DNA of 64,000 nucleotides, taken from IMG/VR virus record IMGVR_UViG_3300042569_003487, positions 1-64,000 of that record. The stretch is one strand, 5' to 3'. The position numbers and the translations under genes were made by a program. The stretch's first letter is position 1. The number at the start of each line of letters is the position of its first letter. Of the stretch, positions 1 to 64,000 are shown piece by piece. Below the pieces are notes generated by a model. The model worked only from the letters and a program-made list of their open reading frames with translations. It ran no database searches and had not been told where the DNA came from. This DNA comes from a virus.

Positions 1-277
1 TTTTAATTAAGGGTACTATCGAGACCTGGATATGGTGGGCTTCTGGATTATACAGTGCTTGTTCTTCCGTCTCCCACTTGTCCTTATCCCATAAGAGAAC
101 TGGTTTGGTCGCAGCTTCTCGACATAGTGTTTTGTATTCTATATTTAGGGTCTTAGCATCTAGCTGGACTTTAGCAATGGCATGGACTCCTTTGAGTGTT
201 GTGACAACGCTGCGCCCGCTTAGGATATCTGAATTCCAGAGTTCCACTAACCATAACCTGTCTTTCTTTGTCTTCAT
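1..277 (-). CDS. Hypothetical protein, C-terminus cut by window edge
   Basis: An open minus-strand frame starts with ATG at 277 and runs without a stop off the left edge, giving at least 92 residues. The N-terminus reads MKTKKDRLWLVELWNSDIL. It is a soluble charged protein with no signal peptide or membrane segment. It lies 11 nt downstream of two small membrane-protein genes on the same strand and is probably in their operon. I do not recognise a family. The opposite-strand frame at 78-281 is taken as its shadow. Confidence 0.6.
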   Translation of the reverse strand, partial: MKTKKDRLWLVELWNSDILSGRSVVTTLKGVHAIAKVQLDAKTLNIEYKTLCREAATKPVLLWDKDKWETEEQALYNPEAHHIQVSIVPLIK

Positions 278-288
278 ATAATCTTATA

Positions 289-489
289 TTACCCAATCCG
301 GTTTGGGTTCTTACCTAACCATTTAAGAGCAACTCCAATTATAGGACCGCCAAAAACAAATAGTTTAAATGTTCGCGAACTAGAATAAGTAGTATCGCAT
401 ATTTGATTGGGATCTGCAGTGAGGGCAGCAAAGAATACTAGCGCCCATACGAATAGGATAATTGATCCTAAGATATAAAGCTTTGACAT
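289..489 (-). CDS. Small membrane protein
   Basis: This 66-residue protein has a strong N-terminal membrane helix (about residues 4-24), a short polar loop with one cysteine, and a weaker second hydrophobic stretch (about 44-58) before a basic tail. The topology would suit a small inner-membrane protein. It lies 3 nt after the next small membrane protein gene, so the two are likely co-transcribed. No family is recognised; a holin-like or superinfection-exclusion role is possible but not shown. Confidence 0.55.
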   Translation of the reverse strand: MSKLYILGSIILFVWALVFFAALTADPNQICDTTYSSSRTFKLFVFGGPIIGVALKWLGKNPNRIG

Positions 490-492
490 AGT

Positions 493-693
493 TTAGAATT
501 TAGAAGGTTTAGGTTTATCAGGAGTACACGCTCCCCAAAAGGTTACGATCCCCATAAGGAATGCAATAAAGCAGCAACCCATCTCGTTTTCAGGTCCTGC
601 GAAATGGATAACTCTTTGAGGAATTCCCATAATAAGAAGAAATGCTAATCCAAAAGAAAGGATTGAAATAAGGGTTAATTGTAATCTAGACAT
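493..693 (-). CDS. Small membrane protein with two helices
   Basis: The 66-residue product has two hydrophobic helices (about residues 6-24 and 39-55) joined by a loop with GPENEMGCC, and a lysine/proline-rich tail. It is the first gene of a tight pair with the membrane protein at 289-489. Upstream lies an AT-rich stretch and the terminator of the preceding gene, so transcription probably restarts here. Function unknown. Confidence 0.55.
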   Translation of the reverse strand: MSRLQLTLISILSFGLAFLLIMGIPQRVIHFAGPENEMGCCFIAFLMGIVTFWGACTPDKPKPSKF

Positions 694-780
694 AGTTAAT
701 TGTTTTAATGATTAATGATATGTAAATATAAACAATTTATTTGACAGTAAAAAATTTATTTTAACTTTTTTTCAAAAAAA

Positions 781-802
781 AACCTGCCTTACGGGGCAGG
801 TT
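781..802 (-). terminator. Rho-independent terminator
   Basis: An 8-bp GC-rich stem (781-788 with 795-802) has a 6-nt loop and, read on the minus strand, is followed by a run of nine T. It lies just beyond the gene ending at 826. Confidence 0.85.
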
Positions 803-825
803 CAAGGCTTAAAGAGTTTCTCTAC

Positions 826-1068
826 TTAGACAAGCTGAGAATTCTTGATACGACCGCGAGTCATATCGAAAGCTTTGTTTACAATTTTCGTGTTAGTGTA
901 TAGGCCACCGATAACTTCACTTGTGTAGTTAGGTGAGAATCCTGTACGTGCAGCCACTTTAACTACATCGCCTTGACGTAAGCGAGAGTTGATAACTGCT
1001 AACTTTGCCGTGTAAGGCAATTTGCGATAGGTCATTCCTATCTTGGTTTGGTTTGCTGTGTTTGACAT
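826..1068 (-). CDS. Small HTH-like DNA-binding protein
   Basis: I take the start at 1068 (MSNTANQTKIG), giving 80 residues. A longer frame open to 1179 would overlap the upstream gene, and its extra N-terminus looks non-coding. The middle of the protein (GDVVKVAARTGFSPNYTSEV) reads like a helix-turn-helix of the kind in small Bacteroidota regulators: a helix, a turn at TGFS, then a recognition helix. It is followed directly by a strong terminator. A regulatory role is inferred; target unknown. Confidence 0.6.
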   Translation of the reverse strand: MSNTANQTKIGMTYRKLPYTAKLAVINSRLRQGDVVKVAARTGFSPNYTSEVIGGLYTNTKIVNKAFDMTRGRIKNSQLV

Positions 1069-1156
1069 AGTTGTCGGTTTGGTTTTAAATTTCGCAGCAA
1101 CTGCTGCAAATACTTTTGATATAGACATAGATAATGTTAAGTTTAAGATATTATAC

Positions 1157-1384
1157 CTAATCCTTTTTCTTATTGGCACTAGCGATTGCAGTTTTAATTG
1201 CTCCTGTTCCCAAGACAGTTTTACCGATAATCATCCAGCCCATAGCCCCAACCCAAGTAATTTCGCGCAGACCTTGATCAGGACCAAGTCCGTTCCATAT
1301 TAGTTTAAGAATAAAAGCTTCTATCATGAAGCTACAAATAGCGACGAAGAGTTTACCTAACGCTTCTGATGTTTTTGAATCCAT
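1157..1384 (-). CDS. Small membrane protein
   Basis: This 75-residue protein has two hydrophobic helices (about residues 8-30 and 42-62) and a lysine-rich end (ANKKKD). Its ATG overlaps the stop codon of the 35-residue gene upstream (TAATG), so the two are probably translationally coupled. No family is recognised. Confidence 0.55.
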   Translation of the reverse strand: MDSKTSEALGKLFVAICSFMIEAFILKLIWNGLGPDQGLREITWVGAMGWMIIGKTVLGTGAIKTAIASANKKKD

Positions 1385-1491
1385 TATATCCAGTTTAATA
1401 ATTTAATTAATACTTTCGCGACAATTAAGAACGCGATAATCTTTAGGGCTAATATACCCAATTTTTCGATAGTGGAAAAGAAATCATTCAT
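1384..1491 (-). CDS. 35-residue membrane peptide
   Basis: An ATG at 1491 opens a 35-codon frame whose TAA overlaps the ATG of the next gene. The product begins MNDFFSTIEKLGILALK and is almost entirely one hydrophobic helix ending KLLNWI. The exact stop/start overlap and the membrane nature of its neighbour support a real small gene, although its size makes chance possible. Confidence 0.5.
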   Translation of the reverse strand: MNDFFSTIEKLGILALKIIAFLIVAKVLIKLLNWI

Positions 1492-1501
1492 AATGATAGA
1501 T

Positions 1502-1777
1502 TTAAAGTTTACGACCTCTAGTATTACCAAGCTTTAGCTCGCTTTCTGTTATCTCGATTTGAACTACTCTAACCCCATTTGCAAAGTTGTATTTATCGAA
1601 TCGGATAAATCCTTCATTGGTAAATCTCTCTACGGTCTCTCCTTTCTTTAATGCGTCAAACTCGTCTTGTCTTAGCGAAATCTCTTGACCAGTATGGTAG
1701 CGGATAGGTTGAACATCTCGACCTGTAACTTCGCGTATAGGTTCGTGAACCGTTACTTTAAATTCTCTGTGTATCAT
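1502..1777 (-). CDS. Hypothetical protein, 91 aa
   Basis: A soluble, mostly beta-like 91-residue protein, with alternating hydrophobic residues in REFKVTVHEP and VRVVQIEITE and a basic end (GNTRGRKL). It precedes the two membrane-protein genes on the same strand. No family is recognised. Confidence 0.55.
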   Translation of the reverse strand: MIHREFKVTVHEPIREVTGRDVQPIRYHTGQEISLRQDEFDALKKGETVERFTNEGFIRFDKYNFANGVRVVQIEITESELKLGNTRGRKL

Positions 1778-1858
1778 AGCTTATTAATTAATTGATATAG
1801 TAAATATAACCAATCCGCTTGATACAAAAAAATTTATTTAATAAAAGTTATTAACAAT

Positions 1859-2041
1859 CTACTCCCATACCTTGGTCGGCTCGTCCTTATCTGTAACCTG
1901 CCAGAAATTGCCGAGATTATCGCGAACAGTAAGCTTATCTGATTCAACTATCTCTACTACTCCCCGTATTGGGTAATCTATCTCTTCGAATTGCTGTAAC
2001 CATTGGATAGGATCCCCTACCCTGAATTCTTGTATCTGCAT
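1859..2041 (-). CDS. Small beta-rich hypothetical protein
   Basis: The 60-residue protein resembles a small SH3-like beta barrel: FRVGDPIQW, IRGVVEIVESDKLTVRD and a closing strand with FWQVTD. Such minidomains are common in phage early regions, but no specific family can be named. It starts 6 nt after the gene at 2048-2353 and is likely co-transcribed with it. Confidence 0.55.
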   Translation of the reverse strand: MQIQEFRVGDPIQWLQQFEEIDYPIRGVVEIVESDKLTVRDNLGNFWQVTDKDEPTKVWE

Positions 2042-2047
2042 ATGTTG

Positions 2048-2353
2048 TTATAGTTTGTTTACTTCGGTTTCGCGCTTAACTCTATAGAATAGCTCGGCAG
2101 CCCATTCGTATTCTTCCCTTGCTATAGCTTCGTCTAGCGCAGCTTGACATCCATGATATAGAGCATGTAATAAGTATTCTAGGTACTCAGCACTCCAGTC
2201 TTCTTCGCCTGCAGTTCGGCCTAGATCTTCGGCTATCTTGCCTAGACATTGGCGTATCTGTTGCTGGTCTCGACCTACTCCTTCTAGGCCGGTTAGGATA
2301 CGTTCTTTAATTATCTCAGATAGGTACTCTGGCATTGCATTATCTTTAAACAT
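2048..2353 (-). CDS. Hypothetical protein with UVR-like C-terminal helix pair
   Basis: A 101-residue, largely helical protein. Its end (AIAREEYEWAAELFYRVKRE) resembles the helical UVR motif of UvrB/UvrC (acidic-aromatic-E, then AAELR). Similar ends occur in the small proteins at 17349-17537, 28655-28873 and 51466-51729. It is the first gene left of the divergent GC-rich region. A role in protein-protein contact is only a guess. Confidence 0.55.
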   Translation of the reverse strand: MFKDNAMPEYLSEIIKERILTGLEGVGRDQQQIRQCLGKIAEDLGRTAGEEDWSAEYLEYLLHALYHGCQAALDEAIAREEYEWAAELFYRVKRETEVNKL

Positions 2354-2360
2354 TATAGTT

Positions 2361-2367
2361 ATTATAC
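2361..2367 (-). promoter_or_regulatory. GTATAAT box upstream of 2048-2353
   Basis: The minus strand reads GTATAAT 7 nt before the ATG at 2353. The same heptamer precedes several accessory and repair genes in this window, so it is read as a -10 element of the non-late class. The short spacing would give a nearly leaderless transcript. Confidence 0.5.
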
Positions 2368-2370
2368 TAG

Positions 2371-2820
2371 ACCTGGCAGATAGGTTTAGCTGCGCAGGGG
2401 AGGTACCAGACTAGCACAGATACTGCTACCAGGACCGGCTGGAGAACAGCCCTGGTCAGCTGGCCAGGCTAGCCCAGGGGCTGATACAATACTGCTCCTG
2501 GCTGCTCCTGGGGACTGTCCCTGGCTGCCCTGGGGACCGTCCTGGCAGCTGCCCCCAGGTGACTCCAGGGGTACTCCAGGGGACTGCCAGGCTGCTCCCA
2601 GGTGACCCTGGGGGACTACCCAGGGGCTACCCCGGGGGCTATCCCTGGTATAGTTTTTTGTAGCCAGGGGGAAGCAAGCATTTTTACTTTTTTCTCTTTC
2701 CTCCCCGGCCTGGAAGCTGTGCTGGAACCTTTTTGGCTAGACGGACTTTTATCCCGAGCTTTTCCTAGGGGCATTTCTACTGGTAGAGATTTTCCCCTGG
2801 CCTGGGGCAGGTTATCCAGG
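2371..2820. repeat. GC-rich CCWGG-repeat island in divergent intergenic region
   Basis: This stretch lies between divergent gene blocks and is far richer in GC than its surroundings. It contains about 22 copies of CCAGG or CCTGG. Between 2464 and 2668 they start at 2464, 2474, 2497, 2507, 2520, 2529, 2541, 2555, 2565, 2576, 2587, 2598, 2607, 2620, 2644 and 2664. The spacing is mostly 9-14 and averages about 11 bp, close to one helical turn. Open frames on both strands here lack the base composition and protein character of their neighbours and are not called genes. A replication origin, a protein-binding array or a packaging signal are candidate roles; none is proven. Confidence 0.7.
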
Positions 2821-2831
2821 TCTTTTGCCAA

Positions 2832-2838
2832 ATAAATA
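2832..2838 (+). promoter_or_regulatory. Late-type promoter box ATAAATA
   Basis: ATAAATA lies 24 nt before the ATG at 2863 and matches the core of the T4 late promoter. It would drive the three-gene plus-strand operon 2863-4403. Confidence 0.65.
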
Positions 2839-2862
2839 TCTTTATAATAATAAAGAAATACT

Positions 2863-3288
2863 ATGAACAAGATTAAATCGTTTAATGAATACCTAGTAGA
2901 GTCTGCTGATATAGCTCAGCTTGCTCAAGACCTAGGTGGTACAGTAGAACCTGTAGAGGGCCAGACAGACTGGTCAGCAGTTAGAGGTTATCTAGATGTT
3001 AACCGTGAAAAACTTAAAGAAACCCTTATAAAGATAACTGGTGATAGAATAACTGCAATGGTAGTTATTAAGGTTGCCGATATCTATGCTGAAGACAAGC
3101 GTGATGGGGTAACTCCAAATCCAGACTGGTTAGGAGAAGCTCCAATTGTAGATGAAAACACGCCAGATCTACAAGAAATGGTTAAGGTGGTTATTGCGGC
3201 TATTCAGCGTAATCTAGCTAAATCAGATCAAGCTACCCTTGCTAAGTTGAGTACTGCAGGTAAAGGGATTAAAACCAGCCGTTATTAA
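2863..3288 (+). CDS. Putative capsid-targeted internal protein, 141 aa
   Basis: The N-terminus MNKIKSFNEYLVE/SAD matches the T4 internal-protein leader, with a predicted prohead-protease cut after E13 (LVE/S). The mature part is a soluble, mainly helical domain that I do not recognise, ending in basic KGIKTSRY. It is the first gene of a late operon with two more leader-bearing genes. The inference is a protein packaged in the head; its function after injection is unknown. Confidence 0.75.
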   Translation: MNKIKSFNEYLVESADIAQLAQDLGGTVEPVEGQTDWSAVRGYLDVNREKLKETLIKITGDRITAMVVIKVADIYAEDKRDGVTPNPDWLGEAPIVDENTPDLQEMVKVVIAAIQRNLAKSDQATLAKLSTAGKGIKTSRY

Positions 3289-3291
3289 CCT

Positions 3292-3795
3292 GTGAAGTAT
3301 ATTAAACCCTATCGACTAGTAGAATCCGCAGATCCTTTCTGGACAGGCTATGAAAGACTTGTTGATCTAGGTATGATTGATATTGAAGACTGGGTCAAGA
3401 TTAAAGATGATGTTGTCCTACTCGTTAAGGAGAGGCTGGCTAGTCACTATCCTGAATTGGATGTAGAGAAACTTGCATTTGATGAGATCCGTATCTATCA
3501 AAAGGGTAAAGGCGGCAGAGATCCTTATTATAGTGTCTATATTGATAAAGGCGTTAACCATAGTTATAAATTATGGAATTGTCGCTTAATAGTTCGTTTT
3601 CAAAACGCAACTGGCAGAGCTGACAGTAGTCGTCTTATTAAGGTACCCGATTATTTCTGGACCCGACCAATCGGAGGCTATGCAGATATTCCCGATACAG
3701 TAGCACAAAGTAAGTGGATAGCTGACGAAATTATTGGGTGGATGGAAGAGGTCTTTGTACCATGGATCGGCGTTGAAGTAAAAGAACAGGACTAA
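3292..3795 (+). CDS. Putative capsid-targeted internal protein, GTG start
   Basis: Translation likely starts at GTG 3292, 3 nt after the previous stop. This gives the leader MKYIKPYRLVE/SAD with a predicted cut after E11. Residues after the leader contain RLVDLGMIDIEDWVKIKDDV, a short helical motif also found in the genes at 3798, 9693 and 10390 and resembling the SHOCT helical pair. The rest (167 residues in all) is unrecognised and mixed alpha/beta. Head packaging is inferred from the leader, the operon and the late promoter upstream. Confidence 0.72.
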   Translation: MKYIKPYRLVESADPFWTGYERLVDLGMIDIEDWVKIKDDVVLLVKERLASHYPELDVEKLAFDEIRIYQKGKGGRDPYYSVYIDKGVNHSYKLWNCRLIVRFQNATGRADSSRLIKVPDYFWTRPIGGYADIPDTVAQSKWIADEIIGWMEEVFVPWIGVEVKEQD

Positions 3796-3797
3796 TT

Positions 3798-4403
3798 ATG
3801 AAGTATATCACTAAATTTAGATTATGGGAATCTCAAGAAGAGGTTGATACGGCTAAACGTCTCCTAGACCTAGGCCTAATGGAACCCCAAGATTATAAAC
3901 AAAAATTACGGGAGCTTGGTTGGGACAAGCGGTATCGTAGCCAATTTGTTGAAAACCTTGAAAAGCTATTTGTGGATCTAGGTTTGGAATGGAAAAACTG
4001 GGCAACCGATCGTCAAAAAGCAAACGGTACTGTACTCCTTAAATTTAGTCCAGCTGATGCAGCCGAGTTAATCTTTACTGCAACAGTACCCCCAGGTTTA
4101 ACACCACGTCAAGAGGCCCGATTCCAGAATATTAAGGAACGTCTCCTAAAGGTAAAGCGTGAAATGGAAATGGATGTGGAAGTTAGAGGCCGACTTGCCT
4201 TTGAATACTGGATTTTCCCAGGCTCATTCCGCCCAAGCGGTCACTTTGGCGAACCTACCTCTAGCCAAACTGTTAATTTTGATGGTTCCACTGATCCTCA
4301 ACACTCAATGGCCAGATTCCTCTACCAAGTTGCTCTTGATGCAGACGCAAAGGGCTGGATCTGGAATCCTCAGCACCCCCACTATAATTTTGCACGTCGC
4401 TAA
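3798..4403 (+). CDS. Putative capsid-targeted internal protein, 201 aa
   Basis: The leader MKYITKFRLWE/SQE predicts cleavage after E11. It is followed by the SHOCT-like segment RLLDLGLMEPQDYKQKL, shared with the preceding gene, so the two are probably paralogues that diverged downstream. The C-terminal part is soluble and not recognised. It is the last gene of the late operon and is followed by a hairpin terminator. Confidence 0.72.
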   Translation: MKYITKFRLWESQEEVDTAKRLLDLGLMEPQDYKQKLRELGWDKRYRSQFVENLEKLFVDLGLEWKNWATDRQKANGTVLLKFSPADAAELIFTATVPPGLTPRQEARFQNIKERLLKVKREMEMDVEVRGRLAFEYWIFPGSFRPSGHFGEPTSSQTVNFDGSTDPQHSMARFLYQVALDADAKGWIWNPQHPHYNFARR

Positions 4404-4467
4404 CCTTTGGCCTCAACCCCCTGGCGCGGGGCGCAATCGGGCGAATCTGTTGTAACTGCCTAAAAAA

Positions 4468-4485
4468 AGAGATCCGGGGATCTCT
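4468..4485. terminator. Bidirectional hairpin terminator
   Basis: A perfect 8-bp inverted repeat (4468-4475 and 4478-4485) with A-rich and T-rich flanks lies between convergent genes ending at 4403 and 4508. It could stop transcription from both sides. Confidence 0.75.
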
Positions 4486-4507
4486 CTTTAAATTAAATTA
4501 GTCTCTA

Positions 4508-5173
4508 TTAAGCTTGGTGAACTGGTAACTTTGTGTTATTCACTGTCCAATTATCATCAGTAAACATTTTCTCAACATCAGCAATACTTTTCTCGCTGTG
4601 CGTTCTCCAAAAATCAACAATAGTTTTACCTTCAGTTGCCTCTTTATTAAAGGTAATTTCACCATGACCCCAAACGTCTCCTTTATCAAATCCTAACCAT
4701 TTCATTAATTTAAATGCAGCTAGCACCTGTACTGGCAATACATCTGAATCATTTGACGCAATTACCTCAACCCCTTGAGCAGTATCATTTTCAAGATCAG
4801 ATGGCGCGCCAGGCTTACGGTCTTTTTTTGCAGTACCTGCATGCCATGCAGTTAAGCCTTCTGGAAAAGTTCTAAACACCTTGCCTTCGCGATCAATAAC
4901 CCACTGTACGCCAAGATTACGATTATTTAGAATATCCACTACATCTTCAGCTTTACCTCGACCTGCAGTATGGTGAACAACAAAATATTTTTCCTTGTTT
5001 TTCATTGGACGTAGAGAGGATTGGTGTGCAGTATCAGATAAATCTTCAATGTCACCCTCAAACTCTTTAAACTCTGTGTTATCTGAGCCAAATGAAGATT
5101 TAGCAGCAACTCCGGTAAATAGTTGCGCAACATCGCTCAACCAACCTTCAAATAATTTTACGTGCTTAGCCAT
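4508..5173 (-). CDS. N-acetylmuramoyl-L-alanine amidase with capsid-targeting-like leader
   Basis: The C-terminal domain (about residues 60-200) looks like a zinc amidase of the amidase_2/AmpD/T7-lysozyme type. It has FVVHHTAG with H67-H68, TAWHAG with H111, WGHGEI with H170 and a late KTIVDF segment. This family cuts the amide between N-acetylmuramic acid and L-alanine in peptidoglycan. The N-terminus MAKHVKLFE/GWL fits the (L/I)xE leader with a cut after E9, followed by about 50 residues of acidic linker. A late ATAAATA box lies 21 nt upstream. If the leader works, the enzyme travels in the virion rather than acting only as an end-of-cycle lysin. The third zinc ligand is uncertain. Confidence 0.82.
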   Translation of the reverse strand: MAKHVKLFEGWLSDVAQLFTGVAAKSSFGSDNTEFKEFEGDIEDLSDTAHQSSLRPMKNKEKYFVVHHTAGRGKAEDVVDILNNRNLGVQWVIDREGKVFRTFPEGLTAWHAGTAKKDRKPGAPSDLENDTAQGVEVIASNDSDVLPVQVLAAFKLMKWLGFDKGDVWGHGEITFNKEATEGKTIVDFWRTHSEKSIADVEKMFTDDNWTVNNTKLPVHQA

Positions 5174-5194
5174 TTTTAATTTGCTATTTCTTGT

Positions 5195-5201
5195 TATTTA
5201 T
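5195..5201 (-). promoter_or_regulatory. Late-type promoter box ATAAATA
   Basis: Minus-strand ATAAATAACA lies 21 nt before the amidase ATG at 5173. Confidence 0.65.
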
Positions 5202-5208
5202 CCAAAGA

Positions 5209-5484
5209 CTATTCAGTCTCGTGGTCGTAGAATCGGGAAAACTCATTAAATGCCGATTGGTCTACCTGACCAAGGTGATCTAGTGAAAGCTCCCATCTGC
5301 CAATGGTTGAGTTGGAAATGAATAGCTCTCCATGTAGTGAATCAATTAGGGCATGCTGTTTTTCAATTAGTTCACGCTGTTCAGCAACTTGAAATTGAAT
5401 TGATGACTTGGTTTGGTGCTGCATAACGGCAATTAAAGAAACCAAAACCAGGCCAATTGTCAAGTAAATTTCTCGGGTTTTCAT
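5209..5484 (-). CDS. Membrane-anchored coiled-coil protein (spanin-like)
   Basis: I choose the ATG at 5484 (MKTREIYLTIGLVLV), giving 91 residues; a start 10 codons upstream is also possible. One N-terminal membrane helix (about residues 5-22) is followed by a heptad-like helical region (VAEQRELIEKQHALIDSLHG) and an acidic tail. This topology is that of inner-membrane spanin subunits. It sits just upstream of the amidase on the same strand, which suits a lysis role, but sequence alone cannot prove it. Confidence 0.6.
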   Translation of the reverse strand: MKTREIYLTIGLVLVSLIAVMQHQTKSSIQFQVAEQRELIEKQHALIDSLHGELFISNSTIGRWELSLDHLGQVDQSAFNEFSRFYDHETE

Positions 5485-5542
5485 ATATTTAGATTTTATT
5501 GTAGTCTTATACAAGAAACCAGCTAAACAGATTTGAGTACAA

Positions 5543-5549
5543 ATAAATA
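5543..5549 (+). promoter_or_regulatory. Late-type promoter box ATAAATA
   Basis: ATAAATAACTACAAATAA begins at 5543, and its first heptamer ends 23 nt before the ATG at 5573. The longer string recurs almost unchanged at 10362 and 25131. Confidence 0.7.
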
Positions 5550-5572
5550 ACTACAAATAAACTTAAAATTTA

Positions 5573-7165
5573 ATGGAAATTAAAAGATACCAAAATTGGT
5601 TATTTGAAAAGCAAAATCCAAAAAGCGATTGTGGCTGTTCAAACCATGGTTTTATTACTGAAAGTATTAGCTATGATGAGGTTATGGCAAACCATAATGA
5701 ATTAAATTCACAGCCGATTACCGAGGCAGGAACCCCAACTGACCCGTTTGTTGCAGGAAAGGGCGGAAGCTCTGGCGATATATTATGTCTTTATGCAGCT
5801 GGATTCTATTCAGTAGACCACACTGATGCCAAAGGTAAAACCTTTACTAATTCTGCCAAATTTAAGCCAATTATTGATAAAATGATTGCGTTTCTTAAGG
5901 CTGAACCTAAAAAATCATGGGTTTCTGAAGTAGTTATTAGGTCTAGCGAATCGATTGTTCCAAACTTTGATATGGAAAAGCAAACTGGAGCAAAAAAGAT
6001 TGGATGGCTATCAGAACAACGCAAACAAAAGATTCAAGCCTATGTTAATGGAATAATTCAACCATTAGTGGCAGATGGAACTGTTTCTAAATTGCCAACA
6101 GTTAAACTTATTTTCGAAGAGGCTAAAACCTTAACTGAACCATCTGGTGGTTGGGATAACTATCGAGCTTGGAATAAGGAAACTGACCCTGTCAAAAAAG
6201 CGGCACTGCCAAACCATGCAGAGTATTCTAAACTAAAGCAAGGTTATGATGCTGATCAAAAAACGACTGTTCAATTTAGAGTAATTCAAGATTTAGGTGC
6301 TGCCCAATGTACAGTTGGAGTTAGAATTGTAGTTAGTTACGACGATCCAAAAAATATTGGTCATGGCTGTAATTTTGCAAATTATGAAATAACTGCAAAT
6401 GGTATTCCATTAACCACAGCTGGTTCAAGTGGAGCTGGACTTCCTGGACAATCAGTTGGCGGTTGGATTCCAAAGGGAACTGCCTATGCAAGTATGAGTA
6501 ATAGCCAAGAGAATGGTGATGTTCTTTATAAGAGCGGTGCAAAGGACGCAACTTCTGGTGGTGTACGAAAAAATTTCTTTTGGCTTCACGACACAGCATT
6601 AATTAAGCGTATTGTCGCGGCAGGAGATGGAAAGTCTATAATTCTTAGAGCAAAGTGTATAGTAAATGGAGCAGGATTTGGAGGCAAGGGTGGCTGTCAT
6701 AGTGATGCACCACACGTATATGTATACTTATCAAATGGAACGCTAGCCAAAGGGTTTGAACCAAGTGATGCACATATAACTTTAAGAAATGGAGGAACTT
6801 ATCCTAAAACAAATGACGGTGTAATTGCTGAATTGGATCTATGTGGAAACAATAGAGTTGCACAAACTGCGGCTGTAGCAAGTAGCGAAAAGACAAAGGG
6901 CGCTGCACAAACTGGTCCAAAATTAACTGGAGTTAAATTATCATTTGCTGCAAAAAAGGTTGGAACATTAAACTCTGAACAAGCTCTTCAAAATTTAATG
7001 AGTAACGGCTCCGTTACTAAGCGTGCAGATAACACATATTTAGTAAATAAGGACTTTACTGCAGGTGAAGGTGATGTTAAATATATGACTGGCGATATTA
7101 TTAATAAAATTTTACCAAAGGGATCAGCCGTAACCAGACCTGCTACGCCAAACGCTCCAAAATAA
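5573..7165 (+). CDS. Putative virion protein with several prohead-protease-like sites
   Basis: A 530-residue protein with leader MEIKRYQNWLFE/KQN. Two more (I)xE sites follow within the first 55 residues (FITE/S and PITE/A), so the N-terminus may be trimmed stepwise. A cysteine pair (DCGCSNHG) lies between the first two sites. The body has a region around residues 100-170 with SSESIVPNF and LSEQRKQKIQAYV, loosely like an OmpA-type helix-strand pattern, then glycine-rich beta segments with several cysteines. It is transcribed alone from a late-type box and followed by a terminator. A head or ejected protein is inferred; no family is recognised. Confidence 0.7.
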   Translation: MEIKRYQNWLFEKQNPKSDCGCSNHGFITESISYDEVMANHNELNSQPITEAGTPTDPFVAGKGGSSGDILCLYAAGFYSVDHTDAKGKTFTNSAKFKPIIDKMIAFLKAEPKKSWVSEVVIRSSESIVPNFDMEKQTGAKKIGWLSEQRKQKIQAYVNGIIQPLVADGTVSKLPTVKLIFEEAKTLTEPSGGWDNYRAWNKETDPVKKAALPNHAEYSKLKQGYDADQKTTVQFRVIQDLGAAQCTVGVRIVVSYDDPKNIGHGCNFANYEITANGIPLTTAGSSGAGLPGQSVGGWIPKGTAYASMSNSQENGDVLYKSGAKDATSGGVRKNFFWLHDTALIKRIVAAGDGKSIILRAKCIVNGAGFGGKGGCHSDAPHVYVYLSNGTLAKGFEPSDAHITLRNGGTYPKTNDGVIAELDLCGNNRVAQTAAVASSEKTKGAAQTGPKLTGVKLSFAAKKVGTLNSEQALQNLMSNGSVTKRADNTYLVNKDFTAGEGDVKYMTGDIINKILPKGSAVTRPATPNAPK

Positions 7166-7190
7166 TTAAAGCGAATCTACTTTATACAAA

Positions 7191-7213
7191 AAAGCCCTGC
7201 AATGCAGGGCTTT
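7191..7213. terminator. Bidirectional hairpin terminator
   Basis: A 10-bp inverted repeat (7191-7200 with 7204-7213) has a 3-nt loop and T/A-rich flanks. It lies between convergent genes ending at 7165 and 7236. Confidence 0.85.
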
Positions 7214-7235
7214 TTATTGTTATTTAGAGTTTACT

Positions 7236-7664
7236 TTATTTTATCTCAGAGATATCCCCATTATATCTAAAGGTCTTTTCCATATCGTATATTGAAAATC
7301 CAATTGAAGTTGGAGTAGCATCTAATTTAAATAAATCAATATTCCAAAATTTATTAGTAGAATCGTTAATTACAAAAAGAGAAATTGTAAAAATTTCATT
7401 GCTATTAATTAAATCAAACCCAGTATAATTTCGTAATATTCTGTACTTAGTTTCTTTACCAATCGAGTCGACTACAATAACTGAACTGTCTGTAAGTTTA
7501 GCGATAGACTTAGTGTAAAGTTGATTTCCAAATAGCATTTCTCCACTCTCTCTGCTAACAGTAATTGTTGTAAAAGTATCAAAGTTCAATTTGATTTCAG
7601 TAGTTTGCGCAAATGCTGTGATTGACGCTAAACAAGTTAAGATAGTTAAAATTTGCTTTTTCAT
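7236..7664 (-). CDS. Exported protein with Bacteroidota-type signal peptide
   Basis: The N-terminus MKKQILTILTCLASITAFAQ is a textbook Sec signal peptide with the Bacteroidota-style AFAQ cleavage end. The mature part (about 122 residues) is rich in beta strands, has no cysteine, and is not recognised. Unlike nearly all genes here, it has a clear Shine-Dalgarno sequence (AAAGGAG) 7 nt before the ATG. Periplasmic or cell-surface action during infection, for example superinfection exclusion, is possible but unproven. Confidence 0.65.
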   Translation of the reverse strand: MKKQILTILTCLASITAFAQTTEIKLNFDTFTTITVSRESGEMLFGNQLYTKSIAKLTDSSVIVVDSIGKETKYRILRNYTGFDLINSNEIFTISLFVINDSTNKFWNIDLFKLDATPTSIGFSIYDMEKTFRYNGDISEIK

Positions 7665-7670
7665 ATTAAA

Positions 7671-7677
7671 TCTCCTT
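7671..7677 (-). promoter_or_regulatory. Strong Shine-Dalgarno sequence
   Basis: Minus-strand AAAGGAG lies 7 nt (counting up to the ATG) upstream of the start at 7664. Such purine-rich sites are missing before most other genes in the window. Confidence 0.6.
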
Positions 7678-7699
7678 TAGTTTAAATTTAATATACTAA

Positions 7700-8071
7700 C
7701 TACTCTGCACTTTTAGCACGTTCATACTGCTTTAAGAATTGCCAAGTAGATTCATGTGAATAGCAGATCGGTTCTCCATTTTCATCATGTGCGCCCCACC
7801 TTTCGCCTTCAACTTTAACTAATTCCCCATCTACCTTTTTATAACTTGGGACCTGACTAAAATCCTTTTGGCCAAAGTCTGCTTCCCACATAAACCAGGT
7901 TAGCCAGTCAACACCCTCGGGCGTCCAGATTTCACCCAATAAGTTATGGATGATTTGGCTATAAGGATCAGTAAAATCTATCAGGTCAACCCCTAATTTA
8001 TTGAGTTCTTCTAATTGTCTACTTGTCTTTTGTAAACCTAGTGTTAGCTTTAAGAAATTTTCGTATGTCAT
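7700..8071 (-). CDS. Conserved-looking hypothetical protein, 123 aa
   Basis: A soluble protein rich in tryptophan and acidic residues. The pattern TPEGVDWLTWFMWE followed by a C-terminal YSHESTWQFLKQY resembles a small hypothetical family often seen in phage early regions, but I cannot name it. Its ATG overlaps the previous stop by 4 nt. It is the last of five overlapping genes starting at 9621. Confidence 0.65.
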   Translation of the reverse strand: MTYENFLKLTLGLQKTSRQLEELNKLGVDLIDFTDPYSQIIHNLLGEIWTPEGVDWLTWFMWEADFGQKDFSQVPSYKKVDGELVKVEGERWGAHDENGEPICYSHESTWQFLKQYERAKSAE

Positions 8072-8307
8072 GCTTTATTATAGATTTTTTCTTCTAGAAA
8101 TTTTAAGAGTTGACGCTTTTCACCAAACGATAAGCCATCAGCCATTGCCAAATCCAATTCATCCTCAGTTGAAATATCACACAATAGATCCAGTTCTTCT
8201 TCACTGATTCTACAAGTCTCCTTAATCATGGAATCAAATAGTCCAAAGATTCCGCCGTTTCGGTCTTCTCCTAAGTAGACCCCTTTTCTTGATAGTCTAG
8301 TATTCAT
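8068..8307 (-). CDS. Hypothetical protein, 79 aa
   Basis: A small acidic helical protein (SEEELDLLCD, STEDELDLAMADG). It overlaps both neighbours by a few bases (8307 upstream, 8071 downstream), so it is part of a translationally coupled operon. No family is recognised. Confidence 0.6.
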   Translation of the reverse strand: MNTRLSRKGVYLGEDRNGGIFGLFDSMIKETCRISEEELDLLCDISTEDELDLAMADGLSFGEKRQLLKFLEEKIYNKA

Positions 8308-8912
8308 TATGCTATGTATAAAATTGTTGGGTTATCCTTGTGTACGTCAATATCAGGAAACTCTTCCCTAAATTTTTGCAGATTAAATGGAGCACTAATA
8401 ATATGGATTCCACTTTTAGTTTTAATAAATTCCATATAGATTGGATTGCCAGTTTCGGTTTGTAATTCAATAATTCGGCGTCTAATCTGAATCATGCTAG
8501 GCTGATGATTAAACCCATCAATTGAAATATTATCAATATCAATAATCCATTTCTTATTGGGCTCATTTGCATAGGCTCCACACACTGATTCATACGCCTT
8601 ACGAACTGACGCAAAATCCTTGTTCATAATTTGATCAGTAACCTTTTTTAGGGTATGAAAAGCCATTTTTTCAAATGAGCGACGATTAAGATTAATACAT
8701 GCTCTTGCTCCATGAAAATTGCACAGTGCAATAATTTCTGGCTCGACTTTTGCTAGGTGCTCTTCAGATTTAATGTAATATGTCTTAATAACCAAAGAGT
8801 TAGAGCCAATTTCAGGATGGTCCTTTTTTCGTTTGATTATTTGTAGATGATAAAAATCATCGCCACTCCTAAATTGGAGCATTTTTAAAATTTGTTGAAA
8901 GTTATTAGTCAC
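8307..8912 (-). CDS. Possible primase-polymerase (AEP-like) protein
   Basis: The 201-residue protein has two motifs expected of the archaeo-eukaryotic primase superfamily. One is an acidic pair at the end of a strand (KWIIDIDN, residues 121-128, D125 and D127). The other is a serine-glycine-x-histidine motif (TKSGIHIISAPF, residues 165-176, H170). Family members make primers or carry out related nucleotidyl transfer, the acidic pair binding metal and the histidine the nucleotide. The third acidic residue is not obvious and the protein is short, so this could be a degenerate member or a different fold. It is the third gene of the operon 9621-7700. Confidence 0.45.
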   Translation of the reverse strand: MTNNFQQILKMLQFRSGDDFYHLQIIKRKKDHPEIGSNSLVIKTYYIKSEEHLAKVEPEIIALCNFHGARACINLNRRSFEKMAFHTLKKVTDQIMNKDFASVRKAYESVCGAYANEPNKKWIIDIDNISIDGFNHQPSMIQIRRRIIELQTETGNPIYMEFIKTKSGIHIISAPFNLQKFREEFPDIDVHKDNPTILYIA

Positions 8913-9223
8913 TAGTCGTCGATTTTAAAGGTTAAAACCTTCCAGTTAAAGTTAAACCAAACTTTAATCCAGATTAGGTTAAAACCAATATACCAACTTG
9001 GTGATAGGTTTGACTTATTAAACATAGCCTTGCCCTTTAAACGAGTCCCTACTGCCATATCCTTTTTAAACCAAATACCTAATTCATGTCGACGATGCCA
9101 TAGCGTAATGTCATCCATTAGCTTGGTAGAATATTCAGAATTTTTGTACGACTCCCACTTGTGTCGAATTACCATGGTCGTTTGAAAGTGACCTAACTTA
9201 AGAGTTTTAATTATGCCAGCCAT
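8912..9223 (-). CDS. Hypothetical basic protein, 103 aa
   Basis: A basic, tryptophan-rich protein (10 Trp-type aromatic positions in IWIKVWFNFNWKVL and neighbours). The C-terminal amphipathic beta-like part could associate with membranes. It overlaps the previous gene by 13 nt and shares its last base with the next start. No family is recognised. Confidence 0.6.
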   Translation of the reverse strand: MAGIIKTLKLGHFQTTMVIRHKWESYKNSEYSTKLMDDITLWHRRHELGIWFKKDMAVGTRLKGKAMFNKSNLSPSWYIGFNLIWIKVWFNFNWKVLTFKIDD

Positions 9224-9621
9224 TGATTAACTATTTGTATTAATAAGTATGAAAGTTTATATCCAACAAAAGCGCCTAGTGCACTTGGGATTGGAAAGAC
9301 TACGAGTTTACCAAGATCGGTTACATATTTTGGGCGATTAACAATTCTGCCCATAAAGAAGTAATATGTAATATAGCCAACTAAAACTGCAATATCAGTT
9401 CTGGTTGCAATAAAAACAACTAGGGTTGCACCGATAAAACCAAATAGGAAATTATCCCTAACCCCTTCCCAAACCTCAGCTCGGGTTGCGCCTTGCCAGT
9501 CTTTAACAATTTGCTGTAGTTTTGTTTTATTTTTCATTTTAAATTTCGGATCTATTTCCGTTTTTATATTTGAACTTGGCCCTTTGAGTTTTTGCCATAG
9601 CTCCCAATTGATAATCGACAT
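9211..9621 (-). CDS. Membrane protein with three helices
   Basis: The first 55 residues are soluble and basic (KMKNKTKLQQIVKDW). Three hydrophobic helices follow (about residues 56-76, 78-92 and 106-132). It is the first gene of a five-gene operon and has its own GTATAAT box 5 nt upstream of the ATG. Function unknown. Confidence 0.6.
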   Translation of the reverse strand: MSIINWELWQKLKGPSSNIKTEIDPKFKMKNKTKLQQIVKDWQGATRAEVWEGVRDNFLFGFIGATLVVFIATRTDIAVLVGYITYYFFMGRIVNRPKYVTDLGKLVVFPIPSALGAFVGYKLSYLLIQIVNQWLA

Positions 9622-9626
9622 AATAT

Positions 9627-9633
9627 ATTATAC
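9627..9633 (-). promoter_or_regulatory. GTATAAT box of operon 9621-7700
   Basis: Minus-strand AAGTATAATATATT lies 5 nt before the ATG at 9621. Confidence 0.5.
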
Positions 9634-9657
9634 TTAAGTTTTAGTAAGTCGGCACTA

Positions 9658-9664
9658 ATAAATA
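9658..9664 (+). promoter_or_regulatory. Late-type promoter box ATAAATA
   Basis: ATAAATATC lies 28 nt before the ATG at 9693. It is back to back with the GTATAAT box of the divergent operon, about 25 bp away. Confidence 0.6.
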
Positions 9665-9692
9665 TCTCTATAAATCATAAAATCTTTGACTA

Positions 9693-10103
9693 ATGAAATA
9701 CGCTAAACCCTTTACTCAATTTATAAGTGAAGCTCGAGCAGATATGACGCCAACTGAATTGGAAATGCTGGATAGAATCGAAGCTAGAACTAGAGAAGCT
9801 TATCCTGAAACCTCGCCTGACGAAAAGAAAATTGACTCCAGACTTAGAGACCTAGGTCTTGCTCCTAAAGAAGAGTTCGATGACCGTTGGGATAATATGG
9901 TCGACGAGTGGGGTAGTGATCCTGAAATTAGCCGCGCAATTGATGTACTTAAGTCTCGTACAAGTGCAATCATGAACAAATACATTGACTATGGCGATCC
10001 AGAAGATGAGGCCAATTACGATCAGCGTAGAGAATGGATTTGGGAAGCTTCAATCGATGATATTGGATTCTTAGAATTTATGATTGCCCAAGGCGATATC
10101 TAA
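9693..10103 (+). CDS. Putative capsid-targeted internal protein, 136 aa
   Basis: The leader MKYAKPFTQFISE/ARA is the closest in the window to the classic T4 internal-protein leader (FIxEA), with a cut after E13. The mature part is acidic and helical and includes RLRDLGLAPKEEFDDRW, the SHOCT-like segment shared with genes at 3292, 3798 and 10390. It ends in FLEFMIAQGDI and overlaps a convergent gene by 4 nt. Head packaging is inferred. Confidence 0.75.
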   Translation: MKYAKPFTQFISEARADMTPTELEMLDRIEARTREAYPETSPDEKKIDSRLRDLGLAPKEEFDDRWDNMVDEWGSDPEISRAIDVLKSRTSAIMNKYIDYGDPEDEANYDQRREWIWEASIDDIGFLEFMIAQGDI

Positions 10104-10318
10104 TTTTTAACTGGCACCTTACGTGCAACTTGCGGTTTTTCTATTTTTATTTTAATTGTGTCTCCAGCTTGATGAGGAGTTCGGCAATACACAGTTCCTT
10201 CAATACAGGTTTCTGCATCATATACATTATATTGGTAGGTACCTTGAAAATCTGGTGTACCTGTTCCAGATGTTACGATTAATACTAGATACGTAACAAT
10301 TTTTCCTAATTCTATCAT
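10100..10318 (-). CDS. Small protein with N-terminal hydrophobic segment
   Basis: The 72-residue protein has a hydrophobic stretch at residues 5-17, a short Gly/Thr linker, then a beta-rich domain with two cysteines (ETCIEGTVYC). It may be membrane-anchored or exported. The stop overlaps the end of the convergent gene. A GTATAAT box lies 6 nt upstream of the ATG. Confidence 0.5.
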   Translation of the reverse strand: MIELGKIVTYLVLIVTSGTGTPDFQGTYQYNVYDAETCIEGTVYCRTPHQAGDTIKIKIEKPQVARKVPVKN

Positions 10319-10324
10319 AATTCT

Positions 10325-10331
10325 ATTATAC
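10325..10331 (-). promoter_or_regulatory. GTATAAT box upstream of 10100-10318
   Basis: Minus-strand GGTATAATAG lies 6 nt before the ATG at 10318, the same short spacing as at 2361, 9627, 31697 and 39934. Confidence 0.5.
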
Positions 10332-10361
10332 CTAATCTCTGGTAAAGAGTATTAGATCTGG

Positions 10362-10368
10362 ATAAATA
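10362..10368 (+). promoter_or_regulatory. Late-type promoter box ATAAATA
   Basis: ATAAATAACTACAAATAA lies 21 nt (from the heptamer end) before the ATG at 10390. It would drive the four leader-bearing genes 10390-14583. Confidence 0.7.
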
Positions 10369-10389
10369 ACTACAAATAAGATATACTTA

Positions 10390-11019
10390 ATGTCATACTT
10401 CAAAAAATTTGGTGAATTTCTTAATGAAGATGAATCTTCGGAAGAACAATTAGCCAAACTAGCTAGATTAAAGGACCTTGGTTTGCTTGACACAGATCAA
10501 TATAGACAAGATTCCAAGAATATCCGAAAGAATGCAATGCTTGCTGCTAAAGACCGAGGAGACTATGCAGGAACAGCTCTTCCAGAAATTAGAGAAATAT
10601 TAGATTCTCCAGAAGCTCAACTACTAAGGGACAAAGGTCTTGAAGTAGTTTCAAGTCCAACTCAACTCTTAAATGGTACCCTTGTTTGGGCAAAACCTGG
10701 TTATAGAAGATCAGATGGTTGGGGTCTAGGATTTTTTCCTGGCCCAAGTAAAATACGCAGAATGACTCCAAAGGGAATTAATATTGGAGTATGGGGCCGC
10801 AGAGTAGGTTCAATGGATGTTGAAATGAAAGCTATTCCAAAATCAGCATATTCTAATGAGGCTGAATTTTATAGAGTTGCAATGAAGTGGGCAGCTGAAC
10901 ATATCGATTGGGATCAATTAGAAATGGCTGAAAGACAGAGCCGCGAAGCTTGGAGATATTACGTAAAAGGAAAAACAAAACAAGGTTATTTTAACGATGA
11001 GAATAATAGAATCATTTAA
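10390..11019 (+). CDS. Putative capsid-targeted internal protein, 209 aa
   Basis: The leader MSYFKKFGEFLNE/DES predicts a cut after E13. Next comes the SHOCT-like motif LKDLGLLDTDQYRQDS. The remaining 160 residues are mixed alpha/beta with many basic residues and aromatic patches (GWGLGFFPGPSK) and are not recognised. The end overlaps the next gene by 23 nt, so translation is probably coupled. First gene of a late operon ending with a strong terminator. Confidence 0.75.
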   Translation: MSYFKKFGEFLNEDESSEEQLAKLARLKDLGLLDTDQYRQDSKNIRKNAMLAAKDRGDYAGTALPEIREILDSPEAQLLRDKGLEVVSSPTQLLNGTLVWAKPGYRRSDGWGLGFFPGPSKIRRMTPKGINIGVWGRRVGSMDVEMKAIPKSAYSNEAEFYRVAMKWAAEHIDWDQLEMAERQSREAWRYYVKGKTKQGYFNDENNRII

Positions 11020-12628
11020 TAGCTGGAAACGTTCGGACAGACTCTTAAACGAGAATGTTCAGGCAGCTAAACAATATATGTTAAAACGTTTTGCTCAAGC
11101 AAAAGGAATTGAATCTTCTGAAATTACGCCAGAGGATCAAGCTAGAATTTTTGCAAATGAAGATTATAAAAAAGTTTTACAGTTAATTCAGCCACTTCCT
11201 GGTTATGCATCAACCTTTGTCAAATTTAAATTTGATCATAGAGTTTCATTTGAGCAATTAGCAGAATTGCTTGAGAAAATTAAAGCAAATTCCCAATTTT
11301 TAGGGGAATTATCAATGCCAATTATTGAATTTCCAAATCAAAAGGAAGTAAATGGAGTTTCTCCATTTGAGGCGCTAATAGATGAGTTTAATCAAATTGA
11401 AACCCGTCGTAAAGCAAAATGGATTCTTAACGAATTACCAGGAAATTTACGTAGAGCAGCTAGAGAATTACCAAAAGAAGATCTACAGAGACTTTTTAAT
11501 GCAGCAACTATTATGAATGATTTGGGTCAAGAAGTTAAAGTGCGTTTGTTAAAAAAGGCAAAGGCTTTTACTAATCCAATTGATTTTATAGTTTATGCTG
11601 AAAATTATGTTAAAGGTTACCTAAACTCTGACGTTCAAAGTAAAATTGATAAATTAGAACAATTAGAACCAGAAGGCTCTGTGATTTATGCAGATGATCG
11701 TTACCTAATGTTAAGCGCACGTACAGAAAAGGCGCAAAAGGAATTATGCTCAGTTGCAAACTGGTGTATTAATAGAGGAAGTTTTAATAATAGAGGTTAT
11801 GGTGGAAGCGCTGTACAAATTAATACATTTGATTTTGGTTTACCACCAACTGATCCTCATCACCTAATTGGTACAACTATTTCATATGAAGGAAAGGTTA
11901 CATATAGTCATGATATTAACGATAGGAGTGTTAAGACAACTGATGATATTGCAACACACCTTAAGAAATTTGGTTATCCGGATAAAATGATTAACACCTT
12001 AATTCAGGTTTTTCCAATCGAAGCCATGATTAAAAAGGTAATTACTGAACTTAGCATTGATAAAAAATCTCCGATTCAAGTTCTTGATTCAGTTATTAAA
12101 GCAAGCTATAAAGTAAATCCAGAAGACGATCAAGAATCAGCTAGAGTAATTCTTAATATCCTAATGGAGAGAATTGCACCGGCAGTTAAAGAAGAAGAAA
12201 TTATTGCACTTTACATGAAGTTTGGCGTAATGTCAATTTTCTCTGCTAAACTATTTAATATGTTATTACCTAATATTAATCCTCAAACAAGATCCGAGGT
12301 TATTCAAAATGCAAAGGCGATTCTTGATGAAATTAAAGGTTATGCAAGTACTGGTTTATTTAAATATCCACAATTGCTAAATGCAGTTAAGAGCGAACCT
12401 AAAATTATAGAATTACTTGGTGAAAGTATAGTAAATGAATTTTATGCAGCTGAACCTGCAATTAAAGAACCTACTACAAAACCTAAAGTAACTCCAAGAC
12501 CAGGTCCAATTCCAACTAAAAAACCATCAGTTAACCCTGAACCAAGCGCAACTGCAGAAGATGTAGTTAATGTATTTTTAGCTGAATTAAAAAAATTAGG
12601 TACTACACCAAAGGAATTCCTTAAGTAA
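10997..12628 (+). CDS. Putative capsid-targeted large internal protein, 543 aa
   Basis: The N-terminus MRIIESFNSWKRSDRLLNE/N fits a longer version of the leader; MRIIESF is shared with the gene at 22634-23710. A central segment (residues about 235-310) reads ELCSVANWCINRGSF and then glycine-rich beta strands (VQINTFDFG, TISYEGKVTYSHD). It brings to mind phage hypothetical proteins with a T-x-W-C motif, but this is a weak match from memory. The C-terminal 60 residues are proline/lysine-rich then helical. Co-transcribed with three other leader-bearing genes. Confidence 0.65.
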   Translation: MRIIESFNSWKRSDRLLNENVQAAKQYMLKRFAQAKGIESSEITPEDQARIFANEDYKKVLQLIQPLPGYASTFVKFKFDHRVSFEQLAELLEKIKANSQFLGELSMPIIEFPNQKEVNGVSPFEALIDEFNQIETRRKAKWILNELPGNLRRAARELPKEDLQRLFNAATIMNDLGQEVKVRLLKKAKAFTNPIDFIVYAENYVKGYLNSDVQSKIDKLEQLEPEGSVIYADDRYLMLSARTEKAQKELCSVANWCINRGSFNNRGYGGSAVQINTFDFGLPPTDPHHLIGTTISYEGKVTYSHDINDRSVKTTDDIATHLKKFGYPDKMINTLIQVFPIEAMIKKVITELSIDKKSPIQVLDSVIKASYKVNPEDDQESARVILNILMERIAPAVKEEEIIALYMKFGVMSIFSAKLFNMLLPNINPQTRSEVIQNAKAILDEIKGYASTGLFKYPQLLNAVKSEPKIIELLGESIVNEFYAAEPAIKEPTTKPKVTPRPGPIPTKKPSVNPEPSATAEDVVNVFLAELKKLGTTPKEFLK

Positions 12629-12629
12629 T

Positions 12630-13925
12630 ATGAAAACACTAAAACAATTTTTACAAGAGGCAAGTTTACAGGGAAATCCTGGAACACCCGATCAATACCT
12701 AAAGGGAGTTGAACGCAGAGCAATGCAAGATGTTCAAGGAACTGAACAAAGACTTGGAAGAGAAATGAGTCAGTTTATGCAATTTGTTTCTCAAGTGCAA
12801 AGAATGCAAACTCCTCAAGTTAAAGCACAATTAGAAAAACTTGCAGAAGATATTATAATGAAAGAGTACGGATCAATCCTAACTCAAACTAAATTAAGTA
12901 TTAAATTTGCAAAGGCTGGAGAAATCCAACAAATGATGGAAGAGGTTCCTATGGAAACACCAGAACCCCAAAAAGAAATTGAAGATCAGGCAACTATTTC
13001 AAAAATCCATGCTAGAAAAATTGGTAACGCAATTATGCAAGGCGAGGCTAAAAATGCAAAGCGTATGTTAGCTTTACCTGAAACCATGGATGGTATGATT
13101 AAAATTTTTGGACCAGCTGACGCTGCAAAAATGGTAGATCTTCTTAAGAAAATTACAGACATTGCCTCTGCTCTTGATTGGAGAATTCCAATGGAAGTTC
13201 AAAAGCAAATGTGGGAAAGAGATAAAGGCGGATTTAGTGGATCAGTTAAAGTTGATTTTAAACCAGTTGAAGCTGACGAAAAAACTGCAGAGGATCTTAT
13301 TAAATCTCTAGAAAGTGGTGATCTTGAAACTCAAGAAATAGAAGATACTTTAAATGAAATGGAGCCTACTATTACTGCAATTGGTACAGATTTTGCAATG
13401 CTACTTCATGAAGCAATTAAAGGAATCTATAAATTAATTGGAACTGCTTCTATTCCAGATGATGAAGAAGAAGCTGGAAAGGTTGTTGCAAATACTGGAA
13501 CACTTAGTGATGAATTAGAAGATTTAAGATATGGACCCTACTTAGCAGCAGATCTTAGAGATTTTGTAAATCGATTTACCAATTCAAGTTCAGTTGAAAA
13601 TATCAGAGAACACGTTTTTGGAAAATTAATGATTCTTGCAAAAGAGGAAACTCAAGCATTTTTACAATTAATGAAAGAAATTTTTACTGAAGATGCTGGA
13701 GCAATTAATAAAATGAAATCGATTGTTTCAGAAATTGAACAAGAAATTAAGGATTGGGAACGCAGTCAATTTGATGAAGAGGTTCCAGACCTTGGAGTTG
13801 AACCGGCTGCCACTGAAACTGACCCATCTCAATTAAGTAAAAAGGAAATTCAAGCCTTAATTGATGCAGCACTAGATGCTGGAGATTACGCTGAAGTTGG
13901 AAAACTTGCAAAATATTTAGATTAA
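12630..13925 (+). CDS. Putative capsid-targeted helical protein, 431 aa
   Basis: The leader MKTLKQFLQE/ASL predicts a cut after E10. The body is almost entirely helical and acidic with a methionine/glutamine-rich early part. It ends with a segment (IQALIDAALDAGDYAEVGKL) like the helical UVR-type ends of several small proteins here. Its composition resembles T4 core or internal head proteins rather than an enzyme. It starts 1 nt after the preceding stop. Confidence 0.7.
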   Translation: MKTLKQFLQEASLQGNPGTPDQYLKGVERRAMQDVQGTEQRLGREMSQFMQFVSQVQRMQTPQVKAQLEKLAEDIIMKEYGSILTQTKLSIKFAKAGEIQQMMEEVPMETPEPQKEIEDQATISKIHARKIGNAIMQGEAKNAKRMLALPETMDGMIKIFGPADAAKMVDLLKKITDIASALDWRIPMEVQKQMWERDKGGFSGSVKVDFKPVEADEKTAEDLIKSLESGDLETQEIEDTLNEMEPTITAIGTDFAMLLHEAIKGIYKLIGTASIPDDEEEAGKVVANTGTLSDELEDLRYGPYLAADLRDFVNRFTNSSSVENIREHVFGKLMILAKEETQAFLQLMKEIFTEDAGAINKMKSIVSEIEQEIKDWERSQFDEEVPDLGVEPAATETDPSQLSKKEIQALIDAALDAGDYAEVGKLAKYLD

Positions 13926-13926
13926 T

Positions 13927-14583
13927 ATGAAAATTCAAAGATTTAAACAATTTATAAATGAAAGCGAGGAATATCTCGATGAACCTGCAAAAGAAATGTT
14001 TAATGAGCTTCTAACTCAAATTGCAGATGAAATAGACGGTCAATCTGGCTGGATGGCTTCTGTAAATGAAAACTCTAGTACCCTACGTATTGACCAAGAT
14101 TGGAATATTGATGATTTAAACTATGAAGGCGATGAGCCTAGAGTTTATGCAAGTTATACTGCAACCTTTAAAATTGCTTTTCAAGATGATTCAACTCAAT
14201 TATCCCCAGAAGTAGTTAGACTTTGGAAATTAGGATTAGCGCCAATTACTGAATTAATTAAAGGATTCGATCATATTTGGGGTTTTAGTATTGATTCAAA
14301 GGATGTCCCAGAATTAGATATTCAAGAAGGAAATAGCGAATTTGAGTTTATGTCAATTGAAGATTTGACTGGAGGCGCAACTGCTGATTTAACTGATATT
14401 GAAGCTTTTGCAACTGACTTAATTGAAACTCTTAATGGTTGGTTAGACGAACAAACTTATATGTTACACGATAGAGTTCAAGAAGAATTAGACATGATTT
14501 CTGGTTATGGTGATGACGACGAAGAAGAGGATGACGATGATTATGAAAACGATGATGACGATTTTTCTGAAGACGAAATTTAA
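13927..14583 (+). CDS. Putative capsid-targeted acidic protein, 218 aa
   Basis: The leader MKIQRFKQFINE/SEE predicts a cut after E12. The mature protein is strongly acidic and ends in about 30 residues made mostly of D and E. Such tails could act as DNA mimics or scaffold parts. The gene is last in the late operon from 10390 and lies before a terminator. Confidence 0.72.
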   Translation: MKIQRFKQFINESEEYLDEPAKEMFNELLTQIADEIDGQSGWMASVNENSSTLRIDQDWNIDDLNYEGDEPRVYASYTATFKIAFQDDSTQLSPEVVRLWKLGLAPITELIKGFDHIWGFSIDSKDVPELDIQEGNSEFEFMSIEDLTGGATADLTDIEAFATDLIETLNGWLDEQTYMLHDRVQEELDMISGYGDDDEEEDDDDYENDDDDFSEDEI

Positions 14584-14635
14584 GATAGTTGAGGTTTGAA
14601 GACCTCACTTAGGACCGGGACTAGTTCACGGGTTT

Positions 14636-14668
14636 GGGCAGGGAATTCGCTACTCTCTGCCCTTTTTT
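14636..14668 (+). terminator. Rho-independent terminator
   Basis: A 6-bp GC stem (14636-14641 with 14657-14662) is followed by six T. A second hairpin (14591-14606) lies just upstream. Confidence 0.75.
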
Positions 14669-15146
14669 ATCTCTGCTTAGTATTACCTACAAATTGATTA
14701 AAGACGTGCTGAATGAGCCACTGTTCAACATTTGGAATAGTTTGTAAAAATTCCAATTCCCATAAATAGCAGTCAGCCTCTTCTGCATTTCCACTAAGAT
14801 AAACTATACTGTTCCTGGAGATCCATAGGTGTTTGCTCTCGTGAACTATTACTGCAGCTATATTGTTTATTGATCCCAACTTAAAATCATCCCTAGATAT
14901 TACGATGGTTCCCTTTGCACTGCCCTTTCCAGGTTGGGTCGTTGATACTTTTCCATTCCACATTGAAATATGATCACATGATTCTTCAATCATTTGCCAA
15001 TGTTTAGGTGAAGTTTTTTTAATTAAGACCAGTGCTGAATCTACTTGAGTAGACCAACCATCTCCTCCTTTATCTACTACAATTTGAGCATTAACCAAAT
15101 TTGTAATAAAAAATAGAATAATTATAATTATAATATGTCTCAACAT
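14667..15146 (-). CDS. Exported HExxH-type metallopeptidase candidate
   Basis: A hydrophobic signal peptide ends VNAQ (about residues 1-21). The mature domain contains AAVIVHESKHLW, matching the HExxH zinc motif (HESKH), and about 23 residues later EEADCYLWELEF, a suitable third acidic ligand region. This arrangement is typical of zinc-dependent peptidases acting outside the cytoplasm. The protein is 159 residues, short for a peptidase. Its substrate is unknown; a cell-envelope target is an inference. Confidence 0.55.
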   Translation of the reverse strand: MLRHIIIIIILFFITNLVNAQIVVDKGGDGWSTQVDSALVLIKKTSPKHWQMIEESCDHISMWNGKVSTTQPGKGSAKGTIVISRDDFKLGSINNIAAVIVHESKHLWISRNSIVYLSGNAEEADCYLWELEFLQTIPNVEQWLIQHVFNQFVGNTKQR

Positions 15147-15156
15147 AGCTAAAAAA

Positions 15157-15178
15157 AGCCGAGGTTTTACGCTCGGCT
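15157..15178 (-). terminator. Rho-independent terminator
   Basis: A 7-bp stem (15157-15163 with 15172-15178) is followed, on the minus strand, by seven T. It ends the transcript of the gene at 15190-15813. Confidence 0.85.
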
Positions 15179-15189
15179 CTAAATTTTAA

Positions 15190-15813
15190 TTAAAGATCTT
15201 TTGGTTCTTTGCCGGTCGCCTTTCTTATAAAAGCAGCTGCCGCTGCTTCAGGATCCTTTGCCCAACCAAAATATTTTTTAGATTTTTGTTTAAAGTCCTT
15301 TGCTCCTTTTTCCTGATCTTTAAGCATTTTTTTCATTTCTGCTTTTTTTAGATTTGGAAATTTCTTATCTGCATCTTTTAAAACTTCTTCTCTTTTCTTT
15401 TCTAAGATAATAAAGTCTGAGCATCTCATTACTCTCTTACTTTCAAAACCATCATATGAAGGCTCGTCGTCTAATACGGAGTCCATCCACTGCTGTTTTT
15501 TAAGGTGAGATTTTTTGGCCTTTACTTCAGCAGCTTCTCTACGTTTAATATAACCCGTATCTTCTGCTGCTAATTTTTTATGTAGATCTAGGATTCTAAC
15601 TGCCAATTCTTTTTTCATTGGATGACCTTTAGGAAGCTCTCTAAGTTTTGCTTGTAGTTCCTTTAGTTCAGCTTCATCTCCGGAACCATATATAGGTTCG
15701 TCTTTTTCTACTGGTTCAAACTCGTCTTCAAAATCAAATTTTGAGGCTGGAGTAGCGTCGAAGTCGTCTGGATTGAACTCCATTTCGTCTTCATCATGGA
15801 ATCTAGGTTTCAT
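15190..15813 (-). CDS. Charged helical protein with an internal leader-like segment
   Basis: A 207-residue, very charged protein: acidic first 50 residues, then lysine-rich helices. At M129 it contains MRCSDFIILE/KK, which looks like the capsid-targeting leader seen at the start of other genes. So the gene may have an internal start at 15429 giving a 79-residue packaged protein, or the full protein may be a scaffold cut there (E138). The C-terminal 70 residues are helical and basic (KQKSKKYFGWAKD). A scaffold or core role is plausible but unproven. Confidence 0.6.
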   Translation of the reverse strand: MKPRFHDEDEMEFNPDDFDATPASKFDFEDEFEPVEKDEPIYGSGDEAELKELQAKLRELPKGHPMKKELAVRILDLHKKLAAEDTGYIKRREAAEVKAKKSHLKKQQWMDSVLDDEPSYDGFESKRVMRCSDFIILEKKREEVLKDADKKFPNLKKAEMKKMLKDQEKGAKDFKQKSKKYFGWAKDPEAAAAAFIRKATGKEPKDL

Positions 15814-15854
15814 TGGAATAGACTCGTTATTTTAGTTTATCTATCTTAGTGACG

Positions 15855-15861
15855 ATAAATA
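15855..15861 (+). promoter_or_regulatory. Late-type promoter box ATAAATA
   Basis: ATAAATAATAA lies 28 nt before the ATG at 15890. Confidence 0.6.
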
Positions 15862-15889
15862 ATAATGTAGTACAAGATAATTAAATCAA

Positions 15890-16741
15890 ATGCAAAATAT
15901 GCAAGTTAGACAATTTACAGACTGGTTAGGCGAAGCAGTGGCTCCAGCAAAGACTTATACAAAAAAGCTTTCTGAGCTTAATCCGCAGCGAAAATACATT
16001 GGAGATACCTATAATACAGATCTTTTTTTAAGATTTAAACACCTGGCTTCAATTAGAGACAAACATGGAAAAAGAATTGGTGTTGAGAAATGGTTTGAAC
16101 TTGCCCAACTTGAAGATAAGGGATTCTATTCTGCTGTATTGGCTGACCAAATGGGACAGCCCGATGTTCGCGAACTTTGGAGAGATATGATGGGCAGAAA
16201 TGCAAGTAAAGTTAAAGGTCAAGTTAATTTTAAAGATCCATTTAAAGGGAACGAAGATACTGAAGATGAAGTTAGAGATTTAAGTCTAAGTGAAAGCGTT
16301 GAAGAACCTATTACAATGCAGTCAAATCTAGATTCAACTTGGACTTTAGTTATTACTTATCCAAATGATTCATTATATGCTAAAGCTCAGCCATACTTTG
16401 AAAAGCTTGGAATTGCATTTGCAAATTTGGCAACCCAAACTGTTTATTTTGATGGATCGGAAGTAAGCGAAGCCTATTTCACAAAGGATCATATGCTTGC
16501 AGTTGAAGCACATGAAATTGGACACTCTATTGCAAATCATCAAGGGGAACCGTATTATTCTAAAAGACAGGAACAAGAAGCAGACTTTATTGGAATCAAT
16601 TTGCTAATTCAAAATTCTTTAACTAAAGCTGCAAATATTCTAGCAGAAAGATTCTCAAATCATTATAATATTGAATATACAAAACTGGCTGATTCTGAAC
16701 AACTTACTGAACTACTAGAAGATTACTTACTAGATAAATAA
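15890..16741 (+). CDS. HExxH metallopeptidase-like protein with capsid-targeting-like leader
   Basis: The leader MQNMQVRQFTDWLGE/AVA predicts a cut after E15. The C-terminal half contains VEAHEIGHSIANH, with the zinc motif HEIGH at residues 208-212, and about 18 residues later RQEQEADFIG with E230, the usual place of the third ligand in gluzincin-type peptidases. A peptide-cleaving enzyme is therefore likely. The middle (residues 60-150) is helical and unrecognised. Late box upstream and membrane protein downstream. If packaged, it would be a protease delivered into the host or envelope. Confidence 0.7.
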   Translation: MQNMQVRQFTDWLGEAVAPAKTYTKKLSELNPQRKYIGDTYNTDLFLRFKHLASIRDKHGKRIGVEKWFELAQLEDKGFYSAVLADQMGQPDVRELWRDMMGRNASKVKGQVNFKDPFKGNEDTEDEVRDLSLSESVEEPITMQSNLDSTWTLVITYPNDSLYAKAQPYFEKLGIAFANLATQTVYFDGSEVSEAYFTKDHMLAVEAHEIGHSIANHQGEPYYSKRQEQEADFIGINLLIQNSLTKAANILAERFSNHYNIEYTKLADSEQLTELLEDYLLDK

Positions 16742-16758
16742 TAAAAAATCTTTCAATC

Positions 16759-17043
16759 ATGGCCATACCTAAAATCGGAGATATTAAGAAATTTTCATTT
16801 GGTGAAATGACATCAAATGACACTGGAAAAACTTCTTCTACTTCAACTGCTGGTGTTTATATCATTTTCATTGGAGGTCTTTGCTTCTTATTGGGATGCA
16901 TTGATAAAATGTTTTTAGATAAATCAATTGATATTATCAACCAATCTGTAATGTTTACAACTATTGGAGCAGCACTACTTGGAGTTAAAAACGTAGTAGG
17001 AAGCGGTAAGAAAACTGAAGCTCCAGCTGAAGAGACTAAATAA
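16759..17043 (+). CDS. Small membrane protein with two helices
   Basis: The 94-residue product has a Ser/Thr-rich N-terminal third, two hydrophobic helices (about residues 32-48 and 60-78), and a charged tail (KKTEAPAEETK). The arrangement would suit a holin-like or structural membrane protein. It lies 17 nt after the metallopeptidase-like gene, presumably in one transcript, and before a terminator. Confidence 0.6.
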   Translation: MAIPKIGDIKKFSFGEMTSNDTGKTSSTSTAGVYIIFIGGLCFLLGCIDKMFLDKSIDIINQSVMFTTIGAALLGVKNVVGSGKKTEAPAEETK

Positions 17044-17066
17044 TTTTATCCAACCTGGATAAACTA

Positions 17067-17090
17067 AAAGAGGAGATTAATCTCCTCTTT
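17067..17090. terminator. Bidirectional hairpin terminator
   Basis: A near-perfect 24-nt palindrome with A- and T-rich ends lies between convergent genes ending at 17043 and 17092. Confidence 0.85.
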
Positions 17091-17091
17091 T

Positions 17092-17352
17092 TTATTTTAA
17101 AATGCTTGTAATGTAGTGTCCTATAAAACAGTGGATTCTGGGTATTCCAAGTTTCCGTCTAAAGGAATTTTCTAAATCGGTAAGCGGACTTGCTCCTCCG
17201 GCCCAAATAAAATTTATAAACATAAAAATTATTGGAAATGCAAACCACGCCGGAACGTGTAGAAGTAGGTGAGGTAGAGTTGCGGCCATTCCAAAAAGAA
17301 GGATTCCATGTAGAATCGAGGTTAGGACTAAGCCAATTTTATATTGTGTCAT
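17092..17352 (-). CDS. Membrane protein, DUF2784-like end
   Basis: An 86-residue protein with two hydrophobic segments (about residues 6-30 and 34-52), followed by SPLTDLENSFRRKLG. That stretch resembles the conserved CPLTxLExxLR signature of the DUF2784 membrane family, here without the cysteine. It overlaps the preceding gene by 4 nt. Function unknown. Confidence 0.5.
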   Translation of the reverse strand: MTQYKIGLVLTSILHGILLFGMAATLPHLLLHVPAWFAFPIIFMFINFIWAGGASPLTDLENSFRRKLGIPRIHCFIGHYITSILK

Positions 17353-17537
17353 TTGAGAGGGTCTATGTAGAACTTTTTATAATCATAAAGATCAGCACAC
17401 TTTTCATATTCCTCTCTGGATTCTAGCCAGTGAATTACTTCATCTATCTTAGACCAGTATTTGGAATTATATCCATACTTATCAAGGTCTTTATAGATTT
17501 TTTCCATTTCCTCATCAGACGAGAGCTGCTTTGCCAT
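17349..17537 (-). CDS. Small UVR-like helical protein
   Basis: A 62-residue charged protein ending in HWLESREEYEKCADLYDYKK, which resembles the UVR helical hairpin (E-x-E-K-C/A-A-D/E-L). Similar tails occur at 2048, 28655 and 51466. It overlaps the upstream HDAC-like gene by 23 nt. Confidence 0.6.
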   Translation of the reverse strand: MAKQLSSDEEMEKIYKDLDKYGYNSKYWSKIDEVIHWLESREEYEKCADLYDYKKFYIDPLK

Positions 17538-18483
17538 ATGAATGTTTGGGCTGTACCTTTATAGTATATTTAACCTCAAGGTCCAACAAATTATTCATAC
17601 ACTCAACAAAGTCCGCAGTGTGCAGATTTAATACACTTTGATAATCGTCTTTTCGATATCCTCCAAAGAGAGCACAACTTACAGGAAGAGGCCGCCCTAA
17701 TTTTTCATCCATCGATTTTACCCAATTCCAAAAAATTGTAGAGCACTCTAACCATTGTTCGGTTGAACACTGAAATCCTAAATCATCCCATTCATGTGAA
17801 TCTGCTCCATGACACCATACAACATATCCAATCTGACCATCTATAATAGCTTCTTCTAGATTTTGCAAATTCCATTTTAGATCATTAATATAAATTTGAC
17901 CTCTTCCAGTTGGATTAATATTAAATTCTTTTGGAATGGCCCTATTTAAATCCTTGACAAAATCTCTAGAATCTTCAATTGAATTTCCAAAATGACCATC
18001 TAAATCTAAATATGCACCACTTATACCAAATTCTTCTAGGATTTTAATTGATGCAATAACTTGTCCGCTAAATGTACAAAAGCCACTTCCTCCAGTTGGT
18101 CGAGCATGGTGAAATCCGCTAGTTGGACTAAAGTGAATTTGTTCTGGTTCTAATATAGATCCTTTTATTGCAGCGTGCAGTGATGCATTAGTGTAGCGAA
18201 CAGAGTCTGCGAATTGAGTAGACCAATCTAGACCATTTGATTCGCAGCCCCTTTGACCACTAAAAAATGAATTAACATATTGTTTGTTGTGGGCAATTTT
18301 AAAATCCTTATTTGTATATGGGGTAAAATCTTCAACTATTTCAAAATGTTTAATTAGTCCCTCTGCTTCAAAATTTTCAAGTAACCTCTTTGGCTTTAGC
18401 GGAGACTTACTAAAATTGCCTCCAGAGTCCTTTGCCAAGACCTGTTTAGGTGAATAGTGTACTTTAATTGTGTTTTTTCTCAT
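17515..18483 (-). CDS. Histone-deacetylase-superfamily enzyme
   Basis: The 322-residue protein carries the ordered motifs of zinc HDAC/AcuC/polyamine deacetylases. These are GFHHARP with the tandem histidines H125-H126 followed by GGSGFCTFSG, YLDLDGHFGN with zinc ligands D162 and H164, CHGADSHEWDDLG with ligand D228, and LFGGYR with the catalytic-pocket tyrosine Y276. All key residues are present, so it should be active as an amidohydrolase that removes acetyl or similar groups from amines. The substrate in a phage is unknown; acetyl-lysine proteins, acetyl-polyamines or a modified nucleotide are options. Its start overlaps the upstream stop by 4 nt (ATGA). Confidence 0.85.
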   Translation of the reverse strand: MRKNTIKVHYSPKQVLAKDSGGNFSKSPLKPKRLLENFEAEGLIKHFEIVEDFTPYTNKDFKIAHNKQYVNSFFSGQRGCESNGLDWSTQFADSVRYTNASLHAAIKGSILEPEQIHFSPTSGFHHARPTGGSGFCTFSGQVIASIKILEEFGISGAYLDLDGHFGNSIEDSRDFVKDLNRAIPKEFNINPTGRGQIYINDLKWNLQNLEEAIIDGQIGYVVWCHGADSHEWDDLGFQCSTEQWLECSTIFWNWVKSMDEKLGRPLPVSCALFGGYRKDDYQSVLNLHTADFVECMNNLLDLEVKYTIKVQPKHSYGKAALV

Positions 18484-18677
18484 AATCCTTGTAATACTGT
18501 AATACTAGAAATGGCCGAGACCAACTGGTCTAAGCTTTCTATAGTTAATAATACCAAAAAATCTGTAAAAGTGGCACCTGGGTATTCATATTCAATTATA
18601 CCCTCTAGCTGCTCTAGGGCTACCCTGGTGACTGCCAGGGACTCATTTGGAACCCTAATTAGGTAACTAGTCCTCAT
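18480..18677 (-). CDS. Small hypothetical protein, GC-rich codons
   Basis: I choose the ATG at 18677 (MRTSYLIRVPNES), giving 65 residues; a start at 18701 is also open. Its stop overlaps the start of the HDAC-like gene, and its start overlaps the end of the preceding gene by 11 nt, which supports a real gene. The coding strand contains CCWGG pentamers at 18577, 18624 and 18635 and looks more GC-rich than its neighbours. Function unknown. Confidence 0.5.
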   Translation of the reverse strand: MRTSYLIRVPNESLAVTRVALEQLEGIIEYEYPGATFTDFLVLLTIESLDQLVSAISSITVLQGL

Positions 18678-19404
18678 CGTCATCATCGTCCAGGAGGTCA
18701 TCTGTATTATCGAGTTCGATCTCTTTCTTTAAGAGTTCCATTTCTTCAACATATTCCATTAATTCAGAAAACGATAATTTAGATTCTTTATTTAGTTCAT
18801 CAATCATTTGCTGTTTATCTTCTGGCGATCCATATCTAGATATCTCAGAAAGAAATCCAGAAATAATGTCAAATAGTGTCCATCTGCGCTCAGCCTCAAC
18901 TGCAATTTGATAAGTTCTATCATCTGGTATATCAAGAGCAGTTTGTTCGCATATGGTAAATTGACAAATATCTCTTAATCTAATAAAATCTAACTCTGTA
19001 ACTACATCTGAATCACTACCCTGAATTGCGCTTATTCCAAGGATATTTGGAACAATATCTAAAATTGTCATATCGGAGGCAGCAATCATTCTAACCTTCC
19101 ATGCAAGTTCAACATAGTCAATCGCTGGCGATTTAACCGATAAAATTTGAGTTTCTTGTAAAAATAGATCAAAATCTACTCCATTTAAATATCCATCAAA
19201 TACCTGGTTAATTTCATCAGTAAAGTCTCCAAGAACCTCCAAAAAGGTTTTGATTGTAATATTTTCGTCAAACTCAGCAAAATATCCAAAAAAGCTCGAA
19301 AGTCTTCCTGTAATTTGGGTTTGATTGGTTGGCTGGTTTGTGGTCAAATCCCAGTCAACTAGATAGAACCCGTCCTGCTTTATTAAAATACTTTTGTGTA
19401 ACAC
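18667..19404 (-). CDS. Acidic helical hypothetical protein, 245 aa
   Basis: A soluble, mostly helical, acidic protein ending in about a dozen Asp/Glu residues. No cysteine-rich motif, signal peptide or membrane segment is visible. It is the first gene of the minus-strand group 19404-17092 that includes the HDAC-like enzyme. No family is recognised. Confidence 0.65.
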   Translation of the reverse strand: MLHKSILIKQDGFYLVDWDLTTNQPTNQTQITGRLSSFFGYFAEFDENITIKTFLEVLGDFTDEINQVFDGYLNGVDFDLFLQETQILSVKSPAIDYVELAWKVRMIAASDMTILDIVPNILGISAIQGSDSDVVTELDFIRLRDICQFTICEQTALDIPDDRTYQIAVEAERRWTLFDIISGFLSEISRYGSPEDKQQMIDELNKESKLSFSELMEYVEEMELLKKEIELDNTDDLLDDDDDED

Positions 19405-19454
19405 CTACAATTAAAGTTTGTTTTTTATACTCTAGAAAAAGGGTTTGAACCCAA

Positions 19455-19461
19455 ATAAATA
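19455..19461 (+). promoter_or_regulatory. Late-type promoter box ATAAATA
   Basis: ATAAATATC lies 23 nt before the ATG at 19485. Confidence 0.65.
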
Positions 19462-19484
19462 TCTATAGAAATATTTAATAACTT

Positions 19485-21299
19485 ATGCACAAATCATTCC
19501 TAGACCTAGTATTAGAGTCAAATCAGATTGAGGAAATGGCCCTAAAGCCAGAAGATTTTCCAGACACCTATCTCAAAAAGGCAAAGGATCGTCAAGCTAT
19601 CGCTAGAGAAATTGCTCCACTTGCTAAACAGTTTCAAGAAGCTTTAGTTAATTTAAATTGGAGAGAAATTACTTGGTCAACTAGAGGAAGTAACTATTAT
19701 CCAATCTTACCTGCTCCAATTTTGGCAATTTATGCTGAAGCAAAAGGTAAAATTGGTGGAACTGGCGATTCATTTATTAATAATTATATGAATAACAATT
19801 TTGGTAAATGGGCTGATGCAAATAACCAAAGTGACTGTATTCATATGGAAGTAGACTCAAGCGGTCGTTCACACTTTCCAGGCGGAGGAATTCCAAGTTC
19901 GCTTAGAGGAGCTAGACTTGGTTATAAGTTGTATAGAGGTCTTCTTGAACAAAAGAAATGGTTAAAATCAAATACTGCTGGGACACTAGAAAAAGATAAT
20001 GCTTGGGCATCTTTAATTTCTCCAAAATTAAATGCAGATGGATCGCTTAGCGATGATGATGTACATGCAATTCTTGGACCAGACTGTGTGTTTGCAATGG
20101 TTAAAACAATATCTAATGATCAAAAAATTAGATTTGCAACAAGTTTCCTAGATAATAATATTAGTTATAGTTCAGTTAATACCAGAAATTTTGGAATTGA
20201 TGATGAACTTAAAGCAATTTTGCCAGCTGAGCTGATGTCAAGGTTTGACCCAGCCGAGCGTGAACGTCTTGAAAGAGAACGTCGAGAAAGAGAACAAAGG
20301 GAACAGGCCGAAAGGGCACGTCAATATGGGATTGATCGAGGAATTCAATGGGAAGATCAGCCTGAAGTCGGAGACCTTGTTTATGTTAGAAACTATGCTG
20401 CAAATAGAGACACCAGTATTCCAATGAGAATTATTGTTGGTGAAAGAGGCGGAAGTGTTTACGCTATAAACCTTGTACATTTCCTAATGTGGAGAGATCA
20501 ACTAAATTCTGATATGAGCGAACTTGGTGGATTTGATACTAGAAGCTGTTCTAATAATCCTCAATCAATTAAAGAATATTTTGTTAAAGTAGATCCTGCA
20601 CAAATTCCAGGTTTAGAAGAAGATTCAACAGTTGTTCGTAGTAGATATTCAACGTCAGAATGGCAACAAGTTAAAGATCTTATCTTAAGTATGGTTGATC
20701 CAGAACTTGCAGCTAGAATGAGAGCAGAACGCGAAGAAAGAGAACGTACAGAAAGAGAAGAGCGTGAAAGAGCTGAAGCAGAAAGACAAGCTCAACGCGC
20801 ACAAAATGAAGAAAGATTTGGACCAAGTGTAGATAATTTCCAAGATGCCCAGTATAAAGAGGCGATAGACGGCCGTAACCCTGGCGGAACTTATATTGCT
20901 AAAATATTTAAGAGAGGCCAAATTACAGATATTGCACTTTCACCAGATCAACTAGATAGATTTAACAGAAGAAAATCAACTCCAGTATTTTTACCAGCAA
21001 GAAATGCTTATTGGAATTCAATAAATGGATTTAAGATCGATGAACCAATTGATGGATTGGGACTTACTAGATTCCGTTTAGAAAGATTTGATAGCAAACG
21101 AGCAACTACTCCAAATGAAATGCTTTATATTGCATCACATAATACTTATTATGGTTTAGTTGCGCCAGTTGATTATTTTGTATTCAATCAATCAAGAAAC
21201 GAAGAATACATTTACCTAAGAGTGTTTGATAACACTACCGGTAGAGCAAGAAAAATTGCAATTAAGGTTGCAGCTCTAAGAAAAATTGTTGCTTATTAA
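19485..21299 (+). CDS. Putative capsid-targeted large protein with charged repeats, 604 aa
   Basis: The leader MHKSFLDLVLE/SNQ predicts a cut after E11. Residues about 257-290 and 420-450 are charged helices built from repeated RERE/EERE units (for example RERLERERREREQ), which probably form single alpha-helices. They separate three folded regions; each helix is followed by a beta-rich domain with similar parts (GDLVYVRNYAANRD and GGTYIAKIFKRGQ). The duplicated linker-domain layout suggests internal duplication. No enzyme motif is recognised. It has a late box upstream and is monocistronic. Confidence 0.65.
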   Translation: MHKSFLDLVLESNQIEEMALKPEDFPDTYLKKAKDRQAIAREIAPLAKQFQEALVNLNWREITWSTRGSNYYPILPAPILAIYAEAKGKIGGTGDSFINNYMNNNFGKWADANNQSDCIHMEVDSSGRSHFPGGGIPSSLRGARLGYKLYRGLLEQKKWLKSNTAGTLEKDNAWASLISPKLNADGSLSDDDVHAILGPDCVFAMVKTISNDQKIRFATSFLDNNISYSSVNTRNFGIDDELKAILPAELMSRFDPAERERLERERREREQREQAERARQYGIDRGIQWEDQPEVGDLVYVRNYAANRDTSIPMRIIVGERGGSVYAINLVHFLMWRDQLNSDMSELGGFDTRSCSNNPQSIKEYFVKVDPAQIPGLEEDSTVVRSRYSTSEWQQVKDLILSMVDPELAARMRAEREERERTEREERERAEAERQAQRAQNEERFGPSVDNFQDAQYKEAIDGRNPGGTYIAKIFKRGQITDIALSPDQLDRFNRRKSTPVFLPARNAYWNSINGFKIDEPIDGLGLTRFRLERFDSKRATTPNEMLYIASHNTYYGLVAPVDYFVFNQSRNEEYIYLRVFDNTTGRARKIAIKVAALRKIVAY

Positions 21300-22051
21300 T
21301 TAATAGGAAACATTTCGTAGAATTTCTCAAGTCTCTCTAAGAATTTATTATAATACAATTTAAGATCCTCAGTATTCATTTCGAAATATTGAGGATCCAT
21401 TGTTTGCTCGTTAGAGATCCAAATCTGTGCTTGAGAAATCTTAATTTTATGTCGATCCCAAACGGCAACTGCATACGCTGCAACTTGGTGTTTATAATCT
21501 TCAATCCACTCTTCCTTTTTAGGTTTACGTGCAGTTTTAAAATCAATTACAGCATAGGTACCATCAACTAATTCTGAAACATTATCGACTGTTCCAGCAT
21601 AACCGCCATTTCTGTGAGTCCACAAAAATTCTTCTTGCATTACAGTTCTTTTAATTCTGTCAAACGAACCAGATCGAATATAATTGTAGAACATCATTCC
21701 GCCTACAATTTTAGCACGATTGTCTTGTTTATCAATTTCTTCGTCTAATCGGGTAAGAGCTAGGGTTTCTTCCAATCTATTTTGAGTAGTCATTGATCCA
21801 GGAAGATTAAGATAAATCTCACAAAGTCTGTGCATAATATTACCTCGGTCTAGAGCATTTTGACTAATACGATTAGCCTCAGCTTCACCAACTCGTTCTT
21901 TCCATTTATCAATACCTGTAGTATCTGCGGTGGATCCTAAAACTGTAGTTACACTTGGAAATGGGCCTAATTGACCGTGTTCTTCAGAATTTACTTGGTA
22001 ATATCGTTTGTTATTAAGCGTTACTCGCTTGATTGTGTCTCTAGTTTGCAT
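21296..22051 (-). CDS. PD-(D/E)XK nuclease, RecB/Cas4-like
   Basis: Motifs appear in order: NIMHRLCEIYL (the early histidine region), YAGTVDNVSEL (motif II aspartate), YAVIDFKTARK (motif III, DxK), and HQVAAYAVAV (the QxxxY-type motif IV). These define the RecB-like PD-(D/E)XK nuclease fold that cuts DNA ends with Mg2+. The protein is 251 residues, typical of stand-alone phage exonucleases used in recombination or host DNA breakdown. It overlaps the downstream end of the convergent gene by 4 nt and the upstream phosphoesterase gene by 31 nt. Confidence 0.82.
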   Translation of the reverse strand: MQTRDTIKRVTLNNKRYYQVNSEEHGQLGPFPSVTTVLGSTADTTGIDKWKERVGEAEANRISQNALDRGNIMHRLCEIYLNLPGSMTTQNRLEETLALTRLDEEIDKQDNRAKIVGGMMFYNYIRSGSFDRIKRTVMQEEFLWTHRNGGYAGTVDNVSELVDGTYAVIDFKTARKPKKEEWIEDYKHQVAAYAVAVWDRHKIKISQAQIWISNEQTMDPQYFEMNTEDLKLYYNKFLERLEKFYEMFPIN

Positions 22052-22650
22052 TTTAATTCTTCTATCTTGTCAATCATCCAATCGGCGTTGACGGGTTTAT
22101 AACCTGTTATACACGCACAAGCTGACATAGTTCCCGCTAATGGGTGAACGTGAGCGTGTGAGTGTCCATATAAGTGATAGGCTCCACGATATTTACCATT
22201 CCATTCGTAAAGAGGATAGTGAAATAGGACAAATCTTTTAAGACCCCATTCGCTGTCATCTTTAACCATGATTTCTTTGTAGTTTGTAAATTCTACAATA
22301 TCCATTATTGCGCTTAAATTATAGAGCCATGCTTGATCTATGTGAAGATCATGGTTTCCAATAATCCAGTGAACTTTTCCAGGAAGTTTTCCAAACTTTC
22401 CTAGGTTTTCACGAATGTGTTTGAATTTAGTTCTCTCCATTGCAAGATCACCTAAGAAAAAAACATGATCATCCGGTCCTACCGTTTCATGCCAGTTTTT
22501 GGCAATTGCATGATCGTGTTCTTTTATATCAGAAAAGTTGTGTAAGCCTTGTTCGAATCGTAAGACATTTCCATGTCCTATGTGTAAATCGCTAATGAAC
22601 CAAGTTGTGGCTCTGTCAAATGTGTTTTCTGTACTAAATATTTGTTCCAT
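22021..22650 (-). CDS. Calcineurin-like metallophosphoesterase
   Basis: The classic metallophosphoesterase motifs are present: FISDLHIGH (DxH), FFLGDLA (GD), WIIGNHDLH (GNHD), FVLFHYPL and YGHSHAHVH (GHxH). Members use two metal ions to split phosphomono- or diesters. At 209 residues it is a minimal single-domain enzyme, close to the phage and bacterial YfcE/icc-like group. The substrate is unknown. It is in an overlapping operon between a nucleotidyltransferase and a nuclease, which points to nucleic acid or nucleotide processing. Confidence 0.85.
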   Translation of the reverse strand: MEQIFSTENTFDRATTWFISDLHIGHGNVLRFEQGLHNFSDIKEHDHAIAKNWHETVGPDDHVFFLGDLAMERTKFKHIRENLGKFGKLPGKVHWIIGNHDLHIDQAWLYNLSAIMDIVEFTNYKEIMVKDDSEWGLKRFVLFHYPLYEWNGKYRGAYHLYGHSHAHVHPLAGTMSACACITGYKPVNADWMIDKIEELKCKLETQSSE

Positions 22651-23710
22651 CTAATAGTTTATTACTAACATACTCGAATGCAGTTTCAGCGTCGTGCATT
22701 ACTTTATCTTTCTGTTGGTTAGCTAAATCAGTTAAGGCTTTATCGTATTTAGATGAGGTTCTGTGTTTATGTAGTTTTTGTGCATAGATCTTAACAACCT
22801 CTTCTAAAAATTCCTTTGAACTATTATACTTAAAATTTGGTAAATCGTATGTACCAGTTTTTTCAAGAGTTCTGGCAAATCCTAAAATTCCATTACAGAT
22901 TTGTTCAAGTGAAAGTTGAGTTACATCAATTCCAGGGTGTTCATTTAGATAATCATCAATTACAAGTTCGCGTTTAGTACCTGCAAACTCATCAACAAAT
23001 TCTGCAAGGTGAAGAATAAATTTAGAAAAATCTCTAGTAATAATTTTTTCTTCAACGTCTTTGCGCATATTAGGTCCAACTAATTCGCCATTCTTAATTT
23101 TAGCAACAACTCCACGATCTGTAACTGAAACATCAAGCGCATTACCAAATGATTGATATAGGAACCCTACAACAAATCCTTTTACACCTCTAATTGGAGT
23201 ATATCTAGATTTTGCCCATTCTGCAGAATAGGTAAAAGTTGGAATAATATCTACCTGAACTGGGCCGTCTTTTAAATTAATTACAAGTTTAAGACTACCG
23301 TCAGAAATTGCATCGCTTTCTTCTGCATCAATTTCGGGTTGGGGATTTTCTTGAATCCACTTTAACATAAGTTGATTGTACTCTTTCATTGTATCAATTT
23401 CAACTCTCCTTGATTGAGGTTCAGTTAAAGGATATTCAACTAAAATATCAACATCACCATATGCTTTATCTGGGTTTTCTGTCATGTCTTGTTTAAAATA
23501 AACACCAGATCCACCTGGACCGAGCACTTTTAGTGGAGCCATTTCTAGTGACTTTGCGTACTTATTAAATTTAGAAAAAATCATTTCTAAAACTGAGACA
23601 GATTCTTCCAGCACAGCTGGCGTAATTTTAGTCCCCTGAGTTTTTGTGGTTGCCCAACCTCCCATTTCCTGTATTTTTAAAAATCCTTGAAAAGATTCAA
23701 TAATTCTCAC
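22634..23710 (-). CDS. Nucleotidyltransferase-fold protein with leader-like N-terminus
   Basis: GTG start at 23710 gives MRIIESFQGFLKIQE/MGG, close to the leader of the gene at 10997. The likely catalytic signature of the pol-beta nucleotidyltransferase fold follows: GPGGSGVYF (residues 64-72), YGDVDILVEY with D86 and D88, and PVQVDIIP with the third aspartate. Such enzymes move NMP groups to proteins, RNA or small molecules. A paralogue-like gene lies at 57711. The C-terminal half is helical and unrecognised. A late box lies 20 nt upstream. Confidence 0.65.
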   Translation of the reverse strand: MRIIESFQGFLKIQEMGGWATTKTQGTKITPAVLEESVSVLEMIFSKFNKYAKSLEMAPLKVLGPGGSGVYFKQDMTENPDKAYGDVDILVEYPLTEPQSRRVEIDTMKEYNQLMLKWIQENPQPEIDAEESDAISDGSLKLVINLKDGPVQVDIIPTFTYSAEWAKSRYTPIRGVKGFVVGFLYQSFGNALDVSVTDRGVVAKIKNGELVGPNMRKDVEEKIITRDFSKFILHLAEFVDEFAGTKRELVIDDYLNEHPGIDVTQLSLEQICNGILGFARTLEKTGTYDLPNFKYNSSKEFLEEVVKIYAQKLHKHRTSSKYDKALTDLANQQKDKVMHDAETAFEYVSNKLLDGTNI

Positions 23711-23729
23711 TGTAATTAAGTAATTTTAG

Positions 23730-24287
23730 TTATTTATCGAAACCTAGCTTCTTTAGCTCTGCAATAGTTTCCTTGGCACTAGTATGTAAAATGCCAGTTC
23801 CACCGGCTGCAATCCAAGCATCAAGTTTCTTTGGCGTATCATCAATTAAAATATCCTGAGGCCCTGTTGCAAATTCAAATTTGTTACCATAGAAAATAGT
23901 CTTTTCTTTACCTGTCCAGTCTTCCTTTTTTGTAATATATGGAAAATCCCAATTTAAATTTTTCTTAAGCCATTTAGCTTTACCGGTAATTGACTTTGGA
24001 TCAAGCGACGGTGAAGATAAGATAGTTGGGTTAAACTTTCTAATAAAAGACCAAAGGTCAATACCATCAGTCATCCATTCCATGCCTGCCCAAAATGCCT
24101 CGCCGGCTTTTCCAACAAGTTTCCAACTTGCATTTTTTGAATATTCCCTTTGAAATTCTTCGATAGTCATGCCAGCTTCCTTTTCAAACTGGGAATCCCA
24201 ATCTGAAAGTACTCCATCCATGTCGCAAAAGATTCTCATTGGTTGAACACTCTCGTTAAATTGTGTGTATAGCTTAATGTGTTGCAT
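23730..24287 (-). CDS. HAD-family 5'-nucleotidase with capsid-targeting-like leader
   Basis: After an N-terminal extension MQHIKLYTQFNE/SVQ comes RIFCDMDGVLSDW with the HAD nucleophile D22 and general acid D24. Then TILSSPSLDP, KEDWTGKEKTIFYG and QDILIDDTPKKLD follow, as in the NT5C deoxyribonucleotidase group. These enzymes remove phosphate from (deoxy)nucleoside monophosphates. The normal start of the fold would be M17, so the 16-residue extension is extra and fits the leader pattern, although P3 is F rather than L/I. The ATAAATA box is only 4 nt before the ATG. Confidence 0.78.
   Translation of the reverse strand: MQHIKLYTQFNESVQPMRIFCDMDGVLSDWDSQFEKEAGMTIEEFQREYSKNASWKLVGKAGEAFWAGMEWMTDGIDLWSFIRKFNPTILSSPSLDPKSITGKAKWLKKNLNWDFPYITKKEDWTGKEKTIFYGNKFEFATGPQDILIDDTPKKLDAWIAAGGTGILHTSAKETIAELKKLGFDK
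23731..23737 (-). promoter_or_regulatory. Late-type promoter box ATAAATA
   Basis: Minus-strand ATAAATAAC lies 20 nt before the GTG at 23710, inside the end of the preceding gene. Confidence 0.6.
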
Positions 24288-24291
24288 ATTA

Positions 24292-24298
24292 TATTTAT
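24292..24298 (-). promoter_or_regulatory. ATAAATA box with short spacing
   Basis: Minus-strand ATAAATATA lies 4 nt before the ATG at 24287. If used as a -10 box, the transcript would be leaderless. Confidence 0.4.
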
Positions 24299-25095
24299 TG
24301 TTGTAGACTTGGAACCCAATGTGTAGTTCTGCCGTCTGCTGTTTTTTCTCTAATTACTATATTTCCATGAGGATCTGCACTCTTTCCATAGACTTCAAAT
24401 TCAAAAACAAAGTCGCCAGTTTCACCAGTAACTTGTTGATAATTTCTAATACTTGCTCCGCCCTGTGCATATGACGCCCTACTAATTAATTTAGAATAGT
24501 CCCATAGTAATTGAATCTCATTATCGGTAAGATCCTTAACCAATCTATGCGGGGAAATCTTAGAACGATATAACATTTCACATTTAATATAGTTTCCAAT
24601 TCCTGCAAAAAGCCTCTGGTCCATTAGCGCTTCTACAACAGTTTTATTTGGAACCCTCTCGAATGATCTAATCGTATTATAAACAGATGCAGTTGTGTCG
24701 TTTAGCGCATCAACTCCTAGGGTTTTTAATTTTGCGTCCAATTCAACCTTACTTGCAAACTTAAGGGTACCGAATCGGCGCTGATCAATAAAAAACAGTT
24801 CAAGACCATCATCAAATGAAAGTTTAATGTGTGCATGTGGTTTTTGATAGATTGACCAAAACCCGCTCATTCCCAATGTAATCCAGATAGACATGGCGCC
24901 TTCCAATTCTAACCAGATGAATTTGCCTTTAACTCCGCCTCCAACTACCTCCAGGGGCAGCTCCAGGGCTCCCAGGCCAACTGGGGGAGTCTTTAAGAAG
25001 CGTCCACCAAGTATTTCTACACTAGTTAGTTTTCTATTAATACAATAATTTCGCAAACCTTCATATACGCGTCTGCACTCTGGTCCTTCTGGCAT
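24295..25095 (-). CDS. mutM: Formamidopyrimidine-DNA glycosylase / Nei-like
   Basis: It starts MPEGPE, the Fpg/Nei signature in which P2 is the catalytic nucleophile and E3 assists. The middle has the helix-two-turn-helix region (VVEALMDQRLFAGIGNYIKCE), and QGGASIRNY follows. The C-terminal hairpin (VYGKSADPHGN ... GRTTHWVPSLQ) has the Fpg finger layout and its arginine, but all four zinc cysteines are missing, so it is a zincless finger as in NEIL1-type enzymes. It removes oxidised bases and nicks DNA. Codons for residues 40-48 contain three CCAGG-type pentamers. A GTATAAT box lies 15 nt upstream. Confidence 0.9.
   Translation of the reverse strand: MPEGPECRRVYEGLRNYCINRKLTSVEILGGRFLKTPPVGLGALELPLEVVGGGVKGKFIWLELEGAMSIWITLGMSGFWSIYQKPHAHIKLSFDDGLELFFIDQRRFGTLKFASKVELDAKLKTLGVDALNDTTASVYNTIRSFERVPNKTVVEALMDQRLFAGIGNYIKCEMLYRSKISPHRLVKDLTDNEIQLLWDYSKLISRASYAQGGASIRNYQQVTGETGDFVFEFEVYGKSADPHGNIVIREKTADGRTTHWVPSLQQ
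24951..24976. repeat. Small CCAGG cluster inside a gene
   Basis: CCAGG occurs at 24951, 24963 and 24972 inside the glycosylase gene, spaced 12 and 9 bp, repeating the style of the island at 2371-2820. Confidence 0.5.
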
Positions 25096-25110
25096 ATCCT
25101 ATTTTTTGAT

Positions 25111-25117
25111 ATTATAC
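25111..25117 (-). promoter_or_regulatory. GTATAAT box of the glycosylase gene
   Basis: Minus-strand GGGTATAATATC lies 15 nt before the ATG at 25095. GGTATAATATC recurs at 32296-32302. Confidence 0.6.
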
Positions 25118-25130
25118 CCAATTCGCGCAA

Positions 25131-25137
25131 ATAAATA
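25131..25137 (+). promoter_or_regulatory. Late-type promoter box ATAAATA
   Basis: ATAAATAACTACAAAATA lies 23 nt (from heptamer end) before the ATG at 25161, back to back with a GTATAAT box for the divergent gene. Confidence 0.7.
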
Positions 25138-25160
25138 ACTACAAAATAGATCTATTTAAA

Positions 25161-25592
25161 ATGATTTACAATTTCAAAGATTTCGTTACTAAGGTTGACG
25201 AAAACGTAAACTCTGAAGAGTTTTTAAACAAATTTGGTTTAACTGAAGAAGAAGATGCAACCGCAGCAGACGCTCCAGTTGAAGATGCACCAGAAGAAGA
25301 TGCTCCAGTTGCTGACGAAGCTGCTGATTTAGAAGCTTTCAAAAAGGAACACCTTGATGTAATGTTCAATGAACTTTCATCTGATGACTTTGATTCATTC
25401 TATTCTTCAGAATTTAAAGAGTGGAAAGAAATGGAAGATGGTGAAGATAAAGAAGCTAAAAAAGAAGAAATCCTTACAAAAATCAAGGATATGTTCCAAT
25501 TAGGCGAAGAAGAAAAAGAAGAAGAAGCTCCAGCAGAAGAAGACGCACCAGCTGAAGATGAGCCAGCTGCAGAAGAAGCGCCAGAAGCATAA
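25161..25592 (+). CDS. Very acidic protein, possible internal or scaffold protein
   Basis: The 143-residue protein starts MIYNFKDFVTKVDE/N, which fits the leader only weakly (P3 is V). It is dominated by Asp, Glu, Ala and Pro repeats (EDAPEEDAPVADE and similar) around a short helical core with aromatic residues (SSDDFDSFYSSEFKEW). Such a composition suits a scaffold, a DNA mimic or a charge-balancing internal head protein. It is the first gene of a late operon with two spanin-like proteins. Confidence 0.6.
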   Translation: MIYNFKDFVTKVDENVNSEEFLNKFGLTEEEDATAADAPVEDAPEEDAPVADEAADLEAFKKEHLDVMFNELSSDDFDSFYSSEFKEWKEMEDGEDKEAKKEEILTKIKDMFQLGEEEKEEEAPAEEDAPAEDEPAAEEAPEA

Positions 25593-25605
25593 TTAAATTT
25601 TTCCT

Positions 25606-26013
25606 ATGAAATCTCAACAAAAAGCAAAGCTTAAAGAAGAGGGTATTAAAATTGTTGAATTTGCAAAAGCAAATAAGAGCAAATGGCGCTATATTTTATA
25701 TGTAATTGGCGGTCTTATTGTTCTTTATGGGTTAATTTATGTTTTTACTCCAAAGCCACAAATGCCAGTAGAGTATAAAGCAATAATTGATTCATTAACT
25801 GTTGCAAATAAAGAATTAGAAGCAAAACAACTAAAGATTGATAGTTCAATTCAAGTTTATGAAACTGAAGTAAAGGCTATTGATTTCCAAGTTGATCACA
25901 TTAAAGAAAAGACTACAATTATTCGTGAATATTATCATGAACAAAGCGCAGCAGCTTCTAGTTATACACCAACTCAAATTGATTCCTTCTTTAAAGCTAG
26001 ATACAATTATTAA
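25606..26013 (+). CDS. Membrane-anchored coiled-coil protein (i-spanin-like)
   Basis: The 135-residue protein has a basic N-terminus, one membrane helix (about residues 29-48), then a long helix with heptad character (IIDSLTVANKELEAKQL, YETEVKAIDFQVDHIKEK) and a short tail. This is the layout of inner-membrane spanin subunits. The gene directly downstream encodes an exported protein, as in spanin pairs. The pairing is inferred from topology and order. Confidence 0.6.
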   Translation: MKSQQKAKLKEEGIKIVEFAKANKSKWRYILYVIGGLIVLYGLIYVFTPKPQMPVEYKAIIDSLTVANKELEAKQLKIDSSIQVYETEVKAIDFQVDHIKEKTTIIREYYHEQSAAASSYTPTQIDSFFKARYNY

Positions 26014-26014
26014 T

Positions 26015-26416
26015 ATGAAGAAATTACTTTTTATAATTGCACTATTTCCAGTTTTTGCGTTTGCTCAAACTGCACCACAGGACACGGTTAAAATTCCAGC
26101 ACCTGTTGCAAAGCAGATTGTTAAGGACTTAATTGGTGGTGATAGCGCAAAGGCTGAACTTAAACTTGCAAATGAACAACTAGTTTTACTTAATCAAAAG
26201 ATTGTGCTAAAAGATAGTATTATTTCAGGTCATGTTCAAAAGGGTGTTATGTACGAAGATCGTATTAAAAATGAGCAATTGAAATTTGAAACTCAGGGTT
26301 TATGGGTTAAAGATCTTCAAAAGCAAAATAAGAAGCTTAAAACTAAATTAACCTTTACTAAAATTATTAGTGGAATTTTGGTTGGTAGTTTAGGCTATCT
26401 TTATATCATGAAATAA
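26015..26416 (+). CDS. Exported coiled-coil protein with C-terminal membrane helix (o-spanin-like?)
   Basis: The ATG at 26015 lies 1 nt after the previous stop and begins a clear signal peptide MKKLLFIIALFPVFAFAQ. The mature part is helical and ends with a hydrophobic helix (IISGILVGSLGYLYIMK). The product is 133 residues. No lipobox is present, so it would not be a lipoprotein; the C-terminal helix would anchor it. A lysis or envelope role together with the previous gene is plausible. Confidence 0.6.
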   Translation: MKKLLFIIALFPVFAFAQTAPQDTVKIPAPVAKQIVKDLIGGDSAKAELKLANEQLVLLNQKIVLKDSIISGHVQKGVMYEDRIKNEQLKFETQGLWVKDLQKQNKKLKTKLTFTKIISGILVGSLGYLYIMK

Positions 26417-26437
26417 GACAAACCTTATTAAATTAAA

Positions 26438-26465
26438 AAAGGGACAGCTTTTCAGTTGTCCCTTT
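26438..26465 (+). terminator. Hairpin terminator
   Basis: A 9-bp stem (26438-26446 with 26457-26465) is followed by a T-rich stretch. It lies between convergent genes ending at 26416 and 26488. Confidence 0.8.
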
Positions 26466-26487
26466 CTTTTTTACATGGCATGCAAGA

Positions 26488-26685
26488 TTATTCGATAATT
26501 CCAAGGATTTTGGATTCTTGAACAGACTCAACAGTCATTGCTGAAATTCCATCTCCAAATCTAGCTCGGATTTTAGCTTCTGCATCAGATACAGAGTTAG
26601 CACTTACGACATACAATTCTTTAATGAATTTACGTTTACCACTTTCGGTTTCGGTCTCAAATTTGATTCTTACTAAATAATACAT
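26488..26685 (-). CDS. DUF4494-like small protein
   Basis: The 65-residue protein MYYLVRIKFETETESGK ... FIKELYVVSANSVSDAEAKIRARF reads like DUF4494, a small beta-alpha domain family common in Bacteroidota and their phages. Function unknown. It lies in a series of small minus-strand genes. Confidence 0.6.
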   Translation of the reverse strand: MYYLVRIKFETETESGKRKFIKELYVVSANSVSDAEAKIRARFGDGISAMTVESVQESKILGIIE

Positions 26686-26707
26686 AGCTTTTAATTTATA
26701 GGTTATT

Positions 26708-26923
26708 CTACTTTAACATTGATTTAAGTTCTATTAAAACTTCTTCGTTTGTATGACCTGCTCTAACCATTTCATACATTTTATCTAACATATCAACAGA
26801 TAAGCTATCGCCCATTACTGCATCAATTTTCTTAATCGCTACAAATTCTCTTGGACCAGTAAACTTCTCAAGTCTTTCAATAAAATCGGCTGGATCTGGA
26901 ATAAAATATTTGTTAAATCCCAT
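26708..26923 (-). CDS. Small hypothetical protein, 71 aa
   Basis: A helical 71-residue protein with ADFIERLEKF and TNEEVLIELKSMLK. It is 2 nt from the upstream KTSC gene, so probably co-transcribed. No family is recognised. Confidence 0.55.
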   Translation of the reverse strand: MGFNKYFIPDPADFIERLEKFTGPREFVAIKKIDAVMGDSLSVDMLDKMYEMVRAGHTNEEVLIELKSMLK

Positions 26924-26925
26924 GT

Positions 26926-27141
26926 TTATGATTTAAGGTAATCGTATGTGCCTTTGATATTGGCATTTAGGAATTTACCAAAGGATTCGGCTTCGCATAA
27001 TCCAGCGTACACTGATTCGGAAACTCCTTGGTATGTATAAATTGAGCCGCTTTTAAATTGAACATATAGTTCATTTAGGGTAGGGTCATAACCAAATGCA
27101 TCAATAGTTGATGATGTTACAGATTGTAGTTCGACGTTCAT
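26926..27141 (-). CDS. KTSC domain protein
   Basis: A 71-residue single-domain protein. The strings SSTIDAFGYDPTLNELYVQF, GSIYTYQGVSESVYAGL, and AESFGKFLNANIKGTYDY match the KTSC domain pattern (S-x-I, L-x-V-x-F, Y-x-Y, S-x-G-x-F/Y, I-x-x-x-Y). KTSC domains are short phage and bacterial domains sometimes fused to RNA-related proteins; their molecular role is unclear. Confidence 0.8.
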   Translation of the reverse strand: MNVELQSVTSSTIDAFGYDPTLNELYVQFKSGSIYTYQGVSESVYAGLCEAESFGKFLNANIKGTYDYLKS

Positions 27142-27167
27142 ATTATTAGTTTTATACTGATAATATA

Positions 27168-27350
27168 CTAAGAAGTCTTATGTTTTTCTCTAAAAAATAA
27201 AAAATAAAGTCCAAAAAAGAATGCCGATAGGCAATAGAAAATAGCGTCCGTAATCCAATAAGAACCGGTCCATTTCATAATTAGAGCAAATAGGGCATCG
27301 AAACCAAGAGGGTTGAAGAAAGTCGCCAGGATCAGGATCCAAGTCCCCAT
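27168..27350 (-). CDS. Small membrane protein
   Basis: I choose the ATG at 27350 (MGTWILILATFF), giving 60 residues with two hydrophobic helices (about 3-24 and 30-52) and a basic end (FREKHKTS). A start 14 codons upstream is open but gives an unlikely charged extension. Function unknown. Confidence 0.5.
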   Translation of the reverse strand: MGTWILILATFFNPLGFDALFALIMKWTGSYWITDAIFYCLSAFFFGLYFLFFREKHKTS

Positions 27351-27477
27351 GATCTTTCTCTTCTTTTGTTTTAATTTGGCAAATACTATCACTATCCATG
27401 GTGTTAGGAATTTTCTCAGCTGAAAAAATTGATTAGTTGAGTAAACTGAGGATCGTTAAATCTTAATTATTTATTAA

Positions 27478-27711
27478 CTACCACTTGGGTTCGGGTAAAG
27501 GGCACGATTCATCCTTAGTTGCGGTCTTTGCAAAAATAAAACAGCCACATTCTCCACATTGACCGGAGTCGGCTAGGAATTTTTCGCAATCATAACAAAT
27601 ATTCAAGCGATTAGTTCGAATATCATCACCGACAAATAACTCATCAAATATCCCTTTAAGCTGAGTCCTAATTTCCTTTGATTTACAATTCTTGCAGTCG
27701 CTCATGTTCAA
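27478..27711 (-). CDS. Small zinc-ribbon protein
   Basis: The 77-residue protein has several cysteine pairs: CKNC, CYDC, and CGECGCF, with a final ESCPLPEPKW. The spacing and the ending CPxxKW resemble a small cysteine-rich family widely seen in T4-like phages (DUF6171-like). Zinc binding is likely; function is unknown. It overlaps the UV endonuclease gene by 29 nt. Confidence 0.7.
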   Translation of the reverse strand: MNMSDCKNCKSKEIRTQLKGIFDELFVGDDIRTNRLNICYDCEKFLADSGQCGECGCFIFAKTATKDESCPLPEPKW

Positions 27712-28642
27712 ACGGAATATAATTTTCTAATAGAGTATTATACTGTTCTCTGTATTTTAGAACAGCAAGATCTTTGGCTTTTGCTTCAACTTCAATGTCT
27801 AACACTAATCCATAAGGATTAATTTGTTCATAGATATAATCTGCATGAGATCTAGCAATAACTGAAGAATCTTCAAATGTTTTCTTTGAACTTGAATAGT
27901 GTGTTAGCGGAGTGCAAGGCCAAGTTGAAGCTGCAAGAGTTAGAGCATCCTCTTCAGTTAATCCACTGGTATTAAATCGGTGGTGGTGAAAATCAAATGT
28001 GATAGGTGTTCCAATCCTTGCAGTAATTAAATCATAGAGATCTTGAACTGAATATTGTGTAGCCTTATCATCATTTTCTACAACCAGTCGGTTTTGGGCA
28101 GATTTGCTAAGTAGTTTAAAATTTTGACAAAATCTATCAGCAGCCGCTTCTTTATCACCGTAAGTTCCGCCTACGTGAATATTAACTGGAAATCTATGGT
28201 CATTTGGTAATCCCATTAGATCCATAATTTCAGAATGCTGATTTAAATCTTTGATAGTTTTTGTAACAACGCTTGGAGTTGGCGAAGGTAAAACATCAAA
28301 CTGACCAGGGTGCATTGATAATCTAATATTATTTGCAAGTACAAATTCTCCAATTGCCTGCATGTCGGGTAGAATTTCCTGAAAATTTGGCAATTGAGTA
28401 ATTTCATATTCTGACATCCATGGAAAAACATCGCTAGACATACGATAAACATAAATGTCATTTGCAACATTCCATTTTAAGATCGTAAGAATATCCTTGA
28501 TATTTTGATGGGCCAACTCGCCACAGTATTGAATACCCTTTTGTTGAAAGGTTTTCTTAATCATACCACGATTTGCAGTAACCTTTCTATCTAGTGATAG
28601 GTTAATACAGCAATATCCAAGACGAGTTGTTTCATTTATCAT
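27683..28642 (-). CDS. uvsE: UV damage endonuclease, UvsE/UVDE family
   Basis: The protein has the layout of UVDE enzymes, a TIM-barrel repair nuclease: LGYCCINLSL at the start, YRMSSDVFPW, LSMHPGQFDVLPS, HVGGTYGDKEAA, RLVVENDDK, ITFDFHHHRFN and HADYIYEQI. The histidines, glutamate and aspartates listed form the three-metal site in this family. It nicks DNA 5' of UV photoproducts, giving repair independent of UvrABC. At 319 residues it is of usual size. It lies in the repair block next to an exonuclease and near the ligase. Confidence 0.9.
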   Translation of the reverse strand: MINETTRLGYCCINLSLDRKVTANRGMIKKTFQQKGIQYCGELAHQNIKDILTILKWNVANDIYVYRMSSDVFPWMSEYEITQLPNFQEILPDMQAIGEFVLANNIRLSMHPGQFDVLPSPTPSVVTKTIKDLNQHSEIMDLMGLPNDHRFPVNIHVGGTYGDKEAAADRFCQNFKLLSKSAQNRLVVENDDKATQYSVQDLYDLITARIGTPITFDFHHHRFNTSGLTEEDALTLAASTWPCTPLTHYSSSKKTFEDSSVIARSHADYIYEQINPYGLVLDIEVEAKAKDLAVLKYREQYNTLLENYIPFEHERLQEL

Positions 28643-28654
28643 AGATCTAATATA

Positions 28655-28873
28655 CTAAATAATTTTCATTTTTGTGAGCTCTTCACACTTTTCAAATTCT
28701 TCTTGCCCTTCAAAATAAACTATCATTTCTTTTAAGAGGTCTTCTTTTTCCTTTTCATCAAATGGAATATCATCTGGCCATGTAAAATCGTTGGATGCAA
28801 GGTGTTTATACATTTCTTCCATCATATCAATGTACATGCTTTCTAGAGCAGCTTTATAATCAATAACTCGCAT
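28655..28873 (-). CDS. Small UVR-like helical protein
   Basis: The 72-residue acidic protein ends in IVYFEGQEEFEKCEELTKMK, which resembles the UVR helical motif and the ends of the proteins at 17349 and 51466. It overlaps the exonuclease gene by 14 nt, so it sits in a repair operon next to the UV endonuclease. Confidence 0.6.
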   Translation of the reverse strand: MRVIDYKAALESMYIDMMEEMYKHLASNDFTWPDDIPFDEKEKEDLLKEMIVYFEGQEEFEKCEELTKMKII

Positions 28874-29483
28874 TCTGATAATTATTTGTAGCTTTACGAA
28901 TTACTTCAATTACATCGATTGCATCGTCTAATCCATCATGAGTAACATGATTTTCTAATCCAATTCTCTCTTTACACTTTCCTAAACCTGGCAAAGACTG
29001 ATCAGTTTTCCAATCGGTAACAAGTACAGCTGGATCAATAATTCGGTTTCTAATTTTAACTTTAGTGTTCCAAGTTGGAATTAGGGTCTCTAGCCAAACT
29101 TTATCAAACGATGCAAAGTTTTTTCCGGCCGCATTAATAATAACCCTGTCTCCATCAACTTCACAACCATGAAAAGCGGCCCAACTTGCAAATGCAGTAG
29201 CTACCATTTGTGGAGTTAAGATATTGTGTTTTTTACGATATTCACCTCGTTCTTCTCTTGGAATTTTTTCCATGCCAGCAATAATCTCAATAAGATTCAT
29301 GTTCATGTTAATTGCAAAGGCTGACCCTGAATAGTGTGGATGCTCAATTACACAATTAAATTTAGGTAATTCTGAAATTGGCTTAACTTCATTTGTGTCT
29401 TCAATTACTGCACCAATTTGTAGTATTTGACAGTTTTGTGGGTCTAACCCAGTAGTTTCCAAATCAATTGATATGTACTTCAT
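28860..29483 (-). CDS. DnaQ-like 3'-5' exonuclease
   Basis: The N-terminus MKYISIDLETTGLDP carries the ExoI motif (D7, E9). Motif III is HDGLDDAIDVIEVI, with H and D in the DEDDh spacing. The family trims DNA or RNA from the 3' end using two metal ions. At 207 residues it is a stand-alone domain. In a repair block it could serve proofreading, mismatch trimming or RNA turnover. Confidence 0.82.
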   Translation of the reverse strand: MKYISIDLETTGLDPQNCQILQIGAVIEDTNEVKPISELPKFNCVIEHPHYSGSAFAINMNMNLIEIIAGMEKIPREERGEYRKKHNILTPQMVATAFASWAAFHGCEVDGDRVIINAAGKNFASFDKVWLETLIPTWNTKVKIRNRIIDPAVLVTDWKTDQSLPGLGKCKERIGLENHVTHDGLDDAIDVIEVIRKATNNYQNASY

Positions 29484-29500
29484 TTCTTACGTTTTATTAT

Positions 29501-29507
29501 ATTATAC
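29501..29507 (-). promoter_or_regulatory. GTATAAT box of exonuclease operon
   Basis: Minus-strand TAGTATAATATAAT lies 17 nt before the ATG at 29483, at the very end of the preceding gene. Confidence 0.55.
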
Positions 29508-29917
29508 TAATCTAAGATATCCCATGGCAAATCATCATCCTGAATAGGAGTAGACTTTTTAGGCGTACTCGGAGCATCTCCAAATAAGTCATTCATAATT
29601 TCATCATCAGTCATATCTTGCTCGTCTAAAATATTATTAGATTTTGCAATATGAATTTGAGTTGCTTCAATTGTATTGAAATATTTGATTTGGCCGCTAG
29701 GACTTTCCCATTTACGACCGGCTAATTTATAGCCAACTTGAATTTGATCTCCAGGTTTTGCAAAATCTAGCATTTCGCATTTTTCTTGGATTGCAACAAA
29801 TGTTACATACTGTGGGTACTTATCATTAGTCCCGACTACAAATTCTCTTTTTTTGAATTTGGCTGATACAAATTGAGTATCATCTACATTAATTAGGGTT
29901 CCGTTAAAGGTTGACAT
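29507..29917 (-). CDS. DUF3127-like OB-fold protein with SSB-like tail
   Basis: The core has FKKREFVVGTNDKYPQYVTF, KPGDQIQVGYKLAGRKWESP and GQIKYFNTIEA, the signature of DUF3127, a Bacteroidota OB-fold family. The last third is acidic and ends DDDLPWDILD, very like the C-terminal tip (DDDIPF) by which bacterial SSB recruits partners. This suggests a phage single-stranded DNA-binding protein. It is the third gene of the ligase-kinase operon. Confidence 0.75.
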   Translation of the reverse strand: MSTFNGTLINVDDTQFVSAKFKKREFVVGTNDKYPQYVTFVAIQEKCEMLDFAKPGDQIQVGYKLAGRKWESPSGQIKYFNTIEATQIHIAKSNNILDEQDMTDDEIMNDLFGDAPSTPKKSTPIQDDDLPWDILD

Positions 29918-29918
29918 A

Positions 29919-30395
29919 TTAAAAGTTTGGGTTTGTTATTTTTAAATCGTAATCTGAAAATCCAGCAAATAACTCTCTATCTGCTTGAAGTCTTGCATCA
30001 ACTGTGTGGCCTGGCATAACTCTTTCTTCAAGTCGAGTTTTTCTAATTTCTTCTTCAATATCAAAGAATATTACAAATGATTTTGCACGATCTTCTTCAG
30101 AAAGATGAGACAGTCCGCTTGGGGTCATAATAAAAACATCATCTCTATAAAACTGTTTAAGAGTAGTGCCGTATGACCAACCATTAAAATCAATTACTTC
30201 ATAAAATTCATCTTCATCTTTCATTGATTGACACTGGTCTTGACTAAGAAAGAAATAATCCTTGCCGTCCTTTTCGCCTGGTCTTGGTGGACGTGTTGTA
30301 TAACTTACGGCGTAAGTCATGCCTCTTTCTTCGAGGCGTTTTCTCATGAAATCTTTACCTGATGCACCAGGTCCTACTAAAATAATTCTTGGCAT
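29919..30395 (-). CDS. gmk: Guanylate kinase-like protein
   Basis: The P-loop is GPGASGKDF (residues 8-16). The guanylate-kinase core motif AVSYTTRPPRPGEKDGKDYFF follows as two adjoining parts, then EVIDFNGWSYGTT, the GMP-binding region. The enzyme would phosphorylate (d)GMP using ATP. At 158 residues it is shorter than cellular Gmk (about 200) but keeps the key residues. Its ATG overlaps the ligase stop (TAATG). Confidence 0.85.
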   Translation of the reverse strand: MPRIILVGPGASGKDFMRKRLEERGMTYAVSYTTRPPRPGEKDGKDYFFLSQDQCQSMKDEDEFYEVIDFNGWSYGTTLKQFYRDDVFIMTPSGLSHLSEEDRAKSFVIFFDIEEEIRKTRLEERVMPGHTVDARLQADRELFAGFSDYDLKITNPNF

Positions 30396-31690
30396 TATAT
30401 TGTTCTTGTTTTTTCGTAAATTGCTTTAATAACTGGAAATCTTAAAGAGTGCTGACCGTGCTGGTCAGTTGTTTCTTCAAAATATTGAACAGTGATTGTT
30501 TTACCTAAAATTTGATCTGGGTTTTTATAAAATTGACGGCGCTGTTCAATTGAAAAACCTGAACCAACTCTAACTTGATTTCCTTTATGTGTAATAAAAA
30601 TATTTCCAAGCATTTCTTCTTCAATCTCTCGGCCATCTTCGATAACTCTGTGAGTTGAGTTTTCAACACCTTCTACAATATATTCTGCATCCCAAAATTT
30701 CTTGACTTTAAGGATTTCATCGCTACGTTTTCCAATATATTGTGTGTCTTTTCTTAGCATTAGACCCTCCCAACCTTGAGCAGTCGAATTAGTAATTTCA
30801 GTTTGTAGCTGCTCTTCTGATTCAATCAAAGTTTGTTTTAAGATTGTAGTATTTTTTAAGTCAATTCCACTAAATATTAAAGCAGCAATTGTAATTCGAT
30901 CCTTAAAGGTTCTATCAGTTGAAGAAGTTTGAGTATTAAATTCCTCCAAGGTTAAGCAGTCAAATACCAAATACTTAGGATTTTTAATTGTATGGTTTTT
31001 GCGACCAATTTCTTTAATAATTCCTTGAAAATCTTCTTGACCCTCAGCATTCATCATACAAACCTCACCATCAAGAACAGTATCAATTAGGTTTAGTTTT
31101 TTAATGTCAGCCTTCAGCGTATCTAGAGTTAAAAACTCATTGCCGCCTCTAGAAAAGAATTTAATTTCGCCTGTCTCATCAATTATCGTAATGCAGCGGA
31201 CTCCATCTAGTTTACGACTCATATACCAATGATCTTCAAGCCTTACTTTCTTTTTGGTTTTATCGTCATATGGTAGAGCTAGCGCAACGTCAAATGTTGG
31301 AATAGTTCCTGGAAGAACTGAATTAATTAGAGTAGTTGTAGCACGAGTTTTTAGGTTGCGATCTAAGATACTATAGATCACTTCTGAGAACTCCAAATTC
31401 TTAGCTATAAATCCATTAACACAAGCAATTGCAGAGTTGCCAGTGACACGACGTTCATTCAGGTCGTCTAATAATTGGAACAAGTCATCGTAATTATCGA
31501 AGATAAGGTCCTGATGTTTCTTTAAGTTTGCTGGAGTAACATAGTATTGCTTAAATGGAGAATACGTATATTCCAGGATCTTTCTAAGAAATGGACTATC
31601 AAATTGACTAAGTACTGCTTTTTTATCATTAGTCGATGATGTTACATTCATCGATTCAATAAATTCCTGAATTTGCTTGAGATTTGTCAT
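30395..31690 (-). CDS. ATP-dependent DNA ligase
   Basis: I take the ATG at 31690 (MTNLKQIQEF), since the upstream codon at 31705 is TTG and overlaps the promoter box. Motif I is SRKLDGVRC with the adenylated lysine K160. Later come TVLDGEVCMM (motif III), EGLMLRK (motif IV) and ILKVKKFWDAE (motif V), then an OB-fold domain. At 431 residues it is similar to other T4-like phage ligases. It seals nicks during replication and repair. First gene of the operon with guanylate kinase and an SSB-like protein. Confidence 0.92.
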   Translation of the reverse strand: MTNLKQIQEFIESMNVTSSTNDKKAVLSQFDSPFLRKILEYTYSPFKQYYVTPANLKKHQDLIFDNYDDLFQLLDDLNERRVTGNSAIACVNGFIAKNLEFSEVIYSILDRNLKTRATTTLINSVLPGTIPTFDVALALPYDDKTKKKVRLEDHWYMSRKLDGVRCITIIDETGEIKFFSRGGNEFLTLDTLKADIKKLNLIDTVLDGEVCMMNAEGQEDFQGIIKEIGRKNHTIKNPKYLVFDCLTLEEFNTQTSSTDRTFKDRITIAALIFSGIDLKNTTILKQTLIESEEQLQTEITNSTAQGWEGLMLRKDTQYIGKRSDEILKVKKFWDAEYIVEGVENSTHRVIEDGREIEEEMLGNIFITHKGNQVRVGSGFSIEQRRQFYKNPDQILGKTITVQYFEETTDQHGQHSLRFPVIKAIYEKTRTI

Positions 31691-31696
31691 ATACTT

Positions 31697-31703
31697 ATTA
31701 TAC
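31697..31703 (-). promoter_or_regulatory. GTATAAT box of the ligase operon
   Basis: Minus-strand TTGTATAATAAG lies 6 nt before the ATG at 31690 and begins right after the T-run of a terminator. Confidence 0.6.
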
Positions 31704-31707
31704 AAAA

Positions 31708-31730
31708 AAGGAGACCAATTTGGTCTCCTT
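31708..31730 (-). terminator. Rho-independent terminator
   Basis: A perfect 10-bp stem (31708-31717 with 31721-31730) with a 3-nt loop is followed by six T on the minus strand. It ends the gene at 31756-32271. Confidence 0.88.
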
Positions 31731-31755
31731 TCGGCATATAAAAGACGCCAATAAA

Positions 31756-32271
31756 TTAGGCGGGAGTTTCCTCTGTTTTAGGAGCCTCGACTGGAGTTTC
31801 AAGAGCTTTAATTGCTTTATCCAACTCATGAACTTTTGAATAGGCACTGTTTAATTGGAAAGAAACTTTAAATAATGCTTGTGCATTATGCAAACCTGTG
31901 AATTTTGCTCTATTTAAAAAGTAAAGACACGATTCGATACAAGCGGCAGGTAATCTAACTGGGCTAACCTCAGAATTTTTACCTTCTCCTTTATGGTTTT
32001 CAATTTCTCCCAATAGCATGTTATGATTTTGTAGAATAACGAAAGCTTCGTTTGGTCCAGTAAATTCAACACTATTTTTTAAGAAATTTCTCAACCACTT
32101 AAGATCATCTTGCGTCATAGATGGAACATCAAAATGACCACGACGTTGTGCTTTAAGACTTTCGATTTCTGATAATTCTTGTTGAGGTTCAGTTACCTCG
32201 GTAGATTGATCCATAATCTGATCAACTTGTTCTAAAATTTGCTCTTCTTGAGTTACAGTTTCGTTTGACAT
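31756..32271 (-). CDS. Hypothetical protein, 171 aa
   Basis: I choose the ATG at 32271 (MSNETVTQEEQ); a longer form open to 32325 would overlap the NUDIX gene. The first 45 residues are acidic and Gln-rich, the middle (SMTQDDLKWLRNFLKNS to NRAKFTGLHNAQALF) is helical, and the end is Pro/Glu-rich. No enzyme motif is visible. It has its own GTATAAT box and a strong terminator. Confidence 0.65.
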   Translation of the reverse strand: MSNETVTQEEQILEQVDQIMDQSTEVTEPQQELSEIESLKAQRRGHFDVPSMTQDDLKWLRNFLKNSVEFTGPNEAFVILQNHNMLLGEIENHKGEGKNSEVSPVRLPAACIESCLYFLNRAKFTGLHNAQALFKVSFQLNSAYSKVHELDKAIKALETPVEAPKTEETPA

Positions 32272-32295
32272 AAATATCTTTGTTTTTGTTAAGAT

Positions 32296-32302
32296 ATTAT
32301 AC
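32296..32302 (-). promoter_or_regulatory. GTATAAT box upstream of 31756-32271
   Basis: Minus-strand GGTATAATATC lies 24 nt before the ATG at 32271. It matches the box at 25111. Confidence 0.55.
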
Positions 32303-32308
32303 CAAACT

Positions 32309-32791
32309 CTATTCGATAGTTTCAATTAAACGTTGAGCAATTATCTGTTGAGATCTTGATAATTTTTCAACTGCTTCTTGGAATGGAATAAATCCAGCCC
32401 AATCTACCTCCTCGGCTTGTAGTTGTTCTTTAGGTAATTTAGGCGAATCGAGGCCAATTTGTTCAAGACTCTCAATGTGTACCTCAAAATAAGCGCAGCG
32501 ACTGTGAGGAATACCGCGACGGTAAAATACAAAATATTTCTCATTTTTATCAATTAGTTCTGGATCTACCGTAACCCCGGTCTCTTCTCTAGTTTCACGA
32601 ATTGCGCAAGTTAAAAGATCTTCACCTAGTTCAATTCCTCCTTTAGGAATTCCAAAAGGTTGATTTTTCCAACTTGCATTTGATGGATGAATTAATAAAA
32701 GCTTTCCTTCCCAGATAATAGCGAGGCCGGCTGCTCTAATTTCAAGCTGCTTTTCGCTTTCTGCTAAATAGTCTGTGAAGGTAAAAATCAT
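32309..32791 (-). CDS. NUDIX hydrolase with capsid-targeting-like leader
   Basis: The NUDIX box is complete at residues 51-73 (start GGIELGED, then RETREETGV), matching G-x5-E-x7-REUxEExGU. The family splits nucleoside diphosphates linked to another group, for example oxidised dNTPs, alarmones or NAD-type compounds. In front of the fold sits MIFTFTDYLAE/SEK, with a predicted cut after E11. The ATG overlaps the bS21 stop (ATGA). If packaged, the hydrolase would act right after injection. The substrate cannot be read from the sequence. Confidence 0.85.
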   Translation of the reverse strand: MIFTFTDYLAESEKQLEIRAAGLAIIWEGKLLLIHPSNASWKNQPFGIPKGGIELGEDLLTCAIRETREETGVTVDPELIDKNEKYFVFYRRGIPHSRCAYFEVHIESLEQIGLDSPKLPKEQLQAEEVDWAGFIPFQEAVEKLSRSQQIIAQRLIETIE

Positions 32792-32982
32792 TTATTATTT
32801 ACATCTCGCTTTTTTTGAATGTACTTTGCTTTATTAATTTCAGAACGACGCTTTACACTAGGCTTTTCGAATTCTTTACGGTCACGTAAGTTTTGTAATT
32901 GCTTAGTGTCAATAACCTTTCGCTTAAGTATTTTTAGAGCTCGCTCTAATGAGTCTGAATTTTTTATATCAATAATTAGCAT
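32788..32982 (-). CDS. rpsU: Ribosomal protein bS21 homologue
   Basis: I choose the ATG at 32982 (MLIIDIKNSDSLERALK), 4 nt after the previous stop, giving 64 residues. The sequence follows bS21 closely: an N-terminal strand, LERALKILKRKVIDT, then EFEKPSVKRRSEINKAKYIQ, with the conserved basic helix and the KPSxKRR core. bS21 sits near the anti-Shine-Dalgarno end of 16S rRNA, and in Bacteroidota it helps sequester that end. A phage copy could replace host bS21 and shift initiation toward phage mRNAs. It lies in a late block between an S74-domain protein gene and the NUDIX gene. Confidence 0.88.
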   Translation of the reverse strand: MLIIDIKNSDSLERALKILKRKVIDTKQLQNLRDRKEFEKPSVKRRSEINKAKYIQKKRDVNNK

Positions 32983-32986
32983 TAAC

Positions 32987-34597
32987 TTAAATTTGTTTAA
33001 AGTCAACATCAATTAAATCATAATTAACTGAATAAAAATCATCTTCTAGGATTACCGCAGATTCAAATTTTGTTCCAATTAATTCTTGGGCCATTACCCC
33101 TTGATAATATCCCTCTTTATCTTTATATTTAAATGAATAAATGTTTAGACCGCTTTCTGACGTACCTATTAAATTAATATCGTCCTTTAGTCTAGAGTCC
33201 GACATAATTCCACCAACGGCTGGGTCATTGGGGTTAGATTGAGTAACTTTTGCTGGTGCAGCTGGTATGCTACTTAGAGCCTTTTCTAAAACATCTCCAC
33301 CTAATGCATTCAAATCTGATACAGCCTTAAACCAAGCCTCATCGCCAGAACCCTTTCCACCATCTGCTTCAAGCGCACTAATCGGAAAAGACTTTCCATT
33401 TGTCGATTGGAGTGGAGAAATATATTTTTCATAAGTCGACTTCCACTCTGAACTAACTTCTCCTAATATGTAATCGCTTAGACTTAAACTATTTGGAATA
33501 TTAATACCAGCAGTTTTAGCATAACCGTTAAGAGTATTTAGAGCAGATTGTCTTAGTCCTATTAATATTGCATAAAATGCTTGGGCTTCAGATGTATCAA
33601 AATTTGTACTGGACATGGCCTTTTCTACTTTATATGAGATGTAGTCATAACCAGAGGTAAATGTTGCATCCTTTGCAGGATCTCCTTTCTTACCTACTAC
33701 AGAATTACCTAAGTCTGCGATTGAGGCAAATGGCACAGAATCTATTCCGGGCGCAAACTGTGAATATATTTTATTTGTAACTGGCCAATACCCAGCTGTG
33801 TATTTACGAAGTGAGCTAGCATCAATTGTCATATCTTTTTTATTAATAAAGCCAGCCGGCTTAGTAAACACTTCGTAACCTTTACTTTCTAATTTGGTTT
33901 TAATTAAAGAGTATAGAGCCGGGCTCTCTGTTTTTAAATTAAACATTCTCATATAAAAATACCAAGATAGGTTGATACTTCTTCTTGAAAAGGAAGATAC
34001 TACTGCATTTAATTCAAGCTCACTACTTGGAACAACGCTTACATTAGTCTTTTCAATTTTACCGGTTGCTAAATCTATAATCTCAGACTGTCCGCCCAGT
34101 CCAGTTATTGTAAGCTTGCCGCTACCAATTGTATAAGTTCCACTATACAAATACGGAATATCCGTTGCAGACTTTTTCCAGTGAACTATTACTTCCTGTC
34201 CGCCTTCTGTTTTAAAAATATATTCTTTATCAGTTTTAACTGGAGTTTTACTTGTAGGAGAATATACTTCTCCACCAGTCGAAGTCCATGCTACAGCCCA
34301 AGGCCAAGGTTCTTTAATAGTTTTATCTGTTCCAACTTTAACTCCATCTTGATCATGTAGAATACTGCCTGGTAATTTCAATAGAGATACCCACGGCTCC
34401 TTATCTTTAAGTTCAGAGCGAGTGTCAGTAGGAGCGGGATCAGTATCAGTATCTGTGTTAGTATCATCCTTTCTAGTTCTCCTCCCTTTACCGTCAGCTG
34501 GTTGTGTAGTTGGAGTAGTAATAGTTCCACTTTGAAGAGCGCTAAGATCAGGTGGACCTTGCTCTAATAAAATAGATATCGATTTAATTTTCTTCAT
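32987..34597 (-). CDS. Leader-bearing virion protein with C-terminal S74 chaperone domain
   Basis: The N-terminus MKKIKSISILLE/QGP fits the leader (cut after E12). After a Thr/Pro-rich linker comes a long unrecognised middle. The last 72 residues read SDSRLKDDINLIG, LNIYSFKYKD, YYQGVMAQELIG and YSVNYDLIDV. They match the peptidase S74 intramolecular chaperone, which trims itself at the SD before RLK after helping trimers fold. S74 domains normally end tail spikes and fibres, so the pairing with a head-targeting leader is unusual. A late box lies 16 nt upstream. Confidence 0.8.
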   Translation of the reverse strand: MKKIKSISILLEQGPPDLSALQSGTITTPTTQPADGKGRRTRKDDTNTDTDTDPAPTDTRSELKDKEPWVSLLKLPGSILHDQDGVKVGTDKTIKEPWPWAVAWTSTGGEVYSPTSKTPVKTDKEYIFKTEGGQEVIVHWKKSATDIPYLYSGTYTIGSGKLTITGLGGQSEIIDLATGKIEKTNVSVVPSSELELNAVVSSFSRRSINLSWYFYMRMFNLKTESPALYSLIKTKLESKGYEVFTKPAGFINKKDMTIDASSLRKYTAGYWPVTNKIYSQFAPGIDSVPFASIADLGNSVVGKKGDPAKDATFTSGYDYISYKVEKAMSSTNFDTSEAQAFYAILIGLRQSALNTLNGYAKTAGINIPNSLSLSDYILGEVSSEWKSTYEKYISPLQSTNGKSFPISALEADGGKGSGDEAWFKAVSDLNALGGDVLEKALSSIPAAPAKVTQSNPNDPAVGGIMSDSRLKDDINLIGTSESGLNIYSFKYKDKEGYYQGVMAQELIGTKFESAVILEDDFYSVNYDLIDVDFKQI

Positions 34598-34613
34598 TTT
34601 AATAAAATTTTAT

Positions 34614-34620
34614 TATTTAT
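34614..34620 (-). promoter_or_regulatory. Late-type promoter box ATAAATA
   Basis: Minus-strand ATAAATAATAA lies 16 nt before the ATG at 34597. Confidence 0.6.
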
Positions 34621-36287
34621 GCCTTTTTATAATATTCAGTTCGGTAAAATGTAATAGCTTGTGCTAAATCATTATCCCATCCAAAGCCCTTTTTAACTAA
34701 ATCTATGTCAGCTTGGATTGGTCCAGTTATCGATCCGGTCTTTCTCTTAGACATGGCTAGTAAATCAGCGGCAGTTGGGACTCTATTTAAAGTCGGTTGG
34801 CCAGAAATAGGAGATTTAGTTTGTTTATCTAGTAAAATTAAACGTAAAATTCCAAGGGCCGAATGTATTCCAGTAAAGTTTGGCGTAAAAATCTTAGCTG
34901 TTCCATCTGCATTAAATGCACCAATGTTAGATGTATCAAATTCAAGAATAATATTTCCGGTGCTATCAGTTGCCTTCCATGCAGAGGCGTTCTTAAAAGA
35001 ATCTCCAGCCGCAGTAACTAAGCCTGATGAAAAGGTTGGGTGTAATTTATTATTTACAAATATATCTGCATCAGTATAACCAGTACCTTTTAAAATTTCA
35101 ATAAGTTCCTGTTCATTTTCGATGCTAGTTGGTCCAGCTAAGCGTGCTGTTTGCTTTTTCTTCTTTGCAGCCAGTGTAGCTTGATCCATAGCCGAACCTT
35201 GTCCAGCAGCAGGTTGACCCGAAGCAGGCTGTCCGCCTGCCGGTGCGGCAGAAGCAGCGGCTGTTACCGAATCAATAAAAGTTTTTAGTGTTGGATATGT
35301 ATCAGTTTCAACCTCTGATCTTGGAATTAGCCCGTTATTTACTGCATAAATTAACCAAACTGACATAATTGAAACCAATTGAGTTTTTGTTAGTTTATCT
35401 AAATCGTATGATGGACCAACTTTATAATCAGGATCTCCGGATTTATTTAAGATCTCAGTAAATGCAGACTTAATGTCAGGGGTATACGAATCAACTTGGC
35501 CTTTAACTAATGAATTTAGTGGACTTTGTGAACTAAAAAATTTACTAAGCACAAGCATAACTGGAGACATGTCTCCTATCTTAATTATTTCATTATCTTT
35601 TAGTAGTACATCTGGTGAAGCTGGATTTCTAAATGTACCATTGACGACTTTTGTAAAATACACCATACCGCCATTAGGTTTTCCACCAGGTCCGGCCTTT
35701 GGCATAATTGTATTTAATTCCATCATTGTAAGCTTGGAAGTAGATTGAGCCGAAGTTGTAGTTGAAGAAGTTGTAGAATTAGTTGAAGCTTTGCCAGAAG
35801 AATTTATAATATTTGCCAAATTTTGCTGGATTGACTCTCCGCTTTTTCTTGGCGTAGAAAGAACATGAAGGGCTGTAATATTATTTGAGCCAGTTTTTCC
35901 TAGTAATTGCTCTGGATTTACAGATTTTACCGAATCATCTGTTACATTTTTAAATATGTAAACGTGGCCCTCTATACGGTTTTTTCCTCCAAGAAGACCT
36001 GCCTTATTTGAAGGATCTGCTGAAATTCCAACGGCAGCTGGGCTAGACAAACTATTGATAGTTGTCTTGATTTGATTAGCATCGCCTTCAGTTGAATTTA
36101 TAATGTAATCTAAAATTGATTTAGGCGTAATAATTGAAGTAGACTTCTTAGGATAAGTATAAGAATATGCAAATCGCTTAGGCACAAGTCCATTTAATAA
36201 GTTATCTTCTGGACGACCTTCTAATTTAAATTTAACGTCTTCTTCTGCTTCAAGTATTAATTGGTTTAGACTAGTATAGTTTTTCAT
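34617..36287 (-). CDS. Putative capsid-targeted large protein, 556 aa
   Basis: The leader MKNYTSLNQLILE/AEED predicts a cut after E13. The protein has a Ser/Thr-rich linker (residues about 168-187) and an Ala/Gly/Pro/Gln linker (about 345-370) that separate three folded regions of mixed alpha/beta type. No enzyme motif is visible. It begins 2 nt after the 843-residue gene, so both are likely made from the late box at 38845. Confidence 0.7.
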   Translation of the reverse strand: MKNYTSLNQLILEAEEDVKFKLEGRPEDNLLNGLVPKRFAYSYTYPKKSTSIITPKSILDYIINSTEGDANQIKTTINSLSSPAAVGISADPSNKAGLLGGKNRIEGHVYIFKNVTDDSVKSVNPEQLLGKTGSNNITALHVLSTPRKSGESIQQNLANIINSSGKASTNSTTSSTTTSAQSTSKLTMMELNTIMPKAGPGGKPNGGMVYFTKVVNGTFRNPASPDVLLKDNEIIKIGDMSPVMLVLSKFFSSQSPLNSLVKGQVDSYTPDIKSAFTEILNKSGDPDYKVGPSYDLDKLTKTQLVSIMSVWLIYAVNNGLIPRSEVETDTYPTLKTFIDSVTAAASAAPAGGQPASGQPAAGQGSAMDQATLAAKKKKQTARLAGPTSIENEQELIEILKGTGYTDADIFVNNKLHPTFSSGLVTAAGDSFKNASAWKATDSTGNIILEFDTSNIGAFNADGTAKIFTPNFTGIHSALGILRLILLDKQTKSPISGQPTLNRVPTAADLLAMSKRKTGSITGPIQADIDLVKKGFGWDNDLAQAITFYRTEYYKKA

Positions 36288-36289
36288 AA

Positions 36290-38821
36290 TTATTTAAATA
36301 ATACATTTGGATTTACGTCCGCGCCAAAAAAGTTTGGCATATAAGACGGGTCTGCTTTTACTTTAGCTAATTCAGATTTAATCCAAGCAATTTCAGTTGG
36401 ATTTGGATATAAAGAAGGTTTTGAGAGTCTATCGGCATTTGCTGAAACCTTATTATAATAGCTTCCATATAAATCCATTAATGAATTAATTTTATTTACA
36501 ATAGAGCCTTCGTATGATATTTCTCCATTTTGAATTTGTGCTAAGTGATACCATAATCCTCTAACTCCAAGATCGGCATCGAGTCTAGCTTCTGCAATTA
36601 AATTAGGATCAGTTCCAGCATTAAATTCTACAAAAATTCCTTCCGTTGAATTATTTACTCTCGGTACACCAGTTTGATCTAGAACTTGATTAACTGCATC
36701 ATCATTAGCAGTTGCGCTCAATGGAGTAGCTCCAGTTATCTCTTGAATTTTAGAAGTATTATCACCATGTCCGCCGGTATCAGTCAAAGTTTGGGTCGCA
36801 GCTGCAGTGTCGATAACTTGAGCTGGAACACTTAAACAAATATCATTAAAGCTCTTAGGACCAATAATTGCAATAAGCTGTGTATCTGCAATCTTTTTGG
36901 TTTCAACTGCTACTTCCTTTTTTAATTCTTCAGTTTGGATAGTAACGTTTGTATTTTGTTCAACACTTCCCCAATTACTGAACTCTGAGCTAGCTTTAAA
37001 TTCATCTTCAGTTTTAGTAGCCTCTGCTAAAAATTCGTATTTGTATTTAATATACTTTAATCCTTCATTAAATTCTCCAAATCCTTTCTTATCAGCAGTC
37101 TTTTCTGGTCCAAACATTTTACCAAGATTACCAGTAAGAACGTTTGCGCCCTTTGCCATAAAACTAACTGGGCAACGCAATGCTGCGCCGATTAAATATT
37201 TTGCAGTAATAAGGCGGTTTCTATTAAATCTTCTTCTTACTAAAGCTATACCAAGATCTCCCAATTCATCTTGAAGTTTTGCAAATTTTGCAGCAGCTTG
37301 GGTTCCAGCCTCTGACAATTTAATTGCAATTTCAGGGTTTTTTGCAAATACTCTAAATAGTTGAGTTACGCCTGGGCCAGCATCATTTAATACTTTGACT
37401 GTTTCTGGGTGGCTTACTAACCAACCAAAAAATTTCTTAATATTTTCGGGATCGTCCTTTAAAGTTTTAAAAATATCTGCTGATAGACTTGTACCCTTTC
37501 CACCAACTGCTGCGGCTGACCAATATTTTGCAAGAACCTCTCCGCCAGCCTCATCTAATTTAAGAAGACCTTTTACAAACAATTTATTTGATTCCATTTC
37601 ATAATAAACAGCTCTCATTTCATTGTCTAGCATATCAAGCTCAGCTTTTTCAATGGGCTTTTTCAACTTTGATCTAAAATCGATAAGTTCATTTTTAAAT
37701 TTATCAAAGTTTGCATCAACTGCCTTTCTAAATAGGTCTGGATTGGAAGCCATTTCCTTAGTAAATGCAAGTTCTGAACTTGCAAGCATTTTTCTGAAAG
37801 GAACATGTTGAGCAATATCTCCAAATTTTCCAGCTGCAATTAACTCATCAATATTATCTGTAATTTTCGAAATATCTCCAGTCTTTATTAGAGATGCAAT
37901 ATCCTCGCCGCCTTTAAGTACGGTCTCGCCACCAAATTTTTCTAGATTTCTAGCAACTGGTGTGATTACTTCATCAACCCAAGAAATAAGTTTCTTTCCT
38001 AATGCAGTACTTCCACCAAATGTAAGCCAACTAATAGGAGGCATACTTAATATATGGCCAATTCCTAAAGCAATACCATGAAAAACTTTAAGCATAATTG
38101 TACCAACTGATGACATTCCATCTAATACAACCTTTGCACCAGAGTCTGTAGCAAGCTCAGCAATAAGTTTTTCTTCAGCTTTACCTGTTTTAATAATAGA
38201 TTCAAATGCTTTTTCTAATTTGGCTGCATTTTTACCGTATTTTACCGCTTTTGCTGCATCACCAATTCCAGGTAAAAACGCTGCAATTGCACTAATTCCT
38301 GCATCCAACCAGCGTCCTCTAAACATGTAAATTATAGCATTTAATCCATCTGCAACAACATCAATTGGAAATCCAAAGTATGATGCTGGAATAAATCCAA
38401 TTAAATCTAATAAGAATTGAAGAATGCCAATTGGCGAACTGTCTTCAGTTAACGCATTCCATAAACCAGCTAAAAAATCAACTACTCCTTCATTAATTGA
38501 AGTATATTCATCGATAATTCTAGTTATTTGGTAATTTGATTCAACGAAAAGATTTTCTCCAATAAGACCCTTAGCAAATAGAGTATGCTCGATTTGGGTA
38601 ATTTCAGACTGGTTAAATCCAACGCTTTCTAATGAAAGCTGATACTTTCTAAAATCTGCAGTATCGGTTGCAGTTTGTACGTCCTGAATTCGGATTGCAC
38701 AGTTTTCAATAATGTTAATAAGAGACTCTCCAAACTCATTAATAAATGATGATAATCTCTCCGCGTCCCCAGGGTTTAGTGATAATACAGATTCCCTAGA
38801 TTGAATATATTTTGATGCCAT
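36290..38821 (-). CDS. Large putative ejection protein with pre-toxin-like hydrophobic region
   Basis: An 843-residue protein. Residues about 130-200 are hydrophobic (GILQFLLDLIGFIPASYFGF, then ISAIAAFLPGIGDAAKAVKY). They closely resemble the membrane-inserting pre-toxin segments of polymorphic toxins and some ejected phage proteins. It contains prohead-protease-like sites at INE/G (about E111) and at YEFLAE/ATK (about residue 610), the latter very like an internal leader. The rest is helical. A role as a head protein ejected into the cell envelope is inferred. A late box lies 23 nt upstream. Confidence 0.65.
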   Translation of the reverse strand: MASKYIQSRESVLSLNPGDAERLSSFINEFGESLINIIENCAIRIQDVQTATDTADFRKYQLSLESVGFNQSEITQIEHTLFAKGLIGENLFVESNYQITRIIDEYTSINEGVVDFLAGLWNALTEDSSPIGILQFLLDLIGFIPASYFGFPIDVVADGLNAIIYMFRGRWLDAGISAIAAFLPGIGDAAKAVKYGKNAAKLEKAFESIIKTGKAEEKLIAELATDSGAKVVLDGMSSVGTIMLKVFHGIALGIGHILSMPPISWLTFGGSTALGKKLISWVDEVITPVARNLEKFGGETVLKGGEDIASLIKTGDISKITDNIDELIAAGKFGDIAQHVPFRKMLASSELAFTKEMASNPDLFRKAVDANFDKFKNELIDFRSKLKKPIEKAELDMLDNEMRAVYYEMESNKLFVKGLLKLDEAGGEVLAKYWSAAAVGGKGTSLSADIFKTLKDDPENIKKFFGWLVSHPETVKVLNDAGPGVTQLFRVFAKNPEIAIKLSEAGTQAAAKFAKLQDELGDLGIALVRRRFNRNRLITAKYLIGAALRCPVSFMAKGANVLTGNLGKMFGPEKTADKKGFGEFNEGLKYIKYKYEFLAEATKTEDEFKASSEFSNWGSVEQNTNVTIQTEELKKEVAVETKKIADTQLIAIIGPKSFNDICLSVPAQVIDTAAATQTLTDTGGHGDNTSKIQEITGATPLSATANDDAVNQVLDQTGVPRVNNSTEGIFVEFNAGTDPNLIAEARLDADLGVRGLWYHLAQIQNGEISYEGSIVNKINSLMDLYGSYYNKVSANADRLSKPSLYPNPTEIAWIKSELAKVKADPSYMPNFFGADVNPNVLFK

Positions 38822-38844
38822 TTAATAGTAAGGCCATTTTTCTT

Positions 38845-38851
38845 TATTTAT
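38845..38851 (-). promoter_or_regulatory. Late-type promoter box ATAAATA
   Basis: Minus-strand ATAAATAAAGA lies 23 nt before the ATG at 38821. Confidence 0.65.
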
Positions 38852-39927
38852 CTAAATGGAAACAGATTTGAAATACACTTAGAATAGATGGAAGCTCGGT
38901 CAGAAGGGCTAGAGTCTTTAAAAAATGCCAGAATTTCTTCTAATTTAACCAAATCTGTAAATCCAAGAGCTTCATGAATACGATAATCTTTATATGAGAC
39001 TGGAATCGCGCCAAATATAAGGCTTTCGTATACCCTGGCTGGATAAAATCCGCGTTCTACATAAAGATCCTTTGAAATATTTAAACTAATAGTTGAACTT
39101 GCATATTCATTCCAAATATCAAAACGATCGTATCGTTTAATTAATTTAATATGTCTTTCTGTAAACTCTTCTGCTAAAGTTGGGTCAAGCTTTCCAGCTA
39201 CTGATACCTCATATTTTTTTCCAGTAAATGATTTAAACTCTGCAGAATTTTTAATTGCATCAACTACAATTGGATTTTTTGCATGACCTGCTTTATAATT
39301 TCCAAATGAAATATTTCCATAATAAAAAATCTTATTGTTTCTATCAAAACGATCTGTTTCTTCTAACCAAACCTTTTCGCAGTCTTTAATAAAGGCCTTT
39401 GATATGTTTGGATAGTCTATTGATGGAATTTCAAATGAGATTCCTTGAGATTTGCAAAATTCCACAAACTCTGGTTCTAGTGAAAGATCTGTATCTAGTA
39501 TTACAACCTTATTTGCCTGGCCACTTTGAATCGCTGCTGTAATAATTAGTTCAAACTGCTTAGCATCAGTTAATTGTTTAGTTAAAGTTGAAAGATTTCT
39601 AAATCTAGCCTTTAGAAATATTTTTTCATATCGACCCTTTTCAATATTTTCCATAATTTTCGGAAAACTTAAATTGTAGGAACGAATTCTTTCTTTGGTA
39701 AATTTTTCAAAAACTGGCGTAACTGGGCTCTTTGGCCAAACTGGAGATTTTTGATCTGCTCCAATCGAATCATGTGATAAGTAGGAATAAAAATCGACTT
39801 TATCTACATGATGAGAAAGACATAATTGATCAATTAGACCAAGTTGATAAAATGTGTGACCTGGAATATCTGTTGAAAAATCACCTAGATATCCAAAATA
39901 TGCATATAATGCAGCTGGGGTATTCAT
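38848..39927 (-). CDS. Glycosyltransferase-like protein (GT-B type)
   Basis: I choose the ATG at 39927 (MNTPAALYAYFGYLG), placing the GTATAAT box just upstream; a longer start overlaps it. The C-terminal third (KLIKRYDRFDIWNEYASS, RGFYPARVYESLIFGAIPVSYKD) matches the donor-binding end of GT-B/exostosin-like transferases, where E in YE contacts the sugar nucleotide. The N-terminal half is poorly conserved. Targets could be DNA bases, capsid proteins or host surface glycans. It neighbours an FkbM methyltransferase gene. Confidence 0.6.
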   Translation of the reverse strand: MNTPAALYAYFGYLGDFSTDIPGHTFYQLGLIDQLCLSHHVDKVDFYSYLSHDSIGADQKSPVWPKSPVTPVFEKFTKERIRSYNLSFPKIMENIEKGRYEKIFLKARFRNLSTLTKQLTDAKQFELIITAAIQSGQANKVVILDTDLSLEPEFVEFCKSQGISFEIPSIDYPNISKAFIKDCEKVWLEETDRFDRNNKIFYYGNISFGNYKAGHAKNPIVVDAIKNSAEFKSFTGKKYEVSVAGKLDPTLAEEFTERHIKLIKRYDRFDIWNEYASSTISLNISKDLYVERGFYPARVYESLIFGAIPVSYKDYRIHEALGFTDLVKLEEILAFFKDSSPSDRASIYSKCISNLFPFR

Positions 39928-39933
39928 ATTTTT

Positions 39934-39940
39934 ATTATAC
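39934..39940 (-). promoter_or_regulatory. GTATAAT box upstream of 38848-39927
   Basis: Minus-strand TTGTATAATAAA lies 6 nt before the ATG at 39927, as in the ligase gene. Confidence 0.5.
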
Positions 39941-39967
39941 AATAGTTTCATCATAAGATTACAAAAA

Positions 39968-39986
39968 AGGCCGAGTTTCCTCGGCC
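39968..39986 (-). terminator. Rho-independent terminator
   Basis: A GC-rich 8-bp hairpin (AGGCCGAG and its complement) is followed by a T-run on the minus strand. It ends the FkbM gene. Confidence 0.85.
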
Positions 39987-40008
39987 TGTAGGTCTAGATC
40001 AACTTAAA

Positions 40009-40827
40009 TTAACCTCTCTTTACTGCTGCAAAGTGAGTAATCCAAGTTTTAGTATTTTCAACATTAGGGCAAACATAAATGTCATCAAAATTTGCTCTAA
40101 AAATATCTAAGATTTCATTGAATTTTTCAACACGCCCTTTAGAAAGATTACGATAGTGGAAATGGTATTCAATAATAGCAATTCTGATATTTGACCAATC
40201 TTCTACAGATTTAATCAAATCGTATTCAGCGCCCTCTACATCCATTTTTAAGCAGGTTGCTTCTTTAAGGGCTTCGCTAAAGTTTTTAGCAGGAACTGTT
40301 ACTTGAGTACGACCTCTAACTGGAAGTAGTGAGTGTTTACCTGAATCCCAAGCTAAAAAGAAGTCTACATTTTTTGTATCATCGTTTGGTACAAGTGCAG
40401 CCTCAATCATTTCACAACGGTCAGCTACGCCATTTTCTCCAAGATTAAGTTCAGCAAACTCAATATTATTACGAAAAGGTTCATACGACAAAACTTTCTT
40501 AATTCTTGGAAACTGAGTTAGCAAACGAGTAGCAAACACTCCAATATGTCCACCTGCATCTAACCACACGTCTTCCTGATCTAAGTCTTCTAACTGAAAT
40601 TGATGACCATTAGTATTCCAATCGGTTCTAAATAATGGACTAAAGTATTCCCCGCCTGTAGCAGTTTTACTGATGTTTTGATTAATATTGTATTTAACTT
40701 CATCTTCTGAACGTACAAATAAACTGTAATTAAAATACGGTGTGTCTTTTTTGGTATGGATTAGGAGTCCGCGTTCTCTAGCTTCTTCTAGACTAATCAA
40801 TACGTCTGCTGTTTTCTGTTTTGCCAT
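40009..40827 (-). CDS. FkbM-family methyltransferase
   Basis: The SAM-binding motif is VWLDAGGHIGVFATRL (motif I), followed by VLSYEPFRNNIEFAELNL (motif II) and CLKMDVEGAEYDLIKS, the FkbM signature. FkbM enzymes methylate hydroxyl groups of sugars or small molecules. At 272 residues the size is normal. It is separated by terminators on both sides and has its own GTATAAT box, so it is independently expressed. It could act with the neighbouring glycosyltransferase on a glycan; this is inferred from position only. Confidence 0.85.
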   Translation of the reverse strand: MAKQKTADVLISLEEARERGLLIHTKKDTPYFNYSLFVRSEDEVKYNINQNISKTATGGEYFSPLFRTDWNTNGHQFQLEDLDQEDVWLDAGGHIGVFATRLLTQFPRIKKVLSYEPFRNNIEFAELNLGENGVADRCEMIEAALVPNDDTKNVDFFLAWDSGKHSLLPVRGRTQVTVPAKNFSEALKEATCLKMDVEGAEYDLIKSVEDWSNIRIAIIEYHFHYRNLSKGRVEKFNEILDIFRANFDDIYVCPNVENTKTWITHFAAVKRG

Positions 40828-40853
40828 GTTACTACTTTAAGTATGTTTAGATT

Positions 40854-40860
40854 ATTATAC
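40854..40860 (-). promoter_or_regulatory. GTATAAT box of the FkbM gene
   Basis: Minus-strand TAGTATAATAATC lies 26 nt before the ATG at 40827. Confidence 0.55.
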
Positions 40861-40869
40861 TAATAAAAA

Positions 40870-40889
40870 AGCCCGAGTTACCTCGGGCT
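40870..40889 (-). terminator. Rho-independent terminator
   Basis: An 8-bp GC-rich stem (40870-40877 with 40882-40889) is followed by six T on the minus strand. It ends the gene at 40916-42580. Confidence 0.88.
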
Positions 40890-40915
40890 CTAAAAATATT
40901 TAAAATATTAAAAAA

Positions 40916-42580
40916 TTACATAGTTTCAACTTCTGGCATAATCTCGTCCTCTTTAACGGTTTCGCCATTGCTTAATTGATATAAACCATCTGCAGTAACT
41001 CCGCTAATTTCAACAGGTTCACCATTATGCATTACTTTATCGCCGATTCCGTATTTAGAACCGTTTGAACCTAACATAGGATCAGTTTCTAAACTATCGT
41101 CTAACGAAAGATATTCATCCTTAAGACCTACAATACTTGAATTAATTGTATGTTTAAGAGTTTCCAATTGATCTTGAGTTTCTTCATCTGCTTCTGCAAT
41201 TACTGAATCTAGTTGAGAGATAGATTCTTCTAATTTTGCAATATCAGCTTGGATTGCAGATTTTCTTTCGTTAACGCTTTTAATAAATTCTTGTCTTTCT
41301 GAAAGTTGAATTGCAAACATATCGCTTACGTCATACTTAAATGTTTCAGCAACATATTTATGGAAGCCTAACGTATCATATTTCTTAAGACCTTGTCTGT
41401 CTAAAACAAAAATACCAGATTTTTCAGTATTAATAGCATAACTTTGAGCACCTTCAGTAACAAAGCGTTGAACGAATTCAAATTGAGCAATCATATTTGC
41501 ATTTTCTAAAATCTTTGCAACATTTTGTTTAAATGAAATAGTTTCAACAACTAAAGTTTTGTAAATTTCAGAGCTATTTAAGTCTTCTGCAACTTTACCA
41601 TTGATTTCAAATGAAACTTCTCCTTCTGGAGAAACTTTAAATGCAATAGTATTTGCTTTACCTTTAGCTTCTACACCATGTTCAGTAGGTTTAAAACCTA
41701 AATCAGTGTAAGCTTTTGCAGTTTGAGTAAACTCGTCTTCTTGTGGAAGAGATGAGAAGGGAACCATTTCGGCTTCTTCTTCACCATTCATATCAATAAT
41801 ATGATTCTCGATTAAAACTCTAACTCCGTTTGCAGTTCTAGTATAAACTCCAACTACTGGATTAATTTTAGTTGAGCTATTACCTGAACCTAAATTAAAT
41901 CCTCCGTTTTGAGAAGATTCAAATTGTGAAAGTCTATTAAGAAGATTTTTGATAACTGGTTGAGCAGTAGCTTCTGCTAAAATCATAGTTAAAGCATCAA
42001 CTGAAGTTCTACCTTCAAGAATTGCTCCTTCTAGTTTTTCGCAAACTTTTGCATAATATGCGTTTGGTGCTTTCTTTAAATCTGCTATTGTATTGAAGAT
42101 TGCAATAGTTGCACGATTTTCTGATACATATTTAGTTAATTCAGCAACCACTGACTTAACAGTAGAGTCAAACGAAAATGGTGCAAGTTTAGTAATAACT
42201 GATTCTACCACGATTGGCTCAGAATTTACAGTTACTGCTTTTTCAAGACCTAAAACAACTGTTCTAAAAATAGGGTCTGCATATGCTGCAGATTCTTTAA
42301 TTTGAGCAATCTTTGGAAGAACTGCTGCGCCGTTTTCGATCATTTTTAATTTTTTAGCTGGAGTATTTGACATTTCGTTAAATTTCTTAACGATTGCATC
42401 AAGTTCAGTATTTTGTAGTTTTTCACTAACTTCAGCTAGATCGGCTAGAGCTTGCTCGATGTTGCCAGAAGCATTAACGTTGGCCTCAACGCCAGCGACG
42501 AACATCTGTAGCATTCTGCTTTCAGATACAGCTTGTGCTGCTTTTAATTCTTTGATTAAGTTTTTTGTTAAGTCGTTCAT
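40916..42580 (-). CDS. Putative structural protein, 554 aa
   Basis: The first 240 residues are helical and Ala/Glu/Val-rich. The middle (residues about 245-330) is beta-rich (VVGVYTRTANGVRVLIENHI). The next part is helical with a coiled coil around residues 430-500 (KSAIQADIAKLEESISQLD). The C-terminus is a small beta barrel (YGIGDKVMHNGEPVEISGV), like an SH3-type domain. It has a late box upstream and a strong terminator downstream. A virion protein made in bulk is likely; the specific role is unknown. Confidence 0.65.
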   Translation of the reverse strand: MNDLTKNLIKELKAAQAVSESRMLQMFVAGVEANVNASGNIEQALADLAEVSEKLQNTELDAIVKKFNEMSNTPAKKLKMIENGAAVLPKIAQIKESAAYADPIFRTVVLGLEKAVTVNSEPIVVESVITKLAPFSFDSTVKSVVAELTKYVSENRATIAIFNTIADLKKAPNAYYAKVCEKLEGAILEGRTSVDALTMILAEATAQPVIKNLLNRLSQFESSQNGGFNLGSGNSSTKINPVVGVYTRTANGVRVLIENHIIDMNGEEEAEMVPFSSLPQEDEFTQTAKAYTDLGFKPTEHGVEAKGKANTIAFKVSPEGEVSFEINGKVAEDLNSSEIYKTLVVETISFKQNVAKILENANMIAQFEFVQRFVTEGAQSYAINTEKSGIFVLDRQGLKKYDTLGFHKYVAETFKYDVSDMFAIQLSERQEFIKSVNERKSAIQADIAKLEESISQLDSVIAEADEETQDQLETLKHTINSSIVGLKDEYLSLDDSLETDPMLGSNGSKYGIGDKVMHNGEPVEISGVTADGLYQLSNGETVKEDEIMPEVETM

Positions 42581-42601
42581 TATAGACGATCTATTTTTTA
42601 T

Positions 42602-42608
42602 TATTTAT
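42602..42608 (-). promoter_or_regulatory. Late-type promoter box ATAAATA
   Basis: Minus-strand ATAAATAATAA lies 21 nt before the ATG at 42580. Confidence 0.65.
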
Positions 42609-42648
42609 CTGTGCCTTATATAGCGATTCACTGGATTATTGTAATTGA

Positions 42649-44745
42649 TTAGAATTGAGTCGTTATATCATCTCCGGTAAATCTCCCGCCTGATCCAGGT
42701 CTACCTAAGGACCTTCCATATCCAGTCGAGAGTGGTTTAACTTGTCTGATTGGGTTAGAATCTGGCGCAGTATCTGACGTTGAGTTTGATGCCTGAGAAG
42801 TTTGGTACTTAATACTATTTTTTCTAAGGTTTGCATTTTCATCCCTAAGCTGATCAACTAAAGTAGAAAGCTCGTCAAGTCTCTTTCTTAAAGTTTCTTC
42901 AGCTTTAATTCTAGTTTCCTCTGCTGTGTTTTGAGTAGTTGCCTCAGTTGCTCCGTCTGGCTTATACCATTTTCCTGTGTATAGGGCAGTTCGGGTGCCG
43001 TCACTTCCTACCGATACAATATAGAATTTTGTATCTTCTAACATAAGAATCTTAGACGTTGTTGCTACATCAAACTTAAATAGAATTTCTCCAAGATCAG
43101 AATTAACTTCAGACTGTTTAGTAGTATTTTTAACAGTAACTCTTGAATTATCTGTTCCAAAAACTAATTCAAATGATGAAAATTGTGTAAGATCAACTGT
43201 TCTAATTACAGGATTACCTGAAGTATTTAATTTTTCTTGTTTTACTTTAAATTTAAAAACATTATCAAATGGACTTACTATAATAGAAAGTAAACCTTGA
43301 CCATATGCAACTTCAGTGTTTTGACCACTTCCAGTCATTTTACTGCTTTCCGCTAATAAAATGCTATTATTTGAAAATAATACTGGAACGTATTCGGTAA
43401 CAGTTCGGATTTCAATTTGAGGCACTGTTTCAACTGATTGAACTGCTAAAGCCGCCTGATTAGTCGAAGTAGCTGAGCGGTTTGCTTCAGTTTCATTGTA
43501 TACTTTAAGTGAATCTGTAACTTTAGTAATAATTAAGTTATTAATTCTATTAGAATTTGGTTTATCTGCCAATTCAAGTTTACTTAAAGATTTTCCATAC
43601 TTATTTGGATTAACTACTACTAGAGATCCAGTTCTAATAATTTGTTCGTTTGTTGTTCTATTAACTAATCTAACTGAATAGTCAATTGCCATGCTAACTG
43701 CCTCATTTGCATTTTTTAAAATTGGTCTATAAATTAGAGGTTCATCAAAATTACTTTCTTGAAAGAATGTTGCGTCACCACTTTTAATAAATGATGAGCC
43801 AATTTGTTCAAATATTGTAAGCTGGTGAAAGATTATCCAAGATTGTCCAGTACGTTTTTCAAGTATACCAATAAATTCTTCTGGGAAACCTTCATTCCAG
43901 GTTGCATTAAATTCAATATAATCTCCATCTAATGCTTCTCTAATTTTAGCACCAATTAAATCAAATTCATTTGCTTGACTTACTTGAGCGACATATGCTT
44001 GATTTACATCATATGTTGAATAAACCTCGTCTGCTGTATTAAAGGCTGGGCCCTCTTTACATTCAAATAGATTAACTGTAATTGGATTGTTTTTAACTAA
44101 ACCTACACCAGTTGCCGTGCCATTTACCGTAACGGTTGTTGCTTTATATTCAAAAGTAATCGCTGGATTTGGTGAAGTATAGAATTGCTCATCCATATTT
44201 TTAATAGATGGTACAATTATATCAATATATCGGTCGTACATTGCATTACCAATAATCATTGGTCTGGTTGCAAATAATAAAACATCACCAAGTGTAGTTG
44301 AATTAATTAGTATGTTTGCTAGTATTAAAGCATTACCATTATTCATATCTTGTCTAATTGATAGTACAAGGCTAGAAAAGTCATCAAATTGAAAACCAGA
44401 TGCAAAATGGAATCTTACTCGATCTGCAATAATTGATCCAGCTGGAATTAATGTTTCAGACGCTCCAGGAACTTTACTAATTGCATATTCTGTATAGTTT
44501 GGAGAATCTTCTGAGTCTAAATAAACAAATCGCCCGCTATTAGTTGACAGCGGAACTGCAGTCAAATCTTTAATGTTTCCAGTTTCATATAGTGCTGAAT
44601 CTGGGTTGTATAGGTAAATCTCTCCCTCGCCTAATGTTAATGCATAGAACGGAGAATTAATTAAAATCGGACTTGCCGGCGATAATGATTCATACTGATA
44701 TTCCAGTAAACAATAATCGGTTAATTTTATAAATCTAGACTGCAT
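42649..44745 (-). CDS. Putative tail or baseplate structural protein, 698 aa
   Basis: A large beta-rich protein (for example ATTVTVNGTATGVGLVKNNP) with a C-terminal coiled coil (ETLRKRLDELSTLVDQLRDE) and a glycine/arginine-rich flexible tail. It lies in a run of minus-strand structural genes with the gp26-like and gp6-like proteins. This suits a baseplate or neck component. No family is recognised. Confidence 0.62.
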   Translation of the reverse strand: MQSRFIKLTDYCLLEYQYESLSPASPILINSPFYALTLGEGEIYLYNPDSALYETGNIKDLTAVPLSTNSGRFVYLDSEDSPNYTEYAISKVPGASETLIPAGSIIADRVRFHFASGFQFDDFSSLVLSIRQDMNNGNALILANILINSTTLGDVLLFATRPMIIGNAMYDRYIDIIVPSIKNMDEQFYTSPNPAITFEYKATTVTVNGTATGVGLVKNNPITVNLFECKEGPAFNTADEVYSTYDVNQAYVAQVSQANEFDLIGAKIREALDGDYIEFNATWNEGFPEEFIGILEKRTGQSWIIFHQLTIFEQIGSSFIKSGDATFFQESNFDEPLIYRPILKNANEAVSMAIDYSVRLVNRTTNEQIIRTGSLVVVNPNKYGKSLSKLELADKPNSNRINNLIITKVTDSLKVYNETEANRSATSTNQAALAVQSVETVPQIEIRTVTEYVPVLFSNNSILLAESSKMTGSGQNTEVAYGQGLLSIIVSPFDNVFKFKVKQEKLNTSGNPVIRTVDLTQFSSFELVFGTDNSRVTVKNTTKQSEVNSDLGEILFKFDVATTSKILMLEDTKFYIVSVGSDGTRTALYTGKWYKPDGATEATTQNTAEETRIKAEETLRKRLDELSTLVDQLRDENANLRKNSIKYQTSQASNSTSDTAPDSNPIRQVKPLSTGYGRSLGRPGSGGRFTGDDITTQF

Positions 44746-44770
44746 CCGTGATTCAATTTAATTTTTATAA

Positions 44771-44995
44771 TTACGATAGAAGAGATTCTAATGTAATTTT
44801 TGCATCGACCTCTCCTATATTATCTATTAACACATGCTCACGCTCTCTTAGTGTTTCCAATCTGCTTAGCAAAAGGTCTTTTTGTAATTCTAGACTAGAA
44901 GCCAGCATTTCAAGTTTTTCAAGCTCTTCAAATATTTGAGAATATTCTGAAACTATAAGTTTGGCTTCGGTTTTAATATTAATAGGTACTTCCAT
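44771..44995 (-). CDS. Small coiled-coil protein
   Basis: The 74-residue product is a single long helix with heptad pattern (FEELEKLEMLASSLELQKD, LLSRLETLREREHVLI). It lies 2 nt from the upstream tail gene, so it is co-transcribed. It may be an assembly chaperone or small structural bundle. Confidence 0.6.
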   Translation of the reverse strand: MEVPINIKTEAKLIVSEYSQIFEELEKLEMLASSLELQKDLLLSRLETLREREHVLIDNIGEVDAKITLESLLS

Positions 44996-44997
44996 TA

Positions 44998-46131
44998 TTA
45001 TGAGATTTTAACTTTTAATTGACCTGACTTTAGAATATTTAGCATCTGTAACATATATCCGGCTAAGGCTGGATCTCCAGAATTTACGGAAACTGTATTA
45101 GGTTGCATTCCATCGGCAGTTGCAGCTTGGTTTGGTTGTGGCTGATTTGGTGTAACCTCTTCTATTGGTTTAGGCTGAGGTTGAACTGGAGAAGTAGAGG
45201 CTGCTTGATTAACAATATTGGTTTGAGATACGATCTTTGAATTAGACTCGGCTACATCTGTGAGACCCTGTGCAATTGCTTTATTAAATGTCGGCGGCTC
45301 GACTTCTTTAGCAGGAGCTAACGGATTACTAATTAAGGATAAAATTGCGGCTGGGTCGTTTGAGCTAAGAGTCGCTGTTGTTTGTGCTTCTCGTTTAGTT
45401 TTTTCAATTTCGGCAGTTCTTTCAAATTCTTCAACTGCTGACGTAATACCTTTACTAAATGTATTTGACAATTCTCCTCCAGCAGCAGAGCCGGTTGCGC
45501 TAACTACATCGGTTTTAAATATAGTCGATAAATCTCCACCTGATGCTATAATAGAATTAACGTCAGCTTCGAGCTGATTTTCTTGTTGACTTAATGCAGT
45601 TCTAAATAAATCTAAGCTTACTTTGGGTTTATTTGAAACTGTCTCTTCTGGAACAGTAGTTAGAGCCTTAGTTGAAACAACGTCTGGGGTAGTTTTAGTA
45701 GATTCCTCCTTTGCGCTAGAAATATTTTTGATAAGATCTTCTAGAGCGGCAACATCCTTTATTGATAATTCAACTTTCTTTGGTTCAATCTTTACAAGAT
45801 CACTTGTAATTGACAGTGAATTATTTACTGTATTTAGCGTTGAATTATTTACAGTTGAGTTAGGTTTAGGTAGTCTTTCAGAAAGAGTTGATAGGGTATC
45901 AGAAAGACCTGATAAAATTTCATCGGAATTAACTATAGCAGATTGACCGGCAGGTAAAGTTTTTTCAGTAGCAGGACTCAATGGAGAACTTGCTGTAGAA
46001 ACAGACTCTGCCAAATTTAAATCTGGTACAAACCCTTCGGGCTGCATTAAATCCATTAAATTTGGAACGCTTTGCCCAGTGGTTTTCAGGGTTGGATTAA
46101 GTGCTCCTAGTTCTAAATATAGACCGCTCAT
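44998..46131 (-). CDS. Low-complexity structural protein, 377 aa
   Basis: A Ser/Thr/Asn/Pro-rich protein with little fixed structure over most of its length (NSTVNNSTLNTVNNS and PVQPQPKPIEEVTPNQPQP) and a few helices. It ends in a hydrophobic helix (GYMLQMLNILKSGQLKVKIS). Such proteins occur as tape-measure-adjacent or baseplate-hub parts in myophages. A late box lies 15 nt upstream. Confidence 0.6.
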   Translation of the reverse strand: MSGLYLELGALNPTLKTTGQSVPNLMDLMQPEGFVPDLNLAESVSTASSPLSPATEKTLPAGQSAIVNSDEILSGLSDTLSTLSERLPKPNSTVNNSTLNTVNNSLSITSDLVKIEPKKVELSIKDVAALEDLIKNISSAKEESTKTTPDVVSTKALTTVPEETVSNKPKVSLDLFRTALSQQENQLEADVNSIIASGGDLSTIFKTDVVSATGSAAGGELSNTFSKGITSAVEEFERTAEIEKTKREAQTTATLSSNDPAAILSLISNPLAPAKEVEPPTFNKAIAQGLTDVAESNSKIVSQTNIVNQAASTSPVQPQPKPIEEVTPNQPQPNQAATADGMQPNTVSVNSGDPALAGYMLQMLNILKSGQLKVKIS

Positions 46132-46146
46132 TAAACTGCTTTTTGT

Positions 46147-46153
46147 TATTTAT
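46147..46153 (-). promoter_or_regulatory. Late-type promoter box ATAAATA
   Basis: Minus-strand ATAAATAACAAA lies 15 nt before the ATG at 46131. Confidence 0.65.
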
Positions 46154-46175
46154 CGAAATATCCAGTAAAACCAAA

Positions 46176-46364
46176 TTATGCAAGTCTTCCCGGTAGATTC
46201 AATAATTCATCCTGTTCAGCTAGAATTCTAGCGTTAGATTCTTCTATTTGTTTATTAATAATAGTTAAGTAGATTGAATATTCATAAAATGGAAGCGAAT
46301 ACAATTGGTCCAATGGTTGATTCAGCTTCACCGCCAAGAACTTGTTAGTCTCAAACAAGTTCAC
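46176..46364 (-). CDS. Small protein downstream of gp26-like gene
   Basis: The likely start is GTG at 46364, overlapping the previous gene by 14 nt. The 62-residue helical product (YSIYLTIINKQIEESNARIL) could be a chaperone-like partner of the baseplate protein encoded just upstream. No family is recognised. Confidence 0.55.
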   Translation of the reverse strand: MNLFETNKFLAVKLNQPLDQLYSLPFYEYSIYLTIINKQIEESNARILAEQDELLNLPGRLA

Positions 46365-47271
46365 TAAATCCAGCTGAAATAAGGAAAAGATCTTTGACAG
46401 TGAAGCTGGAGTCCAAAAAAATTCTTGATTCTATTTTGGCTCCACATTTAGGGCAGTCATCCTTTAAAATCTGTTTTTTAGATTTTTGGATAGCATCTGC
46501 AAATTTAGTAATAAATGTAAATTTGTTAATATGCCAAGTCAAAGACTCTTCATTTAGTGCAGAAAACGTCTGTGGGGTAAGACTGTCCCAATCTCCAATC
46601 AAGTATGGAACTACTTTTAAGAAAGCCTTATCTATTTTTTTACCGGCTCGATTAATATCTAAGACAATATCTCTAAGTTTTTGCATTGTACCTAGGGTAG
46701 GTAAAAATAGATTAAATGAAGTATTAAGTTTTTCTGATTCTACTCGATATGCTTTAAGCTCTTCAGAATAAAAAACTTCAAGCTCTTCTGGAAAATCAAA
46801 TGCACTCAGCATTGAACTTGAAATAGGTTTCTTTTCACTGTATGGCTCGTTTTCATCGCATGCACATTCAAACTTATGAGGAATATAGTTTTCTCCATTT
46901 GGGAAAGTTAACTCTTGTATTCTAAATATAATATAGAATCTATCAATTTCCAAGATTTCTTTCCAACTCGCTGGAACTCCATCAATTGTTACAGTTGCAC
47001 AACGTTCTAAAATATAGTTTAATTGGTCGTCTACTGACAATAAGTCATTTTCATCAATGGTTGACCAATGACGAATTTCTGCAACAGTGGCAGACCTAAT
47101 TGAAAGTTCAAATCCAGGAAGATAATATTTTCCCTGACTTGGTAGAAATGATAATGGAATACTCTTTAGTCCTAATTGATTTGGTACAGAGACCTCTGGT
47201 TTAACCGAAGCCGCTTTTTTGGCCTTTGGACTAGGTGCAGAATTTTCTTGTTGAATGTCTATCTCTTGCAT
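46351..47271 (-). CDS. T4 gp26-like baseplate hub protein, zinc-containing
   Basis: The 306-residue protein has SFLPSQGKYYLPGFELSIR, then VAEIRHWSTIDENDLLSVDD and LNYILERCATVTIDG. This resembles the T4 baseplate hub (gp26-type) family, whose members begin with a beta-rich LPSxGxxY segment. Cysteines in FECACDE and CPKCGAKIES could bind one zinc ion. T4 gp26 is needed for baseplate hub assembly. The assignment is from memory of the pattern. The neighbours are all tail-related. Confidence 0.62.
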   Translation of the reverse strand: MQEIDIQQENSAPSPKAKKAASVKPEVSVPNQLGLKSIPLSFLPSQGKYYLPGFELSIRSATVAEIRHWSTIDENDLLSVDDQLNYILERCATVTIDGVPASWKEILEIDRFYIIFRIQELTFPNGENYIPHKFECACDENEPYSEKKPISSSMLSAFDFPEELEVFYSEELKAYRVESEKLNTSFNLFLPTLGTMQKLRDIVLDINRAGKKIDKAFLKVVPYLIGDWDSLTPQTFSALNEESLTWHINKFTFITKFADAIQKSKKQILKDDCPKCGAKIESRIFLDSSFTVKDLFLISAGFSELV

Positions 47272-47292
47272 TGTATTAATACTTGACCTTTT

Positions 47293-47745
47293 CTAGTCTT
47301 GTATTAAAAATTGCATAAAAGTTTTTGTATGGTGAGAGCTGGCTTCGTTAACAGTCATTAGCGAAGCAGGATAAACTTCAACTTTTTTATTAGACGCAGA
47401 GTCTCTAATAAAAGCTCTAATTACTTGGTTCTTTCTATCTAATTGAAATCCAATAAATCTTCCAAATACTTTATGAGATCCTCCCTTTTGGTGTTGAGTA
47501 TTTACTTCAACGCCGCTAAGTCTTTTACCAGGTCTAAATTGATCGTTTAAGTCATTTATTAATTGATCAAATTCTGATGTTTCAACCTCTTGCGGAAGAG
47601 AAAGATCCGCTAGCGGCAAAAGTTTAATTGTAATACCTGGAGTAAAGTTTGATTGGGATGCAACAAAACCAAAATCTCCTCTTCCTTGAAATGGAATACT
47701 ACTTATAAAGTTATTCTTTTGTCCATATGACATTACTGGTCTCAT
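47293..47745 (-). CDS. Hypothetical tail-region protein, 150 aa
   Basis: The ATG at 47745 overlaps the previous stop (TAATG), so I prefer it to a TTG two codons upstream. The protein is beta-rich (GKRLSGVEVNTQHQKGGSH, VFGRFIGFQLDRKNQVIRAF) and could be a baseplate or tail-completion part such as a gp25/gp53-type piece, but no motif allows a name. Confidence 0.6.
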   Translation of the reverse strand: MRPVMSYGQKNNFISSIPFQGRGDFGFVASQSNFTPGITIKLLPLADLSLPQEVETSEFDQLINDLNDQFRPGKRLSGVEVNTQHQKGGSHKVFGRFIGFQLDRKNQVIRAFIRDSASNKKVEVYPASLMTVNEASSHHTKTFMQFLIQD

Positions 47746-48533
47746 TAGCAATCACAATTATTTGGATCAACATCAGTTTTTGTCTTAATTAATAAGACAC
47801 TAACTTTAACGCTGAATTTTGAACTTGGGTTTAATAAAGTTAAGGTGTTTATAATCTTAGTTGGATCAGTAGTTGCCTCTGGTGCAAAGTACATATAAGC
47901 TTGTCCTATTGTAAAGTTAGATGGGCTGCTTCCACCATTTGTAAGAATCATAGAAATAGATCCAGTTAGTAGATATTCAGAAGGATTAATTTCTGCACCG
48001 TCTTCATCTAGCGTAGGGTAATTTACATAGATAATAACTCCCTTTACGTAAGCTTTGTTTGGATTTAAAACTTCAACAAATGTTAAACTAACGCTTCCGC
48101 TAGTTGCAGTAGCAGGCTTAGATAAAGTTACAGCCGTTCCGTTAACTGCAGTGACAGTAGTTCCATCGGCAATTCCACTTCCAGAAACTGTACTACCGAC
48201 TCTAATTGCTGAATTAGCTGAAGCCGTAACTACAGCAGTGCTATTAAGAGTCGTTGAAGAAACCGCAGTAGTTCCACCAACTAAACTGTTAGTAAATACC
48301 GTGGCAGTTTCGCCTTGACATATTTCTAATTCCTGTTTAACATAAGAATCCGCAGGATATGCCAATTTACCAAAGTCACAAAGATCAGCTTGGCTAACAT
48401 TTTTGTCTACTATTGAAAAACAGTTGTCAATAAGCCTAAGTGACTTTTTAACAGGGACTGGATCGCATAATTTAGCCATAGCCGAATTGACTCTTTTATA
48501 GCTTGGATCACCTTTAAATTTAATGTAAGACAT
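47745..48533 (-). CDS. Beta-rich structural protein with inserted repeat-like domain
   Basis: The N- and C-terminal parts carry several cysteines and end in NNCDC. Residues about 78-152 form a low-complexity beta domain rich in Val, Thr, Ala and Gly (STVSGSGIADGTTVTAVNG, TVTLSKPATATSGS-type strings). It looks like a bacterial cell-wall or phage decoration domain inserted between the two halves. A GTAAATA box (late variant) lies 19 nt upstream. A tail or capsid decoration role is inferred. Confidence 0.6.
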   Translation of the reverse strand: MSYIKFKGDPSYKRVNSAMAKLCDPVPVKKSLRLIDNCFSIVDKNVSQADLCDFGKLAYPADSYVKQELEICQGETATVFTNSLVGGTTAVSSTTLNSTAVVTASANSAIRVGSTVSGSGIADGTTVTAVNGTAVTLSKPATATSGSVSLTFVEVLNPNKAYVKGVIIYVNYPTLDEDGAEINPSEYLLTGSISMILTNGGSSPSNFTIGQAYMYFAPEATTDPTKIINTLTLLNPSSKFSVKVSVLLIKTKTDVDPNNCDC

Positions 48534-48552
48534 TAGCCGAAGTTCTTTTTAT

Positions 48553-48559
48553 TATTTAC
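48553..48559 (-). promoter_or_regulatory. Late-type promoter box, variant GTAAATA
   Basis: Minus-strand GTAAATAATAAA lies 19 nt before the ATG at 48533, one base off the usual ATAAATA. Confidence 0.5.
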
Positions 48560-48566
48560 CTTCGAT

Positions 48567-49277
48567 TTAGGAAACAATTCCTCTAGAGATTCTTTCATCT
48601 GCTGAAAGTCTTCTGGTATCTCTATCTGGAACTTCAAGTAAATCGATATGCTTTGGCTTGGTTAAATCAACTTCAATTGGTCCAGTAGATTTTTCCTGGC
48701 TCACTGGAGTCTTTTTTTTAACTTTTGGCGCTTTATTAGGAGTCTCGACTTGGACACTTTCTTGGACAGGCTGTCCAACTGGTTCCATACTCGGTTCTTC
48801 TATAATAGAATCTTCTACAATGGGTTCAGTTTGAACGGTTTCTGGGGTAGGTTTAATATAATCAACAAGAGACTTAATAAATCCTAATGCAACAATTGGC
48901 AAAACTGCGCCTGATATAATTGCAAGAATCCTTTTTTGATAGATTAGATCTTCTTCTTGAAGTCCAAACAATTCAATCCAGCTTGTAAAATTTTCAAGAT
49001 GAGAAAACGCATAATACGTATTTCCCATTGCTTGCATTGCAGTTAAAAGAATAAAGAGACCCCAAACAATACCTTTATTCATTTTTTCTAAAATAATAAG
49101 AGATGCTAGGGATGCAGCTGCACCAACTTCAAAGCCAATTGCAAGAGAAACTGCTAGCCAAGTAGGATTTGATAATTTAAAAAAGTCGATTACGTGAATC
49201 GTAGAAATAATTGATACTAAGAGGTATAAAGTAACAAAAGAACCAATTATAAAGTAATGGGTTGCTTTATTTTTCAT
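48567..49277 (-). CDS. Four-helix membrane protein with long cytoplasmic tail
   Basis: Hydrophobic helices lie at about residues 8-30, 38-62, 68-88 and 114-136. The last 100 residues are acidic and Pro/Val-rich, then lysine-rich. It overlaps the spanin-like gene stop by one base. It is unlike typical holins in size and tail. Function unknown; a late membrane or lysis-timing role is possible. Confidence 0.6.
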   Translation of the reverse strand: MKNKATHYFIIGSFVTLYLLVSIISTIHVIDFFKLSNPTWLAVSLAIGFEVGAAASLASLIILEKMNKGIVWGLFILLTAMQAMGNTYYAFSHLENFTSWIELFGLQEEDLIYQKRILAIISGAVLPIVALGFIKSLVDYIKPTPETVQTEPIVEDSIIEEPSMEPVGQPVQESVQVETPNKAPKVKKKTPVSQEKSTGPIEVDLTKPKHIDLLEVPDRDTRRLSADERISRGIVS

Positions 49278-49552
49278 TATTGTGCTCCAAGTTTTTTCAA
49301 TTCAGCATCAATCTCAGATTGACGTTGAACGTCTAGCATTTTTCGGTCAGTCGCCTGAATCATGCGTTTTTCTGCTTTAAGACCCTCAATTTCAAGGTCC
49401 TTTTTTGTTGCTAGCGAGTCTAGAGTAGTTAATTGCTTTTTAATTTTAGTAACTTCACGGTCTACTCCGCAAGATTTCATATAGGTTAAAATTAATAAAA
49501 ATATTACTACCTTTAATCCGTTTTTCTGTAAAAATTGTTCTACTTTATTCAT
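49277..49552 (-). CDS. Membrane-anchored coiled-coil protein (spanin-like)
   Basis: The 91-residue protein has an N-terminal membrane helix (about residues 12-28) ending in a cysteine (KSCGVD), then a long charged coiled coil (KKQLTTLDSLATKKDLEIEG). It is a third protein of this topology in the window (others at 5209 and 25606). A late box lies 23 nt upstream. An envelope or lysis role is inferred. Confidence 0.6.
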   Translation of the reverse strand: MNKVEQFLQKNGLKVVIFLLILTYMKSCGVDREVTKIKKQLTTLDSLATKKDLEIEGLKAEKRMIQATDRKMLDVQRQSEIDAELKKLGAQ

Positions 49553-49575
49553 AATTTAAGATTATTTGATACTAT

Positions 49576-49582
49576 TATTTAT
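49576..49582 (-). promoter_or_regulatory. Late-type promoter box ATAAATA
   Basis: Minus-strand AATAAATAATAG lies 23 nt before the ATG at 49552. Confidence 0.6.
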
Positions 49583-50076
49583 TTGGAATTTAAAGTTTGC
49601 CAAATTTGTGACCACTCTACTTGTCCAAGTGCAGGTATAAAAATTAGTGAAATTAAGAAAAATACAATAACTGGATAAATTATAATGTATAAAATTCTTT
49701 CTAGAGAAATTTGTTTAAAATCAAATTCCATCCAAACTAAATATGCATATACGTCTGGCGTTTTAATTCTACGGAAGCCGGTTTTAACAAAATCGATAAT
49801 ACCAAGTCTAGTAATAGGATCGTTATAGTCAGCTAGTGATTCTTTAACTTGCATTATTTCAAATCCAGATAAATCATCAGTATTTAAAAGAACTTCTGGT
49901 TGGAGATTTTTAACATAGTATAATCGACCAAGTCTAGTTCGTCTTAGATTTAATTTGGTAAGGTCTCCGTTTTTTTCCAATTCGGATATGATTCCCAAAT
50001 AACGTCTAAATATGTTTAATTCCTTAATCAAGGAGATTAACTTAGTTATAAAAACTATTGGATTTATGTATTTCAT
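49579..50076 (-). CDS. Protein with C-terminal membrane helix
   Basis: The 165-residue protein is soluble over most of its length (KNGDLTKLNLRRTRLGRLYY) and has one strong hydrophobic helix near the end (ILYIIIYPVIVFFLISLIFI). Its ATG overlaps the sigma-factor stop, so the two are coupled. It could be a membrane-bound partner such as an anti-sigma factor, but no motif supports this. Confidence 0.6.
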   Translation of the reverse strand: MKYINPIVFITKLISLIKELNIFRRYLGIISELEKNGDLTKLNLRRTRLGRLYYVKNLQPEVLLNTDDLSGFEIMQVKESLADYNDPITRLGIIDFVKTGFRRIKTPDVYAYLVWMEFDFKQISLERILYIIIYPVIVFFLISLIFIPALGQVEWSQIWQTLNSK

Positions 50077-50720
50077 TAGAAAAGATCCTTTATTTTTTCT
50101 ACCAGTTCAGGATTACTTTCCAAAACTGAGTCTTTTAATATTTTACGTGCTTTTCTGATTTTAGTTTTAACTGTATTGAGATTCATATCGTATTTGTCTG
50201 CAATATCAGCACCCTTCATCTTATTTAGCTCCTTGTCAATTAGGATGGATTTTTCTAACGATTCTGGCATCTCTTCAATTGCAAGCATAGTTGCAGTGTA
50301 AAGATTCTCCAAAGAATTCTCCTTTTCTAAATTATCTCGACTGTCATCGACTAAAAATAGAGAATTTCCAATTTTATCAATATCAGTTGTCATTTGCTGT
50401 TTAAGTTTATGCAAATGCAATAGAGATTCATTTCTGGCAATAGTATAGATCCAAGTTGTAAATCTATATTTTGGATTATAGCTATCAAGCGATTTGAATA
50501 TCTTAAAGAACGTATTGTGTAATACTTCTTCGGTTTCGTCCTTATCGTTAAAGAACTTCCAAATAAAGTATTTAAGTTTAGGTTCCATTATTCGAACTAA
50601 TCGATTTCGGTCTCTTTCGGTGAAAGTTTTAGCAACAATTGCTTCGGCAAGCTGCTGCATTTCATCATTGAGGCGGCGGTTTAGATCTTCGTAACCTGTG
50701 ACCTTTTTGTTTCCTGTCAT
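50076..50720 (-). CDS. ECF-type RNA polymerase sigma factor (possible late sigma)
   Basis: Region 2 is visible in VRIMEPKLKYFIWKFFNDKD, EEVLHNTFFKIFKSLDSY and FTTWIYTIARNESL, the ECF sigma-70 core that binds RNA polymerase and the -10 box. Region 4 is in LNKMKGADIADKYDMNLNTV followed by KTKIRKARKIL, a helix-turn-helix. At 214 residues it resembles cellular ECF factors rather than T4 gp55. It lies in the late structural block with PhoH and terminase. It may recognise the ATAAATA boxes found before the late genes; this link is inferred. Confidence 0.85.
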   Translation of the reverse strand: MTGNKKVTGYEDLNRRLNDEMQQLAEAIVAKTFTERDRNRLVRIMEPKLKYFIWKFFNDKDETEEVLHNTFFKIFKSLDSYNPKYRFTTWIYTIARNESLLHLHKLKQQMTTDIDKIGNSLFLVDDSRDNLEKENSLENLYTATMLAIEEMPESLEKSILIDKELNKMKGADIADKYDMNLNTVKTKIRKARKILKDSVLESNPELVEKIKDLF

Positions 50721-50760
50721 AAAAATTATTTTCTAGATAGAGTTATTGTACTTAACTAAT

Positions 50761-51462
50761 TTACCAATTAACTTTGTTATTTGCCTTCCATTCGTCATAT
50801 CTTTCCGTAATTTCTATTAGAATTTTATTACGAACGATATCTGCATCTCCAAAGGTATGAATTCCCATTCCTTTGATACCCTGCATCATTTCAATAAATT
50901 TTGGAAGTGCCACTTTGTCTCTTGATATGTCATATTGACTAACATCACCACAAATTAAGACCTTTGAATTTTTTCCCATTCGTGTAATGAATAGCATTAG
51001 TTGTCTAAAATCTGCATTTTGTGCTTCATCTAATACCATTAAGCAATTATCAAAAGTTGCGCCTCTCATATATGCAAGCGGTCTAAATTCAATAAGACCG
51101 TCCCCTTCCAATTTAATTAAGTTATCCCAACCAATAATTTTTTCAAGATTAGTTCGGTAACTTTCCATAAATGGGTCGATTTTCTCTTTAATATCGCCAG
51201 GCAAAAATCCTAATTTTTCTCCAGACTCTTGAATTGGCTTTGATAAAATTATACGTTGAATCTTATCTTCTGTATGTAGTTTCATTGATGCATAACATGC
51301 AACAAAGGTTTTACTGGTTCCAGCCGGTCCATGACATAGAGTAATATCATTGTTCATGATTTTATCACAATACTCCTTTTGTGAAGGTTTAAGCGAAACT
51401 TGCTTTAATAATTCTGGGATAGATTGTGTAGAGTTACCTCTTCTTTTAGTGGATTTTTGCAT
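50761..51462 (-). CDS. phoH: PhoH-like ATPase
   Basis: Walker A is GPAGTSKT (residues 45-52). ILSKPIQESGEKLGFLPGDI, RGATFDNCLMVLDEAQNA (Walker B) and TRMGKNSKVLICGDVSQYD follow in the order of PhoH proteins. Phage PhoH is widespread in marine myophages; related PhoH2 proteins are RNA helicase-nucleases. At 233 residues it is a minimal ATPase domain. It lies 3 nt from the small UVR-like gene in the terminase operon. Confidence 0.9.
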   Translation of the reverse strand: MQKSTKRRGNSTQSIPELLKQVSLKPSQKEYCDKIMNNDITLCHGPAGTSKTFVACYASMKLHTEDKIQRIILSKPIQESGEKLGFLPGDIKEKIDPFMESYRTNLEKIIGWDNLIKLEGDGLIEFRPLAYMRGATFDNCLMVLDEAQNADFRQLMLFITRMGKNSKVLICGDVSQYDISRDKVALPKFIEMMQGIKGMGIHTFGDADIVRNKILIEITERYDEWKANNKVNW

Positions 51463-51465
51463 TAG

Positions 51466-51729
51466 TTAGTTTGATTTTTTAATTTCTTCAATTAGCGAAA
51501 CACAGGTTTGGCACATTTCATAATCCTCAATTTTCTCAAAATGCCTTTTAGCCTTTTCGATAGCATCTTCCCATCCGTCCCTTAAAACGAATGCATCAAT
51601 TTCAGATTCTGCAACCTTAACACTAGGAAGCTCCGCAATTTCTACATCATTTTTAAGCGCATGCTGTATTGCAGCAATAGTTCTTCTAAAAATGACGTCT
51701 CTGTCTCTAGTCAAGTCAAAATTAATCAT
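51466..51729 (-). CDS. Small UVR-like helical protein
   Basis: The 87-residue protein ends in KRHFEKIEDYEMCQTCVSLI, like the C-terminal helices of the small proteins at 17349 and 28655. The first half has a short beta-alpha part (SVKVAESEIDAFVL). It sits between terminase and PhoH genes in one operon. Confidence 0.6.
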   Translation of the reverse strand: MINFDLTRDRDVIFRRTIAAIQHALKNDVEIAELPSVKVAESEIDAFVLRDGWEDAIEKAKRHFEKIEDYEMCQTCVSLIEEIKKSN

Positions 51730-51735
51730 TCGTAT

Positions 51736-53694
51736 TTAGTTTTTTTGATCTCCATAAAATCCAGCCAGTGTCTTTTTATACGAATCTAGATAAGTTTCAT
51801 CAAAAACTTGACGCTGTCCAGGTTTTTTTAGTTGTGGAGTATCATTTAGATAACCTACTAAATCTGAGCTAATCTTGGTTGAGCCATCACCCTGACTAGA
51901 ATTTAAGATTTTTTCAGTTATTTCTTTTTTGTATTCCTCGCTTGTACTGTCCCAAACTTCTGTTCCTAATTCAAGAAAACTAGGAGAATCAAAGAATGCG
52001 GCAGTGTTAACACAAGTCATTGCTAAGTCATCGTTTCCACTTTGACTTCTATATGTACCATTAGTTGATCTACCAAATGATCCTAATTCCATTACAGTTT
52101 TACTTTCGTTTGGAAGAATTTTATTAACATTAACGTGGTATTTAAATCTTTCACAAAATTTAATTTTATTGGTAACGCTTAGTTTAAGACCGGGCTTAAG
52201 TAATTTAGTTGCTTCTGTGTGTTTGGAATGAATTAGTTGTCCAGGCCAATACTGTTCGTTATTTGCAATTTTGTCCAAGATAAAATCCCCTTTATGGTTT
52301 AATTCAATTAAGACTTTAAGATTTTCAAAATTAAAGAGTCTATAAACCAAATATTCTAAAACTTGAGCATATTCATTAATTGTTTGCTTATTACTTCTCC
52401 AAGTTGCAACTTGCACAAGGGATAGGCAATCCATTTCGCTTTTTACTAGATTTTTAATTGGTTCCAACATTTTAACTGGAAGAGGTGCAACTTTAAATAC
52501 ATTAATAACTGAAAAGTCTTTTCCTGTTCCGTCTGCTGTATCGACTGAAAATACATATCGATCTGGCGAATTTCTAAAATCCTGCTCGTCCCAATCCTTT
52601 AGATTTGGATGTACTGTAAAGTTCCCTTCCATTAAGGCAAGAACTTCCGGATCCCAATTAATATTAAGAGGCTCTTCATATTTAGTCATAATTCCAAAAA
52701 TCTTTTTAAGATCTTTAGAAGAAAGCAATAATCGATCGGACGAAAAGAACTGTAGACCATATTCCTGGTTAAAGTCTTCTTCTGATCCCATGTTTGCAAT
52801 AGTTTCAGCTTTCCATTTATCATCTCTACCTGGAACTTGCCACCAGTCTACTCTTAGCGGAGTATAAGTATTTAGTCCATTTACTGCATCCATATAGATT
52901 TCATAGAATCTATTCATACCATTTGGAGTTGATGTAATAATAATCTTGGAGGTAGTTGATGCAGAAATAGTAGGGTAAATTGCTCGATAAAAGAAATCTA
53001 AGTATGCTGGTGAGATGTGAGCAAACTCATCAATGTATAGTAAGTGAATAGTAAAACCAATACCTGTATTTTTGGTTGTAGTACGTCCAATTAATCTACA
53101 GCCATTATCGAACTTCATCGACATAACGTTATTTGAAATACAGCCAGGTTTTAGGAAAAATGGCAAATTTTCAAAAATAGATTTAATTTTATCAACAACC
53201 TCTTTGGTTGTACTTGCAATGTTGGCTACCGCTAAAACATTTTTATCTGTATGGAAAATAAGATACCATGCAACAAATACGCCAGACATTACAGTTTTAC
53301 CAATTTGACGGCTTGCCATTAAGATATTAAAGCGGTTTGCGCCAAATGCCTTAATAATTTCCTCTTGGTAATCACGTAAAACAATTTGTTCTACTCCATA
53401 TTCAGTTAAAACCTGAGCATACTTATTTGCAAAGTAACCTACATCAGATTTACAGCGCTTAATTTCTTCAAGTTCTTCTGGAGTATATTCAAAAACCAAA
53501 TTTTGCTTTTTCCAGGCAGGGTCATTATCCTTAAATGGAGAATTCTTAATGGTCTTAATATCAATTAAACCATTTTCAAAGTCTAGTAGAAGTTGATCTA
53601 CTTTTTTTGTAGTCCAGACTGCACTATTTTCAGTATCATCCATTCTAGATACCTGTACGCTAGTCCTTCCCCCTTTTGATAAAAAATCTTTCAT
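51736..53694 (-). CDS. terL: Terminase large subunit (T4 gp17-like)
   Basis: The ATPase has Walker A SRQIGKT (residues 128-134), Walker B LLYIDEF (218-224) and the coupling motif IITSTPNG (252-259). The C-terminal RNase H-like nuclease begins at YVFSVDTADGTGKD with metal-binding D385. It cuts concatemeric DNA and powers packaging into the prohead. At 652 residues it is close to T4 gp17 (610). It lies 2 nt after the probable small-subunit gene. Confidence 0.95.
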   Translation of the reverse strand: MKDFLSKGGRTSVQVSRMDDTENSAVWTTKKVDQLLLDFENGLIDIKTIKNSPFKDNDPAWKKQNLVFEYTPEELEEIKRCKSDVGYFANKYAQVLTEYGVEQIVLRDYQEEIIKAFGANRFNILMASRQIGKTVMSGVFVAWYLIFHTDKNVLAVANIASTTKEVVDKIKSIFENLPFFLKPGCISNNVMSMKFDNGCRLIGRTTTKNTGIGFTIHLLYIDEFAHISPAYLDFFYRAIYPTISASTTSKIIITSTPNGMNRFYEIYMDAVNGLNTYTPLRVDWWQVPGRDDKWKAETIANMGSEEDFNQEYGLQFFSSDRLLLSSKDLKKIFGIMTKYEEPLNINWDPEVLALMEGNFTVHPNLKDWDEQDFRNSPDRYVFSVDTADGTGKDFSVINVFKVAPLPVKMLEPIKNLVKSEMDCLSLVQVATWRSNKQTINEYAQVLEYLVYRLFNFENLKVLIELNHKGDFILDKIANNEQYWPGQLIHSKHTEATKLLKPGLKLSVTNKIKFCERFKYHVNVNKILPNESKTVMELGSFGRSTNGTYRSQSGNDDLAMTCVNTAAFFDSPSFLELGTEVWDSTSEEYKKEITEKILNSSQGDGSTKISSDLVGYLNDTPQLKKPGQRQVFDETYLDSYKKTLAGFYGDQKN

Positions 53695-53696
53695 AA

Positions 53697-54422
53697 TTAA
53701 ATGATTTCAAAAATAGTTGAGCTTAAATCTTCATCGTCATTTTCTTTTTCAATTAAATGCTCTAAGCCTCTTTCCGTCATCAATGAATTTTTTTCATTTG
53801 GATTAGTCAGCCTATTATCAAAATCATTATTCAAACCATCGCTCTCAATTTCTTTCATGATATTTTTAGTACCAGCCGTAATATAATAGTCTCCGGCTTG
53901 AATAGCATTTACAGAAGAGGCAGGGAGTCCAGCTTGGTCCCCCTTTGAATCAACTTCACTACGCATTTTCTTGTACGTATCCTCTAAGAACAACATATAG
54001 TTTGCTTGTGTTTTAGTAACTGTGGTAAGACGATCCTGCAATTGTGACATTACTTCAAATAAACGCGGATGTGCAGCACCCTGATTTATTTCTTCCATAA
54101 TTCTTTCAATCGCCATCTTAATAGTTTTATGCTGAAAGAACATGGTCTCGATATTCATATTATCGAGTTCTTTCTTTTGTTTTAGGTAATCGTGTTGAGT
54201 AATTAAACCTAAATCTACATAAAATTTAAATAGGGAATCTGTAATCTCAAGAGCTTTCTTCTTGAAACCTGAACTCATTTCATCAAAATCAATAGGAGGA
54301 TTTTGCTCAAGTTCATTAAAACGATCGTCGACTATATCATTTTCTGAAGTATCTCCAGAATAGGTGCTTAAGAAACTTTCGAGTTCGTTTTTTATTTGTG
54401 TTTTCTTCTCTTTGCTGATCAC
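53697..54422 (-). CDS. Probable terminase small subunit
   Basis: A 241-residue, nearly all-helical, acidic protein placed just upstream of the large terminase gene. Central helices (FFQHKTIKMAIERIMEEI and LFEVMSQLQDRLTTVTKTQA) suit the coiled-coil oligomer core of gp16-type small terminases, which lack a conserved motif. The assignment rests on position and helical content. Confidence 0.65.
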   Translation of the reverse strand: MISKEKKTQIKNELESFLSTYSGDTSENDIVDDRFNELEQNPPIDFDEMSSGFKKKALEITDSLFKFYVDLGLITQHDYLKQKKELDNMNIETMFFQHKTIKMAIERIMEEINQGAAHPRLFEVMSQLQDRLTTVTKTQANYMLFLEDTYKKMRSEVDSKGDQAGLPASSVNAIQAGDYYITAGTKNIMKEIESDGLNNDFDNRLTNPNEKNSLMTERGLEHLIEKENDDEDLSSTIFEII

Positions 54423-54428
54423 TGGACT

Positions 54429-54674
54429 TTAGTTTAATTTTGTCTCGTTCTTATCCAGAGCTGGGTTAGCAAATATTTTAATTTTTTTGACCGCTTCAAT
54501 ATTATTGTAAACTATATTATTAAGTTTAGACAAGAACGCGTCAAATGATGGAGTTGTTCTTAACATATAGTTAGATACTGTTTTTTCGATAATAACGTTT
54601 TTGTAATCAAATCCTACATATAAACGCTTTTCGTTTCTTTCAAATGTCTTTTTAAAAACTGAATCCTTATTCAT
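54429..54674 (-). CDS. Hypothetical protein, 81 aa
   Basis: A small basic protein (KTFERNEKRLYVGFDYKNVI) with a helical end. It lies 6 nt from the small terminase gene and 1 nt from the baseplate gene, so it is co-transcribed with both. No family is recognised. Confidence 0.6.
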   Translation of the reverse strand: MNKDSVFKKTFERNEKRLYVGFDYKNVIIEKTVSNYMLRTTPSFDAFLSKLNNIVYNNIEAVKKIKIFANPALDKNETKLN

Positions 54675-54675
54675 A

Positions 54676-56346
54676 TTATCGTTTTATTTGTGTTTCTGCC
54701 TTAAATAAAATATTAACTGCTCCTAGTGAATTTTCAGATAAACCTGCAGCATAAGTATTACCCATTCGATCTTTAAATCCACCGCGTATAATTGCAAATT
54801 CAGATTCACCAATTATAATATCATTAAATTCATCAAGACCAGCTAGTGGTAAGTTTGGAGTATTTGGACGTCCAATAACAGCTGATTCATTTTTTTCACC
54901 AATTATTACAATACTAACTGAATCGACTCCGTCAATTTCTTCAATAAGTTTAATTAAATCACTTTTTGGAATTCTATCTTTTCTGGTATTATTAATAAAG
55001 TATTTTCCAAGTTTATCGTAAATCTGCGTTTTGATTGAACTTCTATCAAATCCAGAATAGGTTACCAATCCAATATTAAGAACATATTTGCTTGCAACTG
55101 GGTCTAATATTCTAATTCCAGTTGAAATTAATTTGGTTCCAGATTTTTCAATATATTTTAAAATTTCATTTTTTTGGAATGCTGTCAATTTAAACTTATC
55201 TTGAATTAGGTTAAAATAATCAGTTCCTTTTGAAAAAACTTTGGTTATGTCTGGAACTAAAAATAAATTAATCATTCGATCATCAGCTGAATCTAGAGTA
55301 ACTCTAACTGAAGAAAACATCTGTAATTTTTGCATTAATACTTCATAATTATCAAGATTTACTAGTGCATAGTTTTTAGAAGTTCTAGGTGCAATTAGAC
55401 GGGTTAAGGCTAAAGATTCTGGATCTGTTCCAAAGTTTGGAGCTCCAGTTACTGAAATTGTAACAGTATCTGCTAATGAAACTTCTTCTCCAATTGAATT
55501 AAATCCAGTATCACTAAATGACATTAAAATATCCTTTAAATTATCTAGGTTAATATTACCAGCTGAACCTTCAGTTACTAAATACTCTACAATAATTTCA
55601 GAACCTGCATTTGGAATTACGCCAAACGAATTGTTTCCGAAAAATATATCAAGACCGTTTGTTATACCAGTTCTACAAACAAAGCCTTTAGCTTTTCTTG
55701 GAATATCCAATAGAGATTCGTATTTGGTCCATTTTTCTCCATTAACATATACATTAACCATAAATTGGTCAATTAAAAAGTTATTTGGAAATCCTACTTG
55801 AAAGCTTTGGAAAGCTTGACCGTTTGCTGAAAATCTTTGTTGTTGTAGTCGACCTTGTCTAATAGTTAAGTTAACTCCGCCTGATCCATTTAAATTTAAT
55901 CGAATTTCGTCGCTTGGTAATTCAATAACATAGTTTAGCCCATTATTTTCACAGGCAACATTCATATAATTTGTTAAAATTAAAGTATTTCCAGGAAACT
56001 TAAGAAGATCTACTCCAGGTGCAGGCTTTACTAAAATGGTTCCAACTGATGAAATTGCACGACTTGGATTATGTCCAGCCAATGCAGCAAGGGAATATAC
56101 AGATGAAGGTCTAGAAGCTTCATATATGTTAAGTTCAGTAATTGAATCTTCAATATAGTATAAAATAAGTTGAGTTAAATTATGTAGAACTACTAAAAGC
56201 TGCCCAAACGGCGAAGCAATAGTAAATAATTCATTTTTAGTTTTAAACTTTTCTTGTAAAAACTGCTGCGCCTCATTATAAAGCTCGCCCGCATTAACGG
56301 ATAAGCTCCTGAAGATTTTGTATGCTGGTGAAAGTGTTTCAGCCAT
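54676..56346 (-). CDS. Baseplate wedge protein, T4 gp6/J-like
   Basis: The 556-residue protein begins with helices (FKTKNELFTIASPFGQLLVV, LHNLTQLILYYIEDSI) as in gp6-type wedge proteins. A beta-rich middle (SVGTILVKPAPGVDLLKFPG, EIIVEYLVTEGSAGN) and a late RTSKNYALVNLDNYEVLMQK segment follow, typical of baseplate J/gp6 domains (RAxTxxDYE-like). gp6 forms the ring that links wedges. A late box lies 20 nt upstream. Confidence 0.8.
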   Translation of the reverse strand: MAETLSPAYKIFRSLSVNAGELYNEAQQFLQEKFKTKNELFTIASPFGQLLVVLHNLTQLILYYIEDSITELNIYEASRPSSVYSLAALAGHNPSRAISSVGTILVKPAPGVDLLKFPGNTLILTNYMNVACENNGLNYVIELPSDEIRLNLNGSGGVNLTIRQGRLQQQRFSANGQAFQSFQVGFPNNFLIDQFMVNVYVNGEKWTKYESLLDIPRKAKGFVCRTGITNGLDIFFGNNSFGVIPNAGSEIIVEYLVTEGSAGNINLDNLKDILMSFSDTGFNSIGEEVSLADTVTISVTGAPNFGTDPESLALTRLIAPRTSKNYALVNLDNYEVLMQKLQMFSSVRVTLDSADDRMINLFLVPDITKVFSKGTDYFNLIQDKFKLTAFQKNEILKYIEKSGTKLISTGIRILDPVASKYVLNIGLVTYSGFDRSSIKTQIYDKLGKYFINNTRKDRIPKSDLIKLIEEIDGVDSVSIVIIGEKNESAVIGRPNTPNLPLAGLDEFNDIIIGESEFAIIRGGFKDRMGNTYAAGLSENSLGAVNILFKAETQIKR

Positions 56347-56366
56347 TTTGGCGAATTCTTTTTTGT

Positions 56367-56373
56367 TATTTAT
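56367..56373 (-). promoter_or_regulatory. Late-type promoter box ATAAATA
   Basis: Minus-strand ATAAATAACAAA lies 20 nt before the ATG at 56346. It starts the long terminase/structural operon leftwards. Confidence 0.65.
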
Positions 56374-56432
56374 TAGGGATAATTGCGACTTGGAAAAATT
56401 TTACCTTCGCTCTAGACCAAATAGATAATTCT

Positions 56433-56446
56433 TTAGTATTATACTA
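56433..56446 (+). promoter_or_regulatory. Likely promoter of the tmRNA gene
   Basis: TAGTATTATACTAA lies just before the tmRNA 5' end, with TATACT about 10 nt upstream of position 56455. It is nearly palindromic, so on the other strand it also reads GTATAAT. Confidence 0.5.
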
Positions 56447-56454
56447 AGAAATAT

Positions 56455-56921
56455 GGGGCTGTTTTGGCGTTTGACAAGCGGTCGTAGTTCTTTGAATGCA
56501 GGCGGAGTTAGTATTGGAAACTCCTTAATAACCTATACGAATAATAACTGACAATAAGTCAACTTGGACTTTCGAAGACGCTATGTCTTTCGTAGGTGCT
56601 GATTTAGCAGTAGCTGCCTAATCGCTCCCGTATCACTCATGGGACTTTAATAAGAAGTGAAAGCTAAATCCAGGTGGCTCCCTTAATAGTCAAGGCTGAC
56701 CTTGAGCATCTGATCGTAGTCGATCTATACAGGGGGCGAAAGAGTTGGAGTAACAGGTCGGAGCTCTACTAAATAATTTCGAGACCAGGTTGTTTTTCTG
56801 ATGGGTTTCCCACATACATCAAATCAGATATTTTGTCCAATTTAGAAAAAATGGACTAAGCCTGTGAATGAATTCATTGAAGTAGCCGGATTGGACACGG
56901 GTTCGACTCCCGTCAGCTCCA
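56455..56921 (+). ncRNA. ssrA: Transfer-messenger RNA (tmRNA)
   Basis: The 5' end GGGGCTG pairs with CAGCTCC (56914-56920) as a 7-bp acceptor stem with one G-U, followed by discriminator A. A 5-bp T-stem with loop TTCGACT (56897-56913) precedes it. GCAGGC (56498-56503) pairs with GCCTGT (56860-56865) to form helix 2. A first pseudoknot is clear: 56504-56509 with 56519-56524, and 56511-56517 with 56532-56538. The tag frame ends GCT GAT TTA GCA GTA GCT GCC TAA (56598-56621), giving ADLAVAA, close to the usual ALAA end. The resume codon is likely near 56550, so the tag may be about 23 residues. CCA is not encoded (CTA follows). tmRNA with SmpB rescues stalled ribosomes and tags products for proteolysis. 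The gene is about 467 nt, longer than the usual 360-400. Confidence 0.92.
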
Positions 56922-56942
56922 CTACTGTATTTTTCTAGGTGA

Positions 56943-56949
56943 ATAAATA
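56943..56949 (+). promoter_or_regulatory. ATAAATA box with short spacing
   Basis: ATAAATAACC lies 6 nt before the ATG at 56956, just after the tmRNA gene. It would give a near-leaderless transcript. Confidence 0.45.
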
Positions 56950-56955
56950 ACCTAT

Positions 56956-57711
56956 ATGAAGAATACAAATACACAGGATATATTCCTTCGTAATCTTACA
57001 ATCTCTTTACTTGATCTATTAAATAGACAGTTAGAGATTGAGATGTGGCGCGACGATCGCCCAGAGATTCACACAATCCCTTTTTACTTTAATCAAGGAA
57101 CCGATGAGGGATTTATGCAAGATTTCTTTATAGGAATCCCATCTACTTGTAAAATTTCACAATTGGCTGAGGGTAATTATGATCCAATTCCTAGAGGAAT
57201 AATCACACTAAGCTCATTTAATGTAAAATCTTCAGATCTTGTAAACAAATATGTTAGAGGAACTTTTCAGCGAGATGAATTTGATGAAAACGATACAAAG
57301 AAAAGTAAAGCCTATTCGGCTAGACTCTATTCGCTTCCTCTTAAAGTAAGCTTTGATGCAAAAATTATTGTTGATAATCTTAATAAAACATTTAAGGCAA
57401 CTGAAAAGTTATTTGATCTTTTCTACAGTAATCGAGTAATGTACTTTCAATATAGAGGAATCCGGATCCCTGCTCTATTTGTTTTTCCAGATCAGGCAAC
57501 CAATGATAAAGCTTATAAATTTTCATATACTGACAATAATAAAATAACAATTTCTTTCAGCATTGAAATCGAAACTTACTTTCCTAGCTTTGATAAGACT
57601 ACTGAGATGTTTAGAGGAAACGTTATTGATCAAATTTTAACAAAAACAATTGATAAAGATTCTGGCCAATTGGATGGTAAATCTTGGATTGATAATAATA
57701 ACCCGCAATAA
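56956..57711 (+). CDS. Possible tail sheath stabiliser/completion protein (T4 gp15-like)
   Basis: The 251-residue protein shows an early DLLNRQLEIEMWRDD and IPFYFNQGTDEGFM, then PRGIITLSSFNVKSS, LYSLPLKVSFDAKIIVDNLN, LFDLFYSNRVMYFQY and SFSIEIETYFPSF. The order (short helix, P-x-x-x-L strand, long helix with F/Y, final strand with xYFPxF) is similar to T4 gp15, which caps the tail tube and sheath. The match is from memory. It overlaps the next gene by one base. Confidence 0.5.
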   Translation: MKNTNTQDIFLRNLTISLLDLLNRQLEIEMWRDDRPEIHTIPFYFNQGTDEGFMQDFFIGIPSTCKISQLAEGNYDPIPRGIITLSSFNVKSSDLVNKYVRGTFQRDEFDENDTKKSKAYSARLYSLPLKVSFDAKIIVDNLNKTFKATEKLFDLFYSNRVMYFQYRGIRIPALFVFPDQATNDKAYKFSYTDNNKITISFSIEIETYFPSFDKTTEMFRGNVIDQILTKTIDKDSGQLDGKSWIDNNNPQ

Positions 57712-58514
57712 TGAAATATCTATTAGAATATAAAACTTTTATCTTATCTGAGGGAGGTAATGCTTTTCCAGAAACAGTATCTGTTAAAAGAGAAGATATT
57801 CAAAGAATTGTTAAAGAGTTTAATGATAGAGTAGTCCAGGGGATACTCGGAAGCCAGCCTGGTGAACCAATTGGTAGCTGGAAACAGAAACCTATTTCAG
57901 GAGATATTGATTGCCTGGTATACACAGATTTAGAACTGCCTAAGATTGTTGAACTGTGTAAAGCTCAAGGAATTGATGCTAAAGCTTTTTATGGTTTTAA
58001 TATTGTTTCAACTAAGTTTGAACCAACTGATCATGAACCTGTTCAAATTGATATTTTCGTAAGACCAGATTCTGCAAATAAAGAGGCAACAGATATTTTC
58101 TATAAAAATATTGAAGAGGATCCCGATACTACAAAACACCGTGTCTATTTCCTATTTACAATTTTAGATTCGCGAAAAGAAGATATCGAAGGAGACTCTG
58201 CACAACCTTCTAAATTTACAGGTTATATGTTAAGACCAGATGGTCTCTATAAGATTGTAAAAGAGATGAAGAAGGTAAATTATAAAATCATGGATCGTCA
58301 GCTAATAGCTGAAACTGGCGAAGATATGGCAAAGGCAATTTTTGGAGAAGCCTTACCATTTAGTGAATGGAATACCTTTAAGAAAACATTTGATCTTTTC
58401 ATGAAGTCGCCACTCTATCCAAATAAACAGGATATTGTTATGGCTTATATTGAGAAATTAAAAGAAGAAGGTTTACCGTTTCCGACTAGTGTTAAACTAG
58501 ATTCTTACGTTTAA
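57711..58514 (+). CDS. Nucleotidyltransferase-fold protein with capsid-targeting-like leader
   Basis: The leader MKYLLEYKTFILSE/GGN predicts a cut after E14. The likely catalytic motif is IGSWKQKPISGDIDCLVY with D65 and D67, and PVQIDIFV with D114, as in the pol-beta nucleotidyltransferase fold. The protein at 22634-23710 has the same three motifs, so they may be distant paralogues. Such enzymes transfer NMPs to RNA, proteins or antibiotics. Its ATG overlaps the preceding stop (TAATG). Confidence 0.7.
   Translation: MKYLLEYKTFILSEGGNAFPETVSVKREDIQRIVKEFNDRVVQGILGSQPGEPIGSWKQKPISGDIDCLVYTDLELPKIVELCKAQGIDAKAFYGFNIVSTKFEPTDHEPVQIDIFVRPDSANKEATDIFYKNIEEDPDTTKHRVYFLFTILDSRKEDIEGDSAQPSKFTGYMLRPDGLYKIVKEMKKVNYKIMDRQLIAETGEDMAKAIFGEALPFSEWNTFKKTFDLFMKSPLYPNKQDIVMAYIEKLKEEGLPFPTSVKLDSYV
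57836..57862. repeat. CCWGG pair inside a gene
   Basis: CCAGG at 57836 and CCTGG at 57858, with GTCCAGGGGATACTC resembling the repeat unit of the 2371-2820 island. The spacing is 22 bp. Confidence 0.35.
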
Positions 58515-59143
58515 CCGATATAGTTAAGGCCCTCACCAAAGTCTAGGGCAATATCAAAGTTATAGAATTGGAATGTTACGTCAAACGTATTAAATTTCGG
58601 CGCATTCTCATTATAAGATAGCGAAATTTGAGTTAATCCAGTTAGGATTGGATGATTAAAAACAACTGATGATACAGCATAACCTTCATTATTTAGTAGG
58701 GTTAATCTAATTGGATCTAGCGTCAATCCCTGCGGATCTGCAACAGTTGGAACACCAACTCCACTTAAACTTTTTCTTAGGTTTGCTGGTTCAACGTTTC
58801 CTTGACTTAAATAGTTAAGAGCATTATCTAAAAAGATAAAGTAATTTAGGTATGCATCACTTAGTTTAAATTTAATTGTAAACTTACGCTCAAACATATC
58901 GGCAATCGGCTTAGCACTTTTAAAATCTTGAACCTTTCCAAGAGGACGTGTCTGTGTAACAAGAGGAACGGTAAAGCCATTAAACGTAACGGATTGAATA
59001 GTAGACGCCATGAAATCTTCAATTGTCTCATATGGCATAATAAGACTATTGTAGTATTTCTCGTATTTCTTACTTATCTCCTTTGAGAAGAAAGTCTCTG
59101 GGAAACTGATTAGGAATCCGTTTTGTCTTGCACTTAGTATCAT
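58511..59143 (-). CDS. Probable tail tube-like protein
   Basis: The 210-residue protein starts ARQNGFLISFPETFFSKEIS, then has SVTFNGFTVPLVTQTRPLGK, FERKFTIKFKLSDAYLNYFI and LTQISLSYNENAPKFNTFDV with a final YNFDIAL. Alternating strands and one central helix resemble the gp19/gp54 tube family, but no exact motif decides it. The 4-nt overlap with the convergent nucleotidyltransferase gene is tail to tail. Confidence 0.5.
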   Translation of the reverse strand: MILSARQNGFLISFPETFFSKEISKKYEKYYNSLIMPYETIEDFMASTIQSVTFNGFTVPLVTQTRPLGKVQDFKSAKPIADMFERKFTIKFKLSDAYLNYFIFLDNALNYLSQGNVEPANLRKSLSGVGVPTVADPQGLTLDPIRLTLLNNEGYAVSSVVFNHPILTGLTQISLSYNENAPKFNTFDVTFQFYNFDIALDFGEGLNYIG

Positions 59144-59149
59144 ATAGAT

Positions 59150-59156
59150 TATTTAT
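59150..59156 (-). promoter_or_regulatory. ATAAATA box with short spacing
   Basis: Minus-strand AATAAATAATC lies 6 nt before the ATG at 59143. Confidence 0.45.
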
Positions 59157-59173
59157 TCCACCATAAAAAAGAA

Positions 59174-59195
59174 AGGCTGCACTTTCGCACAGCCT
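59174..59195 (-). terminator. Rho-independent terminator
   Basis: A 6-bp stem (59174-59179 with 59190-59195) is followed by a T-rich run on the minus strand. It ends the gene at 59224-59673. Confidence 0.8.
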
Positions 59196-59223
59196 GATCT
59201 TTGATAGTAGGATTTGTACTGTA

Positions 59224-59673
59224 TTAAGCCTCTACAAACTTAAAGAAGGTAGGGTAGTTATTACCACTCTTTACCTCACTAAGTGTTTCCAACTTAATTG
59301 GGTGATATGACAACTCTTTTTCTTGACTCAATAGCTCATTAAATTCCTTATTGAACTCTGCAAAGTTAGGGTTCATCTTAGAAACTTCTTTACCATCCTT
59401 GTCCATTTCTTTGATAACCATTTGGAGAGAAACTCCACCTTGATCGTCAGCTGTGCCATATTTTTTGATCAATTCTTCACGTTGAGTATCTAGAGTTTTA
59501 ACCTCTGCTGATACAACGTCGTTTAACTGGTTAATCCAGTATTTAGCAACTAGACCAATCTCTTCGTCTAGAATACCATTTTTTACCTTCTCTCCTGATT
59601 GCTGGTTGATCAAGCCATTAAGTTCGCTCTGTAGAGAGTAGATTTCAAAAAGTTTTACCTTTAAGTTCTTCAT
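59224..59673 (-). CDS. DUF1617-like coiled-coil phage protein
   Basis: The 149-residue protein has VKLFEIYSLQSELNGLI, YWINQLNDVVSAEVKTLDTQ, REELIKKYGT and EFNELLSQEKELSYHPIKLE. This is the order of DUF1617, a small coiled-coil family common in tailed phages. Its start contains LFE, but the next residue is I and the match to the leader is taken as chance. It is flanked by terminators. Confidence 0.65.
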   Translation of the reverse strand: MKNLKVKLFEIYSLQSELNGLINQQSGEKVKNGILDEEIGLVAKYWINQLNDVVSAEVKTLDTQREELIKKYGTADDQGGVSLQMVIKEMDKDGKEVSKMNPNFAEFNKEFNELLSQEKELSYHPIKLETLSEVKSGNNYPTFFKFVEA

Positions 59674-59694
59674 GAAGTTGTTACTTTTTTGTTT

Positions 59695-59701
59695 CTTATA
59701 C
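59695..59701 (-). promoter_or_regulatory. GTATAAG box upstream of 59224-59673
   Basis: Minus-strand TAGTATAAGAAA lies 21 nt before the ATG at 59673, one base off GTATAAT. Confidence 0.4.
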
Positions 59702-59732
59702 TATAGTTCCATTTCAGGTTTTACTACATAAA

Positions 59733-59758
59733 AAAAGGGAACATAAAATATTCCCTTT
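59733..59758 (-). terminator. Hairpin terminator
   Basis: AAAAGGGAA and its complement TTCCCTTTT flank a short AT loop, with T-rich sequence on the minus-strand side. It ends the gene at 59780-60121. Confidence 0.6.
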
Positions 59759-59779
59759 TAAATAAATTAACAAATTAGA

Positions 59780-60121
59780 TTATGGTAATTCTGGTTCAGC
59801 TGGAGGCGTAACTGGAGTCGGTTCTGGTTGAACCCATTCAGTATCTCTAACCAATCCTGCTTTTGCTAATACTACATCAACAAATACCATATCATCAGTA
59901 CCCCAAGTGGCAGTATCTTCAGCTGTACAGTTAATGTGCTTAGACATAATTTGAACTGCTGCTGCAGCTGGTGCAGGTGCTCCTGGGTTAGGATCAGTTT
60001 CGTATAAATTAACCATAGCTGAAGCAATTCCGCTGGCTAAATCATAGTGCATTAAGTGAATTGTAGCAAATTCTGCAGTTTTGCCAAATCCGGTAATCGA
60101 TTCGATTTTTACTTTTAACAT
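59780..60121 (-). CDS. Small virion-like protein with Pro/Glu tail
   Basis: I choose the ATG at 60121 (MLKVKIESITGFGK) rather than a TTG 3 codons upstream, as it sits 19 nt after a late box. The 113-residue product has an N-terminal beta-alpha domain and a C-terminal Pro/Glu-rich tail (QPEPTPVTPPAEPELP). It lies just downstream of the adhesin genes. Function unknown; a small fibre or decoration part is possible. Confidence 0.6.
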   Translation of the reverse strand: MLKVKIESITGFGKTAEFATIHLMHYDLASGIASAMVNLYETDPNPGAPAPAAAAVQIMSKHINCTAEDTATWGTDDMVFVDVVLAKAGLVRDTEWVQPEPTPVTPPAEPELP

Positions 60122-60140
60122 TGTGAACAATATTTTTTAT

Positions 60141-60147
60141 TATTTAT
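60141..60147 (-). promoter_or_regulatory. Late-type promoter box ATAAATA
   Basis: Minus-strand ATAAATAATAAA lies 19 nt before the ATG at 60121. Confidence 0.65.
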
Positions 60148-60153
60148 CTAGTA

Positions 60154-61281
60154 CTAAGATATGCCAAAACGGGTTTGGTACTTCTTGTAATTTTGACTAA
60201 CTTGAGGAGAGGTCATCCCAGTTGAATAAATTTTAGCAACTGCAATTTTTCCATTTAAAAAATATTGACCAGAGGAAGCCGCAGCATATGTACCTATTCT
60301 ATATGGAGTACTTATTGTTAAAGATGATGATCCAGTATTTCCAGAGCCCACCTCTATTCCATTTAAGTATAGTTTACAAGTAGATCCTATCCTAGTGCAA
60401 ATTAAATGATAATACCGTCCTACTTCAATTGATCGATAGCCGCTATTAACTTCAATATTACTATTTCCTCCAACTATTCTAATTTGGCTGCCATTATCAT
60501 CAAATAGTAGGTACATGGGCGAATTAGATTCTCCGCCATTTCCTCTTGGATCAATTAAATAGTGTCTTTTTCCTGGAAGAGCATCTGCGCTAAAAACTAC
60601 CTCCATTGCATAATCTCCCAATGAAAAGCTTTGATTTGGCGTAACTACCAATCGATCGTCAGTTCCATCAAATATAAGACCGGCGTTTGAACTAAAGGAC
60701 GCTAAATTATTAATAGAATTTTTACCTGTTAAATCTAAAATAGAAGTGGTGGCTGATCTTGACCCCTTTAAAAATTGGGTCGCATGAGAGTTTTCTTCAA
60801 TTTGTGGAGCCGCAATTTCAATAGTCCCAGCTTGGTTATATCGATATACTGTTACGGTTGAAATCGTGCCACCCATATCACCTCGAGTATAGGTATATCT
60901 CTGCCAATTTTGAGTAAGTGGGCCATCTCCAAAATAATACCAGCCTCCATCTGGACCAGTTCCAGTATAAACATACATTAAATACGTACTAGGCGTAGCT
61001 GATCTAGACCTCATCCATACTGAATAAGTAAATGTTCTACCGCTGGCCGAGGTTGGAGTTGTATCTCTTGGATTTACATAATAACCAGAACTATATTGCG
61101 CATATCCTATAACATTGGTACCAAATGGAACATCTGTACTTAAGACATTTGCGTTTCCATCTGGATCAACTACTAAGTTTGTGCTAGGTTCTCCTTTGTA
61201 TGAATTAACAATGTCACCGATGTCATAGGCAAAAATTAATCCATCGTGTATTGAAGCTCCATATCCTTGTTGTACTGCCAT
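60154..61281 (-). CDS. LamG-type tail adhesin
   Basis: The 375-residue protein begins GLIFAYDIGDIVNSYKGEP, shared with its neighbour. It then has a jelly-roll carbohydrate-binding-like domain (residues about 30-170) and a LamG/concanavalin-type domain (FDGTDDRLVV, ALPGKRHYLID, YYHLICTRIGSTCKLYLNG, NGKIAVAKIYSTGMT). These domains bind glycans. It ends KYQTRFGIS. A receptor-binding tail fibre or spike piece is inferred. Confidence 0.75.
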   Translation of the reverse strand: MAVQQGYGASIHDGLIFAYDIGDIVNSYKGEPSTNLVVDPDGNANVLSTDVPFGTNVIGYAQYSSGYYVNPRDTTPTSASGRTFTYSVWMRSRSATPSTYLMYVYTGTGPDGGWYYFGDGPLTQNWQRYTYTRGDMGGTISTVTVYRYNQAGTIEIAAPQIEENSHATQFLKGSRSATTSILDLTGKNSINNLASFSSNAGLIFDGTDDRLVVTPNQSFSLGDYAMEVVFSADALPGKRHYLIDPRGNGGESNSPMYLLFDDNGSQIRIVGGNSNIEVNSGYRSIEVGRYYHLICTRIGSTCKLYLNGIEVGSGNTGSSSLTISTPYRIGTYAAASSGQYFLNGKIAVAKIYSTGMTSPQVSQNYKKYQTRFGIS

Positions 61282-61286
61282 ATTGA

Positions 61287-63152
61287 TTAAGTCTTTTCTC
61301 TAAAATAAATTTCCAATGAATTTATTGGAAGTGGGCCATTACAACCGCCTCCAGGTAATACGTCAACTCCATATCTAAGATATGCATTATATGGCTGTGC
61401 GTAGTCTTGAGTCCAGCCGCTTCCGCCACACATTGCGTGTCCAGCATTAATAGTTGAATTACAGTCACAAGTATCATCATCCAATAAAAATGATTTAATT
61501 CCTTCTGATGTTCTATATTGCCAGCTGTCTTGGTCTCCTGTATAGATTCCACCGGATAATACCGTTGGATTAAATGCTCCACGTTCTGCCCAAGCTCCCT
61601 CAGTTCCGCTAAAAAATGAATCCCAAACTCGTTGTGAAGTTTCTGAAGCATTACTAAAATCCCATTTGTAAATATTACCCGCCCCATCCTTTGCTAATAT
61701 CTCAGTATTGGATTTAGTTAAATATTGAGGAAGCCTTTGAAAACCATAGTCTCCTCCCTGATTATGTGAACCAAACGAATAATCTAGTGCATGTAAACCA
61801 GAGGGCCAGCCCTTTCCATTATACCACCAAAATTTAGTCCAACCTCCTCCATCTGTTGTCATATCACAATATGCTAAGATTGGATTTGTTAATTGAGGAG
61901 GTTTTATCCAATAATAACCAGAAGTTGCTCCAGGTTTATGTTGTTTAATTTTCTTTGCGCTAAGTCCAGCTGTGGCTGAGCTATCTCCAAGTCCGCCTAT
62001 TCCAAACTTAGCTGAATTCATTCTGTAAATTTGTTTAATTTCGCTTTCACTAAGCGCTCTATTGTAAACTTGGGTCATAAGGATTTTTCCTCTATATAGC
62101 TCAGATGTTACTGTATTTGCACCTATTCTAAACGGAGTACTTCCATCTCCAACCGTTGCGGTAGCCGACCCAGTTTTTTTAAGCTCACCGTTAATATAAA
62201 ATGCAGTTGATTCACCAAGCCGACTTGCCGAAATCATAACTGGGCTAGTAGTAAATTCTGGCAGGGTTGTATTCCATGGAGAAGATCCTAAGTATGTACT
62301 AGAATTTCCAAGATGCATGCCAATATAGTTTGTTCCAAAAAATATTTGAAGATTACTCGATGGATAACTACCAAACGTTGTTCCTCCAGAGTTACTAGAA
62401 TTAGACTGTAATATTTGAACCACGGTAAAATCCCCAGCTCCTTGAATAACACCGCTTCCAACTCCTAAATAGTCGTCAGACCCATCAAATGTCATTTGGG
62501 CACTTTCGTCAAAAGATACAGTTGATAGATTTGGACTAACCTGTCCCACTATATCCTTTAGTCCTTGGGTAGAGGTTCTGGTTCCATTTGTATATGGTGT
62601 GACATGACTCTTTTCTTCGGCTTGCGCAAGCACAAAATACATTGGCCTATTTTGAGAAATATTTTCTGCTGCCCAATATGGATATAAACTATCAGTTTGA
62701 GAAGTTAATGTATAACTTATACGTTGCCAATTTCCAGTTAATGTTACAAATTGGCCTGGATTATATGTAATTGGCCCGTATCCACCCTGGTTATATTGAC
62801 CAAGTGTTCCTAATCCTTTTACGTATGCTGAAATTGTATAGGTTCGGCCGTTACTAAATTTTCCACCATTTCCTTGATGAAAGTGAGCATACGATGTATC
62901 AGAAGTTGTTCTTACCACCTTAAGCGCTGAAACTGGTACCCCAAACGGTCCAATAATAGTTTCAGTTGCGTAAGAATATCTGCCGCTGTCCCATGAACCA
63001 AAAATCCAATTCGCAGTACCTGAACTAAAATCAGAATTTGAAAAAAGGTTTACCGTAGGCTCTCCAATATAAGAATTTACCTGATCTTGCAAATCAAATG
63101 CAAAAACCATTCCGCTTTCTGAAAAAATATTTGGTCCTGCGTGAGTTGGCAT
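61287..63152 (-). CDS. Tail adhesin with LamG and fibrinogen-like domains
   Basis: The 621-residue protein has the same layout as its neighbour: GMVFAFDLQDQVNSYIGEP, a jelly-roll region, and a LamG domain (FDGSDDYLGV, KILMTQVYNRALSESEI) ending KFGIGG. From residue about 396 it adds a fibrinogen-like C-terminal domain: SGYYWIKPP, YCDMTTDGGGWTKFW (428 onward) and cysteines near the end (CDCNST, MCGGSGW). Fibrinogen-related domains bind acetylated sugars. This is probably a receptor-binding protein. Confidence 0.8.
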   Translation of the reverse strand: MPTHAGPNIFSESGMVFAFDLQDQVNSYIGEPTVNLFSNSDFSSGTANWIFGSWDSGRYSYATETIIGPFGVPVSALKVVRTTSDTSYAHFHQGNGGKFSNGRTYTISAYVKGLGTLGQYNQGGYGPITYNPGQFVTLTGNWQRISYTLTSQTDSLYPYWAAENISQNRPMYFVLAQAEEKSHVTPYTNGTRTSTQGLKDIVGQVSPNLSTVSFDESAQMTFDGSDDYLGVGSGVIQGAGDFTVVQILQSNSSNSGGTTFGSYPSSNLQIFFGTNYIGMHLGNSSTYLGSSPWNTTLPEFTTSPVMISASRLGESTAFYINGELKKTGSATATVGDGSTPFRIGANTVTSELYRGKILMTQVYNRALSESEIKQIYRMNSAKFGIGGLGDSSATAGLSAKKIKQHKPGATSGYYWIKPPQLTNPILAYCDMTTDGGGWTKFWWYNGKGWPSGLHALDYSFGSHNQGGDYGFQRLPQYLTKSNTEILAKDGAGNIYKWDFSNASETSQRVWDSFFSGTEGAWAERGAFNPTVLSGGIYTGDQDSWQYRTSEGIKSFLLDDDTCDCNSTINAGHAMCGGSGWTQDYAQPYNAYLRYGVDVLPGGGCNGPLPINSLEIYFREKT

Positions 63153-63154
63153 AA

Positions 63155-63865
63155 TTATAATCCAAATCTATTTTTATGTGCATTAAAATTTTGGAGGGCT
63201 TCCTCTGGCGTTAAATACTTTTTATACATTCTGGCCATGGCAATGCTACCATAAAACAAATATCCAACATTATTTGGATTATTTCCAATTTGCATAGACA
63301 TATTACTCCAAATAGTAGAACCGGACCACGCGCCTCCGCCATCTCCGGTTGTTTTTTGAACTCCATCTATATAGGTTGAAAATGTTGAACTATCTCTAGT
63401 GCATATAATATGATGCCAATTATCATCAAATAGATTTGTGCCATATACTACAGTATTATGTAAGTATGTGCCAGGATATCCATTGTCTGTATTGTAGATA
63501 TAGTAAACAAGTTCTCCGCCTGGTGCAATATAACTAATAATTCCATAGTCTGGGCAAAATAGGCCTCCGATAGATTGACCTGCACCTAGACCTGGAGATT
63601 TTATCCACAGTTCAAATGCATGAGTTGAAATACCACCGAATGAATTAACAGATGGAGTAAAAGCTATATCATCTGTTCCATCGAATCTAAATATTCCTAA
63701 ATTACTTGAGCTAAAGGTTGGAGAATTTGCAAGAGATGCATTTAGGCTTGGATTTGCCAGATTAGTCCACTCTGAGCCGGAACCAGTATATGAATTAGTG
63801 TCACCTGCGTCTAACGCAAGAACCAATTCATTTGTAATAATTTTAGGTGAGTGATGTAGAGCCAT
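63155..63865 (-). CDS. LamG-type tail adhesin
   Basis: The 236-residue protein is essentially one LamG domain: ELVLALDAGDTNSYTGSGS, FRFDGTDDIAFTPS, FELWIKSPG, NWHHIICTRDSSTFSTYIDG and GSIAMARMYKKYLTPEEAL, ending NRFGL. The ends resemble those of the two following genes, which suggests duplication. A late box lies 6 nt upstream of the ATG. Confidence 0.78.
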   Translation of the reverse strand: MALHHSPKIITNELVLALDAGDTNSYTGSGSEWTNLANPSLNASLANSPTFSSSNLGIFRFDGTDDIAFTPSVNSFGGISTHAFELWIKSPGLGAGQSIGGLFCPDYGIISYIAPGGELVYYIYNTDNGYPGTYLHNTVVYGTNLFDDNWHHIICTRDSSTFSTYIDGVQKTTGDGGGAWSGSTIWSNMSMQIGNNPNNVGYLFYGSIAMARMYKKYLTPEEALQNFNAHKNRFGL

Positions 63866-63871
63866 ATAAGA

Positions 63872-63878
63872 TATTTAT
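63872..63878 (-). promoter_or_regulatory. ATAAATA box with short spacing
   Basis: Minus-strand AAATAAATATC lies 6 nt before the ATG at 63865. It would start the adhesin operon 63865-60154. Confidence 0.45.
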
Positions 63879-63891
63879 TTGGCTCTTTACT

Positions 63892-64000
63892 TTAATCGGG
63901 TCGTCCTTCAGTAAATGGCTCTGTCCACTCTTCAGTTGAAAGAATTTCTAAGATTTCTTCGTGAGTATATTCAGTCATGCCCTCTTGCCAAATTGCAGGT
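63892..64000 (-). CDS. Hypothetical protein, N-terminus beyond window edge
   Basis: An open minus-strand frame enters from the right edge and ends at 63892. The last residues read MTEYTHEEILEILSTEEW, then TEPFTEGRPD. It is acidic and helical. An internal ATG at 63977 could be the start of a short protein. It lies upstream of the adhesin genes and could be a small virion or assembly protein. Confidence 0.5.
   Translation of the reverse strand, partial: PAIWQEGMTEYTHEEILEILSTEEWTEPFTEGRPD

Follow-up and report, generated by a model that had tools for sequence, protein, structure and literature searches.

Why would an AT-rich phage genome keep a dense and regular array of CCWGG pentamers between two divergent operons? 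The array lies near the start of the window, that is, the whole stretch of 64,000 nucleotides analysed here, which covers positions 1 to 64,000 of the 141,925-base IMG/VR record IMGVR_UViG_3300042569_003487 (phage G000). An earlier, sequence-only reading had described the pentamers as concentrated within AT-rich surroundings and many of them as lying 9-14 bp apart, and this description holds. Positions 2371-2820 contain 23 CCWGG (11 CCAGG and 12 CCTGG) together with a few CCSGG, whereas 2000 dinucleotide shuffles, drawn from the array's own GC-rich stretch, gave a mean of 4.7 (sd 1.9, maximum 11). No comparable density is found elsewhere in the record, where the CCWGG total is 189 and the runner-up 450-bp segment has 4. 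The array has a GC content of 59%, and its core one of 65%, against 35% for the genome. The lattice core (2451-2668) holds 17 CCWGG, with neighbour gaps mostly of 9-14 bp and the others of about two lattice steps. The array occupies a non-coding gap of 509 bp between start codons at 2353 (leftward) and 2863 (rightward). Its description as the only large non-coding divergent region was nearly right: the window has one other large gap, at 56347-56955, which contains a tmRNA gene (56455-56924, + strand; Rfam RF00023, 97 bits). This second gap is the largest protein-free gap of the record, and the predicted tag of the phage tmRNA, VKADLEHLIVVDLYRGRKSWSNRSELY, is unusually long. Within the array, coding sequence is ruled out, since single-base indels between G000 and its relative G001 disrupt all reading frames.

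All relatives of G000 are metagenomic contigs, and the comparison was made by sequence. G001 (IMGVR_UViG_3300044700_000691; 216,815 bases), which is about 80% identical to G000 over much of the record, carries the array in the same place with 17 CCWGG, 14 of which share alignment columns with window sites; two of the shared sites have a middle A/T swap, and at two further places the sites are shifted by one base. IMG/VR searches through the flanking late gene or through an HTH-like gene of the leftward operon returned only G001. A UvdE gene common to the group gave 80 relatives, and a spacing-tolerant CCWGG pattern run over 40 of their records matched 8. Beyond G001, six phages (G011, G017, G020, G022, G024 and G028; G022 is nearly the same as G027 and was counted once) have an array just upstream of homologues of the 101-aa protein encoded by the first gene of the leftward operon. 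The members of this early gene family are about 95 aa long, and a search for it in 49 records found only G011, where the array is present too. The array is thus kept in all eight distinct phages that keep the 101-aa neighbour gene, and there is no carrier of the gene without it. Each of the eight phages also has the HTH-like gene close by, at most a few kb from the array: in G000, G001, G017, G024 and G028 it follows downstream in the operon of the 101-aa gene, and in G011, G020 and G022 it is found across the array from that operon.

Arrays also occur in different gene settings in G044 and in G003 (L079), the latter found solely by its CCWGG array and a distant relative by protein comparison; the 101-aa and HTH-like genes are undetectable in both. 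A three-site run within genes of G014 and a second match in G044 (116898-116941), which lies in a coding-like repeat, were left uncounted. Directly to the right of the G044 array (L351, 4190-4990) there are about 800 bp without an obvious gene, in which the word GGTCTCT occurs about a dozen times, also in inverted form. In the window, a run of three CCAGG lies within a MutM/Fpg-like coding region (24951-24976), and G001 has a similar run. The phage is T4-like, with UvsX, a DnaB-like helicase and T4-type terminase and baseplate proteins, and a member of the Bacteroidota is its likely host, given that Sphingomonas phage PAU, Flavobacterium phage MaF61 and Prevotella Lak phages are among the named phages nearest to it in terminase. 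Among the terminase-nearest named phages (PAU, MaF61, Lak-B5, S-PRM1 and three uncultured giant phages), only isolated single matches and no comparable array were found.

In nine phages the sites are far more numerous than chance would give, and the repeated unit is simpler than the pentamer suggests. The 516-bp window region has 26 CCNGG sites, with mostly A or T in the middle; over nine arrays, the middle base is A in 77, T in 58, C in 34 and G in 28 cases, so that 62 of the 197 sites have C or G. In pairwise alignments the middle base is exchanged at 2 of 17, 2 of 14 and 7 of 10 shared sites, and in the comparison of G011 with G020, where 7 of the 10 shared sites differ in this way, CC and GG are constant. 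A logo of 117 sites contains almost no information outside CC-N-GG, and the words GTGACTCC and CTCCAGGAG are common to many arrays. The unit is better written CCNGG than CCWGG, and its middle base is free.

The sites are held on a lattice with a period longer than that of relaxed B-DNA. In the window the period is 11.2-11.3 bp, with a spectral power of 11.2 and only 0.1 at 10.5 bp; in the core, the power at 11.2 bp is 11.8 of 17, a value reached by none of 5000 random placements. Individual syntenic arrays peak at 11.0-11.6 bp, and the nine arrays combined peak at 11.4 bp (z of about 22, where the null reaches 5.6 at most), with 10.5 bp again almost powerless. Jittering the gaps by 2 bp lowers the combined peak from 66 to 30, and with jitter of 2-4 bp the 11.4-bp peak is abolished, none of 2000 trials reaching the observed value. 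Because the spacing-tolerant pattern served to select several relatives, distances between adjacent sites are biased to 9-13 bp, while the exact period and the register across gaps are unaffected; G000, G001 and G011, which were chosen without regard to spacing, also exceed the null (27/2000 at ±2 bp and 3/2000 at ±3 bp). A long gap makes up for a preceding short one (9, 12, 14, 10; 10, 13, 10, 13), and this compensation indicates a fixed lattice and not tandem copies. Furthermore, gaps above 18 bp tend toward whole lattice multiples (Rayleigh R 0.30, p of about 0.004). The helical phasing proposed earlier stands as phasing, but its period of 11.3-11.4 bp in eight phages, with essentially no power at 10.5 bp, speaks against a protein bound to one face of B-DNA. 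Such a register fits underwound or right-handed wrapped DNA; periods above 10.5 bp are given by plectonemic or underwound DNA (PMC4132750).

Between G000 and G001, the sites of the window's array are 86% identical and the rest of the array 75%, compared with 56-67% at four-fold sites of three or four neighbouring genes and 74% at those of the HTH-like gene. Because identity in the array exceeds that of most neighbouring four-fold sites, the array region is under purifying selection.

The array is bordered by early and late signals. On its left, a putative early-type promoter of the leftward operon (2352-2379, - strand) has its -10 TATAAT near the start codon; the assignment follows from consensus and alignment, and the number of predicted promoters is not above that of shuffles. 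A TATAC block and an upstream AAACYT box can be aligned by eye across relatives, and the GTATAATA form of the promoter also precedes other early genes, near their start codons. The right border (2632-2693, + strand) consists of a GC hairpin followed by a T-rich block ending in ACTTTTTT at 2686-2693. The hairpin (2632-2648) with its T's is terminator-like in both G000 and G001, although such sites are not more frequent than in shuffles. Most arrays end on the right in a T-rich block with ACTTTTTT, blocks of the ACTTTTTT type are also present in G000, G001 and G044, and in several relatives ACTTTTTT pairs with an upstream AAAAAAGTA. Further right, the T4-type late promoter element AATAAATA (2831-2838, + strand) lies about 30 bp upstream of the rightward gene, as it does upstream of many late genes. 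This late gene (2863-3288, + strand) has a capsid-targeting-like N-terminus and is not kept beside the array in more distant relatives. Many late genes (2863-4403, 5573-7165, 9693-16741 and others) share an N-terminus of the MKxIKxYxxLxES type, like a capsid-targeting propeptide. The record has at least five more divergent early/late promoter pairs; these lie close together and have no array, which makes the array an addition that the promoters do not need.

Among the neighbouring proteins, the 101-aa protein (2048-2353, - strand) is predicted to be all-alpha with four helices (pLDDT 79, fair), and its model had no fold match in the PDB at E<=0.001. The HTH-like gene (826-1128, - strand) encodes a small conserved protein, 93% identical in amino acids to that of G001 and 64-71% to those of three further relatives. 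Its resemblance to Cro/C1 HTH proteins comes from weak matches to a Cro-like PDB chain (E=0.019) and Pfam HTH_26 (E=0.03), and an AlphaFold model from two sequences reached a pLDDT of only 38. From its position and this weak similarity, it is a candidate binder of the array. PHROGs and Pfam searches of the array-neighbour proteins named no replication protein. An HU/IHF-type binder was rejected, PF00216 being absent from seven records.

Could the region instead be transcribed into a structured non-coding RNA or a long leader? In AT-rich genomes a GC-rich island is often an RNA gene, and the core, at 65% GC in a genome of 35%, would be such an island, with the rightward strand ending in a hairpin and T-runs at the terminator-like site shared with G001. 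Folding of 2490-2680 (+ strand) exceeds column shuffles (z -5.2), the nine arrays exceed dinucleotide shuffles with z from -1 to -6, and some relatives outfold shuffles in which the pentamers are preserved; palindromic arrays, however, fold well as single strands. Folding of the G000 array is weak against dinucleotide shuffles (z -1.2 and -1.1) and does not stand out when shuffling preserves the pentamers (z -0.3 and +0.9). Folding is also about equal on the two strands (group mean z -1.8 and -1.5), as expected of palindromic DNA, and the structure-conservation index equals that of shuffles in most stretches. For covariation, its z is about 0 in the G000/G001 alignment, a weak result with two sequences only, and an Rfam search of the window matched the tmRNA elsewhere and nothing at the array. 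Keeping one 11.4-bp register across some 500 bp is, furthermore, not a property of RNA, and we regard an RNA as improbable.

The register and the site grammar bear on the remaining explanations as well. Dcm-type methylation, which had been suggested before, was not borne out. CCWGG and CCNGG words are known methylase and restriction targets (Dcm/EcoRII type and ScrFI type, respectively), but the middle base is free, the many CCSGG sites of the relatives fall outside Dcm specificity, and a target array would leave the 11.4-bp register unexplained; the C5-methylase family PF00145 was absent from the G000, G001, G002, G003, L101 and L086 records, with a host enzyme being possible, and the N4/N6-methylase family PF01555 from nine records. 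A methylation or restriction target is hence the least credible of these explanations and extremely unlikely. If a tandem repeat of 11 or 22 bp had expanded neutrally within a permissive gap, this would account for the 21-22-bp units that Tandem Repeats Finder reports at 2496-2606. Yet the spacers differ and the gaps compensate, so that register is kept rather than unit length, and conservation above synonymous sites and retention in all eight syntenic phages also speak against such an expansion, leaving it little credit. The array could alternatively be a strong site for gyrase or another right-handed-wrapping topoisomerase that manages the supercoiling of a large phage genome, with a period above 10.5 bp typical of right-handed or underwound DNA (PMC4132750 for plectonemes). 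The array is, however, longer than one gyrase footprint. Gyrase sites are also not known to require a specific palindrome, and we give this explanation only a slim chance. Scarcely better is the chance of a partition or packaging site, in which an adaptor protein would bind and wrap a centromere-like array comparable to parC of plasmid R1. ParR-parC is resembled in the regular repeats that precede an operon of small genes and in a register of about 11 bp with DNA wrapping (PMC5016525), but it is not obvious why a lytic T4-like phage should need to partition; ParB_N (PF02195) and RHH_1 (PF01402) were absent from nine records, the latter being weak evidence since ParR can be divergent.

With its site grammar, 11.4-bp register, synteny, conservation and non-coding nature, the array is in our interpretation probably a cis-element whose phased sites bind a protein and build up a wrapped, iteron-like nucleoprotein. 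The palindromic CCNGG lattice, with its register of about 11.4 bp, spans 200-500 bp immediately before an early operon. A phage- or host-encoded protein dimer reading CC/GG would load on it cooperatively, one unit per site, and loading would wrap or underwind the DNA into a regular complex beside the early promoter. For the biological role, our leading, though tentative, suggestion is an origin-type region that would fire close to the neighbouring early promoter, and our second choice, which we hold somewhat less probable, is an early/late transcription switch; the two roles might possibly be combined. Neither of the two observations that the sequence-only reading had named as refuting it, an equal density throughout the genome and loss of the region in close relatives, was made. 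That reading had likewise considered a master control region or an origin, and the phased non-coding array between divergent operons is indeed like a control element; the switch in GC skew that might mark an origin was not found, since neither G000 nor G001 has a global extremum at the array.

Lattices of this kind are not confined to the relatives of G000. In a wider scan for four CCWGG at 11-bp steps, with GGWCC at equal spacing as a control, AT-rich, non-identical arrays of at least eight sites numbered 14 for CCWGG and 1 for GGWCC, and most of the 14 come from one podovirus-like family. The control array means that a lattice of this type can also be built from another word. Viruses thus repeatedly carry lattices of 5-bp palindromes, more often of CCWGG than of GGWCC, the other word tested. 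The podovirus-like family (L034, L035, L040, L044, L046, L058, L061, L068, L086, L098, L101 and others), so assigned from portal and terminase in L101, has clusters between operons after terminators in which the number of CCWGG units varies and the middle base flips freely. These clusters are interleaved with ACTGAATG/ATTGAATG repeats, and a second cluster is missing in some members. G002 (IMGVR_UViG_3300032038_000317; L230) has three CCWGG arrays, at 472-513, 4340-4440 and 6999-7145, with periods of about 10.1-10.4 bp (10.4 in the longest), which differ from the 11.4 bp of G000 and its relatives. The GGWCC array in L199 (120-360 of a 15,330-base record) has twenty sites mostly at 11-bp steps, and L199 resembles a Sulfolobus spindle-shaped virus, an identity that is inferred. 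It is conceivable, though we consider it unlikely, that phages as unrelated as the T4-like group, the podovirus-like family and G002 share one widespread wrapping protein and a register code in which only the position of CCNGG on the 11.4-bp grid would be informative.

Our search of the open-access literature found no known phage CCWGG array, and several described systems share parts of the design of the array in G000. Protein p6 of phi29 binds one monomer per 12 bp in a right-handed wrap and serves both replication start and the early/late switch (PMC10899789). The array, at 11.3-11.4 bp, likewise has a register above 10.5 bp and is compatible with wrapping, whereas p6 covers phage DNA broadly and no fixed pentamer reading is described for it (PMC10899789). 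In R1 parC, regular repeats also lie upstream of an operon and are wrapped by an adaptor (PMC5016525), but the units of the array are 5 bp long and tolerate any spacer, and RHH and ParB proteins were not found. In iteron origins of plasmids, initiator sites are arrayed close to a promoter and adjoin A/T-rich blocks (PMC4980987); their iterons are usually long, near-identical direct repeats, while the array keeps only CC-N-GG.

The nearest described situation appears, by analogy, to be oriE of T4, whose iterons are 12 nt long; iteron clusters have been known in T4 and its relatives for decades, with a role described as ill defined (PMC3016281). Both are found in T4-like phages, as evenly spaced short repeats kept syntenically in relatives (for the array, in all eight phages at 11.4 bp), with small genes nearby, in T4 repEA and repEB (PMC3016281). 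The T4 origin also has an early-mode promoter (PMC3016281); beside the array, a TATAAT-type promoter is predicted from consensus and alignment. The array differs in being non-coding, GC-rich and palindromic (CCNGG), with free spacers and an 11.4-bp period. In T4, repEA and repEB are antisense inside gene 5 and the oriE mark (79355) is also within gene 5, so the array may be said to work like oriE and not to be a member of it. As a landmark in the sequence, the array would help to locate control or origin regions of large phages known from metagenomes only. Furthermore, it offers a clearer natural series than the T4 iterons, in which eight phages carry the element at one conserved position beside one operon, with a site of five letters and a register that can be measured, and a series with so defined a site and register makes a direct test possible.

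Follow-up and report, generated by a model that had tools for sequence, protein, structure and literature searches.

The solved structures closest to the enzyme described here belong to two bacterial proteins of the histone deacetylase (HDAC) fold, HdaH of V. cholerae (9gky/9gkv; cluster 5b of Graf et al. 2024, PMC11532494) and HDAC11 of Leptospira interrogans (9gz5; class IV clade B, PMC13325672). Both are class IV (HDAC11-like) enzymes of cluster 5 of Graf et al., which includes Bacteroides and Spirochetes (PMC11532494). The acyl 'foot' pocket is lined by the residue that precedes the GGY motif and by the three that precede the last residue-HH step; acetyl selectivity and polyamine enzymes are associated with RPPGHH/EGGY, and long acyl chains with GGGFHH/SGGY or SGGYHH/GGGY (PMC11532494). 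Peptide deacylation in class IV clade B is associated with a bulky gatekeeper residue and with a Glu at the rim by which the peptide backbone is held (PMC13325672). The de-decanoylase activity of HdaH on peptides is just weak (PMC11532494), and the clade A enzymes have none of that peptide activity.

Among viruses, acetylpolyamine amidohydrolases of the same superfamily are encoded by the giant viruses Klosneuvirus, Tupanvirus and Hyperionvirus, and their activity has been measured (PMC9992855). In phages, gp202 of Rhodococcus phage E3 is publicly annotated as a 'putative histone deacetylase'. Huge phages are known to carry tmRNAs, and for one group of them, the Mahaphages, the predicted hosts are Bacteroidetes; the main text of that work does not mention a deacetylase (Al-Shayeb et al. 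2020).

The locus analyzed here is a window of 64,000 nucleotides (positions 1 to 64,000) of a 141,925-base IMG/VR virus record, IMGVR_UViG_3300042569_003487. The record is that of a phage, as it encodes a terminase large subunit, an ATP-dependent DNA ligase and a PD-(D/E)XK exonuclease, all within the window, and an N-acetylmuramoyl-L-alanine amidase. The features of the window are listed in Table 1.

Table 1. Features of the window (strand in parentheses where assigned)
Feature	Position	Strand	Remarks
HDAC-fold amidohydrolase gene	17515..18483	(-)	322 aa; ATG start; no internal stops
73-aa ORF	18480..18701	(-)	directly upstream of the deacetylase; kept in the closest phages only
245-aa protein	18667..19404	(-)	first gene of the same-strand run; fast-evolving
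62-aa ORF	17349..17537	(-)	overlaps the deacetylase 3' end; adjoining in 12 phage loci
283-aa protein	15890-16741	(+)	weak M48-type metalloprotease match (HEIGH motif); kept in 28 related loci
Fpg/Nei-type DNA glycosylase	24295-25095	(-)	complete gene
Terminase large subunit	51736-53694
tmRNA gene	56455-56924		ARAGORN; Rfam RF00023, 97.4 bits against a cut-off of 47; adjoins the terminase region
ORFs with a shared N-terminus (about 19)	2863-4403, 9693-14583, 15890, 19485, 22634-24287, 32309-36287, 57711		M(K)xxxxFxxF/Y(I/L)xE(S/A)

The original prediction was that the gene encodes a complete enzyme of the HDAC fold with all of its metal and catalytic motifs intact, and both parts were borne out. 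The open reading frame is full-length, and its product matches Pfam PF00850 (Hist_deacetyl) with an E value of 8e-16 and 58.6 bits (cut-off 27.9), in addition to sequence matches to solved HDACs. In an alignment of 72 homologues, H125, H126, D160, D162, H164, D228 and Y276 are invariant, and position 167 is N in 69 sequences and D in the other 3. By alignment position, the zinc ligands are D162, H164 and D228, the catalytic pair is H125/H126, and the relay residues are D160 and N167. Failure of the fold prediction had been named as a result that would count against the enzyme; instead, an AlphaFold (AF2) model built on the 72-sequence alignment had a mean pLDDT of 92.8 and a pTM of 0.93, the rim loop L2 being poorly aligned and lower in confidence (pLDDT about 81). 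Foldseek comparison of this model with the PDB gave HDACs as top matches, with E values of 5e-15 to 2e-14 and TM scores of 0.71 to 0.78. A signal peptide was not seen in the sequence, and so the enzyme looks cytoplasmic.

The first five Foldseek matches were V. cholerae HdaH (with decanoic acid) and L. interrogans HDAC11, and the same two enzymes (9gz5 and 9gkv) ranked first in a profile search of PDB sequences. Giant-virus HDAC-fold proteins in BFVD matched the model with a best E value of only 5e-11, and so the class IV structures in the PDB match better; the giant-virus enzymes also differ in acting on polyamines and in belonging to viruses of eukaryotes. In a tree of 83 sequences, the HDAC6-type enzymes split off, the class IV references formed one branch, and the phage and bacterial families formed an adjoining branch; the 55-member family of the window protein, itself supported at 100/100, lay on the class IV side. 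The tree contained no class I references. Because it was rooted at the midpoint and includes several long reference branches, the enzyme is more safely labeled class-IV-like than class IV, as opposed to polyamine-type or class I/II.

Comparison with the two bacterial enzymes shows where the window protein departs from them. It shares with HdaH the fold (TM 0.71-0.77), the catalytic residues, the absence of long L1/L2 insertions, of the RPP motif and of the rim acid, and a 'WS' in loop L2, whereas the identity over the structural alignment is 18-19% and the motifs GGGY, FNDL and AGVD of HdaH read FGGY, FSGQ and HGAD in the window protein. L. interrogans HDAC11, the best PDB profile match, likewise has a Phe gatekeeper before HH and a Ser at the position that ends the foot pocket (S94), but it is about 18% identical, and neither its rim Glu nor its HPFD-type loop is found in the window protein, where Phe273 replaces Ala.

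The signature of the window protein is 121-TSGFHH-126, 135-FCTFSGQ-141, 225-HGADSH-230 and 273-FGGYR-277. All 55 close members of the family have FSGQ, where the other HDACs compared have FN(G/D/N) or LND; all 55 also have Ser168, which is Gly in the other HDACs, and Trp87, Trp244 and a Phe273 directly before GGY, which the others lack. Arg277 after GGY is likewise found in all 55, and V. cholerae HdaH also has Arg there. His225 of the HGAD motif is present in 54 of the 55, and the gatekeeper position 124, F124 in the window protein, is Phe in 38 and Met in 17. The conserved rim acid (Glu94 of HDAC11, Asp101 of HDAC8) is missing from the window protein.

Set against the described groups, these residues place the enzyme apart. 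The loop that is HPFD in clade B reads SKSPLKP, the rim Glu94 is absent, and position 84 is mostly Gly, Ser or Asn. In place of the Arg-Glu pair that shuts the foot pocket of clade A there are Ser94 and Thr98, and the gatekeeper is Phe/Met124, not Thr/Ser. The motifs TSGFHH and FGGY stand where the acetylpolyamine amidohydrolases of cluster 4 have RPPGHH and EGGY, and a long L2 insertion was not seen in the alignment, from which cluster 4 sequences were absent. Because it combines TSGFHH, FGGY and a bulky F124 with the lack of a rim acid, the window protein appears from its sequence to fall outside the definitions of the acetylpolyamine amidohydrolases, of clade A and of clade B alike.

This reading of the pocket bears on what is removed. 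The foot pockets of the closest structures are occupied by decanoate and dodecenoate, the window protein has no RPP motif, and its bulky gatekeeper F124 resembles that of the active clade B enzymes, all of which would suit a long-chain fatty deacylase that, like human HDAC11, takes medium or long acyl chains off lysines. However, the invariant Phe273, at a position taken by Gly, Ala or Ser in the long-chain enzymes, should fill the pocket, and the clade B HPFD motif and rim Glu are absent, which makes this activity very improbable.

An acetylpolyamine deacetylase, which would free spermidine or putrescine from its inactive acetylated form for phage replication, has a measured viral precedent in the giant-virus enzymes (PMC9992855). 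The closest long-contig relative, a phage of 217 kb (G008), encodes an AdoMet decarboxylase-like protein, which weakly backs a polyamine link, and Saprospiraceae homologues of the deacetylase adjoin metK (named from sequence). Nevertheless, the RPPGHH motif common to bacterial polyamine deacetylases is replaced by TSGFHH, and the affinity is to class IV and not to cluster 4. G008 is also the only one of 12 other deacetylase-encoding phages with AdoMet decarboxylase, the window's record has none, and spermidine synthase was not found, so that linkage to a polyamine pathway was rejected as too weak. A survey of acetylpolyamine amidohydrolases likewise reported homologues from giant viruses and none from phages (PMC9992855). 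We therefore regard a polyamine substrate as improbable.

The same residues affect the case for a protein lysine deacetylase, which would strip N-epsilon-acetyl groups from host or phage proteins and thereby rewire or protect proteins of translation, transcription and metabolism during infection. Lysine deacetylation is the commonest activity of the HDAC fold (PMC11532494), phages do alter host acetylation, for example by the GNAT Rac of phiKMV-like phages (PMC7552054), and the apparently cytoplasmic location would suit such a role. On the other side, the rim acid that holds the backbone is not conserved. An acetyltransferase of the PF00583 family is absent from the window's record and from 11 of 12 other deacetylase phage records, and so there is no evident phage-encoded partner of opposite activity, and a partnership with a phage acetyltransferase (found in the remaining one of the 12) was rejected. 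Deacetylation of protein lysines is a possible role, but a doubtful one.

Among the candidate substrates, small acetyl-amines or exposed acetyl-lysine would fit the pocket best. It is also possible, though we think it unlikely, that the FSGQ/FGGYR family is a distinct functional branch that hydrolyzes some acylated small molecule or modification of Bacteroidota not previously known, and that large phages keep and trade the gene since the modification limits infection. In this reading the active site has been remodeled, with Phe273, Ser139, Gln141 and Ser168 invariant and His225 nearly so.

The gene is maintained by selection. Relative to homologues of 88-90% identity, dN/dS was 0.08-0.10 (about 0.09), which shows that the deacetylase is under purifying selection. 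Independent viral contigs hold these orthologues in one and the same gene order, which, with a dN/dS of about 0.09, puts the gene far beyond chance. Across the phage group of the window, the deacetylase is 62-66% identical, whereas the 245-aa protein encoded upstream is about 20% identical; its gene precedes that of the deacetylase in 32 loci of the group. The predicted structure of this 245-aa protein (pLDDT 80) had no match in the PDB, and reading the deacetylase's function from this upstream partner was rejected for that reason. The stop codon of the intervening 73-aa ORF and the start of the deacetylase share 4 bases (ATGA), and because of this overlap the two are probably translationally coupled. 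A scan for promoters and terminators gave values near those of shuffled sequences.

The gene neighbors differ in other phage groups, and in bacteria they differ by lineage and are mostly not co-directional, so a conserved bacterial operon was rejected. In four Pontibacter and Rufibacter loci (L105, L106, L112 and L135), the deacetylase lies within a conserved run consisting of an extra FtsZ/tubulin-like protein (3 of the 4 loci), a 165-173-aa protein, the deacetylase, a pentapeptide-repeat protein and often a NUDIX protein, and in Rufibacter the 165-173-aa protein is fused in frame to the deacetylase. By analogy, this run recalls the eukaryotic pairing of HDAC6 with tubulin; a tubulin/FtsZ link suggested by this Hymenobacteraceae operon was rejected, as none of 13 phage records with the deacetylase contained a tubulin-family gene. 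In many loci from MAGs of Bacteroidota (among them Flavobacteriales and Crocinitomicaceae; L109, L114, L118, L119, L122, L123, L128, L131, L133, L139, L143, L147, L151 and L168), the deacetylase is divergent from genes for a vWA-like protein of about 220 aa and a protein of about 380 aa, neither of which matched Pfam.

An exonuclease, a phosphoesterase and the DNA glycosylase in the neighborhood could be taken to indicate a counter-defense or nucleic-acid role, in which the enzyme takes off an acyl group that a host toxin or defense enzyme has attached, or one on a modified nucleoside. No PADLOC model matched the enzyme or the neighbors tested and no known defense gene was linked to it; moreover, the family is scattered on the chromosomes of Bacteroidota, Myxococcota and Spirochaetota, which argues for a general metabolic role. 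A role of this kind therefore seems to us extremely improbable.

Other features of the window were also noted. The predicted tag of the tmRNA (VKADLEHLIVVDLYRGRKSWSNRSELY) is long and lacks the ALA-type ending that is usual, and for this reason it may be a miscall or an unusual tag. The N-terminus shared by the ORFs listed in Table 1 resembles the capsid-targeting sequence of T4 internal proteins, and these ORFs may encode head proteins that are injected with the DNA. This N-terminus, present in many neighboring ORFs, is absent from the deacetylase, and virion targeting of the enzyme was rejected.

HDAC-like enzymes had been predicted to be uncommon in phages. This held for isolates, as about a dozen of 50,697 INPHARED records matched any HDAC-fold query used, perhaps in part because of contamination by host DNA, but it did not hold for large environmental phages, as a scan of IMG/VR with two short motifs gave at least 212 related viral loci. 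The INPHARED matches include Rhodococcus phage E3 (twice), Microbacterium phage Magritte and four huge-phage assemblies, among them LR756501, LR756503 and LR756504 (735, 735 and 636 kb). Although phage-encoded and of the same fold, E3 gp202 is about 27% identical to the window protein, lies outside the FSGQ/FGGYR family in another gene neighborhood, and comes from a phage of an actinobacterial host. A motif scan of GTDB species genomes gave at least 350 loci, the best 80 of which are mostly from Bacteroidota, together with Myxococcota, Leptospiraceae and Planctomycetota.

The deacetylase keeps its place in 30-odd large-phage contigs, with one copy per phage record examined, some of them reported as two pieces. 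In a tree of 112 sequences, phage and Bacteroidota genes interleave, with at least 12 switches between phage and bacterium labels; these labels are those of the source collections, in which misfiled contigs are possible, and L090, filed in a Bacteroidetes MAG but having the gene order of the window's phage, was counted as phage. Five Saprospiraceae-type genes are nested within the clade of the window's phage in this tree. The switching between phage and Bacteroidota genes and these Saprospiraceae-type genes make a member of the Bacteroidota the probable host of the window's phage.

Variant phage copies were also observed. In the 595 kb phage LR756511 (L010, 5959-6498), the deacetylase frame breaks after about 165 residues, and tblastn gave two joined pieces spanning 96% of a relative; this is either a sequencing error or a degraded copy. 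In L045 (5001-6143), the deacetylase has a C-terminal extension that by eye resembles a UBA/EF-Ts-type domain, for which there was no Pfam call. A second phage family (L060-L089; FCTFNGL and AGGYQ) is 26-32% identical to that of the window, and its gene is often located directly after the tail sheath and tail tube genes, as judged by reading the sequences without a profile.

Taken together, the fold, the intact and invariant catalytic residues, the purifying selection, the class IV affinity and the repeated phage-host exchange are the computed support for a model that we hold with moderate confidence. The window protein would be catalytically active as a Zn2+-dependent deacylase with the arginase/deacetylase fold, on a class-IV-like side branch common to Bacteroidota and their large phages; it would act on a short-acyl substrate that it does not grip by the peptide backbone. 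In the infected cell, the enzyme would bind an acylated amine, Zn2+ held by D162, H164 and D228 would activate water with H125/H126 as the acid-base pair, and Y276 would stabilize the oxyanion, with release of the free amine. As read from aligned sequences, the acyl group would be short and acetyl-like, because the invariant Phe273 replaces the Gly, Ala or Ser that lines the HDAC11-type foot pocket. On the same basis, the substrate would be a small acetyl-amine or an exposed acetyl-lysine, without a grip on the peptide backbone, because the rim acid is missing. A point against the model is that HdaH, likewise devoid of the rim acid, is weakly active on peptides and the clade A enzymes are inactive on them, so that the window enzyme may be without peptide activity. 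The phage enzyme would be an auxiliary copy of a function that the hosts already have.

The HDAC kind of enzyme and one annotated phage member, Rhodococcus phage E3 gp202, are already known. In the literature searched, to which most subscription papers did not belong, we found no account of large bacteriophages recurrently carrying genes for HDAC-fold enzymes, and no model in PHROGs or NCBIfam matches the family. The bacterial part of the family may already lie within the clusters of Graf et al. under another label, because cluster 5 lists Bacteroides and Spirochetes. As far as these tools show, what is new is that large phages and Bacteroidota have a conserved class-IV-like family in common, that this family has its own active-site signature, and that it has been exchanged repeatedly. 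If the enzyme is active, phages of Bacteroidota would manipulate acyl modification by means of a class-IV-like enzyme, and the conserved yet altered pocket offers a concrete route to the substrate of a poorly understood branch of the HDACs.
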